From Nyssa sinensis (taxonomy: Eukaryota; Streptophyta; Magnoliopsida; Cornales; Nyssaceae): a stretch of 64,000 nucleotides of DNA. The first letter of the stretch is position 1; every line of letters begins with the position of its first letter. The notes beneath the pieces are model-generated. The model worked only from the letters and a program-made list of their open reading frames with translations, searched no databases and was not told the DNA's origin. Below, piece after piece: positions 1-64,000 of the stretch. A program made the position numbers and the translations under genes. The stretch covers positions 25,621,344-25,685,343 of the forward strand of contig CM018051.1 in NCBI GenBank assembly GCA_008638375.1, read 5' to 3'.

Positions 1-17
1 CAAAAATGTGGCCAAGA

Positions 18-80
18 GGATTTGATCCCTTGACCAAACTAGGCAAAATTTAGTTTACCAAAAATTTACCAACTAAGCTA
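18..80 (-). other. Antisense tRNA-like segment (A box, B box) in element A LTR
   Basis: On the minus strand, TAGCTTAGTTGG (80-69) fits a Pol III A box and GGATCAAATCC (28-18) fits a B box, about 40 bp apart as in tRNA genes. Past the B box the minus strand enters T-runs; in the right copy, where more is visible, the complementary A-runs lie at 8555-8559 and 8543-8549. The segment lies just upstream of the TATA-like tract and leader and is antisense to the LTR. Comparable segments occur in the LTRs of C, D, E, G, H and J. Transcription is not shown. Confidence 0.5.
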
Positions 81-96
81 AGAGCACCTTTGTGCA

Positions 97-550
97 TATA
101 TATGCAAAGATATATATTTAATTAGTAATCAGATTTGGCCTCTCCCCAAAGTGACCAATGGACATGCATGCAACACCTCAGCATGCATCACCCTAAGCCC
201 TAGCCATCATGCCTATTCCACCATGATTACATCTCCTCCCAACCAAATTGCATGCAAACCCATCATGCACTTGGGGGAGATGAAACATCAAGAAAAGAAA
301 TCTGATTTTTGATATACAATCTCCATGAGACCAGATCTGTATTGAGGGCAGTCTACTGTTTTAGAGAGAGTGTGGGTTAGAGAGAAAGGGAGAGAATCTA
401 GAGAGAGAAAGTGAGACCTTGTGTGTGCATTGGTGATCCATTGAAGAAGCAATAGAAGGGAGCTAAGATCTGGGACTGCACGGAGGGATCAAAGCAACCT
501 GTTGGAGTTTCTGTTTGAACCTAAACCAGTGAGGAGACCACTGTTTGAAG
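97..550 (+). promoter_or_regulatory. Putative LTR promoter and purine-rich leader of element A, ending at a 5' splice site
   Basis: TATATAT tracts at 97-103 and 111-119 are followed within about 250-300 bp by a GAGAGA-rich stretch and then CTGTTTGAAG|GTAAGC, with the junction at 550/551. That junction fits a strong plant 5' splice site. The same order (TATA-like or AT microsatellite, GA-rich leader, AG|GTRAG) is seen in elements B, C, E, H, I and J. No start site can be assigned from sequence alone. Confidence 0.4.
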
Positions 551-1336
551 GTAAGCCATCCAAAAACCTTGAACTTCTCTTTGGAAATTTCAGCTACTGT
601 TTTGATGTTTTTAGGATTTTTAACGCATGTATCATGTTTAAACCATAAAATCTGGATTGAATGCTCACATTTGAACCATCAGAACTGCCCCAAACCATGG
701 AAACAGTGAAATCCGCCATTAGAGGACCTTGACTGAATGGGTCTAGATCAACCTGCTCCGAACTTGTTTTAGTTACTTGGGACGTAAAATAGACCTTCCT
801 AGGATCACAAAGACCCTAGACCGCGACCTCAATACCTAGGTTTAAGCCCTCAAAATCGGCATTATCCTTTTCGGCCCAAAAATCAACTCGCAACGTTTGA
901 CCACTAAATCGAGATTGAACGATGGGGAATGGAAGCCCATGTTAAGAGGGTCACGGAGGACCAAACCCCGTGCAAAATGGTCAAGAAACCAGGCCGTATG
1001 GACCGACTGTAACTCCCACGATAATCGGCTAGAACAGTCCCCCGTCGTTGAGTTTGATGCTTGAAACCGATGCCAAACGAATGGTCTTACACCCAGGAGT
1101 CTTTTAGAACAAAAACCAGTGAAAATGGATGCTTAAAACTCTACGAAATCGAAGAAGAAAATTCTGAAATTCTAGGGCAACAGTAGCCCTAGACTGTTGG
1201 GGACGATGAACAGTGCGGGTCGGGCCATGGACCGGGTCTTCGGGTCGGGCCCCGACCCGACCGAAAAACGGATAACCCGTTAGAACCAAACTGTGTCGTT
1301 TTGTCACTGTTAAATTTAAATTTTAAACTGTAGGGC

Positions 1337-1402
1337 TGACGTCAGCCTGACGTCAGCACATTACCCTGAACCGGTCAAGACCGGATTGAACCGGTCCGGT
1401 TC
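1337..1402 (+). promoter_or_regulatory. Paired TGACGTCA sites and GAACCGG/CCGGTTC palindrome
   Basis: Two perfect TGACGTCA palindromes (1337-1344, 1348-1355), the classic bZIP/CRE-type core, are followed by GAACCGGTCCGGTTC (1388-1402), a palindrome around a central T. The pairing recurs with changes in B (GTGAACCGGACCGGTTCAC at 13737-13755), H and I. It lies beyond the presumed first 5' splice site, so it may be an intronic or downstream enhancer rather than a core promoter. Same module in the right LTR at 9890-9908 and 9941-9955. Confidence 0.4.
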
Positions 1403-1582
1403 ACTTGCTTAAGGGCTGAACCCTTTGGTTCAGTTCAAACTTTTGGAAAATTGCAAACCAACCCCCAACAGTTCCGAAATATTACACTGTGGCCCAGATT
1501 CTGATATTTTATTTCATTTATACCCCTGATAATTTAATAAATAATAAATTAATTTATTTAATTAATTTATTAATTAAATAAA

Positions 1583-2100
1583 AATGACCAAATTACCCCT
1601 AGGTCATAAATAGGTCAAATAAAGTCCAAATAAGTCAAATGAATAGTGTATTTTCACTATTTCAACCATTCCGGACTCAATGGTGGAGTCCGATTTGAGA
1701 AATTAAGTCCCGAAAAATACAAACACGTAGGAGTAAATGACCATACTACCCCTGATGATACTCGAACCCAAATACAACTAAAAGATAGTCTATTTTGACT
1801 ATGTCAGACATTCCGGACTCAACGGTGAGGTCCGTATTAGCAAATAAAGTACCGAAAAATACAACACACGAAATTACCAAATTGCCCCTGACACTGTTTA
1901 GAACCCAAACAAAGTCCGATTGAGACGAAACTGGAAACAATAGAAACCCCGACACGTAGGGGACTATACACATGATTGGATGACGAATCGGAGTCGAAAC
2001 TTCACAACTGTGAAATGACCGAAATACCCCTAACCCTGTATCAAGCTAGATAACATCCGAATGAACTAAGAACTAACCCAATGAAAGCTTAAATAATTTC
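1583..2100 (+). repeat. Diverged tandem array of ~130-bp units with a hairpin core (element A LTR)
   Basis: Three to four imperfect units. Each begins near ATGACCAAAATRCCCCT and runs through AAGTCCAAAT, ACTATTT and a GGACTC..GAGTCC core to CCCGAAAAATA and ACACGTA. Clear cores are 1673-1691 (GGACTC/GAGTCC, 7-nt loop) and 1815-1833 (GGAC/GTCC). The same unit recurs on the sense strand of every LTR family in the window. The right LTR copy spans about 10136-10650. Confidence 0.7.
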
Positions 2101-2175
2101 ATGACCGGACTGCCTAGAAGTAGTACACATCCTGACTTCTTGGATCATGCTATAGGGTAAAAACTCAAACCGGTC

Positions 2176-3136
2176 ATGGAAGGGAAAAACAAGAAATTTA
2201 CCATTATGTCTAAAGCCGAAAGACTAGCTGACAAGAAGCAACAGGAGTTCATGCAACAACTCTTATGGCAACAAAAGATTATCGAACGGAACATAAGGAT
2301 AGCCAAAACGACTGAGGTAGTCTCCGTTCGACCGTTTATATACAAGATGCGTACTAAGGAAATGGTCGCGGAGGCCAAACTAAAGAAACAGGAAGACACG
2401 GAAACCCTGAAAGAGTGGGTGCAAAGGTGAATTTCAATTATCATAAAAACACCTAGACAGCGAGATAGTCTAACTCAGGTTGAATTTTGAATTAAAATAA
2501 ACCAAGTTAAGATTCATGTGAGATTTACGAAATGTTCATAAATTTTCTAGGATAAAGAAGGATAAGAAGAAGAGAAAGGCTTCTCAGTTAAATCCCGTTA
2601 CTGCACAAGGTGAGTAACCTAGACTCCTGAATTGGTGTATAAGTACACCGTCTAGTTATTGTATTTTTATTACTGTACTGTACTGTTCCTACTGATATAC
2701 TGTCTTCCATGCTTTTACTCAATGCATGACTATATTTTACCCTGTCCGATTTCACTGTTCCGTATTGAAATGAAATTATCCTTGTTTTTACTAAAAGAAC
2801 TACTGACTCATGGTACCAAATTCAGTCTTGAACTCTGTATGAGCATATTGCACTATTTAAAGTGTGCATACTGTACTGTTAACCTGTTATACTGTTCTGC
2901 TCTGCTCATTATTGAACTGTTCTGTTGCTATGATGTTTTGACTGTATTCTTGTTTTAAATATTGTTCAAATATACGGATTTAACTATATCCTCTAAAATG
3001 TCTGATCCGACCACCTGTTTTATAAACAACAATGGTTTGAAACCCATGACAGGGGACCCGTGTTACTCACTGGGCTTTTTAAAGCTCACCCCTTCCCTAA
3101 CATTTTTCAGGTGATGGACCTAGCGACCGAGATTAG
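2176..3136 (+). CDS. LTR-embedded lysine-rich ORF, predicted spliced, copy in left LTR of A
   Basis: I do not recognise this family. An ATG at 2176 opens an 84-codon frame to TGA at 2428-2430. A splice donor (CAAAG|GTGA) falls at 2426/2427. An acceptor TTTTCTAG ends at 2550, the next exon is 2551-2609 and ends at CACAAG|GTGAGT, and an acceptor TTTTTCAG ends at 3110. Joining at these sites keeps the frame open to TAG at 3134-3136, about 111 residues. An upstream acceptor (CTATAG, ends 2155) would join it to the leader donor at 550. Visible traits: a helical, charged core with KKQQEFMQQLLW and SVRPFI, a TLKEW motif before the first splice, and a basic stretch KKDKKKRK that could act as a nuclear signal. 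It has no signal peptide, membrane segment or retroviral motif. Homologous frames in the otherwise diverged LTRs of G and I argue that it is real. Function unknown. Confidence 0.6.
3072..3110 (+). promoter_or_regulatory. Conserved hairpin (GGGCTT/AAGCTC) and 3' splice acceptor in LTR
   Basis: GGGCTT (3072-3077), a TTTA loop and AAGCTC (3082-3087) form a 6-bp stem with one G-T pair. They are followed by a pyrimidine-rich stretch ending TTTTTCAG at 3110. The block TTACTCACTGGGCTT..AAGCTCACCCC is kept in C, F, H and J with different loop bases, always just before the acceptor. The right LTR copy is at 11625-11663. Confidence 0.5.
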
Positions 3137-3502
3137 CGGGTTGGAGACCCGAAGCACTATTTTGAAGAATCCATGAATTAGCCATTTTTGTACCTAACTC
3201 CATTTTTGAATATGATGTACTGAAACCTAAGACTAGCATCTTTTGTAGGACAATGATGTAATAGTTAACCATGGATGTATTAATGGCTCTGCCAAGGTGT
3301 TATGCATTCCCTTAGTTCCGCTGCAACTTATATTAATTGAATGCATTGTACTTGGATGTTACTGATGAATGGCCTGTGGTTAGGATTACCGTCGGCATGT
3401 TGATTTCAAAAAAATAAAAAATAAAAAAAACCGATGGGTGCCTAACTGGCCGGTTGCATGCCCCTAATCCGCACAGGGTGGGTAAGGGGGATGTGACAAG
3501 GT

Positions 3503-3514
3503 TGGTATCAGAGC
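3503..3514 (+). other. Primer-binding site, element A (initiator-Met tRNA)
   Basis: TGGTATCAGAGC is the standard complement of the 3' end of plant initiator-Met tRNA. It starts 5 bp after the LTR end (3498) and primes minus-strand cDNA synthesis. Confidence 0.95.
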
Positions 3515-3684
3515 CTTAGGTTTTACATCCCGAACATAGAACAGAACCTTAGGGTCACCGAAGAACTGAACCTTTAGGGAGTATGTGCTCGAGTGGGAGG
3601 AACCTTGAGCTAATAGTGATCTAAGTATCGACCTATGAAGATACATTGAACGAGGGAACTGAAAATTACTTTATTCTGTCTCAG

Positions 3685-6600
3685 ATGCCGCCACGGACAA
3701 GGAACTGCAATAGGGAACCGCAAGCCCCGACAGAGAGTGCTGCTATACGCGAAATGCGGGCAACTTTGGCTCAGTTCGCCCGAGCTATAGAGGGGTTGAA
3801 TAGAACCCTGCAGCAGAACCAAACCGGACCAGTCAATAACCCGGCTGAAGCCCCAGCTATGCCACCCCCGCCTGTTCCGGTGCCACCTGTTGGAGTTGGC
3901 ATCCGCAACGAACTACTGGATAGGTTTCACAAGTTGAGACCTCCATCCTTCGAGACAGTCACAGAGCCTGAGCAGGCCGAAAAATGGGTGACGGCAATGG
4001 AGAAAGCTTTTGGGCTTCTAATATGTACCGAGGAGGAGAAGGTGAGGCTAGCCACTTATATGCTTCATGGGGAGGCGTATAATTGGTGGTTAGAAGTGCA
4101 ACGGCAGAACCCAGTTATGACATGGGCGGGTTTTGTGGAAAGGTTTTACAGCATGTTCTTTCCGTCGACAGTCCGTGAGAGGAGAATTCAGGAGTTCACA
4201 AATCTGCAGCAAGGAGAGATGTTAGTGATCCAGTATGCTGCAAAGTTCTCAGCCCTGTCCAGATTCGCCCCCTCTCTAATACAGGGAGAAAGGGACAAGG
4301 CAAGGAAGTTCCAAGGAGGCCTTCGCCTAGGACTTCGAACAAGGGTATCTGCTTTTGAGCTATACACTTATTCGGATGTGTTGAACAAGGCCCTTGTCAT
4401 CGAAAAGGACATGGAGGACTACAATCAACTCAAAGACCAAGGACGGAAGAACAAGGGGAAGAGTTTCCAGAAATTCCAACCCTCAAAGAAGCAGAAAACT
4501 GAAGGTCGAGGCAAAGGGGAGAAAGGTCAGAAGAAAGCAAGGGAGGTGACTAAGTGCCCACATTGTCAACAGTCTCATCCAGGAGAATGCCGCAAGCTGA
4601 CCGGTGCATGTTACCGGTGCGGGGAAAAGGGACACCTGGTCAAAGACTGCCCGCAGCCACCACCCGATATAAGAGCCCCAGCTCCGATTACCACTGCTAC
4701 GACACAGAGGCTTCTTCCAGCAGCCCCCACCAGAGATAAGGGCAAAGCACCTCAAGGACGACCAGGGAGGGTGTTTGCCCTAGTGCCAGGGGAGACATCT
4801 ACTGCCAATACTGTGGTAGCAGGTACACTCCCGATCTGTGAAACTTCTGCACATGTGCTTATTGATTCCGGATCCACACACTCTTTTATATCTCCACTGT
4901 TTACTGATAAACTGCATAGAACACCTGAACCTATGAATGAACTGTTGTCTGTACAAACCCCCTCTGGGATACGAATGATTGGGTCCAAAATCCTGAAGGA
5001 CTGTAGTGTAGAAATTGGGGATCAAGAGCTGTCAGTAGACCTAATACCCTTGGACATCAAGGGATTCGATGTGATCTTAGGCATGGACTGGCTGTCTCGC
5101 AACCACGCCACCATTGACTGTTTTGGGAAGAAGGTGTTATTTCGACGCCCGGGGCAACCCGAATTTGTATTTAGTGGAAAAGGCGTTGTTTCTCCACCCT
5201 ACCTCATCTCTGCCATCCAGGCAGGAAGATTATTAAGGAAAGGTTGTCGTGGATACCTGTGTAGCATTCTGGATACCCAAGCCCAAACTCCCCCGTTGTC
5301 AGAAGTGCCAGTTGCCTGTGAATTTCCTGATGTGTTCCTTGAGGACTTACCGAGTGGGACGGTTGATCGAGAGATTGAATTTTCTATCGACCTTGTTCCC
5401 GGAACTCAACCGGTATCTAAAGCCCCGTACCGAATGGCTCCATCAGAATTAAAAGAGCTGAAGACTCAATTACAAGAGCTATTGGAGAAGGGATTCATCC
5501 GACCCAGTGTGTCACCCTGGGGAGCTCCAGTATTATTTGTGAAGAAGAAGGATGGCTCTCTAAGACTTTGTATCGATTATCGAGAGCTCAATAAAGTGAC
5601 GGTGAAGAACAAGTATCCACTTCCACGCATCGATGAGCTATTTGATCAATTGCAAGGAGCAAGTGTGTTTTCTAAGATTGATTTACGGACTGGATACCAT
5701 CAACTTAAGGTCAAGAATACTGACATATCGAAAACAGCCTTCCGAACCCGATATGGTCATTACGAGTTCTTGGTCATGCCTTTTGGTGTGACCAATGCTC
5801 CTGCTGCATTTATGGATTTAATGAATCGGGTCTTCAAGACATATTTGGATGATTTCATCATTGTTTTCATTGATGACATATTGGTGTACTCACGGAGTGA
5901 AGAGGAGCACGAAAGGCACTTGAGAATAGCGTTACAGACCCTGAGGGAGCACAAGTTATATGCAAAATTCAAAAAGTGTGAATTCTGGCTACCCAGCGTC
6001 TCCTTTTTGGGCCATGTGATTTCGGAGGAAGGTGTTGCTGTAGACCCGCATAAGATAGAGGCTATTCTGAATTGGCCTCAACCAACCACCGTGACCGAGA
6101 TCCGAAGTTTTCTTGGGTTGGCAGGTTATTATCGACGCTTCGTTAAGGATTTTGCTAAGTTGGCGAAGCCGCTCACCCACCTGACTAAGAGCAAGGTGCC
6201 ATTCATTTGGACGGACGAACAGGAACGGAGTTTCCAACTACTCAAGGAGAAGTTGACTACAGCACCAGTTCTGACTATTCCCACCAAGGAGGGAAAGTTC
6301 GTCATTTATTGTGATGCTTCCCACAAAGGTTTGGGATGTGTCTTAATGCAAGACGGTAGAGTCATTGCCTACGCCTCTAGACAGCTTCGACCACATGAAC
6401 AGAATTATCCAACCCATGATTTGGAATTAGCGGCGGTAGTATTTGCTCTAAAAATCTGGCGCCACTATCTATATGGGGAGGTATGTGAGATCTTTACGGA
6501 CCATAAGAGCCTGAAGTACTTCTTTACGCAAAGGGAGCTGAATATGAGGCAACGGCGTTGGCTCGAATTAATCAAAGACTATGATGTGACGATCCAGTAT

Positions 6601-8202
6601 CATCCTGGCAAGGCTAATGTAGTAGCCGATGCTTTGAGCAGAAAGTCTGGCAATCTTGCCTATATGATTACTACTCAAGAGGAGCTGATTCGAGACCTGG
6701 ACGAGATGGGCATTGAGGTGATCCCACCAGGTGGTACGGCATATTTGGCCAATCTAACAGTTGAGTCTACATTGGTAGAACGGATCAAAGCAGGACAAGC
6801 TCAGGATGAGGAGTTAGTCAAAATCTTCAAGGAAGTAGAGACAATTGGAAAGACTGATTTTGAAATCCAAGAGGGAATTCTGCGGTATCAAGGCAGGCTA
6901 TGTGTGCCTAAGATAGACGAGTTGAGGAAGGAAATTTTGGAGGAAGCCCACACTTCAAGGTTCACGGTACACCCCGGAAACACAAAGATGTACCATGACC
7001 TTAGGGAACTGTACTGGTGGCCCGGTTTGAAAAGGGATGTGGCTGATTTTATCGCTCACTGTACAAGTTGCCAACAAGTAAAGGTTGAGCATCAACGCCC
7101 TAGTGGACTTTTGCAACCACTCCCTATTCCGGAATGGAAATGGGACCACATCACCATGGATTTCGTATCTGGCTTTCCCAAGTCTTCAAAAGGCTTTGAC
7201 GCAATCTGGGTCATCGTTGACAGATTGACCAAATCTGCACACTTTCTGCCTGTACAAATGACTTTCAGCATGGAAAGGTTAGCCACGTTGTACATTCAAG
7301 AAATTGTACGCTTACATGGCACACCCTTGTCCATCGTTTCTGACCGAGACCCAAGATTTGTGTCACGTTTCTGGAAAAGCCTGCAGAAGGCACTCGGCAC
7401 CGAGCTTAAGTTTAGTACGGCATATCACCCACAGACGGATGGACAGTCCGAAAGAGTGATACAGATGTTGGAGGATATGCTACGACTGTGTGCACTGGAT
7501 TTCAAAGGAAATTGGGCAGAACATTTGCCATTGGTCGAGTTCGCCTATAACAACAGTCATCAGGCCAGCATTAAAATGGCACCATATGAGGCACTGTACG
7601 GAAGGAGGTGTCGATCTCCACTCTGCTGGGCTGAAGCTAGTGAACAGAAGTTACTTGGGCCGGATCTAGTACAAAAAACCACTGAACAGATTCAGAAAAT
7701 TCGGAGTAGGTTACAAACAGCCCAGAGCCGATACAAGAGTTACGCGGATAACAGAAGAAAGGATTTGGAATTTGAAGTAGGTGACCTTGTGTTCCTTAGA
7801 GTGTCACCATTGAAAGGAGTACTTCGGTTCGGGAAGAAGGGCAAGTTAAGTCCTCGCTATATTGGTCCATTCAAGATCCTGAAAAGAGTTGGACCAGTTG
7901 CGTATAGTTTGGCGCTACCACCCGAGCTAGATAAAGTACACCATGTTTTCCATGTGTCGATGTTGAGGAAGTGTGTACTTGAACCCGGACAAGTTATTGA
8001 ACATGAGCCACTCCAACTGAGGGAGGATTTGTCATATGAGGAACAACCGGTGCAAATTCTGGATCATAAGGAAAAGACCTTGCGCAACAAGGTAATCCCA
8101 CTGGTGAAGGTTTTATGGAAGAACCACACGACTGAGGAAGCCACGTGGGAGCGCGAAGCAGAAATGCGTGAGTTGTACCCAGAGTTGTTCACTGGAGTGT
8201 AG
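3685..8202 (+). CDS. Gag-Pol polyprotein of element A, intact, 1505 aa
   Basis: The first in-frame ATG is 3685; the frame opens earlier only with a TTG at 3646, so I chose 3685, giving the MPPR start common in this group. Domains by residue: gag core about 50-250 ([10 protein letters not shown]); a Cys-rich CPHC stretch at 291 and a CCHC zinc knuckle 309-322 ([14 protein letters not shown]); protease with D394 of DSGSTHSF; reverse transcriptase with D666 and FIDD 728-731; RNase H with D877, E914 and D939; integrase with zinc-binding H1089, H1096, C1126 and C1129 and catalytic D1159, D1220 and E1256 (D-x35-E); GPF motif 1394-1396; and a chromodomain-like end (TEEATWERE). No stop or frameshift, so it looks competent for particle assembly, cDNA synthesis and integration. 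Gag and pol are in one frame; how Gag excess is achieved is not evident. The tail is expected to steer insertion to heterochromatin. Confidence 0.97.
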
Positions 8203-8230
8203 TTAGGCTGAGTTTTGGGGACAAAACTCT

Positions 8231-8247
8231 TTTGAAGGAGGGGAGGA
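8231..8247 (+). other. Polypurine tract, element A
   Basis: A purine run ending GGAGGGGAGGA abuts the right LTR start TGTAACACC at 8248. It primes plus-strand cDNA. It lies 28 bp after the gag-pol stop. Confidence 0.9.
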
Positions 8248-11200
8248 TGTAACACCCCAGACTTAATTATTAAATTATGTAATGAAAAACTCTTTTTGAA
8301 ATCTGATCTGGCATTTAACTGTTTAAATTGAACTGTTTAATACTGATCAAACCCATGTTAGCAAATGTTAAAAATTCTGAGAAACTGATTACTGTCACTG
8401 AACCCTTAGACACTGAAGCTAACCTAACTAGGAGATGACTGAAAGAAACCGCGTCGAAAATTAAGCTACAGATTGAAAGTTAGGAAGAAAACAGTGAAAC
8501 TGCATTAATGCGCAGCCAAACAGGGCCTAAGCCCGAAATATGGAAAAAAAGACCAAAAATGTGGCCAAGAGGATTTGATCCCTTGACCAAACTAGGCAAA
8601 ATTTAGTTTACCAAAAATTTACCAACTAAGCTAAGAGCACCTTTGTGCATATATATGCAAAGATATATATTTAATTAGTAATCAGATTTGGCCTCTCCCC
8701 AAAGTGACCAATGGACATGCATGCAACACCTCAGCATGCATCACCCTAAGCCCTAGCCATCATGCCTATTCCACCATGATTACATCTCCTCCCAACCAAA
8801 TTGCATGCAAACCCATCATGCACTTGGGGGAGATGAAACATCAAGAAAAGAAATCTGATTTTTGATATACAATCTCCATGAGACCAGATCTGTATTGAGG
8901 GCAGTCTACTGTTTTAGAGAGAGTGTGGGTTAGAGAGAAAGGGAGAGAATCTAGAGAGAGAAAGTGAGACCTTGTGTGTGCATTGGTGATCCATTGAAGA
9001 AGCAATAGAAGGGAGCTAAGATCTGGGACTGCACGGAGGGATCAAAGCAACCTGTTGGAGTTTCTGTTTGAACCTAAACCAGTGAGGAGACCACTGTTTG
9101 AAGGTAAGCCATCCAAAAACCTTGAACTTCTCTTTGGAAATTTCAGCTACTGTTTTGATGTTTTTAGGATTTTTAACGCATGTATCATGTTTAAACCATA
9201 AAATCTGGATTGAATGCTCACATTTGAACCATCAGAACTGCCCCAAACCATGGAAACAGTGAAATCCGCCATTAGAGGACCTTGACTGAATGGGTCTAGA
9301 TCAACCTGCTCCGAACTTGTTTTAGTTACTTGGGACGTAAAATAGACCTTCCTAGGATCACAAAGACCCTAGACCGCGACCTCAATACCTAGGTTTAAGC
9401 CCTCAAAATCGGCATTATCCTTTTCGGCCCAAAAATCAACTCGCAACGTTTGACCACTAAATCGAGATTGAACGATGGGGAATGGAAGCCCATGTTAAGA
9501 GGGTCACGGAGGACCAAACCCCGTGCAAAATGGTCAAGAAACCAGGCCGTATGGACCGACTGTAACTCCCACGATAATCGGCTAGAACAGTCCCCCGTCG
9601 TTGAGTTTGATGCTTGAAACCGATGCCAAACGAATGGTCTTACACCCAGGAGTCTTTTAGAACAAAAACCAGTGAAAATGGATGCTTAAAACTCTACGAA
9701 ATCGAAGAAGAAAATTCTGAAATTCTAGGGCAACAGTAGCCCTAGACTGTTGGGGACGATGAACAGTGCGGGTCGGGCCATGGACCGGGTCTTCGGGTCG
9801 GGCCCCGACCCGACCGAAAAACGGATAACCCGTTAGAACCAAACTGTGTCGTTTTGTCACTGTTAAATTTAAATTTTAAACTGTAGGGCTGACGTCAGCC
9901 TGACGTCAGCACATTACCCTGAACCGGTCAAGACCGGATTGAACCGGTCCGGTTCACTTGCTTAAGGGCTGAACCCTTTGGTTCAGTTCAAACTTTTGGA
10001 AAATTGCAAACCAACCCCCAACAGTTCCGAAATATTACACTGTGGCCCAGATTCTGATATTTTATTTCATTTATACCCCTGATAATTTAATAAATAATAA
10101 ATTAATTTATTTAATTAATTTATTAATTAAATAAAAATGACCAAATTACCCCTAGGTCATAAATAGGTCAAATAAAGTCCAAATAAGTCAAATGAATAGT
10201 GTATTTTCACTATTTCAACCATTCCGGACTCAATGGTGGAGTCTGATTTGAGAAATTAAGTCCCGAAAAATACAAACACGTAGGAGTAAATGACCATACT
10301 ACCCCTGATGATACTCGAACCCAAATACAACTAAAAGATAGTCTATTTTGACTATGTCAGACATTCCGGACTCAACGGTGAGGTCCGTATTAGCAAATAA
10401 AGTACCGAAAAATACAACACACGAAATTACCAAATTGCCCCTGACACTGTTTAGAACCCAAACAAAGTCCGATTGAGACGAAACTGGAAACAATAGAAAC
10501 CCCGACACGTAGGGGACTATACACATGATTGGATGACGAATCGGAGTCGAAACTTCACAACTGTGAAATGACCGAAATACCCCTAACCCTGTATCAAGCT
10601 AGATAACATCCGAATGAACTAAGAACTAACCCAATGAAAGCTTAAATAATTTCATGATCGGACTGCCTAGAAGTAGTACACATCCTGACTTCTTGGATCA
10701 TGCTATAGGGTAAAAACTCAAACCGGTCATGGAAGGGAAAAACAAGAAATTTACCATTATGTCTAAAGCCGAAAGACTAGCTGACAAGAAGCAACAGGAG
10801 TTCATGCAACAACTCTTATGGCAACAAAAGATTATCGAACGGAACATAAGGATAGCCAAAACGACTGAGGTAGTCTCCGTTCGACCGTTTATATACAAGA
10901 TGCGTACTAAGGAAATGGTCGCGGAGGCCAAACTAAAGAAACAGGAAGACACGGAAACCCTGAAAGAGTGGGTGCAAAGGTGAATTTCAATTATCATAAA
11001 AACACCTAGACAGCGAGATAGTCTAACTCAGGTTGAATTTTGAATTAAAATAAACCAAGTTAAGATTCATGTGAGATTTACGAAATGTTCATAAATTTTC
11101 TAGGATAAAGAAGGATAAGAAGAAGAGAAAGGCTTCTCAGTTAAATCCCGTTACTGCACAAGGTGAGTAACCTAGACTCCTGAATTGGTGTATAAGTACA

Positions 11201-12043
11201 CCGTCTAGTTATTGTATTTTTATTACTGTACTGTACTGTTCCTACTGATATACTGTCTTCCATGCTTTTACTCAATGCATGACTATATTTTACCCTGTCC
11301 GATTTCACTGTTCCGTATTGAAATGAAATTATCCTTGTTTTTACTAAAAGAACTACTGACTCATGGTACCAAATTCAGTCTTGAACTCTGTATGAGCATA
11401 TTGCACTATTTAAAGTGTGCATACTGTACTGTTAACCTGTTATACTGTTCTGCTCTGCTCATTATTGAACTGTTCTGTTGCTATGATGTTTTGACTGTAT
11501 TCTTGTTTTAAATATTGTTCAAATATACGGATTTAACTATATCCTCTAAAATGTCTGATCCGACCACCTGTTTTATAAACAACAATGGTTTGAAACCCAT
11601 GACAGGGGACCCGTGTTACTCACTGGGCTTTTTAAAGCTCACCCCTTCCCTAACATTTTTCAGGTGATGGACCTAGCGACCGAGATTAGCGGGTTGGAGA
11701 CCCGAAGCACTATTTTGAAGAATCCATGAATTAGCCATTTTTGTACCTAACTCCATTTTTGAATATGATGTACTGAAACCTAAGACTAGCATCTTTTGTA
11801 GGACAATGATGTAATAGTTAACCATGGATGTATTAATGGCTCTGCCAAGGTGTTATGCATTCCCTTAGTTCCGCTGCAACTTATATTAATTGAATGCATT
11901 GTACTTGGATGTTACTGATGAATGGCCTGTGGTTAGGATTACCGTCGGCATGTTGATTTCAAAAAAAAAAAAAAACCGATGGGTGCCTAACTGGCCGGTT
12001 GCATGCCCCTAATCCGCACAGGGTGGGTAAGGGGGATGTGACA
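8248..12043 (+). repeat. Element A right (3') LTR, complete, 3796 bp
   Basis: Bounded by TGTAACACC and ATGTGACA, directly after the PPT. It is the complete version of the left LTR and gives the module positions: antisense tRNA-like segment 8571-8633, TATA-like tracts near 8650-8672, first donor 9103/9104, TGACGTCA pair 9890-9908, hairpin array about 10136-10650, embedded ORF from 10729. The first 300 bp contain GCATTAATGCGCAGCC, shared with the solo LTR J, so A and J have a common ancestral LTR. Confidence 0.97.
10729..11689 (+). CDS. LTR-embedded lysine-rich ORF, copy in right LTR of A
   Basis: Same gene as the copy at 2176 and identical in its 84-codon first coding exon (10729-10983 to the unspliced stop). 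Predicted junctions are donor 10979/10980, exon 11104-11162, acceptor ending 11663 and stop TAG at 11687-11689. In this LTR any transcript would run into flanking DNA rather than into gag-pol, so the ORF could be expressed without the polyprotein. Not a recognised family; function unknown. The alternative is a chance ORF, but conservation in G and I makes that less likely. Confidence 0.6.
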
Positions 12044-12219
12044 ATGTTTGGATCAATTGATTATCTATATTGATTTAATTCTTTGCTGCAATATTGCTCC
12101 CTGGGTATATTGTCGTCGTTGGGTTCTCTCAATGTGGATAACAATTTGTGTGATTTAAAAGTGATGAATGATTTTTCAAAAGGTTACATTTGGTTTAATT
12201 TTGGTTTATAATTCTTTAT
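12044..12219. other. Old flanking DNA between elements A and B
   Basis: 176 bp of AT-rich sequence with no ORF or LTR terminus. Its last five bases, TTTAT (12215-12219), are the left TSD of element B, so it was contiguous with 21693-22133 before B inserted. Confidence 0.7.
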
Positions 12220-15200
12220 TGTAATACCCTGACCCAAAATACCGGGTCATATGACACGTATTACGAGATTTAAGAAAATTAGTGTAAAAACATTTACACT
12301 CAAAGAGAATAATTAAATAAATAAATAAATAATTAATTATTATATGAAATAATTAGTTTTAATTATAATAATATACTATATGTTTAATATGGTATGTATG
12401 TACATGAGAGCATGTATGCATGCAAGTATATATATGAAAATATGTATGTGTGCATGTATGTATATAAATGAGGAAAATAAAGTTATGTATATATATATAT
12501 ATATATTTAAAGTGTGTGAACAGTATGTGCAAGTGGGTGTGTGTGTCGGTTGTGGTGTGTGTGTGTGTCTCCATGTGTTAGTGTGTGTGATATATATATA
12601 ATATACATAAATATACAAAAAAAATCAACCCACTTGGTGATAAAGTAAAATTGGGAAGAACAAAATTATGAGATGGGATGGTAGCCAAAATTGGGGACTA
12701 AAAGAGGGCTATGGAGTAGGGTAAAACGTGTAGAGAGAGAGAGAGAATTTAGAGAGAGAAAGAGGTCGGTTACTTCCTCTTTAAAAACCAATGCATGCAA
12801 AGCTTGCTTGTTTCTCACAAAAGGAATCAAAAAGGAACTGAGGAGAATAGAGCAAGAATCAGAGCAAGAAGAAGGAGAAGAACAGTGATAAAATGTGAGA
12901 AATGTGAAAATTTTCATTTTTCTCTCTCTAGGATTTTAAGCATGATATGAACTGTTTTCAAGTTATTTAATATGTATGATGTTTGATATATGTCTAAGAC
13001 ATGAATAAGCATGAAAAATCACAAGAAAAACACTGAAAAATGACAAACTCAAGAACGACTGCCATGGATGACCTTCAAGAAAACAGGTCTGAAATGGGTG
13101 AAACTAAACGGGTTCTGACCTACCAAGACCTCAAGTTGAGGTCAAGAGGGTCCCAAATATTCCACTACGCGATCAAGAATCCTAAAGACAGCCCTCCAAA
13201 AATCAAATTTTAGGTTCGGGTTCCCAAAGCAAAACTCAAAAATATGAGATTAAACCTACCCTTGTTAATGAAATGTAAAACCTCTTGAGTAGAGGAACAA
13301 ACCAAGCTCAATCTCATGAGAAATGATTAAGAAATGAGCATGAACCATGGGTTTACAGTTCGGGTTATCATGGTTTAAACCCAACGTTTGAAGCATATTC
13401 GAAGCCCTAAATCGATACAAAAACATGTATTAAGATATTAGGAAGTGATTGGAAAAGAAAGTAGAGAAAATGGGTGCTCAAAACACCATGAAATTCAAAC
13501 TGTAAAAAATTAGGTTTCGGTGTGAACAGTGTCGACCTCGTGGGGAAGACGACACTATTCGCGTCGGGTCGGGCTATGGTTCGGGTCGGGCCTGGGTTAA
13601 ATCCGGATCCATCCGGTTATGGGTTATTTAAACGGTGACGTTTAGAGGCTAAACATTTTTAATTTTAACCATTAGGGCTAACGTCATCATGACGTCAGCA
13701 TTATGTGTAAAACCGGTTAAACTGGTTGGTTTGTGAGTGAACCGGACCGGTTCACTTGGTTTGAGACCGAACCCTTTGGTTTTCCAATTTAATTAAAAAC
13801 TAAATAAACCAAGATTTCCTCTATTTACGATTTGACCCCAACTGTTTTATGAAATTATACTGTGGCCCAACTAATGAGAAATTTATGCAATTAAGCCCCT
13901 GAAAAAATAATTAAATAATTAAATAATAAATTTAATTATTTAATAAGTAAAGTAAAATGACTATTTTGCCCCTGAATAAAAAATGAGACAGATAAAGTCC
14001 AAATTAAACATATGAATAGTGTATCCTTACTATTTTGGATATTCTGAGACTAATGGTAGGGTCCGTTTTATGAGACGGAGCCCGAAAAATAAATACACGA
14101 AAAGGGGTAAATGACCAAAATACCCTTTGTCCAAAATTAACAAGTTATTAGTATATTCTTACTATCTCGGACCTTCTGAGTCTAATGGTGAGGTCCACGA
14201 CACGAGACGGGGTCCCAAAAAATAAAGACGCGTAAAGGGGTAAAAAGACCAAAATATCCCTGGTACCCCTAAAGCCAAAATAAAACCAAAGGAGGTCTAA
14301 ATTGACTTTCTTTGACATCCCGGACTCAATAATGAAGTCCAAATTACGAAACGAAGTACGAAAAAATGTGACACGTAAAACGATAAAAGGACCATTTTGC
14401 CCTTTTATATGCAAGAGGCCAAATAAACTTTTAAGAAAGCCTAAACCGACTTTTTTCGACACTCCAGAGTCAATAATAGAGTCTATTCGACCGAAAGAAA
14501 TGTCTAAAATAAAAAGACATAAAATTTGATGAATAGCATCTGTCAGATGACTATAAATTAGAGTAATGCCAAAGTACTAATACTAAGGCGTGTATCAGAA
14601 ATGAAATACGAAAAGACACGACACGTAAACATGTCAAATAAATAACTTTAAAGTTTATGGAGCTACCAGAAGAGTATAAATTGAAATAAATTCAATTCCT
14701 AACACATTAAATTGTGTCATAGGTTAAGAGTACGAGTTAAGTTAAGTACATATGAATTATGAGATCATTTTAGGATCTAATACGATTTAAGCATAAGTTA
14801 AGGAATATCGAGATGATATTACAATGAATATGAAGTTGATGAGATGTTTATGAATTGTTCTTAGGAACTACAAGGAAAGTGGGAAAGAGCATTATTAGCA
14901 CTAACCCTAAAGGACCAAGGTGAGTAACCCTATGTTTGAAGTGGAGATTTAACTCCATGGATTTAAAAAGGTTTTAAATGCAAAGATATGAATTGTTTGA
15001 AATTTCAAATTCAGTGTTTACATGATTCAGTTTTTAATTGTTCTGTTTTATAACCCCATTGTGACATGCTCAGTGATTGGTTTCTGCAACAGTTTTTCCT
15101 TCAAATACTTTTCAGCATGTCTAGTTAAAATGAAATTATTGTTAAATATTCTAAATTTGCTTATTTCAAGTATACGAATGTTTATCACGAAGATATGAAT

Positions 15201-15432
15201 GTTATGTTTTAAAGTACTCACGAGAAATATCTATTTTGATATGCTCATATGTTAAACGTATTTTAAATGCAAGATCAATGGTGCATAAACACTTAGACAA
15301 GATTCTGAGTTTTCAGTTGCCCTGTAAAATAGGCAGGATTTTGGGTTGTACGGAACTCAATTGCCCTGTAAAATGCCAGGTAGCAGGATCTAATCCCCCA
15401 GGCATGAGATATCTCCATTTATAAGTAATATG

Positions 15433-15456
15433 GGAGTCCGGTTCGAAACGGATTCC
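15433..15456 (+). other. T-arm-like hairpin in LTR (GTTCGAAA loop)
   Basis: GGAGTCCG (15433-15440), loop GTTCGAAA and CGGATTCC (15449-15456) form an 8-bp stem with one G-T pair. The middle reads like a tRNA T-arm (GGTTCGAA). The same stem-loop with compensated bases is in H (56295-56318: GGAGTCTG/CAGATTCC) and, on the minus strand, in I (58240-58263) and D (22904-22927). Confidence 0.5.
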
Positions 15457-15545
15457 ACTAATGGAAGTGATAAGGTGACAAATGATTTGAAAATGGAAGC
15501 AGGTTTTACCCTCATTTTCAATGTGCATATGTTTTGAGTTTTATA

Positions 15546-15930
15546 TACTCTATTTACGAAATACATGTTATGTTATATGTTTTGAAGTTCATGAGTATAA
15601 GTATAGCTTGAATACTTTAAATGTTTCAAAGCCATCTGTTTTATGAAACGCATATGTTTTGAGTTATATACTCTATTTGACGAAGTACGAGTTTAGCTTG
15701 AATGCTTTAAATGTTTCAAAGCTATATGTTTTATGAAATGCATATGTTTTGAGTTATATACTTTATTTGACGAAGTACGAGTTTAGCTTGAATACTTTAA
15801 ATGTTTCAAAGCTATCTGTTTTATGAAATGCATATGTTTTGAGTTATATACTCTATTTGACGAAGTATGAGTTTAGCTTGAATACTTTAAATGTTTCAAA
15901 GCTATCTGTTTTAAGGAATGCATATATTCT
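15546..15930 (+). repeat. 90-bp tandem repeats in element B LTR, about four units
   Basis: The phrase TGTTTTATGAAAYGCATATG recurs with a 90-bp period (near 15637, 15727, 15817, 15907). Each unit includes TTTAGCTTGAATACTTTAAA and TTTCAAAGC. The right LTR has the same array at about 20720-21105. D, G, H and I carry a single unit. Confidence 0.85.
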
Positions 15931-16517
15931 GTATTCAAAGTATACGAACAATTGGCGGTGATTATTTTACAAACTCTTATGTACTAAACCACTGCTAATT
16001 GAAAACCCCATGACGAATACTGGAATTGCTCACAAGCTTAGATTAGCTTACCCGGACTTTGTTCGGACCCCCCTTTAAGGTGATTCACAGCAGACAGGGT
16101 CTCGAGGACGATGGCGATGAGTCTAGCTGTTTTTGGGAAGATATGTTTAAGTAGTTTCTTTTGAGGAACCTATGAACTCTCGTAGTACATTTTGTATTAG
16201 TAGACAATGTAAAAATATGTATTAAGCCCTCAGGGCAACCGAACATGTTTTGTATTAGTATTATAAGTCCTTAAGTTTTAGTTATACTCTGAATGTGTAA
16301 CCATGTATGCTATGTATGGAGCGGCAGTATCGGACGGATGTGCATAATTTAAATGAGAAAAAGAAAAGAAAAAGTTTTTCACGCTTTCGCAAAACGCATG
16401 TCGCACATCTATTCGATATCGCTGCCTATGTGAGCCTTCGCCCAAGGGTCCTCGGGCCTGAGGGTGGCGGTCGCGATCCGGTGATCCGCAGAGGGTGGGT
16501 TTCGGGTCGTGACAACA

Positions 16518-16529
16518 TGGTATCAGAGC
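16518..16529 (+). other. Primer-binding site, element B
   Basis: TGGTATCAGAGC, complementary to initiator-Met tRNA, 4 bp after the left LTR. Same primer class as A and C, in keeping with mobilisation by chromovirus enzymes. Confidence 0.93.
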
Positions 16530-16705
16530 ACTAGGTATTAGGTCTTTTGGGAAAAGACCGAGTTAGAATTTAAGTTAAGAATGATTAAGATTTGTTCTAG
16601 GTTGACTAAGATCAACTTAGTGATGATAAGAGATTTCGAAATAAATTTTGAGTTAGGTATGTCTTAGGCTACCTAAATATAAGAAGTACGTAATTTGAAG
16701 TAAAG

Positions 16706-17036
16706 GCGGGGTATGGGACCCGCAATATATGAAATGATTATGTGAAGTATACGTTATGATATGAAGGCGGGGTATGGGACCCACCTTATATGAAATGGAT
16801 ATGTGAAGAACGTGATGAAATGTAAAGGCGAGGTATGGGACTCGCAGTTCATGAATTAGATATGTAAAGTACGTGATACGTAATGTAAAGTAAGGGCAGG
16901 GTATGGGACCTGCACTAGAGTAAGTCAAGTTATTAGAAGTACGTGTACGATAGGAAGGCGGGGTATGGGACCTGCAGTATATGAAATGGAGATGTACGGT
17001 ATGTGATATGAAATAAGAGTGGGGTATGGGACCTGC
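16706..17036 (+). repeat. Six ~61-bp repeats with covarying GTATGGGA hairpin, interior of element B
   Basis: Hairpins start at 16706, 16767, 16828, 16896, 16958 and 17019. All six keep the 8-nt loop GTATGGGA, while the 5-bp arms are GCGGG/CCCGC, GCGGG/CCCAC, GCGAG/CTCGC, GCAGG/CCTGC, GCGGG/CCTGC and GTGGG/CCTGC. Two changes are compensated on the other arm, others become G-U, and only the second unit has a true mismatch. The array sits between PBS and PPT where coding sequence would normally be, so it may act as RNA, for example as a packaging or dimerisation element (inference). Confidence 0.85.
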
Positions 17037-17386
17037 AGGAAAGTAGAAGGAATAAAGTCTAAAGTCTGAAGATTAGAAGTAAAACATGAACTAAGAAGAT
17101 GGATAACAAAAATTGTGAAAAGGAGGATTTTGACAGTCACTAGTGTGCTATCAAGACTTTTGTTATCGGTGAGGAATGGCCACCTTATCATGTAACTAAG
17201 GGAACTGAGAAACGTACAGTGCTGCCTTATCCAACTTGATCAAGGAAACCCTTAAACCCTAAAAAGACATGAATCCAGAATATGACGCGAGATATTAGAA
17301 ATGTTATATTAGTAATTAGAAGCGAGGAATGATGCGAGTAAACATTGTTAAGAAATATGAGTAGTCGAGTTTTGAGGACAAAACTC

Positions 17387-17403
17387 TTTTAAGCAGGGAA
17401 GAA
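17387..17403 (+). other. Polypurine tract, element B
   Basis: The purine-rich AAGCAGGGAAGAA directly precedes the right LTR start TGTAATACC at 17404. It is preceded by TTTTGAGGACAAAACTC, as in G and similar to A. Confidence 0.8.
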
Positions 17404-20400
17404 TGTAATACCTTGACCCAAAATACCGGGTCATATGACACGTATTACGAGATTTAAGAAAATTAGTGTAAAAATATTTACACTCAAAGAGAATAATTAA
17501 TTAAATAAATAATTAATTAATTATTATATGAAATAATTAGTTTTAATTATAATAATATACTATATGTTTAATACGGTATGTATGTACATGAGAGCATGTA
17601 TGCATGCAAGTATATATATGAAAATATGTATGTGTGCATGTATGTATATAAATGAGGAAAATAAAGTTATGTATATATATATATATATATTTAAAGTGTG
17701 TGAACAATATGTGCAAGTGGGTGTGTGTGTCGGTTGTGGTGTGTGTGTGTGTCTCCATGTGTTAGTGTGTGTGATATATATATAATATACATAAATATAC
17801 AAAAAAAATCAACCCACTTGGTGATAAAGTAAAATTGGGAAGAACAAAATTATGAGATGGGATAGTAGCCGAAATTGGGGACTGAAAAGGGCTATGGAGT
17901 AGGGTAAAACGTGTAGAGAGAGAGAGAGAATTTAGAGAGAGAAAGAGGTCGGTTACTTCCTCTTTAAAAACCAATGCATGCAAAGCTTGCTTGTTTCTCA
18001 CAAAAGGAATCAAAAAGGAACTGAGGAGAATAGAGCAAGAATTAGAGCAAGAAGAAGGAGAAGAACAGTGATAAAAGGTGAGAAATGTGAAAATTTTCAT
18101 TTTTCTCTCTCTAGGATTTTAAGCACGATATGAACTGTTTTCAAGTTATTTAATATGTATGATGTTTGATATATGTCTAAGACATGAATAAGCATGAAAA
18201 ATTACAAGAAAAACACTGAAAAATGACAAACTCAAGAACGACTGCCATGGATGACCTTCAAGAAAACAGGTCTGAAATGGGTGAAACTAAACGGGTTCTG
18301 ACCTACCAAGACCTCAAGTTGAGGTCAAGAGGGTCCCAAATATACCACTACGCGATCAAGAATCCTAAAGACAGCCCTCCAAAAATCAAATTTTAGGTTC
18401 GGGTTCCCAAAGCAAAACTCAAGAATATGAGATTAAACCTACCCCTGTTAATGAAATGTAAAACCTCTTGAGTAGAGGAACAAACCAAGCTCAATATCAT
18501 GAGAAATGATTAAGAAATGAGCATGAACCATGGGTTTACAGTTCGGGTTATCATGGTTTAAACCCAACGTTTGAACCATATTCGAAGCCCTAAATCGATA
18601 CAAAAACATGTATTAAGATATTAGGAAGTGATTGGAAAAGAAAGCAGAGAAAATGGGTGCTCAAAAGTCCACGAAATTCAAACTATAAAAAATTAGGGTT
18701 CGGTGTGAACAGTGTCGACCTCGTGGGGAAGACGACACTGTTCGGGTCGGGTCGGGCTATGGTTCGGGTCGGGCCTGGGTTAAATCCGGATCCATCCGGT
18801 TATGGGTTATTTAAACGGTGACGTTTAGAGGCTAAACATTTTTAATTTTAACCATTAGGGCTGACGTCCTCATGACGTCAGCATTATGTGTAAAACCGGT
18901 TGGTTTGTGAGTGAACCGGACCGGTTCACTTGGTTTGAGATTGAACCCTTTGGTTTTCCAATTTAATTAAAAACTAAATAAACCAAGATTTCCTCTATTT
19001 ACGATTTGACCCCAACTGTTTTATGAAATTATACTGTGGCCCAACTAATGAGAAATTTATGCAATTAAGCCCTTGAAAAAATAATTAAATAATTAAATAA
19101 TAAATTTAATTTTTTAATAAGTAAAGTAAAATGACTATTTTGCCCCTAAATAAAAAATGATGCAGATAAAGTCCAAATTAAATATATGAATAATGTATCC
19201 TTACTATTTTGGATATTCTGAGACTAATGGTAGGGTTCGTTTTATGAGACGGAGCCCGAAAAATAAATACACGAAAAGGGGTAAATGACCAAAATACCCT
19301 TTGTCCAAAATTAACAAGTTATTAGTATATTCTTACTATCTCGGACCTTCTGAGTCTAATGGTGAGGTCCACGACACGAGACGGGGTCCCAAAAAATAAA
19401 GACGCGTAAAGGGGTAAAAAGACCAAAATACCCCTGGTACCCCTAAAGCCAAAATAAAACCAGAGGAGGTCTAAATTGACTTTCTTTGACATCCCAGACT
19501 CAATAATGAAGTCCAAATTACGAAACGAAGTACGGAAAAATGTGACACGTAAAACGATAAAAGGACCATTTTGCCCTTTTATATGCAAGAGGCCAAATAA
19601 ACTTTTAAGAAAGCCTAAACCGACTTTCTTCGACACTCCGGACTCAATAGTAGAGTCTATTCGACCGAAAGAAATGTCTAAAATAAAAAGACATAAAATT
19701 TGATGAATAGCATCTGTCAGATGACTATAAATTAGAGTAATGCCAAAGTACTAATACTAAGGCGTGTACAAGAAATGAAATACGAAAAGACACGACACGT
19801 AAACATGTCAAATAAATAACTTTAAAGTTTATGGAGCTACCAGAAGAGTATAAATTGAAATAAATTTAATTCCTAACACATTAAATTGTGTCATAGGTTA
19901 AGAGTACGAGTTAAGTACAGTACATATGAATTATGAAATCATTTTAGGATCTAATACGATTTAAGCATAAGTTAAGGAATATCGAGATGATATTACAATG
20001 AATGTGAAGTTGATGAGATGTTTATGAATTGTTCTGAGGAACTACAAGGAAAGTGGGAAAGCGCATTATTAACACTAACCCTAAAGGACCAAGGTGAGTA
20101 ACCCTGTGTTTGAAGTGGAGATTTAACTCCATGGATTTAAAAAGGTTTTAAATGCAAAGATATGAATTGTTTGAAACTCCAAATTCAGCGTTTACATGAT
20201 TCAGTTTTTAATTGTTCTATTTTATAACCCCATTGTGACATGCTCAGTGATTGGTTTCTGCAACAGTTTTTCCTTCAAATACTTTTCAGCATGTCTAGTT
20301 AAAATGCAATTATTGTTAAATATTCTGAATTTGCTTATTTCAAGTATACGAATGTTTATCACGAAGTTATGAATGTTATGTTTTAAAGTACTCACGAGAA

Positions 20401-21687
20401 ATATCTATTTTGATATGCTCATATGTTAAACGTATTTTAAATGCAAGATCAATGGTGCATAAGCACTTAGACATGATTTTGAGTTTCAGTTGCCCAGTAA
20501 AATAGGTAGGATTTTGGGTTGTACGGAACTCAATTGCCCTGTAAAATGCCAGGTAGCAGGATCTAATCCCCCAGGCATGAGATATCTCCATTTATAAGTA
20601 ATATGGGAGTCCGGTTCGAAACGGATTCCACTAATGGAAGTGATAAGATGACAAATGATTTGAAAATGGAAGCAGGTTTTACCCTCATTTTCAATGTGCA
20701 TATGTTTTGAGTTTTATATACTCTATTTACGAAATACATGTTATGTTATATGTTTTGAAGTTCATGAGTATAAGTATAGCTTGAATACTTTAAATGTTTC
20801 AAAGCCATCTGTTTTATGAAACGCATATGTTTTGAGTTATTTACTCTATTTGACGAAGTACGAGTTTAGCTTGAATGCTTTAAATGTTTCAAAGCTATCT
20901 GTTTTATGAAATGCATATGTTTTGAGTTATATACTCTATTTGACGAAGTACGAGTTTAGCTTGAATACTTTAAATGTTTCAAAGCTTTCTGTTTTATGAA
21001 ATGCATATGTTTTGAGTTATATACTCTATTTGACGAAGTATGAGTTTAGCTTGAATACTTTAAATGTTTCAAAGCTATCTGTTTTAAGGAATGCATATAT
21101 TCTGTATTCAAAGTATACGAACAATTGGCGGTGATTATTTTACAAACTCTTATGTACTAAACCACTGCTAATTGAAAACCCCATGAAGAATACTGGAATT
21201 GCTCACAAGCTTAGATTAGCTTACCCGGACTTTGTTCGGACCCCCCTTTCAGGTGATTCACAGCAGACAGGGTCTCGAGGACGATGGCGATGAGTCTAGC
21301 TGTTTTTGGGAAGATATGTTTAAGTAGTTTCTTTTGAGGAACCTATGAACTTTCGTAGTACATTTTGTATTAGTAGACAATGTAAAAATATGTATTAAGC
21401 CCTCAGGGCAACCGAACATGTTTTGTATTAGTATTATAAGTCCTTAAGTTTTAGTTATACTCTGAATGTGTAACCATGTATGCTATGTATGGAGCGGCAG
21501 TATCGGACGGATGTGCATAATTTAAATGAGAAAAAGAAAAGAAAAAGTTTTTCACGCTTCTGCAAAACGCATGTCGCACATCTATTTGATACCGCTGCCT
21601 ATGTGAGCCTTCGCCCAAGGGTCCTCGGGCCTGAGGGTGGCGGTCGCGATCCAGTGATCCGTAGAGGGTGGGTTTCGAGTAGTGACA
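17404..21687 (+). repeat. Element B right LTR, 4284 bp
   Basis: Starts TGTAATACC and ends TAGTGACA (the usual CGTGACA has one change). It carries the same modules as the left LTR at about +5180 bp. The leader donor reads AAAAG|GTGAG here versus AAAAT|GTGAG in the left copy. The hairpin core near 19497 has lost one G relative to the left copy at 14322. Confidence 0.93.
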
Positions 21688-21692
21688 TTTAT

Positions 21693-22133
21693 CTTCCGAT
21701 TGGGATTTTTGGAATTAAATTCTCAATTGAGTTATTAGGGAATTAAAAATAATTAAAATACCGAATATGTACAAGGGATTCCCGACGCGCTACTGTTATT
21801 TAATTTAAGTACTTTTTTCGTTAATCACTTTGTTTAATTTTAATTTGCATTTAAAATCACTTTTTATTTTCTCGTTAATCATTTAATATTTTCTTCAGCT
21901 TCTTTATTTTGTCTGTTATTCTTTTAATCTGTCTCCCTATGGAATCGACACCCCAAAGTTGCACTACAACTATCGCGTTATTCTTTGGGCGTAATTAATA
22001 ACACACCAAAGTTTTACATTTTTCTTATTTTGAAATTGATGTATTATTTCAGTCCTTTTAAAAGCCCTACACTGAATGCATGCATTACATTGACACTAAG
22101 GGATAGTTTTTAAGCAAATTAGGAGAGACTAGG
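21693..22133. other. Old flanking DNA between B and D
   Basis: About 440 bp without an ORF. It includes ATGGAATCGACACCCC followed by TTGCACTACAACTA, a phrase that resembles LTR-proximal sequence of other plant Ty3/Gypsy groups (Athila/Tat type). I cannot confirm that by eye. It ends in CTAGG (22129-22133), the TSD of D. Confidence 0.4.
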
Positions 22134-24550
22134 TGTCACGTCCCCAAACCCACCCTGTGCGGATCTCGTATCGCGACCGCCACCCTTCTGCCTGGGGGCC
22201 TTAGGGCGAGGCTCACATAAGCGACGGTATCAGACGGCGGTGCGGCCTATGTTTACGGAAGCGTGAAAAACTTTTTCTTTTCTTTTCTTATGTTAAATTT
22301 ACGCACATTCGCTCGGTACTACCGCTCTTTAGAATGGTACACATGATTATACATTTAGAGAACAATAAAAACTATAAGGACTTTATACATAAATACATAT
22401 GCAGTTGTCCCTCAGGACTTAGTTACATAACAATCTAACATTTACTATAACCAAAAGTGACAAACTACAATTCCATAGTGCTTCCTAAAACTGCTAGTCC
22501 TATAAGTAGCTGCTTATGCCCTTCCTAAAAATGGGCAAAGCTCTAATCATCATCATCATAAAAAATCAGGACTACCATCAGTCACTTGAAAGGGGTTCAG
22601 ATAAAAATCCGGGTAAGCTAATCTAAGCTTGTGAGTAATTCCAGCATTTGTCATGGGTTTTTAATTGGCAGTGGTTAGTATAAGAGATTTTATAAAACAA
22701 TCACTACCAATCGCTCGTATACTTCAAATACATAATATATGCATTCTTTAAAATAGATAGCTTTGAAACATTTAAAGTATTCAAACTAAACAGTACTTCT
22801 TCCAATAGAGTATATGAACTTCAAAACATGTAGATATGCATAGTGAAAATGAGGGTAAAAACTGCTTCCATTTTCAACATAACATCTTATCACTTTCATT
22901 AGTGGAACCCGTTTCGAACCAAACTCCCATTTTACTTTACGTGGAGATTTCTCCTGCCTGGGGGGTTAGATCCTGATACTTGGCATTCATTCGTGTCGTA
23001 ATTGAGTTCCGAAGAAACCCAACGAAATTTGTGGTGCTTATGCACAGTTTATGTAATATCCTGACCCAGATGTAACCAAGCCGATGAGTTTTACATGTTA
23101 TAATGAAGTAAAAATTTGGATTTTTAAATCGCTTGAATAGGTGAATAAAAAATAATAATAAAGTAAATAAATACAAAGAAAAAAAAAGTAATGGGAAAGG
23201 AAATTAAAACAAAATAAAATCAAAATAAAGATAAAAATAAGAATTGGAAAGAAATAAATAAAAATGAAAAAAATTGAAATACATGTATATATTATATCTA
23301 TGTATATTTATATATAGGTATAAATATATAAGGAGTTATATATGTGTGTGTGGTGTAACAGAAAACAAAAATAAAGAGAAAAGAGAAACAGGGAAACGAC
23401 ATAAGCAGAAAAACAAAACGGAAGAAAAATAAAAGAAGGAGAAGTGAGAGGGCTTGAAACGGATGGGAGAGGAAGAGAAAGAGGGCAGGAGAAATAAAGA
23501 AGGGGTGGTTCAGCCGTCTCTTGGTTGTATATACAGCCGTAGAAGCAGAGAAAGAAGAGAAGAAAGAAGAAAAAAAAAATAGAGGAAAACCAAAAACAAA
23601 GCAAGCGGCTGGACGCTAGAACAGGGGGAAGAAAAAGGAAGAAAAAAAGAGAGGAGGAAGAAGGAAGAGGAAAGTCGGGCACCGTGCGTGAGTTGAGAAA
23701 GAAGCGGAGGAGGAAACGAGCCAAGACAAATCAGATTTAGCGGTGGATTCGGAAGTGAAATCAGTGATCGCTCTGTACGCGCGATTGGGTGAGTGCGTTT
23801 AATTTTCTGTGTTTGATTCTGTTCAAAGCATGAATTATTGTTTGATATATATATATTGTGAAGCATGGGAATTTATTTGATATGCATGGATATAGTTGGT
23901 GTTGGAATTGAATCAAGAAAAAACAAAAAGAGAAAAAATGAACAGAACCGAACGTGGGAAACGGTAGAAAACAGAGGTGAAAAACCGATCGGATGGGTTG
24001 ATTTTGTTGCGATCAATTGGGCTAGATCATGGGTAATTGATTCTCTTGGGTGTAGGTAAATTTTAGAATCAAATTGGGATTGAAACTGTAGGAGAAAATG
24101 GGAAAAAACGGAAGGGAAAGGGGTTGCCGGAAAAATCGCACAGCCCTAGGTGCGCCACTGTTCTGGCCATTTTGGGAGTGCTCCGGCACTCCGATTTGAA
24201 ATCCGACGATAGATTTGAGTTGCCCATAACTCGTAGGTGTTAACCCCGCTGAAAAACGCAAGAAACCCGTCACCGGCGAGTCGCCGTTGACGAAGAAGAC
24301 AACCTGTACGCAGGCATAGGCTGCTGCGCGGTTGCTATTTTACAATTTTATTTTGGCCAAACCGGGTCGGGTCTGACCCGACCCACCCATTCAGATGACT
24401 GCCAAACACTTGTACTTTATGGGTAAATTTTTAAATTCGAGTTTGGAGGGTGTTTGGTTAGAAAGGAGAAGCTATCCAATGGATGACTTATATTGGTCTA
24501 CAGGAATTGGAAAATAGAAAAAAAAAAAATTGGAAAAATGGGTTGGGCAA

Positions 24551-24605
24551 AGAATTGAACCTATGACCATCGGGAAATGATGAAAATTCGTGAACCACTG
24601 TGCCA
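24551..24605 (-). other. Antisense tRNA-like segment in element C LTR
   Basis: On the minus strand, TGGCACAGTGG (24605-24595) matches an A box and GGTTCAATTCT (24561-24551) a B box, followed by long T-runs (A-runs at 24520-24540 on the plus strand). The right LTR has the same at 31084-31138. Confidence 0.55.
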
Positions 24606-25320
24606 CTAAGGCACATATGATTTATTTTACTTAAAATAAGATATATATTAGACCCGATTCAATAAATTAAATAATGTAGGAAATTAAATAAATTTGAATT
24701 AAATTTCGACGCTTAAATTAGTCGAATGAATAATGAAAACCTACTGTTTTGGACCTTTTGGATTTAATGGTAAGGTCCGTTTCATGAGACAGAGTCTCGA
24801 AAAATAAAGTACCCGTAGAAACGTCAAAATGACCAAAATGCCCCTACGTCAAAGGTAAGTCAAACGGACTCCGATTTAGTTAAGTAAATAGTGAATTTTT
24901 ATCAATTCAAACCTACCGGACTTAACGGTGAAGTCCAAATTATTAAAATAGAACCCAAAAAGTAGAGACACGTAAATGACCATTTTGCCCTTGGGCAAAT
25001 TAAGTCCAAACTGGAAACCGTAGAAACGTAAATGAGTAAAAGAGATATTTAGAGTAGCTATGTGTACAATTGATAAATGAAAGTAAAACTGAGACGTGTT
25101 TATTGATGTATAGGCCAGTCAACGGGAAAGGAGAAAGTCCCAGAGTACTAAGACACAGATATGTAAGTAATATCTGACCTCTGCATGTTGTACACTCAGC
25201 CATGTCATAGTTCTTGCTATACGCATTTGTACTCTATTTATCATATCAGATCCTTTATGATTCCACTTATGCGATTTTACTTTTCCGTGGAATAGCTTAG
25301 TTATGATGCGTAGTATGTCT

Positions 25321-25387
25321 CGAGTATGGGGACCAGCCTTATATTATTGACCCGAGTATGGGGTCCTGTCCCGAGTATGGGGACCAG
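25321..25387 (+). repeat. Three CGAGTATGGGG motifs in element C LTR
   Basis: CGAGTATGGGGACC, CGAGTATGGGGTCC and CGAGTATGGGGACC occur within 70 bp, spaced 31 and 20 bp. GGTCC of one can pair with GGACC of the next. The GTATGGG core matches the hairpin loop in B. J inserted between the first and second motif in the right LTR. Confidence 0.5.
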
Positions 25388-26106
25388 ATTTACATGATTG
25401 AGCTCAGTGCTATGCACACAGGGGGTAGCCGGGCCCCATAGTTTATAGCATCCACCAGTTTTGACATCACCATCTATCTATTGAGATTCATAGTGAAATC
25501 GTGTTCCAGCTTTATTCGAGTACTTTCTATGATCTTGTATGTGACACTTTGGTCTATAGCTTGTGATGTCATCATTCAGACTAGATGTTCCTTTATTGTG
25601 ATATTCACTAACGAGTTTTGATTATTGTTATGATATTGACTGGCTATCATATCTTTATTATTATTCAGTTCTTTCCAAATCTTGTACACATGACAGAGTA
25701 GGGGACTTACTTATTGGGCTTTGTTTAGCTCACCCCCCTACCACATTTCAGGGATTGACGCAGAGGACGGACAGTAGGAGGCTTGTGGCTATAGGATGGA
25801 CATTTTGACAAGTATTGGTAATAGTAGTACAGTCTTATAGAACTCCCGTGTATTCACGTCTTGGGGACGAGATGATCTATTAGAGATGTTACAGGCTGTG
25901 TGTTTTTTTTTAATTGCAGAAGGATTTGTATTTAGAACAATTCAGTTAATGTTTTCCGCTATGTTTGCATATGATGATTCATGTGGTTATCTATTTGTAC
26001 ACTGATGTGAATGAACAGGATGATCAGGTCCGATTTGGCCAAAGGGTCGGGTCGGATGGTTGCGGTCCGCTAATCCGTAGAGGGTGGGTTGCGGGTCGTG
26101 ACAACT

Positions 26107-26118
26107 TGGTATCAGAGC
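26107..26118 (+). other. Primer-binding site, element C
   Basis: TGGTATCAGAGC, initiator-Met type, 3 bp after the left LTR. Confidence 0.93.
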
Positions 26119-26404
26119 TTTAGGTTCAGAATGCCTAGGAAAATCTATGGTTACAAGTGATACATGGGAGTTAAGACTAGTGTACTACTATTGTCAAATG
26201 TCCGAGTAGAGTCACATAGTATGTTAGCTTAGCATGATAAGACAACGATTATTTATATTGCTGCTAAAGTGAACATAGAACTAGAGCCCTTAGGACACGT
26301 TATCTGTTACAATGCCATAAGGGGAATCATTATATGGGAATACTATCTATAGAGCATGTACGGTACACGTAGGTGAAGCACAACTACCTACAAATCTGAT
26401 ACCG

Positions 26405-29400
26405 TTGGAAATACACGTATTTGATGTTATACTTGGTATAGATTGGTTGTCTACACATTATGTCACTATAGACTGCATGGCTAAGATAGTCAGTATACAG
26501 TGCCCAGGATGTCCGAGTATTCAGTTTCGAGGGACACGTGTGGCTTCCCTACCTTATTTTGTTTCTGCTATACAGGCTAGACGTTTACTTCGGTAGGGGT
26601 GCCATGGGTTCTTGTGTAGTATCCAGAACACTGAGTCACAGCAGCCGGGATTGGAACAGATTTCCATTGCTAGAGAATCCCTGAGGTGTTTTTAGATGAT
26701 CTTCCAGGGATGCCAGTTGATCGAGAGATCGAGTTTAGCATCGATGTACTGCCAGGCACTACACTGATATCTAAGACACCCTACCGAATGGCCCCAGCTA
26801 AACTGAAGGAGTTAAAGTTACAGTTACAGGAACTACTAGACAAGGGTTTTATACGACCTAGTTCATCACCATGGGGTGCACCTGTGTTGTTTGTCAAGAA
26901 GAAAGATGGTACTATGAGGCTATGTATAGACTACTGTGAACTGAATAAGGTTACCATCAAAAACAGGTATCCCTTGCCTAGAGTGGATGATTTATTTGAT
27001 CAGTTGAAGGGGGCACAAGTGTTTTCAAAGATTGACTTAAGATCCGGCTATCATCAGTTGAAAGTTAGGCCCGCAGACATTCAAAAGACAGCATTCAGAA
27101 CGCGGTATGGACATTATGAATTTTTGGTTATGCCTTTTGGGGTGACGAATGCCCCAGCCGCATTCATGGATTTAATGAACAGAGTGTTTAAGCCGTACTT
27201 GGATGATTTCGTGATCGTATTTATTGATGATATCTTGGTCTATTCTAAGAACCAGGAGGAACATGAGGTACATCTGAGGAAGGTCCTACAGACGCTAGGG
27301 GAGCAGAAGTTATATGCTAAGTTGAAGAAGTGTGAATTCTGGCTCCCAAACATTTCCTTCTTAGGGCATGTGGTCAGTAAGGATGGGATCTCCGTAGACC
27401 CCCAAAAGATAGAGGCTATTACCAGTTGGCCTTGACCGACTACGGTCACAGAGGTTCGCAGTTTTATGGGTTTAGCTGGCTACTATAGGAGATTTGTTAA
27501 GGACTTTTCCAAGATAGCCATGCCAATTACCCAATTGACTAAAAAGAATACTCCATTCATCTGGACAGAGGAGAGGGAGCGAAGTTTTCAAGAGCTAAAG
27601 AACCGATTGGTTACAGCTCCAATCTTGACAATACCAAATGGGGCAGAGGGCTTTGTGATCTACAGTGATGCCTCACACCAAGGATTGGGATGTGTTCTGA
27701 TGCAACAGGGGAAGGTAGTAGCCTATGCTTCACGGCAACTGAGGACACATGAGAAGAACTATCCAACTTATGACCTCGAGCTTGCAGCTATTGTCTTTGC
27801 CCTTAAAATCTAGAGGCATTATTTATACGGAGCCACATGTGAGATTTTCACTGATCATAAGAGTCTCAAGTACTTGTTCATGCAGAAGGAGCTCAATATG
27901 CGCCAACGGTGTTGGTTGGAGTTAATAAAGGATTATGAGCTCAATATTCAGTACCATCCAGGGAAGGCGAATGTAGTAGCTGATGCGCTTAGCAGGGAGT
28001 CTTGCTTACCTATTGACTACACAGAAAGAGCTACTGTAGGATTTAGAGGCTATGGAGGTGGAGGTGATTCTACCAAGTTCTAGGGCTATGTGTGCTAATG
28101 TCACAATCGGTCTTACGATTGTTGATAAGATCAGGGAGACACAAGCTCGCGACGACAAGTTAGTTAAGCTTCGTCAGGAGGCTGAGACTGGAGGGAGCAC
28201 GGATTTCTCTATACGAGATGGGGTGTTGTACTATCATGACAGAATTTGTATGCCAGATGTACCAGAGATTAAGAAGCAGATTCTTGATGAGGCACACAGT
28301 TCTAGATTTGCTATACACCCAGGAAACACAAAAATGTACCACAATGTAAAGGGCACTTACTGGTGGTCAGGGATGAAAAAGGATATAGCTGAGCACATTG
28401 CACGATGTATGGAGTGCCAACGGTTCAAGGTCGAGCACCAGAAGCCAGGAGGGCTTTTACAGTCACTACCGATACCAGAGTGGAAATGGGAGCATATTAC
28501 GATGGATTTTGTATCGGGGTTGCCTAAGACGTCACATGGGAATGATTCTATATGGGTGATCGTTGATAGATTGACAAAGACAGCCCATTTTCTTGCAACC
28601 AAGACGACTCAGACTCTAGAACGACTGGCTATGCTTTATATTAGGGAGATCGTTCGATTACATGGAGTTCCAGTATCCATTGTATCCGACCGAGATCCAC
28701 AGTTTGTGTCTAAGTTCTGGAGGAGTCTACAGAAGGCTATGGGTACTGAGTTGAGTCTTAGCACTGCATATCATCCTGAGACCGATGGACAGTCTAAGAG
28801 GACAATACAGACATTAGAGGACCTATTGAGATTCTGTGTCATTGATTTCAAGGGAAGTTGGGAGGACCAGCTGCCATTAGTAGAGTTCACATATAATAAT
28901 AGCTACCAATCCAGTATCGGTATGGCACCATATGAGGCACTATATGGCAGGCAGTGTAGATCTCCACTATGCTGGACAGAAGTGGGAGATAGGAAGTTAT
29001 TTGGGCCGGAGATAGTAGAGCAAACCACAGATAAGATCCGTCTGATCAGACAACGTTTACTAGCAGCTCAGAGCCGGCATAAGAGTTACACTGACACGAG
29101 GAGACGAGAGTTGGAGTTTATGACAGGAGATTTTGTGTTCTTGAAAGTATCACCAATGAAAGGAGTGGTCAGATTTGGCAAGAGAGGGAAACTAGGGCCA
29201 CGATACATCGGACCGTTCAAGATTATCGGACGAGTCGGATCAGTAGCATATCAGCTAGCATTGCCATCCAAGTTAGCTCACGTACATGATGTGTTCCATG
29301 TGTCGATGTTAAGGAAATGTGTGCACAACCCAGATCAGGTAATCGAACATGAGCCGCTAGATGTTCAAGAGGATTTGAGTTATATTGAGCGGCTGGTACA

Positions 29401-29545
29401 GATCCTAGATCGACGAGAGCAAGTTCTACGAAACAAAACCATTCCACTAGTGAAGGTATTATGGAGGAATTCTCGACTTGAAGAAGCCACATGGGAACGA
29501 GAAGACGAAATGCGTGCTCAGTATCCCCAATTGTTTACACCATGA
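26405..29545 (+). pseudogene. Degraded pol of element C (PR fragment, RT, RNase H, integrase, chromodomain-like tail)
   Basis: Closely related to the pol of A but broken. Gag and the catalytic part of the protease are absent; the 300 bp after the PBS show no gag. Recognisable parts are the protease end (DVILGIDWLS, 26420s), RT with FIDD (27220s), RNase H ([11 protein letters not shown]), integrase HHCC and both catalytic Asp, and a chromodomain-like tail (EEATWERE). Lesions: TAG 26594-26596; a one-base loss near 26677; TGA 27433-27435; TAG 27811-27813 at a Trp conserved in A; a frame change near 28000-28035; TAG 28037-28039. In the integrase the catalytic Glu is Lys (AAG 28796-28798). The last part, 28052-29545, is open for 497 codons. 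No protein can be made as one piece, so C needed help to move, or decayed after insertion. Confidence 0.95.
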
Positions 29546-29571
29546 TTTGTTTAAGTTTGGGGACCAAACTT

Positions 29572-29588
29572 ATTGAAGGGGGGAAGAA
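29572..29588 (+). other. Polypurine tract, element C
   Basis: GAAGGGGGGAAGAA abuts the right LTR start at 29589. Confidence 0.88.
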
Positions 29589-32559
29589 TGTAATATCCTG
29601 ACCCAGATGTAACCAAGCCGATGAGTTTTACGTGTTATAATTAAGTAACAATTTGGATTTTTAAATCGCTTGAATAGGTGAATAAAAAATAATAATAAAG
29701 TAAATAAATACAAAGAAAAAAAAAGTAATGGGAAAGGAAATTAAAACAAAATAAAATCAAAATAAAGATAAAAATAAGAATTGGAAAGAAATAAATAAAA
29801 GTGAAAAAAATTGAAATACATGTATATATTATATCTATGTAGATTTATATATAGGTATAAATATATAAGGAGTTATATATGTGTGTGTGGTGTAACGGAA
29901 AACAAAAACAAAGAGAAAAGAGAAAAATGGAAACAACATAAGCAGAAAAACAAAACGGAAGAAAAATAAAAGAAGGAGAAGTAAGGGGGCTTGAAACGGA
30001 TGGGAGATGAAGAGAAAGAGGGCAGGAGAAATAAAGAAGGGGTGGTTCAGCCGTCTCTTGGTTGTATATACAGCCGTAGAAGCAGAGAAAGAAGAGAAGA
30101 AAGAAGAAAAAAAACAGAGGAAAACCAAAAACAGAGCAAGCGGCTGGACGCTAAAACAGGGGGAAGAAAAAGGAAGAAAAAAAGAGAGGAGGAAGAAGGA
30201 AGAGGAAATTCGGGCACCGTGCGTGAGTTGAGAAAGAAGCGGAGGAGGAAACGAGCTAAGACAAATCAGATTGGGCGGAGGATTCGGAAGTGAAATCAGT
30301 GATTGCTCTGTACGCGCGATTGGGTGAGTGCGTTTAATTTTCTGTGTTTGATTCTGTTCAAAGCATGAATTATTGTTTGATATATATATTATGAAGCATG
30401 GGAATTTATTTGATATGCATGGATATAGTTGGTGTTGGAATTGAATCAAGAAAAAACAAAAAGAGAAAAAATGAACAGAACCGAACGTGGGAAACGGTAG
30501 AAAACAGAGGTGAAAAACCGATCGGATGGGTTGATTTTGTTGCGATCAATTGGGCTAGATCATGGGTAATTGATTCTCTTGGGTGTAGGTAAATTTTAGA
30601 ATCAAATTGGGATTGAAACTGTAGGAGAAAATGGGAAAAAACGGAAGGGAAAGGGGCTGCTAGAAAAACCGCACAGCCCCAGGTGCACCACTGTTCCGGC
30701 CATTTTGGGAGTGCTCCGGCACTCCGATTTGAAATCCGACGATAGATTTGAGTTGCCCATAACTCGTAGGTGTTAACCCCGCTAAAAAACGCAAGAAACC
30801 CGTCACCGGCGAGTCGCCGTTGACGAAGAAGACAACCTGTACACAGGCATAGGCTGCTGCGCGGCTGCTGTTTTGCAATTTTATTTTGGCCAAACCGGGT
30901 CGGGTCTGACCCGACCCACCCATTCAGATGACTGCCAAACACTTGTACTTTATGGGTAAATTTTTAAATTCAAGTTTGGAGGGTGTTTGGTTAGAGAGGA
31001 GAAGCTATCCAATGGATGACTTATATTGGTATACAGGAATTGGAAAACAGAAAAAAAAAAATTTGGAAAAATGGGTTGGGCAAAGAATTGAACCTATGAC
31101 CATTGGGAAATGATGAAAATTCGTGAACCACTGTGCCACTAAGGCACATATGATTTATTTTACTTAAAATAAGATATATATTAGACCCGATTCAATAAAT
31201 TAAATAATGTAGGAAATTAAATAAATTTGAATTAAATTTCGACGCTTAAATTAGTCGAATGAATAATGAAAACCTACTGTTTTGGACCTTTTGGATTTAA
31301 TGGTAAGGTTCGTTTCATGAGACAGAGTCTTGAAAAATAAAGTACTCGTAGAAACGTCAAAATGACCAAAATGCCCCTACGTCACAGGTAAGTCAACGGA
31401 CTCCGATTTAGTTAAGTAAATAGTGAATTTTTATCAATTCAAACCTACCAGACTTAACGGTGAAGTCCAAATTATGAAAATAGAACCCAAAAAGTAGAGA
31501 CACGTAAATGACCATTTTGCCCTTGGGCAAATTAAGTCCAAACTGGAAACCGTAGAAATGTAAATGAGTAAAAGAGATATTTAGAGTAGCTATGTGTACA
31601 ATTGATAAATGAAAGTAAAATTGAGACGTGTTTATTGATGTATAGGCCAGTCAACTGGAAAGGAGAAAGTCCCAGAGTACTAAGACACAGATATGTAAGT
31701 AATATCTGACCTCTGCATGTTGTACACTCAGCCATGTCATAGTTCTTGCTATACGCATTTGTACTCTATTTATCATATCAGATCCTTTATGATTCCACTT
31801 GTGCGATTTTACTTTTCCGTGGAATAGCTTAGTTATGATGCGTAGTATGTCCCGAGTATGGGGACCAGCCTTATATTATTTGTCACATCCCGAACCCCAC
31901 CCTACGCGGATGTCGAGGACGTGACTGCCAGTCAGTCGCGACGCGACCAACCAAAGGCAAATTCTGAACTTTTCGACGAATTGCACTCCAACTGTAGGGT
32001 CAGATGCAGCAGAATTTAAAACTTTTTCTTTGTGTCACGGGAATGCAACTCACTTATCCATCATAAGAATATGTATCACAGAGCAAGACTAGATCCAGTC
32101 AGTCAACAATTCTAATCTCAGAGCATATCTAAAATCAATCATATAACAACAGAGCAGATCTAATATCTCTAGAGTACCATTAATTCCATGAGCCATGTCT
32201 ATCTAGTATATATCAGTCAAGTCAGTCATAACATACCACTCACCGAAATAACCAGGTTCAATCTACAGTAAACCAGTCTCTACAATTCAGTGCCGTCAGA
32301 TCCTTACTTGCGATGCCACTTGACCTATTCACGTCATGTCATAGTACCTTCTAATCCAATGGAGGTAATTCCTGAAAAATGTCAGAATAATGGGGTGAGC
32401 TTAAATAAGCCCAGTGAGTAACACAGATTCCCTATCATGGGTTTCAAAACCAGTTTTGTGCTCCCAAGGCACATGGATAATTTAGTCATTACAAAAATAA
32501 CTATTTTTATAAATCCATTTCATAAGCAGTCTAGTACAATAAAACAGAATCGAACAAAC

Positions 32560-33330
32560 AATACAAACGGATCGGAACATGACATAACCAATCGGTCAAA
32601 ACAATAACTATTGCTAATATATCGGTCAAGACACAGACTTTTCATTAACGGAACGAATTACAATCGGGACTGAGTGGGAACAATAAGTCAGTCAAGACAG
32701 GGGCATATAATCAATGGCTAGAACATAGCGGAGTTGAACAAGATCAATCAAGACAAGGCATACCAATAACAGGACGGAAACATAACGGAACTAGACCATC
32801 TATCAATCAGGCCAGACATATCATCAACGGACGGAATATAACGGAATCGAACGGAAACAATACATCAGTCAAACAAAGGCATATCGCGAACGGATAAAAT
32901 TAGAACGGAACTAAACGGAAACAATACACTAATCAGGACACAGGCAAATCATGAACAGGACACAACATAACGGAACTGGGTAGAAACAATATAACAATCA
33001 AGTCAGGGACACATCACTGTCGGAACTAATCATAACTGGACTGAACAATGTTTCAATCAAGACAGATGTATCATCAACGGACAGTACACAACGGAACTGG
33101 ACCATATATCAATCAAGGCAGACACATTATCAATGAACGGAATATAGCAGAATCGAACGGAACAAAACATTAGTCAAAGCAAAGACATATCATCAACGGA
33201 CAAATCATAACGGAACTGGACCATATATCAATCAAGACAAACGGATCATCAACGGACGGAACATGTCAGAACCGGACGGAACATAACAACCGAAGCAGAC
33301 ATATCATTAACGGACAGCACATAACAGAAC
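32560..33330 (-). repeat. ~60-bp imperfect tandem repeats in solo LTR J
   Basis: Phrases such as ATCATCAACGGACGGAA, TAACGGAACTG and ATCAATCAAGACA recur about every 60 bp across some 770 bp, roughly a dozen diverged units. No ORF. It lies in the intron-like part of the LTR between the exon-like block and the last 3' splice site, where B has its 90-bp array. Confidence 0.75.
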
Positions 33331-36300
33331 TGAACGAAATTCCTAATTCGAAGGACACAAGCACATCACGTGGAATGTGGTACAAAGGGTGTACAATAAG
33401 TACATACATTTGAGCAATATAGCATTCAGACAGTATACTATACAAAGCGGTACGATACAACAAAATGTTGTTCTTTGCCTATATCACATGGTTTATTTAA
33501 TCGTTTCAGAAATAATGGTTCAATATATCCATTTTATCTCAACAGTTCAAAACGGGCAAAACAGTACGGGATGCTAGCACAGGGATCAAGAATATAGTCA
33601 ATTATTTAAAAAAGCCTAAACCATGTCATAAGTGATATAGTACGAAAAGACATGCATTTAAATAATTGCACGTAAATAATTGCATTCAAAACAGATCAGT
33701 AAATCAAGGGACAGTATCAAAACAGTGTCAGAAGTTACTCACAAACTTTACGCTTATTTCCTTGCATAATAATCCGATAACCTCCAGGTACGTCAGGCAT
33801 CTTCATGTATATCCTGAATAATAATCATCAATCACAGACAGATCAAAACTCATCCATTCAGGTCTTATTCGTCATCTTAGGTATCTATCGGATTACCTAA
33901 GATAGCCTAGTAGCCTATCGCCCTTCCATTGGGTCTCACCCGAGGCTATTTCATTCTTTAATTAGGCTTAGCAGTTATTAGGATTATATCCTAAGTCATT
34001 TAGACTTCAATTGTTATCAGTCAAGCACTCATTCAACCTTAGGGGCAAAATGGTAATTTTACCATTCTTGTCCCGGACCCTATCGTGGTCTTCGGAATAG
34101 TCTTTATATCTTAAGTACAAAGTTCTACGTCCTTTGGACTCCAATCGGTATCAGTTAGGTTCTCATTTTAACCATAGGGGCAAAATGGTAATTTTGCCAT
34201 TCTTACCCCGGACCTTGTTATGGTCCTCAGAATATCCCATATATCGTATATATAAAGTTTTAAGTCTTTTAGACTTTAATCGGTATCAGTTGGGTACTTA
34301 TTTAGTCCTAGGGGCAAAATGGTAATTTTGTCATTTTTGCCCCGGACCCTATCATGGTCCTCAGAACGTCCCATATATCTCATGTATAAATTTGTAAGTC
34401 CCTTGGACTTCATTTGGTATCTGCTTTAGATCGTCGGGACACATCGGTCATTTCTCGTTTTACGCATTGACTGTCTCGGAGTCTTATTTAGCCCTTCAGT
34501 GTTCATAATTATCCCTATGATAGTTTATCAGATCAGTTTGACCTTTATTCGACCTCTACTTTGCACTTACAGTGCTCAGGGGTATTTTGGTCATTTTACG
34601 TTTTGTGTAATTCTGACCCCGATTCGTCATTTAATCAAGTATACAGTCTCACCAGTGTCTGGGTTCCTACCGGTATCAATTTCGTCCCAATCGGACTTTG
34701 TTTATGTCTCGTACGGTATCAGGGGTAATTTAGTAATTTCATGTGTCATATTTTCGGCACGTCAGTTCATAAAATGGACCTCACCATTGGGTCCAGAGCG
34801 TCCAACATAGTGAAATTGGACTGTCTGTTACGTTTAATCGGCCCTGAGTATCATTAAGGGCAATTCAGTCATTTATACCTATGTGTCTGTATTTTTCGGG
34901 ACCTCAGTTCATTAAACGGACCTCACCGTTGAGTCCAGAATGTCCGAGATAGTCAAAATAGGCTATCTGATATTTTTATTTGGGTCTGGGTACCATCAGG
35001 GGCAGTTCGGTCATTTATCACTTACGGGTCTGTATTTTTCGGGACTGTATTTCCAAAATCGGACTGTACCATTGAGTCCAAAATGCTTGAAATAGTGAAA
35101 ATACACTATTTATTTAATTTATTTGGACTCCATTTGACATATTTAATGTCTAGGGGTAAAATTGTAATTTTACCTAATTAATAAATAATTAAATAATTAT
35201 TTTATTATTTAATTAATTTATTCAGGGCTTAAATGAAGAAATTTTCCGAAATGTGGGCCACTGTGTAATTCTTTAAAACAGTGGGGACAAATTCGTAATT
35301 TCAGAAAGTATTTGGGGTTCAAAATATAATTTCATAATTTAGGGGTTCAAACCAAGGGTTCAAGGGTTCATCAGTTGAACCGGTCCAAAACCATCAAGAA
35401 CCAACCGGTTCAGTTCCTTCAGAAAACCGGAATTAAATACTCCAGTTAATCCTCAATTGCCCCTTCATCCACGGATAGGTTATGCCCAATCCCAATTTTA
35501 ATTTCTTATCCGAGGGACCAAACAGGCGGAATTTGATTTTAAAACAAATCGGTTAACCCCCAGAACGTTGTCGTTCCATTAAAACAGTGGCACGCTCATG
35601 CGTTGCCATGTGTATGAGTCGACTCGGCCTAACTCGAATGAGTTGGTGAGTCAACTCTATCTTCTCCAACGCGCAGGGCACCGTTGCCCTAAGCGCAGGT
35701 TCGTTTTTTTTTCCATTTTCGTGGAGTTTCAAGTAGGCTTTTCAACTGTTTTTGATTCCAAAGTGTTCCTAGAAGTGATTCCAACAACTTGGCATCGATT
35801 TGGTGCCTCAAACCTACGGGTGAAGCTCTGTTTAACCCGATTATCGTGAGGGTTTCAGTTCGGTCATACGGTCCCATTTCTCAACCAAAGTCCACACGGT
35901 TTGGTTCTTTGTGACCCTTAGGACAGGAGCTTCAACTCTCCATTCTAAAATTTCAGTTTAAAAGCCCGTTACAGAATTTGGGTTCCATGGCCGAGACCTA
36001 TAGGTTCGGTTTTGAGGGTCCAAATCAGTGCTCTAGGGTCGCGGGTGGTGATATCTGAAACCCTCTCAGTGTCTAGATCAGTTCGGTACATGCATGAAGT
36101 CATTTGGTTGAGGTCGATTCAAACTTGCAACCTGAGGTCCATTAATGGCGGATTTGGGTTTTTGCTTGAATTCCAAGCAGTCCGATGGTCCTTCTTATGC
36201 TTAAACAACCCCGATTTTTAGTCTAACTAACATGCATGCAATTACAGTCCTTATAGCCTCAGAATTTCCTCAAAACAATTCTAAAAATTCAAACCAATAA

Positions 36301-36802
36301 ATGAAGGAAAAATTTGAATTTTTACCTTCAACAGTGGCAGTCTCTCTTTTGGCTTGGTTCAGGCACGACCTCGGTGGCTGCCTCAGTTCAGTCATGCTTC
36401 AGTTCCCCTCTGTCCTTTGGTGCATTTCCATGTAAACAATAGGCATGCACAAGCTTGTATACACACAAGCCATGGATACACACGTACATGCAGCCCTCTC
36501 TCTCTAACGAGCAAACACACACAGGCAGTTGGTTTCTGATTCCTTTCCTCCCCACCCGAGACACACAAGGCCTCCTTGTGACCCCCTTTGAACCACACTT
36601 ATTAGGTATGAATATATATACACACACCTATACATCTCTAGGTGTATATATATATCAGAGATTCAGTGGGGTTTAGGGCTGATGTGGGCTGAGGGAAACC
36701 ATCATATGGGGTTTGCATGTAATCTCATTGGTCCAATTTGAGGTGGGGCTTGGTTAACTTAGAGATATATACAATTGAGTTGTATAAATATGCACAAAGT
36801 AA

Positions 36803-36869
36803 TGGCAGCCCAGTTGGTAAACTTTTTGAGAAAAATTCATTCCCTCTCAAAGGTCAAGGGTTCAATTCC
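36803..36869 (+). other. tRNA-like segment antisense to solo LTR J
   Basis: TGGCAGCCCAGTTGG (36803-36817) fits an A box and GGTTCAATTCC (36859-36869) a B box. A run CCCCTTTTT follows at about 36885. A TATATA tract lies near 36765. It is on the plus strand while the LTR is on the minus, the same antisense relation as in the other families. Confidence 0.6.
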
Positions 36870-39281
36870 CTTGGCCTCCCATTTGGCCCCTTTTTCACCA
36901 TTTTTGGTTAAGGCCCTGTTTGGCTGCGCATTAATTCAGTTTCTGATGTTTGCCTCATAACTTTCATTCCGTAACTCCTTTTTCGATGCGGTTTGTTCCG
37001 AGAGTTTCATATTTCAGTTATCTACAGTGTCAGAGGTTCCGTGTCATTTATTAGTCATTCAAGATTTTCGTGGCTAATTAATTCGAATTCCGTCAGTGTT
37101 AAATTGACATTATCTCACCTAATTAATGGATAATTAGGTTCGGGTATTATACCCTATTCTCGGACATGTTTTAATTGTTTTATCGGTCTAGTGTGACCAC
37201 CGGGAGATTAAGATTAATTTCCTTAATTATTCCCTGAGCCGGTATTAATTAATAATTAATATTTAATTATTAATTATACAGGATCGGGGTGTTACATTAT
37301 TGACCCGAGTATGGGGTCCTGTCCCGAGTATGGGGACCAGATTTACATGATTGAGCTCAGTGCTATGCACACAGGGGGTAGTCGGGCCCCATAGTTTATA
37401 ACATCCACCAGCTTTGACATCACCATCTATCTATTGAGATTCATAGTGAAATCGTGTTCCAGCTTTGTTCGAGTATTTTCTATTATCTTGTATGTGACAC
37501 TTTGGTCTATAGCTTGTGATGTCATCATTCAGACTAGATGTTCCTTTATTGTGATATTCACTGACGAGTTTTGATTATTGTTATGATATTGACTGGCTAT
37601 CATATCTTTATTATTATTCAGTTCTTTCCAAATCTTGTACACATGACAGAGTAGGGGACTTACTTATTGGGCTTTGTTTAGCTCACCCCCCCTTACCACA
37701 TTTCAGGGATTGACGCAGAGGACGGACAGTAGGAGGCTTGTGGCTATAGGATGGACATTTTGACAAGTATTGGTAATAGTAGTACAGTCTTGTAGAACTC
37801 CCGTGTATTCACGTCCTAGGGACGAGATGATCTATTAGAGATGTTATAGGATGTGTGTTTTTTTTTAATTGCAGAACGATTTGTATTTAGAACAATTCAG
37901 TTAATGTTTTCCGCTATGTTTGCATATGATGATTCATGTGGTTATCTATTTGTACATTGATGTGAATGAACAGGATGATCAGGTCCGATTCGGCCAAAGG
38001 GTCGGGTCGGATGGTTGTGGTCCGCTAATCCGTAGAGGGTGGGTTGCGGGTCGTGACAGTTTATCTTGTATTACCAGTGGAAACAAAAGGTATGAAATGC
38101 TTACAATAGATGCTATTTAAAAAATCAAACATGGCCTCCCTGTAGTTTCATTTAAATACATTTGACACATGACTTCTTCAATAAATGCTTTTATGAGCTT
38201 TCAACAAAATGTTCATGACTTCATAATAAATCTTCAATTACTTGAAATATGCAAATTCAGAATACTTAAAGAGATTTGACATTTTAAACTTAGACATGCT
38301 GAAATATATTTTAAGGAAAACTGTAGTAGAAACCATTCACTGAGTACGTCACGATAGGGTTTATAAGAGTAGAATATTTTAAAACAGAAAACATGTAATA
38401 CTGAATTTGATATTCAAATACTTTAGATATTTTGAACTTAAAACTTCTTCAAATTCATAGAGTTAAATCTCCACTTCAAATACAGGGTTACTCACATCTG
38501 TCCTTTAGGGTTAGTGCCAAAAATGCGCTTTCCCATTTCCTTTGTAGTTCCTAAGAACAATTCATGAATAGTCTCATTAACTTCACATTCACTGCAATAT
38601 CACCTATTGATGCTTCTTAACTTATGCTTAGATTGTATTAAATCCTAAAACGATTATGAACATTTCATAAATTTCATATGTACTTAATTTAACTCGTAAT
38701 CTTAACTTACGACACAATTTAATGTGTTAGGAATTAAATTTCATTTCAATTTATACTCTTCTGGCAGCTCCATTATTTTTAAGTTTGATTTATTTACTTC
38801 ACATGTTTACGCGTCGTGTCTTTCTGTACCTTATTTCAAAATGTGGACCCCACTATTAAGCCCACAACGTCAGAAAGCGTTTCAGTCTATAGTTATATGA
38901 ATTAATGTTATTCATCAAATTTTATATCTCTTTATTATAAGTATCTCTTTTGATCAAATAGAATTTATCATTGAGTCCAGAACGTCGAAGAAAGTCAACT
39001 TAGACCCTCTCGGACTTCCATTTGGCTTTAGGGGCACTAGGGGCAAAATGGTAATTTTACCTCTTTACGTGTCTTTATTTTTTGGGGTCTCGTCTCACAA
39101 AATAGACCTCACCATTGGTTTCAGAATGCCCAAAATAGTTAAAATATACTATTCATATGTTTAATTTGGACATCAGACTATTTCATCATTATTTAATTAA
39201 ATTAATTTTATTTATTTTATTAATATAATTTATGTATAATATATATATTTATTTGTGGGATTTAGTGACACGGGATTGTCA

Positions 39282-39345
39282 TGTCCAAGTGGGTTTGGGG
39301 GAAGGGTTTAGGGTTCTGTGTTGCATGAGGTTAGCTGTTCGATTC
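39282..39345 (+). other. tRNA-like segment antisense to solo LTR D
   Basis: TGTCCAAGTGGG (39282-39293) resembles the A box of Ser/Leu-type tRNAs and CTGTTCGATTC (39335-39345) a B box, with TTTT shortly after and ATATATAT just upstream. D is on the minus strand. Confidence 0.5.
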
Positions 39346-39764
39346 ACAAGGGCTGCGGCCCTTTTATTCTTCTGATTTTTATGAGGCCAAACAACAGACA
39401 ATGCATTAAAACCGGGATAGGCTATCCTATTCTCATACATGTTATTTAATTTGGGCCCAAGACCTTGTAACCAAACAGTCCGTATTCAGGTTTAAAGTTT
39501 AAAACCTTTTAAGTCCAAACGGCGTCGTCCCACTTATGCAGTGGCTTCCCTCCCTTTCCAACACATGTCCGAGTCAACACACCTGATTCAATCGAGTTGG
39601 GCGAGTGGACTCATCGTCTTCTTCCTCAACCAAGGCACTGTTACCCTAATTGCAGAAATCTTCTTCTTCATTTTCGTGAATTTTAGGTCATCTAATCCCT
39701 CTATTTTCAACCCTAAATTGTTTTTGGGACATCAAGGATCATTTTAGCATTCATATTAGGGTTC

Positions 39765-40040
39765 TGTAACACCCTGACCTAGATGTGACTGAAGGGGCTA
39801 TGTAAACCGAGTCGATAAAGCTTCTTATTTAATATTGAATAAAATGGAATGGTTAGAAATTCAATGGCTTTTGAAATACGAATAGTTTTCGGGCAGTGCC
39901 CGAGCGAACTACAAATGGATACCGAAAAATAAAAAGAAAAAAAAAAGAATTGGAATAAAATAGGAATTTAATATGAGAATAATATATGTATATATGGAGG
40001 TAAATAGGTGTAAATATATAGTTATATAAGAGAAGGTGTA

Positions 40041-40078
<38 letters not shown>

Positions 40079-42968
40079 GTAAGATATAAGTTACTTGTAA
40101 CTGAAGAAGAAAAAAGAAATAAAGAAGAGAAGAGGAACGGGTGGGAGTTATGCGCAGCATGAAGGGTCAAGGGGGAGAGAGAGAGAGAGTGAGGGGCGGT
40201 TTCTCTTGTTTTTATATAAACATCCGTGTGGTAGAAGCAGAGGAAGAAGAGAAGAAAAAAAAAAAAAAACAGAGGAACGGTTGGACGCTAGAACAGAGGA
40301 GAAAAGGAAGGAAAAAGAGGAAGAAGGAGGAGGAGATAGGTCAAGGGGCACCTTGCGTGAGTTGAGAAAGAAGTGGAGGAGGAAACGAGCGAAGACCAAT
40401 CGGGTCTGGGCAGTGGATTCGGAAGTGAAAGCAGTGATCGCTCTGTACGCGCGATTGGGTGAGTGTGAGTAATTTTCGGTGTTTAATTCTGTTCAAAGCA
40501 TGAATTATTGTTTGGTATAGATTTTGTGAAGCATGAGAATTTATTTGATTTATGCATGGATATAGTTGGTGTTGGAATTGTTAGAATTGAATCAAAGAAA
40601 ACAAAAAATTAAACAACCGGACAGAATTTCAAACTGGGTGCAACAGTGAAAACGGAGGAGAAAAACTGATCGGGTGGGGCGATTTTGTTGTGATTAATTG
40701 GGCTAGATCATGGGTAATTGATTCTCTTGGGTGTAGGGAAATTTTAGAATCAAATCGGGATTGAAACAGTAGGAGAAAACGGGAAAAAAAACGGAAGGGA
40801 AAGGGGTTACCGGAAAACCGCACAGCCCCTGGTACGCTACTGTTCCGGTTATTTTGGGAGTGCTCCGGCACTCCGATTTGAAATCTGATGGTAGATTTGA
40901 GTTTTCCATGATCTGTAGGTGTGAACCCCACTGAAAAACGTAAGAAAATCCGTCGTCGGCAAGTCGCCGTTGACGGAGAAGACAACCAACACGCTGGAGT
41001 GTTGCTGTGCGGCTGCTGGGTTTTGCGATTTTATTTTGGCCAAACCGGGTCAGGTCTGACCCGACCCACCCATTCAGATGACTGCCCAACACTTGTACTT
41101 CATGGATAAATTTTTAAATTCGAGTTTAGATAGTGTTTGGTTGGAAAGGAGAAGCTATCCAATGGTTGGGTTAAGGAAATGAAAATCAATGAAAAATGTT
41201 AAATGGAAAATTGGTATGGCAGTGAATTGAACCTGTGACCAAAGGAGTAAGGGTGAGAAGCTTAGCCACTGTGGCACCAAGGCACATGTAGTCTGTTTAG
41301 GCTCAAATACGATATGTATTATCTAGATTAATTAATTTAAATAAATGATTTAAATTAATAAATTTTAAATTTAATTTCGACGCCTAAATTAGTAGAACGA
41401 ATAATGAAAACTTACTATTTTGGACCCTCTGAATTTAATAGTGAGGTCCGTTTTAAGAGACAGAGTCCCGAAAAAATAAAATAACCATAGAATGCCAAAA
41501 TGACCAAAATGCCCCTACGTCGAAGGTGAGTCAAACGGACTCCGATTTAGTTAAGTACATAGTGAATTTTTATTAATTCAAACCTACTGGACTCAACGGT
41601 AAAGTCCAAATTATGAAAACAGAACCCAAAAAGTAGAGACACGTAAATGACCATTTTTTCCTTGGGTAAATTTAGTTTAAAATGGGAAACCGTAAAGCAT
41701 AAATTAGTAAAAGAAATATTTAAAGTAGCGAGGCAAAAATTTGATAAATGATGTGAAAGCTGAAACACGTTTATTGATTTATAGGCAAGTCAAAAAGAAA
41801 GGAGAAAGTCACCGGATATTAGGACACTAATAAGGTAAGTGGATTTCTATCTTTTATACGTGGTTTTCCAAGCCACGATCTTTCTATACTGCCAATTTTG
41901 TACTCATGTATTTATACCCACTGTTATTGTTCCCACCATGGATATTGTTCTACCTGGTGGATGTCTATTGGCTGATGGTTCATGGCTTGATTCATTGTGT
42001 TGATGTTATTCACTGTATGCTTATGTTATGATGTTCCATGTTTTGCACACCTCATATGGAATACGATATAATCCTGATTTATGGTAAATGCCGGGTCTTG
42101 TGCTCAGACACATTACCCTTCTGATGCTATCTGATTGACTAGACCTACGGGGTCAATTTATGGGACCTACGGGTCAAACGGACATGTGGCAATGATGGCG
42201 TTTTTACGCAGTGAGTTTTAACGGCATTTTATATGCCTTCATATTAAAGGGGGGTATGCCGGGCCTTAAAAGACCGAGGGTCTGCCAAACCCTGAACAGA
42301 GTAAATGCATCATTTATGTTGACTGTTATGTGATGTTTATTTCATTCACGTGATGTTTCATTTCACTACGAATAGTTCCATGTTAACAGTACCTTTATTC
42401 CTCGATTGAGATCATTCCATTGTGGCAGTACATTTACATCGACTGTGAACGTTGAATGTTTCCGTATTCATGTTATATCACTGTTCTTATTGGGTTATCA
42501 GGCCTTACTGTTCATTGGTCATTGGCACCTTACTGTTGACTGAAATTGTTTTCATGACTGGTTATTATGTTCATCTATGATCCTATATGTTCCACGATTA
42601 CTCTAACCCCGTATTTGAGATAGGCGTTTACTTACTGAGTTTATAGCTCACCCCTTACTAAATTTTTTTCAGGTGAAAATGTTACAGAACCACAGTAGGA
42701 GTTCAGAAGCGTAGGAAGACAATTGAGGAGCGTGATAGTAGTGAACGAAGTCTCTCCCATGTACTCACCACCTAAGAGTGGTTCATGATCAGTTTATTAT
42801 TAGTTTAAGTTTAGTCTTGAACAATAATTGTAATAAAGCTTCTGCATTTTAATGTCATGTTTATATTATTTACTGTTATCATTGGTAAAAGAATGAAAAA
42901 AGTAGGGACGGCCATTGGGCCGGCCCCGCGACACGAGATCCGCATAGGGTGGGTTTCGGGTCGTGATA
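39765..42968 (+). mobile_element. Element E: solo LTR, TSD GGTTC, inside D
   Basis: Starts TGTAACACCCTGACC and ends CGGGTCGTGATA (one change from TGACA), 3204 bp, flanked by GGTTC (39760-39764, 42969-42973). It is collinear with the LTR of C: an AT/AC microsatellite (about 40040-40080), a purine-rich leader, a donor GG|GTGAGT (40458/40459), an antisense tRNA-like segment (41223-41276), a hairpin core (41589-41607) and an acceptor TTTTTTTCAG (ends 42672). No coding region. Confidence 0.92.
41223..41276 (-). other. Antisense tRNA-like segment in solo LTR E
   Basis: Minus strand: A box TGCCACAGTGG (41276-41266) and B box GGTTCAATTCA (41233-41223). Homologous in position to the one in C. Confidence 0.55.
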
Positions 42969-43399
42969 GGTTCAAGCTGAGCTCAAATGCTCGGTCAAGG
43001 GTTTGATACTAAGGCCTGTAACTTGATCGTTCATACTTGTTTTTGGCTCAAGTTCATAGGGTTTCTTCTATTTTGGTCCTATCATCATGGGGTTTAAGTC
43101 TTCATTCTCAAAATCAGGTTTTATAGTGAGTTTATGAGGTTGGGTTTCAAACCTGAAACCTACAACACAAAGTTTTGAGGATTCCTTTGGGTTTCTTGGT
43201 TGAAGCTTGGTGTGTTTAACATGCTTTGGGGGTCTTGTAGAGGTTCCAATAAGCCAAACTTAGTTTGGTCTTGACTGTTTCAGACCTGCACTTATAGAGG
43301 TCCATTCATGGCAGTTTTTCATGGATTTGGTGTTCTAGGACTGTTTTAAAGCCAATTTTTCATGCTCTGTTTAAGTTTATATATCCTAAACATTATTCA

Positions 43400-44060
43400 T
43401 ACATGCACAAAGCTTAAAAAGTTTATATATATATATATATAACTTTTAGAAAGAGGAAACATGATGGGTTTGTAGGTTCACCTCTTTACATGAACTTTTC
43501 CTCTTCTTTCTTCTTCTGATTTCTTCCTCTTGGAGACTTAGAACCTCCTTAGCTTAATTTCTCCCTAAACGTACACTAGTGTAGGTATACATATATATAC
43601 ATGATTTCATGGCCGCCTCTCTCTCTCTTCCTCCCTTCCTTGACTTCCTTTCTGTTCCATTAAATTTCTCTTTTCCATTGCTCAGCTTTTCATTAAATTT
43701 TGGTTGATATTCTGTATTACATATATATATATATATATATAATGTATACACTCTACAACACACAACACACACTTGCACACTTTGGTGTGTGCTGCTGACA
43801 CTCACACACATCCTTCCACAATTCTGCACACACATACATGTTTTTGTATTTATTCATATGTATTTATATATATGTATATATATATGTATATATATATATA
43901 TTTGTTCATATGTATATATATATATATGTATTAATGTATATACATTCGGCTATACACACACAATACACACTTAATGTGTGTATTTGCATGTGTTAATATA
44001 CACAAAATTTATATGCATATTACTATATACTTGTGTCACATAGCATGAATATGTATTGGA
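43400..44060. repeat. AT/CA microsatellite cluster in the promoter-like end of D
   Basis: Several (AT)n and (CA)n runs at 43423-43441, 43720-43745, 43790-43835 and 43860-43935. They sit at the sense 5' end of D before a CT-rich (sense GA-rich) leader near 43500-43640. Comparable runs mark the same place in B (12480-12600), I (61305-61385) and G (62400-62600). Confidence 0.7.
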
Positions 44061-44183
44061 ATATACATATTTGTATATTTCTCGACCCTTGGTCCTTTCT
44101 TGTAGTAAGTTCTAGAATATCGTTTATGTTATTGTAAAACGTGTCATTAGGTTTGGTATTTCGAGTCCGGGCATTACACTAGG

Positions 44184-47100
44184 AAGCTCGAAGTGCAAAA
44201 TCCATTGAACACTGCCATCGACAGACCTCGGAATTGCAGGTCTGAATCGATCTTTATAAAACTTGTTTTTGACCTTTAAAACCTAGAAAAGATCTTACAA
44301 ACGTGCAAAATCATCTAGTCGTGACCTAGTAACACTAACGAAACACTAGAAAATTAGAGTTACAGGTCGTGGGTTTATAACCCAGCTTCATCAATGGAGC
44401 TCTAATCTTGTTTTTAGAACATGGTTTGAATCGCCATGACATGAGGAACGCAACAGACCAAGCCACGCATGAAATGGTATAGAAACAAGCATGCAATAGG
44501 CGATTTACAATCGCCAATATTGGAGATCGAACTAAGTTTTTAGACTGTTTCGAGGCATGTAATAAACATCAAAGAGGATAAGAGACTTAGATGAGTTGAC
44601 TGGGATGGAAATCAGGGTGATTGGATGCACGAAATGTCACGAAATTAAAGAATAAAATTCTCTGCAACTAGGGCTATAGTGACCCTAGCGTTGGGGAAGA
44701 TGAACAGTACAGGTCGGGTCATGGACTAGGTTTTGGGTCGGGCCCCGACCCAATCGCGAAATGGTTTAAAACCCTTTAGTGAAGCTACGTTGTTTCGTTT
44801 AAAGGAATAAAAATATATTAATTAATGGGGCTGATGTCAGTATGACATCAGCGTGATGTAGTAGATCAGGTGAACTAGTTGGTTCAGCACAACTAAGACC
44901 GGTTCACTTAAAAAAATGAAATGAATCCTCCGGTTTATTTTAAATGTTTTTATAAAATTACATTTAGATTCCCAGGAAATTTTAAAATTTCATTTTGACC
45001 CCAACAAGTTCTGAAAATCCTATTTTGGCCCAATCCTTGGGATTTTTATGCAAATACACCCCTGAAAAATAATAAAAAAATAAAATAATTTATTTAATTA
45101 TTTTATTAAATGGGTAAAATGATCATTTTTTAACCTTCGATATTAAATAAGTCAAATGAAGCCCAAATAAAATAAATAAATAGTGTATTTTTACTATTTC
45201 GGGCTTTCTGGATTCAACGGTGGAGTTCGATTTGTGAAATTAAGTCCCGAACAATATAGACACATAAATTATAAATGATTGTACTGCCCCTAATGATACC
45301 TAGGGCTAATTAAACATAAAAGATAGTCCAATTTAATTATGTCAGACATTTTGGACCTAATAATGAGGTCCATTTTATGAACCGAGGTCTTGAAAAATGT
45401 AGCTATACAACTTGTGAAATTACCAAAATGCCCCTGATGCTATTTGAAGTCTAAAAGAAGCCCAAATGGGACGAAATTGATACCGATAAAAGCCCAGATA
45501 CTCGTTAAACTGTACACATGATTAAATGATGAATCGGGGTCAAAATTTCACAAAACGTAAAATGATCAAAATGCCCCTAAGCATGGTAAGTGCAAAGTAG
45601 AGGCCGAATAAAGGCCAATCTGATCTAATAAATTGTCATAAGCATAATTATGAAAATTGAGGGGCTAAATAAGACTCCAGAACAGTCAACGTATAAAATG
45701 AGAAATGATCGATATGTCTCAATGATCAAAAGAAGATACTAAATGAAGTCCAAAAGACTTAAAAATTTATATATACGATATGTGAACTATTCTGAGGACC
45801 ATGATAGGGTCTGGGGCAAGAATGAAAAATTACTATTTTGCCCCTAAGGTTAAATAAGTGCTTAATTGATAAAGGTTGGAGTCCAACTAACTTAGATTAT
45901 AATCTTGATAACAACTAAGGCTAATTAAAGAATGTAATAGCCTCAGATGAAACCCAATGAAAGGGTAATAGGCTATTAGGCTATCTTAGGTAATTCAATA
46001 GATGCCTAAGATGATGAATAAGTCATGAATGGTTAAATTTTGATCTGTTTATGATTGATGATGATTATTCAGGATATACAAGGATCTACCTAAGACAGTA
46101 TCTAGAGAACATCTGTGAATGGAGATAAGCATAAAAGTTTGTGAGTAACTTGGAACTTCTGACTTGGTGATATTTTAACTATCATAGTATTTTCATATCA
46201 TGTACTGTTTCATATATTGTGCTGTTTAAATGCATATACTTAAATGCATACTCTTTGTACTGCATTACACATGGCATGATTTTGTTTTGTCCTGCTCTTC
46301 TATTCTGTCCGGGTCTGTTCTGTTTTGTTATATGGTCTGTTCCGATTCTGTTTTGTTATGTTGTATCTTACTCTTGGGCCCATTCGAAGATTGAGTGGTA
46401 TGGCTTAAGTAGGCCAGAGGCAAACCCAGAGGGTAGAGGCCCCACGAGTGTCCACTCATGGGCAGTTAGGAAAGGCTCATCCACCAAATTGGCATCCTGT
46501 TCTGTTCTGTTTCACTTAATTCTATCCTATTCCATTCTGATCTATGTTACGAGCAAAACCCAGAGGGTAGAGGCCCCTCAAGTGTTCGCTTATGGGCAGT
46601 TGGGAAAGGATCGAACACACTTGATGATTTTCCTATGTTTCTGATTGATATATTGGCATCCTGTTCTATTCTGTTCTAATATGCTATGCTCCGTTCTGTT
46701 TTGATTTGTTTGTTCTATTTAGTTCGGTTCTGTTTTGTTCTGCTTAAACTGTATGTAAAATGGATTTATGAGACTATTATTCCTAAAGTGACTGGACTAT
46801 CCATGCGTTTTATAAGCAAAAAACTAGTTTTGAAACCTATGGCTGGGAACCTCTATTACTCATTGGGCTTGTTAAAGCTCACCCTATTATCCTAACATTT
46901 TCAAGATTTATCTCCATTGGATTAGAAGACACAAAGAAATGAAACTAATAGCCCGGAGGCATCCCAAGCCAGGATTTGATGGCAATGAATTATGGAGTCT
47001 TGAAGTATTATGGGCTGAATCACACTATTCAGGTTCATGGTAATATGTTATTGAATTCATTGATATAGAATAAATGCATTGGGACATGGCTCATGTATAT

Positions 47101-47342
47101 TGATACTCTAGAGATATTTAATGACTGATTATAGACATGCTTTGATGTGTTTGGATGAATTGCATTCCCAAATTAAAAAGGTTTTAATTTTCGCTACTTT
47201 GACCCTACATTTAGAATGCAATTTATTGTAAAGTTCAGAAGTTGCCTTTGGTTGGTCGCATTGTCGGTGGAGAAAATCAGCAAGGTGGCCAACTAACATC
47301 ATGTCCTCGGCATTCGCGTAGGGTGGGTGTCGGGATGTGACA
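44184..47342 (+). mobile_element. Element F: 5'-truncated LTR related to A and J
   Basis: Begins abruptly after the TSD of D inside sequence that aligns with A from about 0.7-0.9 kb into the LTR. It continues through hairpin cores (perfect GGACCT/AGGTCC at 45353-45371), an exon-like block before GTGAGTAAC (46140), the GGGCTT/AAGCTC hairpin (46865-46880) and the end GGGATGTGACA (47342). It is followed by TTGGTAGATAAAAG, possibly a worn PBS. The missing first part was lost before D inserted, if the TSD of D is genuine. No ORF of the LTR-embedded type is seen. Confidence 0.75.
46417..46680 (+). repeat. Two ~135-bp direct repeats in F
   Basis: AACCCAGAGGGTAGAGGCCCC, followed by an AGTGT..CTTATGGGCAGTT..GGAAAGG-type stretch and TTGGCATCCTGTTCT, occurs twice, at about 46420 and 46555. 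It lies in the intron-like zone where other families carry their own arrays. Confidence 0.7.
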
Positions 47343-50328
47343 AATTTGGTAGATAAAAGTCGGTGAGATTTTGAGCCTTTAGACCGACACATCTATATCA
47401 GTCTCACTATTTTCTTTCATGTTAGTTATTCTTCCATGGATTTGTTTCTTTAGAAGTTGCCTTGATTCGCTTCTAGGTCATATTGACACATGCATGCATA
47501 AGCATGATTAAGGCCCTCTTTGTTATAAGCTACATAAGCCAAATAACCTGCCTTGTAATTAATTTTTCCTTTATTGAACCCCTTGGAGCTTTATTGGTTT
47601 TTTTTTTCATTTATTGTGAACCCACATTACAAGCTTTAAACCCGAAAAATAATGCCTTTACCCGAGCCGTAGAGCTAGTGGAGTATTGTTCATCATTATG
47701 ATATGTATGGGTGTTCAAGAAATAAGTGTTGGAGTGTCTGGGTTTGTGGTATGGCTATGACTGGTGAAATAGAACATGTTTTCATTCTCAATTTGTGAGT
47801 TCCATTGTTGATGTAATTTTGGTGAAAAAAGAAAAAGAAAAGAAGAAAGGAGGTGATGGAGGAAATTGCTTTTAATGTTACAAACTATCCATGTTCATAA
47901 TTCCTCCTAAAATCCCAGGAAAGGGGTTTGTTTATACATGATATATACAAAGGTGGAAGCTGTTGCAAACGATTGTTCCTTGCTGCAAACGAAAAGTGTT
48001 CCTTTTGAACGATCTCTTTTTCAATGCAGGAGTTTTACATGGTTTAAATGCTTTAAAGCCAAATTGAAGAAGTTGTTGAATGGAGTGATTGGTTTTACAT
48101 GTCTTATACATTCGAGCTTGAGTTGATTCATTTTTGCTCTACTAGTTTCAATAGCTTTTCATCTACATTCCTAAATATTTCCCACCTTGATCCTAAACCC
48201 TGTAACAACCCTTGAAAAGTCCTTATGATTCATTTTATGTATGTAATACCAGTGGTGGACAATGAGACGATATGCAAGCCTATGGTAGATCATTTCCATT
48301 GGAATGAATTTGAGCGAACCACAAACCCTTCACACACATGAGAGTTGAGTGTTTATTTTTGTGAAGGTCTACGTATTTAGTTTACTCCATCTTTGAGTGA
48401 AAATGCTTACTAATTAAATGTAAGTTGTTTAAGAATGTTTGTTCATGATATGTTATGAGTTTTGAAGAGCTTGGTTGTTCATTGTTGATGGCTTTGTCAT
48501 ATTTTCTCCCTTAGTGTTTAGTCTTTTATAATTATTTGGTGCCTAAATGTACTCATTATTCTTATATTTTGATTTAGGATGCAAATGGAGGCGCTAAGTG
48601 CAAAACAAAGCTAATTGGGCAATTTTGGACAGTTTCAACATCATTTCACAATCTGGGCATAACTCTTTCATACAAGCTCCGATTGAGATGATTCATGATT
48701 CTATGGAATGCCAAGAAACAACTCTACAACTGTCATGTTTTAAAGTTTAAGAGATTCTTGTGGAATCAAGGTCAAAATTAGGCTTGAAGTTGCTGCACCT
48801 GTAGTACCGATGTTCTGGAGTATTTTTTTTGGCCTGCAATTCTAATGCGCGGGTCCACGCGATTTATTTTTGGAAGTTTCTAGATATGGTGCATGAAAAT
48901 TCCAGTTGAAAACACCAATTTCCTAGTTATATTAGGACTTTATTTTATTTTTAATATTTTTCCTTTTTAATAGTTAGATTTGGATATTGTTATTTTAGGA
49001 TAGTATTTAGAATATCTTTAGGAGTTCTAGTAGGCTTCTAAGTCTGATTTTTAAAGTGAAAAGGGAGGAAAAGATCAGATTTGATACCTCTCTCTCCCTT
49101 CTTATCTAATTTCTCTTTCAAGTTTTCATGGTCGTGTGTGGCTAAACTTTTATAATTGGTCGAAGGAAACAGAAGCCTCAGAGTCAACAAAACTGTGAGA
49201 TCTAATTTATTTTTATTGTTCAATTTATGCTTTGAGTATCGGATGTTCTTCTGTGCTTATTTTCATGATTGTCTCGTTTAATTACTAGGAGGCCTACTAG
49301 TTTATTATTCGTTGCAATCTACTACTAGGTTAGATATCAAATCCCTAATTGTTTGATCCCTCTAACTTGTGAAGCAACTAAGATTTAATGATTTGTTGTG
49401 TCAGAAATTACTAGATCTTAGGAAGAATGCTCGACTAAATTAAATACAACCACTTGTGCTTGTGTTGTCTAGCTTCATCGATCTCTTAAATTCTTAAGGC
49501 TGCTACTAGATTAAACCTTTAGCACTTGTCTTGGGTTGTTTAGTAGTTAAGGCTAATTAGATTACTTATTTTCTAATTAACTATGACTAAGGAGAGATAG
49601 GAAAATAGTTCTAACGGTGAATATTCAAAGTATGAATTGATATATACTTGCATCGATGATCAGTTGTAAAATTCTGATGGTAGATGTTGACTTAGACTAA
49701 TGTTTGTTCTTTTGATTGAATTCGATACTTTAATTTGTATTGTTCCTTAGTTTTTTTTCTTAGAATTATTTTCGTTATACTCAAACCCCCCATCCTTGTT
49801 CACATAGCATAAAACTAGGCTAGATACTCTTAGTGGGAACGATCCTTACTCGTACTACTACATATATTTTTAAGAGTTTAGGTTTTATTTTTTTGGTTAC
49901 CTACGACAGCACACCATGAGCCATGGAAGGGAGATTTGAGGGTTTGAGAGAAATTTGGAGAGTTTCAACCGTTTAGAGAGAGAGAAGTCGAAAGGTTGCA
50001 AGACGCACTTTTTCATACATTTGAAAACTGCTTAAATTTTTATGGATTTGACTAAATTAATTGACTAGTTAGGACTATCGGTTGACTAGGTGTGCCCTAG
50101 TTTTGGGTAGGTCGATTGGTTCAACTAGTACCTATAATTCTCTCATCTAAATCTTGATCAGTCAACTAGTTTTACAATATAGTCAACTGGTCCTAGCCAT
50201 CAGTCGAATGATAAGCCGACTCACTTGACAAGTGACCAATTTCTTATTTGACTAATTGGGGTTAGTGGACTGTGTGGTCGATTAGAGAAACTATCAGTCA
50301 ACTAGTTCTTAGAGACATCAATTGATTT
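47343..50328. other. Unassigned old repeat sequence, no gene found
   Basis: About 3 kb without a credible ORF. Around 48200 a phrase TGTAACAACCCTTGAAAAGTCC, and around 48590-48720 phrases about an imprecise GCATAACTCTTTCATACAAGC type, recall LTR-proximal sequence of Athila/Tat Ty3/Gypsy elements; 49810-49860 (GGAACGATCCTTACTCG) has the same feel. I could not find paired LTRs, a PBS or a TSD. 50150-50310 repeats GTCAACTAGTT several times. Probably a worn retrotransposon. Confidence 0.35.
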
Positions 50329-50348
50329 TGTAACAGCCTGACCCGCAT
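50329..50348 (+). repeat. Element K: first 20 bp of another LTR, cut by insertion of G
   Basis: TGTAACAGCCTGACCCGCAT reads as an LTR start of the C/E type (TGTAAYAYCCTGACC) and is followed at once by the TG of G. The rest of K should lie beyond the far end of G, outside the window. Confidence 0.5.
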
Positions 50349-51873
50349 TGTCACGACCTGAAACCCACCCTGTGCGGATCTCGCATTACGACAGGCACCC
50401 TTCGGCTCGGGGGCGTTGGGGCGAGGCTCACATAAGCAACAGTATCAGACAGGGGTGCGACTTGTGTTTGCGGAAGCGTGAAAAACTTTTTCTTTTCTTT
50501 TCTTTTCAGATTTTGAATTTTCGCACATCCGCCCGGTACTGCCGATCTTCACATTGGGACACATGATTATACATTCAGAGCATAATAAAAACTTAAAGAC
50601 TTTATAATTACATTCATATTCAGTTGCCCCATGGGGCTTAATACATAACAGTGTACTATCTTCTAATAGAAGTCACTAACTAAAATTTCATAATGTTCTC
50701 CAGAAGACTGCTAATCCTAAAATAAGCTTCTATGCCCTTCCTCAAAATGAGCATAGTTCAACATCCTCATCATCAAAATTAGGACTTGCTTTTAGTCACC
50801 TGAAAGGAGGGTCAGATGAAAATCCGGTAAGCTAATCTAAGCTTGTGAGTAATTCCAGCATTTGTCATGGGGTTTCAATTGGCAGTGGTTAGTATAAGAG
50901 ACTTTATAAAACAATGACCACCAATTGCTCGTATACTTTGAACACAAAATATATGCATTCTTTTAAAACATAAAGCTTTGAAACATTTAAAGTATTCAAG
51001 CTAAACATGTATTTCTTCAAATAGAGTATAAAAACTCAAACATATAGATACGCACAGTGAAAATGAGGGTAAAACCTGCTTCCATCTTCAACATAACATC
51101 TTATCACTTCCATTAATAGAATTTTTTTCGAACCAGACTCTCGTTTTTACTTTTCATAGAGATATCTCATGCCTGGGGGATTAGATCCTGCTACCTGGCA
51201 TTTATTCGTATCGTGGTTGAGTTTTGAAGAAACCCAACAAAATCCATGGTGCTTATGCACAAGTTATCTTGCATTTAAATACATTTATCATATGACTTTT
51301 TCACATAGATGCTTTTATGAGCATTCAAAATATAACATTCATGACTTCACAATAAATTTTCAAATACTTGGAATATACAAATTCAGAATACTTTACATAA
51401 TTTTGGCATTTTAAACTTAGACATGCTGAAATATATTTTTAGGAAAACTGTAGTAGAAACCATTCACTGAGCATGTCACAATTGGGTTTATAAGAACAGA
51501 ACAATTTAAAACTGAAATCATGTAAATACTGAATTTGGGATTCACTACTTCATATCTTTTGAACTTAAAACGTCTTCAAACCCGTGGAGTTAAATCTCCA
51601 CTTCAAATACAAGGTTACTCACCTTATAGGTCTGGGCTAGCTCTATTGTTGTGCCTTCCCTTTCCCCTTTTTCAACCTAAAATAATTTATGAAAATTTCA
51701 TAAATTTCACATGCATTTAAATCAACTTGTGATCCTACCTATTCTTAGACCGTGTAAGCCTACTTTCTATAATAGGTTTATCCTTAATAATTTAACTAAC
51801 TCAATTTGATTTATAGTTGTATTCTATGTCTATTTACCTTATACATATATTCTTATTGATAAATAGACATTAC

Positions 51874-52118
51874 CTGCGAAGCATGTCTTTTAGCGTTTTG
51901 GTATTTTCTTGGTTTTCCTTTTCTTCTTTTAATTTTGCCTCAGTAAGTCTCCTTGCTGCTGCTTCTTGCATGAGTCGCCCCATTGGGACGATACGGGTTT
52001 TCTACATGAATGGCCTAACTAAGATGATTTGACATGTCTTGGCGATTCTTATCTTTCTGTTGATTACCTTATTTTGCCATAAAAGTTCATCTAGGGAGTC
52101 TTGTTGAGTCTTATCCAT
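51874..52118 (-). pseudogene. LTR-embedded lysine-rich ORF in element G, one stop
   Basis: Homologue of the ORF at 2176. On the minus strand ATG (52118) opens a frame aligned with A, with blocks LLWQNKVI, RIAKT and VRPFM and a lysine/glutamate-rich end. The one in-frame stop, TAG at 52004-52002, falls where A has Tyr. The frame ends at CGCAG|GTAATG (51874/51873), the same splice phase as A, and an acceptor TGTTTTAG lies just upstream of the ATG. The next exon-like block (about 51612-51672) is flanked by an acceptor-like TAG and GTGAGT but has stops. Decayed, but clearly the same gene. Confidence 0.6.
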
Positions 52119-52699
52119 GATAATTTCTTGAGCTTTAACCTAAAACACAATTTAACGTGTTAGGAATTAAATTTCATTTCAATTTATACTCTTTTGTTAG
52201 TTTCATAGATTTTAAGTTTAATTTTATTATTTCACATGTTCACGTGTCACGTCTTTTCGTACTTTATTTCAAAATACGAACCCTACTATTTAGCTCAGAA
52301 CATCGAACAACATTCTAGTTTATAGTTACATGACTTTATGCTATTCATCAAATTTTATGTCTTTTTATTATAAATACTTTTTTTGGTCAAATAGACCCTG
52401 TCATTGAGTCCGGAACGTCAAAGAAAGTCAATTTAGACCCTTTCTGGTTTCGATTTGGCTTTAGGGGCACTAGGGGCAAAATGATAATTTTTTCCCTTTA
52501 CGTGTCTTTATTTTTCGGGGTCTCCTCTCACAAAACGGACCTCACCATTGGTCTCAGAAGGTCTAAGATAGTAAAAATACACTAATAACTTGTCCAATTT
52601 AGACATCGGACCATTTCGTCATTATTTAATTTAATTAATTTATTTTATTTTATTTAATGTAATTTATATATAATATATATATTTTCATGTGTTAAATGG

Positions 52700-52930
52700 A
52701 CACGGGATTGTCCTGTCCAAATAGTTTGTATGCCTTACTCCTTACCCTTGGTTCCCTGTTCGAGTCCAAGGGGCTACGCCCCTTTTTCATTTTTTTCTTT
52801 TTCTTTTTATATATATATTTGGCCATAATACATAACACGGGCACCGTCTGTCCAAGTGGTAAGGAGTTGGGGTTGGTTTCGTGAGGTTGGACGTTCGAAT
52901 CTCAAGGGCTACGGCCTCTTTTTTTTTTTT
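52700..52930 (+). other. Two tandem tRNA-like segments antisense to the LTR of G
   Basis: First: TCCTGTCCAAATAG (from 52711) with B box CTGTTCGAGTCC (52756-52767) and CCCCTTTTT after. Second: CTGTCCAAGTGG (52848-52859) followed by TAAGGAG, like the Ser/Leu tRNA A-box region, B box ACGTTCGAATC (52891-52901), then a run of a dozen or so T (52919-52931). TATATATATA tracts precede each. This is the best-preserved pair in the window. Confidence 0.65.
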
Positions 52931-53134
52931 CTGATTTTTCTTGACCCAAACGACGTATAAGGCATTAAAACCAGAATAGCATATCATATTCGCGCCTAGG
53001 TTATTAAATTTGGGCCTTATCCTCGTAACCAAACATGTTAAATTAAGGTTTTAATCCCTTAAGGCCAAAACGACTTCGTTCCAATAATGCGGTGGTTAGC
53101 CCCATAACGTGACATGTGTCTGAGTCGACACAAG

Positions 53135-56100
53135 TGTAACACCCCGACCCGATTAAATAATAATTAAGTCACTAATTTTTAATTAGTGACCTTAAAAGGA
53201 ATGATTAAGGAATTTAAACGGGAAACAAACGACAATTTCGAAAGAATAGTTCCAAGACCTTAAGTAATGAGGTTAATTTCGAAGAGAAATAATCTACAGC
53301 TACTATTTACCAAATCAAAACATGAAAGAGTAAATATTAAATCACAAAGTGAAAATAATGCAAAAAGTTAAAATAAATAAATTAAATGCCAAACAAGGCA
53401 TAAGGGGGAAAAATAGCAAAAAGGGAACCAAATTGTGAGGCCAAGGGGTTTTGAACCCTAGACCCAAAAAGGGGCAAAGTTTTAAAGCCCAAAAAGAATA
53501 CCACTTGGGCTGCCCACTTTTTGTGTCTTATATTGCAAGTTATATGTATATATCTATAAAGTAACAAGGCCCCACCTCCCAAATTGGGCAATGGCCTTTC
53601 ATGCAACCAAAAAAATTCTTTATAAATGAAAATAATAAAATAGTAAGTGATATGATTATAAGTGTTGCGTGTGGGTAACCTCAAAGTCAGAAAACTAGAA
53701 TACAAGAGTGAAAGTGTGTGCTCGGGTAGAGAGAGAGAAGCCTAGAGAGAGAAAGTGAGAAAAGGAAGAAGAAGGAAGAGGAAGAAGAAGGGAGAGCTCC
53801 TTGCATGGCTGCCGAACCGAAGGAGACCCCAAATCCAAACTGATTTGAGCTTAGAAGAAGGAAGAGAGCACTGTTTGGAGGTATAAAACACAAAACTACC
53901 CATTTTCTCTGTCTAGAAATTCTCATATTTACACACTGTTTGGGCCTTTTTAAATGCATGCATGACATTAGGGTTTAGAAACTTGAATAAAACACGATGA
54001 TTGGACCCCAAAACAGCCGAAGACACCAAAAACAATGCACATCCGCCATTAAAGTAGCTTCAGAACAGCAGGTCTGAGATCACCGAGACCAAACCAAGTT
54101 TGGTTGATCAAGTCTTGAACTAGACTCTTCTAGCATTTCAAACACGTATAGCCGCGACCCAAAACCTCAAATTTAGGCCCCCAAAAACCTTGTTGCAGCC
54201 ACGGTTCAAAAGAGTCGACCCTCAAAAATGGACACCGAACCTTATTTTTTGAATGTAGATCGAAACTCCATAATCTAAGGAGCAAAATACGCCAAACCTC
54301 ACTGATTTTGGTGGAAAAATGAGCATTTCCTAGGGAGATATTCAGAACGGCCAAGGGTGTTGGAACGATCTTTCTAGCTCGATCCAAAGCTCAAAATCAA
54401 TGGCAAACCTTATCTTGAGGTTCTAGGAACCTGTTGGGGCCAAAAACAGAGAGATTCAGTGACTGAAATCTCACAAAACTGAAGAAATTTAAAATCGGGA
54501 ATTAGGGCAACATGGGGGAAGAAGATGAACAGTGCGAGGCTTGGTTCTGGTCGGTTCGAGTTCGGGTCAAGACCCGACCTGTTGCATAAATGGGTTTAAG
54601 TGAAACTACGCCATTTTGCTTTAGAAGATTTTAAATTTTAAAATGTAGGGCTGACATCATCATGACGTCAGCATTATGCATTGAACCGGCTGAACCATTT
54701 GGTTCAGTGAAATAGTGGACCGGTTCAATTACAAATCGACTGAACCATTTGGTTTATTTTAAAAGTTTTAAAGAATTGCAATTGAACCCCCACTATTTGG
54801 AAAAATTTTACTAAGGCCCAAAGTCTTAAAGAATTATTTCAAATAAGCCCCTGAAAAAATAAATAATTAATAAAATAATTTATTTAATTATTTTATTAAA
54901 TGGGTAAAATGACTATTTTACCCTTGAACACTAAATCAGTCAAACGAAGTCCAAATAAAATAAATGAATAGTATATTTCTACTATTTCGGGCATTCTAGA
55001 CTCAATGGTGGAGTCCAGTTTGAGAAATTAAGTCTCAAAAAATACAGACACATAAATGTTAAATGACTGTATTGCCCCTAATACAATACGAAGCCCAAAT
55101 GAAGTCCAAATTGGACGAAATTGATACCGATAGAAGCCCAAATAATTGTGAACTTGGATATACGACTAAATAATGATTTGGGGTCAGAATGTCATAAAAT
55201 ATAAATGACCAATGTGTCATTGTGATAAAAAACAGATACCAAATGAATTCCAAAAGACTTAAAAATTTACGTATAAGATATGTAGAATATTCTGAGGACC
55301 ACGATAGGTTCGGGGCAAGAAAAATAAATTATTATTTTGCCCCTGCATATGCCAGAAGCCAAATAAGAAGACGAGAGGGTCTAAATTGACTTTCTTCGAC
55401 GCTCTGGACTCAATGGTAGAGTCTATTCGACTAAGAGAAGTGTTTAAAATAAAAGGACATAGAATTTGATGAATAGCATCAGTCAGGTGGCTATAAATTA
55501 GAACATTGCCGAGGTACTAAACTAAGGCTCGTATTTTGAGGTAAAATACGGAAAGACACGACACGTGAACATGAAGTAGATAAATCAAACCTAAAAGTTA
55601 ATGAAGTTACCAGAAGAGTATACGTTATGAAAATAGCATTTAGGATTTAAGTTTGGATTTAATACGATATAAGCATAAGTTAAGAAGCATCAGTAGGAGA
55701 TGTTTGAAGTGAATGTGAAGTTAATGGACTCTTACGAATTGTTCTTAGGAACTACAAAGGAAAGGGAAAGGCACATCAATAGCGCCAACCCAGACGTATA
55801 AGGTGAGTAACCTTGCATTTGAAGTGGAAATTTAATTCCACGGATTTGAATGATGTTTTAAATATCAAATTCAGTTTTTGTACGATTCCTGTTTTAAATT
55901 ATTCTGTTATGACATGCTTAGTAAATGTTTTTATATACAGTTCCTTTCTTCGAAATATTTAGCATGTTTGAATAAAATGCCAATTTCTTTAAATATTCTT
56001 AATTTGATCATTCCAAGTATTTGATGTTCTATTGCAAAAGTTATATGCTACATGTTTTAAATACTCATGAAAAGTATCTATGTGAAGAAGCTATGTGATT

Positions 56101-57134
56101 AATGTTTTACAAGATAACGGTGCATAAGCACACAGGCAGGATTTTGGGTTTCTTCGGAACTCAATTGACCTATCAAAGACCACATAGTCAGGATTTCGGG
56201 TTTCTTCGGAACTCAATTGACCTATCATGTGAAATGTCCGGTAGCAGGATCTAATCCCCCAAGCAATGAGATATCTCCACGTATACTCAAAATGGGAGTC
56301 TGGTTCTAAACAGATTCCATCTAATTAAAGAGAAAATATGACAAATGTTTTTGAAAAATGGAAGCAAGTTTTACCCTCATTTTCCTATGCATGTTTATAT
56401 GTTTTGAAGTCACGCTTTTGGAAATGGAAGTAGGTTTTACCCCCATTTTTTCTATGCATGTCTATATGTTTTGAAGTATATATACTCTATTTGAAGAAAT
56501 ATATGTTTAGCTTGAATACTTTAAATGTTGCAAAGCTATCTGTTATGAAGAATGCATATGCTCTATGTTCAAAGTATACGAGCAATTGGTAGTGAGTATT
56601 TTATAAACTCTCATGTGCAAAACCACTGCAAATTGAAAACCCATGACAAATGCAGGAATTATTCATTGGGCTTCTCGAAGCTCACCCTATTCCCTAACAT
56701 TTTTCAGGGACTGACGATGAGTGGGAGCCGTGCTCCATTTTGGGATAATGACTAATAGCTGTATAGGATTATGAAATTTTGGAAGTAGTTAGAATCTGTA
56801 GTTGGATGGATTATGATGTAATAGACTTTGAAAAATATGTACTTAAGCCCTAGAGGCATTCGACTATGTACCATGTATAAAACCTTAGAACTTTTATTTA
56901 TGCTCTGAATGTATTATCATGTGTACCGCTATGAAGATCGGCAGTACCGGACTGATGTGCGAAAGTTTTAAATAAGAAAAGAAAAGAAAAAAAAAAGTTT
57001 TTCACGCTTCTGCAAACCAAGACCGCACTGCCATCTGATACTGTTGCTTATGTGAGCCTTGCCCTAAGGCCTCCGGGTTGAAGGGTGGCGGTCGCGATAC
57101 GAGATCCGCACAGGGTGGGTTTCGGGTCATGACA
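53135..57134 (+). mobile_element. Element H: solo LTR, 4000 bp, TSD ACAAG, inside G
   Basis: TGTAACACCCCGACCC..CGGGTCATGACA flanked by ACAAG (53130-53134, 57135-57139). It contains an antisense tRNA-like segment (53447-53514), a GAGAGA leader, a donor GGAG|GTATAA (53880/53881), hairpin cores (54998, 55406), a worn exon block before GTGAGTAAC (55803), a duplicated TTCTTCGGAACTCAATTGACC-type repeat (about 56140 and 56200), a T-arm-like hairpin (56295-56318) and an acceptor TTTTTCAG (56707). The LTR-ORF core is missing. Confidence 0.93.
53447..53514 (-). other. Antisense tRNA-like segment in solo LTR H
   Basis: Minus strand: A box GGCAGCCCAAGTGG (53514-53501) and B box GGTTCAAAACC (53457-53447), then T-runs (A-runs at 53408-53423 on plus). 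Position within the LTR matches A and J. Confidence 0.55.
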
Positions 57135-57472
57135 ACAAGAGTGATTCATCTTGGTTAGGACTCGGCTGAGTTAAGTCGCGAGTTGGCTTAGCGAGGTCTT
57201 CTTCTTCCCTACGCCTAGCTACTGTTGCCCTAATTCTACGTATTTTCATTTTGAATTTCATGAGTTTTTAATCATTGAAACTCTTCTGTTTTGCTTCCAA
57301 AATGTTTCTGCAACACTAAAGAATATTTTAGCATTCAATTAAGAGCTCAAACTGAGCTCAAATGCTCGGTTAAAGGTTTGAAGTTCAAACCTACAACTAG
57401 ATCATTTATGGTCATTTCTATTCCAACACTTGTGAGGTTTCTTCCATAGTGATCCATTTTTCACTAGGATTT

Positions 57473-60400
57473 TGTCACGACCCGAAACCCACCCTCTGCG
57501 AATTTCGCATCGTGACCGCCACCCTCAGGCCCGAGGACCCTTGGGCGAAGGCTCGCATCTGCAGCGGTATCGAATAGATGTGTTTCAAGTGCTTGCGGAA
57601 GCGTGAAAAAATTTTTCTTTTCTCATTTTAAAATTTGCACATCCGTCCGATACTGCCGCTATTCACAATGGTACACATGAATATAAAATCAGAGCATGAT
57701 TTAAAACTTAAAGACTTCATACAAATCTATGTCTAGTTCTCCCTCGGGACTTAATTACATAACATCAATTGTTTCTGCCCAAAATAACTAACTAAATTTC
57801 ATAATGTCTCCCAAAAAGAAAACTACTCGTCCTACACTTAGTTGTTCATGCCCTTCCTCAAAATGGGCAAGACTCTAATCATCATTCCCATCAGCCAAGA
57901 CTGCTATCGGTCACCTGAAGGGGGGCGGATAAAATTCGGGTAAGCTAATCAAAGCTTGTGAGTAATTCCTGCATTCGTCATGGGGTTTTCAACTGGTAGT
58001 GGTTTAGCACATGAGAGTTTATGAAATACGCACTACCAATTGCTCGTACATTTTAGAACACAGAATATATGCATTCTTAAAACGGATAACTTTGAAACAT
58101 TTAAAGTATTCAAGCTAAATGCACATTTCTTCAAATAGGGCATATGCAAGTTAAAAGCATATAAACATGTGTAATAGAATGGGGTAAAACCTACTTCTAT
58201 TTTCAAAATTACTTTGTCATCTTTTCTCTTTAATTAGGTGGAATCTGTTTTGAACCAGACTCCCATTTTACTGCAATGCTACAATGGAGATATCTCATTT
58301 GCCTGGGGGATTAGATCCTTCTACCGGACAATTCTTCGTGTCATAGTTGAATCCCGAAGGATTTCAACGTCACATGTGGTGGTACTTAGTACCGTTTATC
58401 TTGTAAAACATTTATCACATGACTTCTTCAATAGATACGTTCATAAGTATTTAAAACATGAAATGTATAACTTCTACCATGAAGCTTCAAATACATGTGA
58501 TGATCAAATTCAGAATATTTAAAGAGATTTGCATTTGATTTAGACATGCTAATTATTTTCAAGAAAGGAGCTAAATATAAAACATTTATCAAGCATGCCG
58601 TAACAGAATATTTTAAAAGAACGGAATCATATAAAGGCTGAATTTGATATTCAAAGGCTGCAATTACTTGAACTTAAAACTTCTTCAAATATATGGAGTT
58701 AAATCTCCAGTTCAAATACAGGGTTACTCACCTCGTATGTCTAGGTTGGCTCTATAAAGGCGCCTTTCCTTTACCCTTCTTCTTCCTTAGCCTATCAAGA
58801 TTTATGAAGATTCTATAAATTCCATATGTGCTTAATCAACTTCGTAACTCACCAATTGTAGACAGTGAAAAGCCTAAATTCTCATACTGGTCCGACTTAT
58901 AACTGTATTATAAATCTAGCAACTTATGTATTTAATGATAATAATATTACCTACGACGCATTTCAGCTAAGGTTTCAGTGTTTTCTCTTTCCTCTTCCCT
59001 TTTCTTTGCTTTCTCTTTCTTTTTCTTAGCCTCGGCCACCATTGTCTTGGTGGGTGATTTATGAATGAATGGTCTCACCGAGATGACCTCCGTTGCCTTG
59101 GCTATCTTGATGAACCTAGCAATCACTCTCTACTGATGTAACAGTTCTTGCATGAAGGCCTGTTGTTTTGGATCCTTAGCGCTTTGGGCCTTGGTCATGA
59201 TCGTGAACTTCGGTCGTTGTTCTTCTATAATTATCACCTAAGATCAATTTATGAGTTAGAAATTTTATTCTAAGGTTGATGTGTTGTCGTGTCTTTTCGC
59301 AATTCATGTCCTCGTATACGCCGTAGATTAGAACTTGGTATTACTTTAATTTATAGTCATCTAACAGATGCTATTCATCAAATTTTATGTCTTTTTATTT
59401 TAAACATTTCTTTTGGTCGAATAGACTCTACCATTGAGTCCGGAGCGTCGAAGAAAGTCGGTTTAGGCTTCCCTAGAATTTAATTCGGACTCTTGTATGT
59501 ACAAGGGAAAAAGGGTCATTCATCGTTTTACGTGTCATATTTTTTTGTACTTCGTTTCGTAATTTGGACTCCATTATTGAGTCCGGGATGTCAAAGAAAG
59601 TCAATTTAGACCTTCCTTGATTTTAATTTGGCTTTTGAGGTACTAGGGGTAATTTGGTCATTTTACCCCCTTACGTGTCTTTATGTTCGGGACCTCATCT
59701 CGTGTCGTGGACCTCACCATTGGACTTAGAAGGTCCAAGACAGTAAGATTAGACTAATAACTTGTTAATTTTTGGACAAGGGTATTTTGGTCATTTAGCC
59801 CTTTACGTGTCTTTATTTTTCGAGCCTCGTCTCATAAAACGGATCCTACTATTGGCTTTAGAATATCCGAAATAGTAAGGATACACTATTCATATACTTA
59901 ATTTGGACTTCATTTGCTCTATTTATGACCCAGGGGCAAAATAGTAATTTAACTTTATTTATTAAATAATTAAATTAATTATTTAATTATTTTCCAGGGG
60001 TCAAAATGAATAAGTTTTCCCTCAGTTGGGCCCCAGTAGAATTTCTTAGAAAGTTTGGGGTCAATCCATAAATAAGGAAAGATTTGGTTTATTTAATTTT
60101 TAAATAAATCAGAAAACCAATTGGTTCAGTCCAAGTATAAGTGAACCGGTCCGGTTCAGTTGCAAACCAACCGGTTTGGTCGGTTCTTGACATAATGCTG
60201 ACGTCAGCCCTAATGTTTTAAAACATTAACAACAAAACGTCACCGTTTACATAACCTGTGACCCGTTGGATCCGGTTTTGACCCAAACCCGTAACCAAGT
60301 CCGACCCGACCCGAACAGTGTTGTCTTCCCCACGAATTCGACATTGTTCACTGCAAAACCCTAGATTTTTCAGTTTGATTTCGTGCCATTTTACGAACCT

Positions 60401-61617
60401 ATTTTCTCTGTTTTCTTTCCCAAACACTTCCTAATATCCTAAGACACGTTTCTACATTGTTTTTAGGACTCGAATTCCGCTCAATGACTCGATTTAAATC
60501 GCGATAATCCGAGCTGTAACTTGTCAGTTCATGCTCGTTTCTTCACCATTTTTAAAATGGTTTGGTTTTGTGTGACCCTCAAGGTATGGGGATTCAGTTT
60601 TCATTCACAATGGTAGGTTTAACAGTGAGTTTTTAGGTTTGGGTTTTGGAACCCGTACCTGCAACTCGCTTTCTCATGGTCATTTCTTTACAATTTTGAT
60701 CGCGGATTTATGTTTTCATGACCCTCATGACTTCCTCTTGAAGTCTTGATAAACCAAATTGGGTTTAGAGGAAGTCGGTTCAGACCTGCTTCAAGCAAGG
60801 TCTTCAATGGCTGCCTTGAGTATGGCTGATGTTTCTAAGATGTTTTAGGTTGGAATTTTCATGCTTATCATTGTTTAAACATGCTTTAAACATTATATAC
60901 ACTAAATCAAAGCTTAAAACAGTTCATACGTATAGAAATTCTAGAGAGAGAAATTTAAGTGTTTTGTGGGTTTACCTTGTTCCAAACTGTTTCTCTCCCC
61001 TTTTCTCCTTGCTTCCCACTTCTGAACGTCCTAGAATCTCCCTCTTTCTTTCTCTCTCTCTCTCCTCTCTCTCTCTCTCTATGGCTGATCGGGTGGAGAT
61101 TTTTGTGTGTATACCATGTATGCCCATATGTATAAGTGAGAAATTAAATGGCTATCACCTCACTTAATTGCCCCTTCACTTCACCCCCTTACTCCATCAG
61201 GTCAGTAGCCATACTTCCTCCTATTCATCTTCACCTAATGACATATAATATATACACATAGTACATGGCCACCTTACCTATCTTAATTTCATGTCTCTTT
61301 GCTTATATATATATATATATATATATTCAATATACATATTACACAACACACTCACACACACGGCTGATCTATATATATATATTTAATTTATTTTCTATGT
61401 TTAATTTATTACTAAATTATTTGTTCAATTAATTACATTTTATAAATTAATCATTATATTTTATATTAATTATAGCTAATACTTAGTTTCTCATATTAAT
61501 AAATTAATTTTATTAAATTAATTTATCATTATCTTAAAAGCATAATATTTACTTCCATTTTTCTTATCCTCGTAATACGTGTCATATTACCCGATATTCT
61601 CGGGTCGGGGTATTACA
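57473..61617 (-). mobile_element. Element I: solo LTR, 4145 bp, minus strand, TSD GATTT, inside G
   Basis: TGTCACGACCCG..GGGGTATTACA flanked by GATTT (57468-57472, 61618-61622). On the minus strand it has a CT/GA-rich leader (61025-61080), a leader donor (intron start 60975), a CCGG palindrome (60141-60158), hairpin cores (59423, 59566), the embedded ORF, a T-arm-like hairpin (58240-58263) and the common U5. No interior sequence at either end. Confidence 0.93.
58951..59198 (-). pseudogene. LTR-embedded lysine-rich ORF in solo LTR I, one stop
   Basis: On the minus strand from ATG at 59198 (homology begins upstream at FTIM). By my count about 48 of roughly 75 aligned residues match the A copy, including KQQ.FMQ, SVRPFI, MVAEAK and TETL. 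The only stop, TAG at 59132-59130, follows LLHQ. It has a longer Lys/Glu-rich insert than A. The frame ends at a donor GTAG|GTAA (58951/58950) in the same phase as A and G. An acceptor ATCTTAG precedes it, and the next exon-like block (about 58739-58796) encodes a basic run RKKKGKGK before a stop. Such protein-level similarity amid diverged flanks suggests it was once under selection. Confidence 0.65.
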
Positions 61618-62707
61618 GATTTAGTCTCCATTCTTAGATTTGAGTTTAGGTGTAAGTTTATAAGGTTGGGTTTCAAAACCCAAACCTGCAAGTCAAGTTT
61701 CAGTGGTCTCCTCTTAGGGTTTTTGGTCGCGTTTGTGTGTTTTTGAAACTCTTTGAGGGTCTAGTGAAGGTCCCAATAGGTTAAAAGGGTTTTGGTTACC
61801 ATTGATTCAGACCTGCTCTAAGCAAGGTCCATCAATGGTGGTTTAATGTACGGCTGGGTGTTCTTGATGGGTTTAGGTTCCATTTTTCATGCCTTATTCA
61901 AGAATATATATCCTAAACATCATATATGCATAAATATAACCTAAACAGTTTGTATACATGCATAAATTCTAGAGATAGAAAATATGGTTTTTGATATTTT
62001 CACACCTTTCTCTTGATTATCTTATCCTTTTTCCTTCTAAATCATTCCTTCTAACTTTTTGCTCCTTCAGTTTCTTATTTTCCTTCAAGCATGCAATACA
62101 TGCACTTGCTTTAAGCAAGTTTCCACCGTCTCCTCTCTCTCTCTTCCAATCTCTCTCTCTATCCCTTCATAGCCCTAAATCTAGACTTCCCAATCAGCTT
62201 TCTTTCCAATCCATTTAATTCCTCTTTTTCCCTTTTCAACTTGCATTAAATTTCCTTGATATTTTATAAATTATATGTATATTATATAGTTACACACACT
62301 TACACACTTAAACACACACACCTCAACCGACACCATGAACTCACACCAATTTCACAGACAGCACATGCAATGTGCATGGTTGTGCCTCCCCTCATGCATG
62401 CTTGCATCATATATATATATATATATTGTATGTATATTAGTATATGTATATATATAATTGTTCATGTACATCAATATCCATATGTACATATATATATATA
62501 CATATGTATATATATTCCCATATATACATCAAATTTATATTTTGAGTGCGTACGCATACACTAATATTTTATGATACACATATATATAATTATATACTAC
62601 TCCTTCTTACACATGAGTATACACATACAAGTTCGAGTATAAACGCCTTTCATGATGTTCGGTTCACATTTTGGTTTACGTGGAATATTCTGGGTTAGAG
62701 TGTTACA

Positions 62708-62722
62708 TTCTCCCCCCTTATT
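62708..62722 (-). other. Polypurine tract, element G
   Basis: On the minus strand TAAGGGGGGAGAA precedes the 3' LTR start TGTAACACT. Further upstream is TTTTGAGGACAAAACTC, shared with B. Confidence 0.88.
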
Positions 62723-62949
62723 TGAGTTTTGTCCTCAAAACTCGAGTATTCTTTATTTTGAGAGTCCTAATCTTTCCTTTTCTACGTTACCTCCATTTAT
62801 CATATTCATGTGTCTAGTAGTCGAATTTAAACGACAAGCATATATATTAGACAGAACTGAAATATTAGATGGTGTCCCTAGTTGACTACTAGAGGTTTGT
62901 GCAGCTTTAGAAAATATATTGAAAACTCATCCGTACCTTGTAGGCTCCT

Positions 62950-63967
62950 AACTTCCCCCTGGTTTCTCAACAGTCCAAGCCTGCGTATGTGGCATAGCCG
63001 ATGAAGCTACTGCAGTAGGCTCTTCGATAGTTGAACTTCCCTTTGGGCAGTCCTTGACGAGATGCCCGCGTAAACCACATTTGTATCAGACTCCCAAGAA
63101 CTGGCGACAGAGTGCAAAATGCCTCTTTTGACAAGTAGGGCATACAGGAATCTCTATTGTCTTCTGGCTAGTGTTACCACCTTCGTTGACAGAAGTCATA
63201 CTTTTGACTCCTATCCTAGTTTTCTTCATCTGCTGGGGAGTAGGGCTAACCTGTTTCTTATCTTTCTTTTGGGACAGAGAAATCCCAGCTCTCTCGAAGA
63301 TCTTGGCACGATTCACCACTGCATTATATGTGGGAAGCTCAAAAGGCTCAAGTCTGTACCTAATGCTATCTTTGAGGCCACTCTCAATCTTCCTAGCCTT
63401 CAGATCCTCGGTCAGGATAATGTGGGGTGAATAGTGGGCTAGTTTCATGAACTTAGCCTCGTACTCTGCTACTGTCATAGTTCTCTGGGTTATTGTTACA
63501 AACTCTGCTATTTTTTGGTTCTTTAGTGACCTTGGAAAATGTGTATCGTAAAATACTTCCAAAAATCTTTCCCAAGTCATAGGCGGCTCTCTTTCCTTTT
63601 CCAGAAGCCACCACCCATATACTGCATCCTTAAAAGTGAAGGCAGCATAGGAGACTTTTTGTTCCTCGGTGCAAGGAAAAACGGTGAATATGCATTCCAT
63701 TTCTTAGACCCATGCCTCGGCGTCGATCGTAGTGTCTAATCCATCAAACCTAGGAGGCTTGAAGCCCTGAAACACCTTATAGCTTGATGTGTTCATAGCC
63801 TCAGCTGGTTGCCCCTGATCCTGTGGTAGTTCGAGGTTTTGCACCTGTCGTGGTGCTTTGCCTTGAGCTTGGACACCTATCATGTTTTGAGCCATTGTTT
63901 CTAGATTGTGCTCAACCCAATCTAGTCCGTCCTCCGGGTTTCTCGCATTCCTTCTCATGTTTATCAT
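62950..63967 (-). pseudogene. Gag of element G, two in-frame stops
   Basis: Ty3/Gypsy capsid-type Gag on the minus strand. The N-terminal part 63967-63704 (ATG at 63967, or the fourth codon) has a Gln-rich linker and FKPPRFDG. The core 63703-63086 has YGWWLLEKER, WERFLEVFYD, EYEAKFMKLA and a basic C-terminal region. Both parts are in the same frame, separated only by TAA (63706-63704). A second stop, TGA (63088-63086), replaces the first Cys of the zinc knuckle; beyond it the frame continues with YKCGLRGHLVKDC and ends near 62950. There is no protease or pol after it. Two separate nonsense changes suggest decay rather than regulated readthrough. Confidence 0.9.
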
Positions 63968-64000
63968 TGTCGCTGAAAAACATATATCTGTTAGTTTTTC

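Follow-up and report, generated by a model that had tools for sequence, protein, structure and literature searches.

The LTRs of plant retrotransposons are normally described as control sequences only, and a selected spliced gene located within an LTR would therefore be missed. We asked whether such a gene exists in a stretch of 64,000 nucleotides of the Nyssa sinensis genome (the window), in which a chromovirus-type element, denoted here element A, carries the same open frame in both of its LTRs. The first-pass annotation of this DNA held that extra ORFs of plant elements normally lie in the interior rather than in the LTR, in agreement with the available text of a review that describes the additional ORFs of plant LTR retrotransposons as internal, usually located between pol and the 3' LTR, and that urges looking for spliced transcripts (PMC7264820). 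A 2019 survey, according to its available text, counted extra ORFs only if they had at least 250 codons (PMC6317226). Our analysis suggests that the LTR of this chromovirus type probably contains a spliced gene that encodes an accessory protein, small and basic, with gag-pol expressed through an alternative splice and the unspliced RNA serving as the genome, all at predicted splice sites.

Element A has an intact gag-pol, and a portion of its left LTR lies beyond the window (Table 1). Over the part seen, its two LTRs are set apart by two substitutions and an 8-base gap, all outside the exons and splice sites, and this near-identity indicates that the insertion is young. The gag-pol region is a single open frame (3646-8202, with the gag ATG at 3685), and Pfam families along the 1518-aa polyprotein occur in the order gag, protease, RT, RNase H and integrase, which is the gag-PR-RT-RH-INT order of plant chromoviruses (Ty3/gypsy) in one polyprotein. 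A PF00385 chromodomain match was observed at the integrase C-terminus (1469-1514, E 5.7e-4), scoring 20.2 bits against a cut-off of 25.1 bits. We take the primer binding site of A to be of the tRNA-Met type, and presume that the element belongs among the Tekay/Del-type chromoviruses. It resembles these in its Gag-protease-RT-RNase H-integrase order, its weak chromodomain match and its TGGTATCAGAGC primer site, and differs from them in the LTR-encoded protein, which is absent from their description in the available text of PMC6317226. At the edge of the window, a gag-region stretch on the minus strand (62804-63772) is 32% identical to A and is probably another gypsy element.

The first-pass annotation had reported an 84-codon frame in the LTR of A that ends at a splice donor, and we find this frame, and a good donor, at the position given in Table 1. 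The coincidence of stop and donor is automatic, because the TGA stop is built from the donor AAAG/GTGA and a phase-2 GTRA donor always makes such a stop. The length of the ORF alone is also within chance, as an ATG ORF of at least 84 codons turned up in 168 out of 1000 sequences made by Markov shuffling of the A LTR (3.5 kb). The frame had further been said to stay open across two additional exons; this holds in A, where joining 2176-2426, 2551-2609 and 3111-3136 generates an open 111-aa frame, but not in the LTRs G and I, whose spliced frames terminate within exon 3, so that A alone of the three uses a third coding exon. Other points of the annotation hold as well: the predicted 111-aa protein is short and basic (pI 10.0) and has a lysine-rich tail that is conserved, homologous frames interrupted by one TAG apiece are found in I (51 of 93 alignment columns identical to A, E 4e-25) and G (37 of 85, E 1e-16), and the splice phase is phase 2 in A, G and I alike. 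When a profile of the frame was compared with the six-frame translation of the 64-kb window, the matches were both A LTRs, I and G, with everything else at E of at least 3.

Table 1. Coordinates of the features discussed in the text (positions are those of the window).
Feature	Position	Strand	Remark
Element A, left LTR	1..3498	+	about 305 bases lie beyond the window edge, by offset to the right LTR
Element A, right LTR	8248..12043	+	TGTAACACCCC ... GATGTGACA; same frame as left LTR
A primer binding site TGGTATCAGAGCC	3503..3515	+	within the predicted gag intron
A gag-pol, intact	3685..8202	+	predicted splice acceptor CTGTCTCAG abuts its ATG
A frame, left LTR	2176-2427	+	84 codons
A frame, right LTR	10729-10980	+	84 codons
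Exon 1 donor, A (predicted)	550..551	+	AAG/GTAAGC; top of 181 GTs in 1-3700
Exon 2, A left LTR	2156..2426	+	coding from ATG 2176
Exon 3, A left LTR	2551..2609	+	lysine-rich tail IKKDKKKRKASQ...
Exon 4 coding part, A left LTR	3111..3136	+	TAG stop 3134-3136
Exon 2, A right LTR	10709..10979	+	ATG at 10729
Exon 3, A right LTR	11104..11162	+	
Exon 4 coding part, A right LTR	11664..11689	+	
Exon 2 homologue, LTR I	58951..59237	-	one TAG; ATA at the position of A's first ATG
Exon 3 homologue, LTR I	58732..58791	-	tail LRKKKGKGKAPL
Exon 2 homologue, LTR G	51874..52139	-	one TAG
Exon 3 homologue, LTR G	51623..51676	-	tail LKKGKGKAQQ
Element B, LTRs	12220-16514, 17404-21687		4.3-kb LTRs; about 0.9 kb between them without gag-pol match
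LTR E	about 38146-39290		
LTR H	54600-57137		
K, LTR-like insertion of 5.4 kb without the frame	31881-37300	-	divides the right LTR of element C into two parts, 29588-31880 and 37292-38058
Block TTACTCAYTGGGCTT(N4)AGCTCACCC	3064-3111, 11617, 25708, 37661, 46857, 56660	+	
Block TTACTCAYTGGGCTT(N4)AGCTCACCC	32420	-	

Purifying selection was evident in exon 2 at several depths of comparison. In DNA-only alignments of the A, I and G pairs, the change at third codon positions was 0.60-0.62, as compared with 0.27-0.35 at positions 1 and 2 (Fisher p = 1.3e-6, 2e-6 and 7e-5), while the intron 3 control between G and I displayed no codon-position bias (0.32 vs 0.34). The gaps kept the frame in A/I (27 bases) and I/G (33, 3, 15 and 3 bases); those in A/G measured 32, 2, 33 and 12 bases, the two that are not multiples of three coming first in order, where G begins late, and those of the intron control 13, 1, 4, 1 and 6. 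Pairwise omega, as determined from a protein-guided alignment, was 0.012 for A-I (saturated), 0.081 for A-G and 0.146 for G-I (2dlnL against omega 1 of 59.5, 30.9 and 24.8, respectively). Codon models applied to 36 genomic copies over 89 codons gave an omega of 0.143 on internal branches and of 0.444 at the tips, the latter being a value that the choice of stop-free copies can lower (lnL -3445.0 with two ratios, -3463.6 with one and -3589.5 at omega 1; 2dlnL 289 against omega = 1, with the two-ratio model beating the one-ratio model by 37). This set consisted of 21 copies from the G search, picked from 31 rows counted by eye as stop-free among the best 150, and 12 from the P0004 search (described below), all stop-free, together with the A, G and I copies of the window with stops masked; an earlier set of 24 copies had given 0.17 on internal branches and 0.36 at the tips. 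Intron 3 could be located at 17 of the 21 loci tried; in these, differences at codon positions 1, 2 and 3 were 0.198, 0.153 and 0.399 in exon 2, and 0.232, 0.261 and 0.253 in intron 3 of the same loci.

Constraint on internal branches with relaxation at the tips is the mark of a gene that is used by the element and decays after insertion. We reject a chance ORF or a relic on these codon-position and omega tests, although length alone did not reject chance, and the sequence supports reading exon 2 as coding and under purifying selection, with a conserved lysine-rich tail contributed by exon 3 in one and the same splice phase.

The frame is not restricted to this locus. A protein search returned three relatives, all from ENA, and P0004, an ENA protein, is 76% identical to the A frame. 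As queries against the genome (1.00 Gb, 211 contigs), the A frame, the G frame and P0004 yielded 3743, 3665 and 3860 first-look candidates, respectively, in lists that may overlap; for each query the 150 best-scoring rows, a non-random sample, were scored, and stop-free copies and pairs were counted by eye. All 150 matched the A frame, with 147 lacking an internal stop, and about 25 same-strand pairs among these places were 8.5 kb apart, which is the spacing of the window's two A LTRs. All 150 also matched P0004 (the top one 96% identical, 130 without an internal stop), and the best 150 for the G frame, including the window copy, were 61-100% identical, 31 of them stop-free. The matches are found mainly on contigs C1-C22. 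When 20 G-type copies were examined together with 4 kb downstream, gag-pol was not matched in 16, was in the opposite orientation in three and in the same orientation in one (L051). Two of the three stretches between paired G-type copies likewise had no gag-pol match, and the third (pair 5.8 kb apart) contained, besides a primer site, a degenerate sequence that resembles gag. In viral contigs, 101 stretches fit the peptide pattern, none of them related, the primer-site pattern had no match, and the one match to the DNA pattern (L001) had no tblastn match better than E 0.2; in prokaryote contigs, 340 stretches fit the pattern, again none related. The first-pass annotation had placed the frame in the LTRs of several families, and had named homologues beyond this locus and dN/dS between copies as its checks: the best 150 all match for each of the three queries, the frame is genome-wide and spans deeply diverged families, and dN/dS is far below 1, in the window pairs as on the internal branches of the 36 copies.

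Other LTRs in the window lack the exon, as a profile search of the 64 kb found none in LTRs B, E, H, C/D and K/F, and the frame is therefore not something that these elements always carry. The LTRs of B, E and H keep the exon 3 sites and carry, where exon 2 would be, another sequence that matches among the three. B is a large non-autonomous element whose LTRs are without the coding exon, and C has pol remains yet is also without it, so that not every family requires the protein; the LTR gene is widespread yet optional. In intron 1, the frame-bearing I (57473-60953) is closest to the frame-less B, and the frame-bearing G (50349-52720) to the frame-less E, which implies more than one loss or exchange of the exon.

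Whether the coding exon is a mobile cassette, exchanged or lost between families through LTR recombination, is a matter on which we are evenly divided, and an affirmative answer would be compatible with the explanation that we favor. The LTR of I closely resembles that of G over its length (0.63-0.88 identical in 80-base windows), but in the exon 2 tree the I copy is placed among A-type copies and the G copy elsewhere, suggesting that the exon moves between LTR families, as does its replacement by one matching stretch in B, E and H. Against this, both window copies, I and G, are old and no longer intact.

The exons are joined, in our reading of the LTR as a spliced gene, at sites that rank high among those predicted in A. 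Scored over 1-3700 with position weights that allow only rough ranks, the donors at 550, 2609 and 2426 rank 1, 2 and 4 of 181 GTs, and the acceptors at 3111, 3685, 2551 and 2156 rank 1, 5, 7 and 17 of 211 AGs. The exon 1 donor and the sites of exons 2 and 3 are kept in a second family, whose gag-pol is 78% identical to that of A in the part read. The exon 1 donor of this family scores highest among the 109 GTs in the corresponding part of L077, and is separated from the exon 2 acceptor by about 1.66 kb, as compared with about 1.61 kb in A. In L075 and L076 of the same family, the gag ATG abuts an acceptor TTGCTTCAG, even though the stretch from primer site to gag has diverged from that of A at most of its bases; the exon 4 site was not found in the stretches examined. 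Upstream of the last LTR exon, the conserved block TTACTCAYTGGGCTT(N4)AGCTCACCC occurs in the LTRs of A, C, F, H and K, whether or not they have the coding exon, and is thus more widely shared than that exon; it is followed downstream by CTAAC and CAG in A and H, with F having CAAG for CAG. At its 3' end, intron 2 has a stretch of roughly 40 bases that is conserved between A (2518-2550), G (51677-51712, minus strand) and I (58792-58830, minus strand), and that is near-palindromic in G (ATTTATGAAATTTTCATAAAT). As an RNA hairpin this stretch was rejected, because its folding energies resemble those of shuffles (z of 0.22, -0.31, -1.07 and -1.19), so that what remains is the conservation of its sequence. 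We also discarded a basic frame found in exon 1 of C (29991-30293), which is purine-rich and whose reading frame is lost in D, and Rfam gave no match at gathering score in 1-12100.

Under the proposed model, a single primary transcript would begin in the LTR and meet one of three fates: full splicing within the LTR, from the donor at 550 through exons 2, 3 and 4, which would generate the accessory protein; splicing from an LTR donor to the acceptor that abuts the gag ATG, which would generate a short-leader gag-pol mRNA from which the primer site is lost; or no splicing, which would leave an RNA with the primer site as the genome for reverse transcription. Because the gag splice removes the primer site, only unspliced RNA could be copied. 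The regulator would let unspliced or partly spliced element RNA exit the nucleus or escape splicing, as do Rev or the Rem protein of MMTV, and LTRs without exon 2 would rely on protein from other copies. This role, as a nuclear RNA-binding regulator of the export or splicing of element RNA, is the likeliest assignment, though a tentative one; a protein made from spliced RNA only, in an element whose unspliced RNA is needed in the cytoplasm, would fit a Rev/Rem role, and the 84-aa core could be read from unspliced RNA too. The protein had no Pfam match above cut-off and no PDB fold match at E <= 0.001, and the AlphaFold2 model (four sequences; mean pLDDT 75.6, pTM 0.42) is confident in the first helix and unsure of the hairpin and second helix.

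The Rev/Rem role has only a slight advantage in fit over anti-silencing or transcriptional control. The protein may possibly act on LTR DNA or chromatin instead of RNA, as an anti-silencing or transcription-activating factor for which VANC of the VANDAL elements is the comparison, and we hold this alternative with similar reserve. It would suit a small basic protein encoded in an LTR that also carries the promoter, as well as the more than 3600 first-look candidate places for each of the three queries. However, no domain was found among Pfam families and PDB folds, and the spliced layout and the gag acceptor suggest a logic at the level of RNA.

A third reading, which we consider improbable, is that the unspliced 84-aa frame alone matters, and that its continuation into exon 3 is a by-product of leader introns serving gag expression. 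A GTRA donor closes exon 2, and the stop that it makes closes the unspliced frame, in 33 of the 36 copies (it is missing in L041, L055 and L056). Splice-like sites for exon 3 are present even in LTRs that lack exon 2, and exon 3 is purine-rich, such that phase 1 is also basic (4.31 K+R in nine residues, vs 5.28 in phase 2) and phase 0 is about as open as phase 2 (a median of 14.5 vs 13 codons). But G-like copies meet a stop immediately in phase 1, as do nearly all P0004-like ones in phase 0, and hence phase 2 alone is open across both groups. The boundaries of exon 2 and of exon 3 recur across families that otherwise share little, and the phase-2 tail is open for at least nine codons in 31 of the 32 copies (of 36) in which exon 3 was located; the pattern found no exon 3 in L040, L041, L045 and L059, and the tail test failed in L049, which has an altered exon 3 acceptor. 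For A this tail reads RIKKDKKKRKAS and for the P0004-like family RLKEKKRKAP, while others have RLRKDKGKAP, RLKREKGKGKAT or RLTKGKGKVP, so that R-L-K/R...K-x-K-A is kept in one phase despite deep divergence and an exon length of 53-60 bases, which argues against a by-product. A captured host exon or a decaying relic without present function is very improbable, since, although stops interrupt most scored G-type copies (31/150 best-scoring stop-free, by eye) and the window copies of I and G are broken, low internal omega with tip relaxation is the pattern of an element-used gene and the best-scoring copies of the two other families are mostly stop-free (147/150 and 130/150, by eye).

The spliced LTR gene that we favor resembles several known systems in part. 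Like the aORFs or eORFs of plant elements (as described in the available text of PMC7264820 and PMC6317226), it is a conserved frame other than gag-pol, present in many copies and with no assigned function; unlike them, it lies inside both LTRs, is shorter and is apparently split by introns, whereas aORFs are internal (PMC7264820, available text). The 3' LTR of MMTV is described as encoding Sag and Rem (PMC3840357), and Rem as being produced from doubly spliced RNA and boosting the export of unspliced RNA (PMC2661877, PMC3840357; available text in each case). The common trait is an accessory protein encoded within an LTR, which in the case of Rem is a small regulator made from doubly spliced RNA. 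However, MMTV is an animal retrovirus, whereas here the exons and introns of the frame are within each LTR of a gag-pol element, and the likeness is one of layout. Sag, moreover, is a type 2 membrane glycoprotein, whereas the LTR frame matches no Pfam family above cut-off and has a predicted helix-hairpin-helix fold. With Rev/Rex-type regulators the frame shares a small basic protein, a predicted multiply spliced RNA and an element that also needs unspliced RNA, a likeness in genetic layout only. A literature search of titles and abstract openings, a weak one as most subscription journals are outside its coverage, retrieved no announcement of a plant LTR-encoded protein.

In its fullest form, which we regard as rather unlikely, the proposal would describe chromoviruses with a splicing-controlled cycle resembling that of complex retroviruses, in which each LTR would be a complete Rev-like gene, solo LTRs would be potential sources of the protein, and elements without the exon would be served in trans. 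A selected, spliced LTR gene would by itself mean that an element protein may continue to be produced from solo LTRs, that the length of the LTR in such families is in part that of a gene with its introns, and that plant retrotransposons may control splicing as complex retroviruses do.
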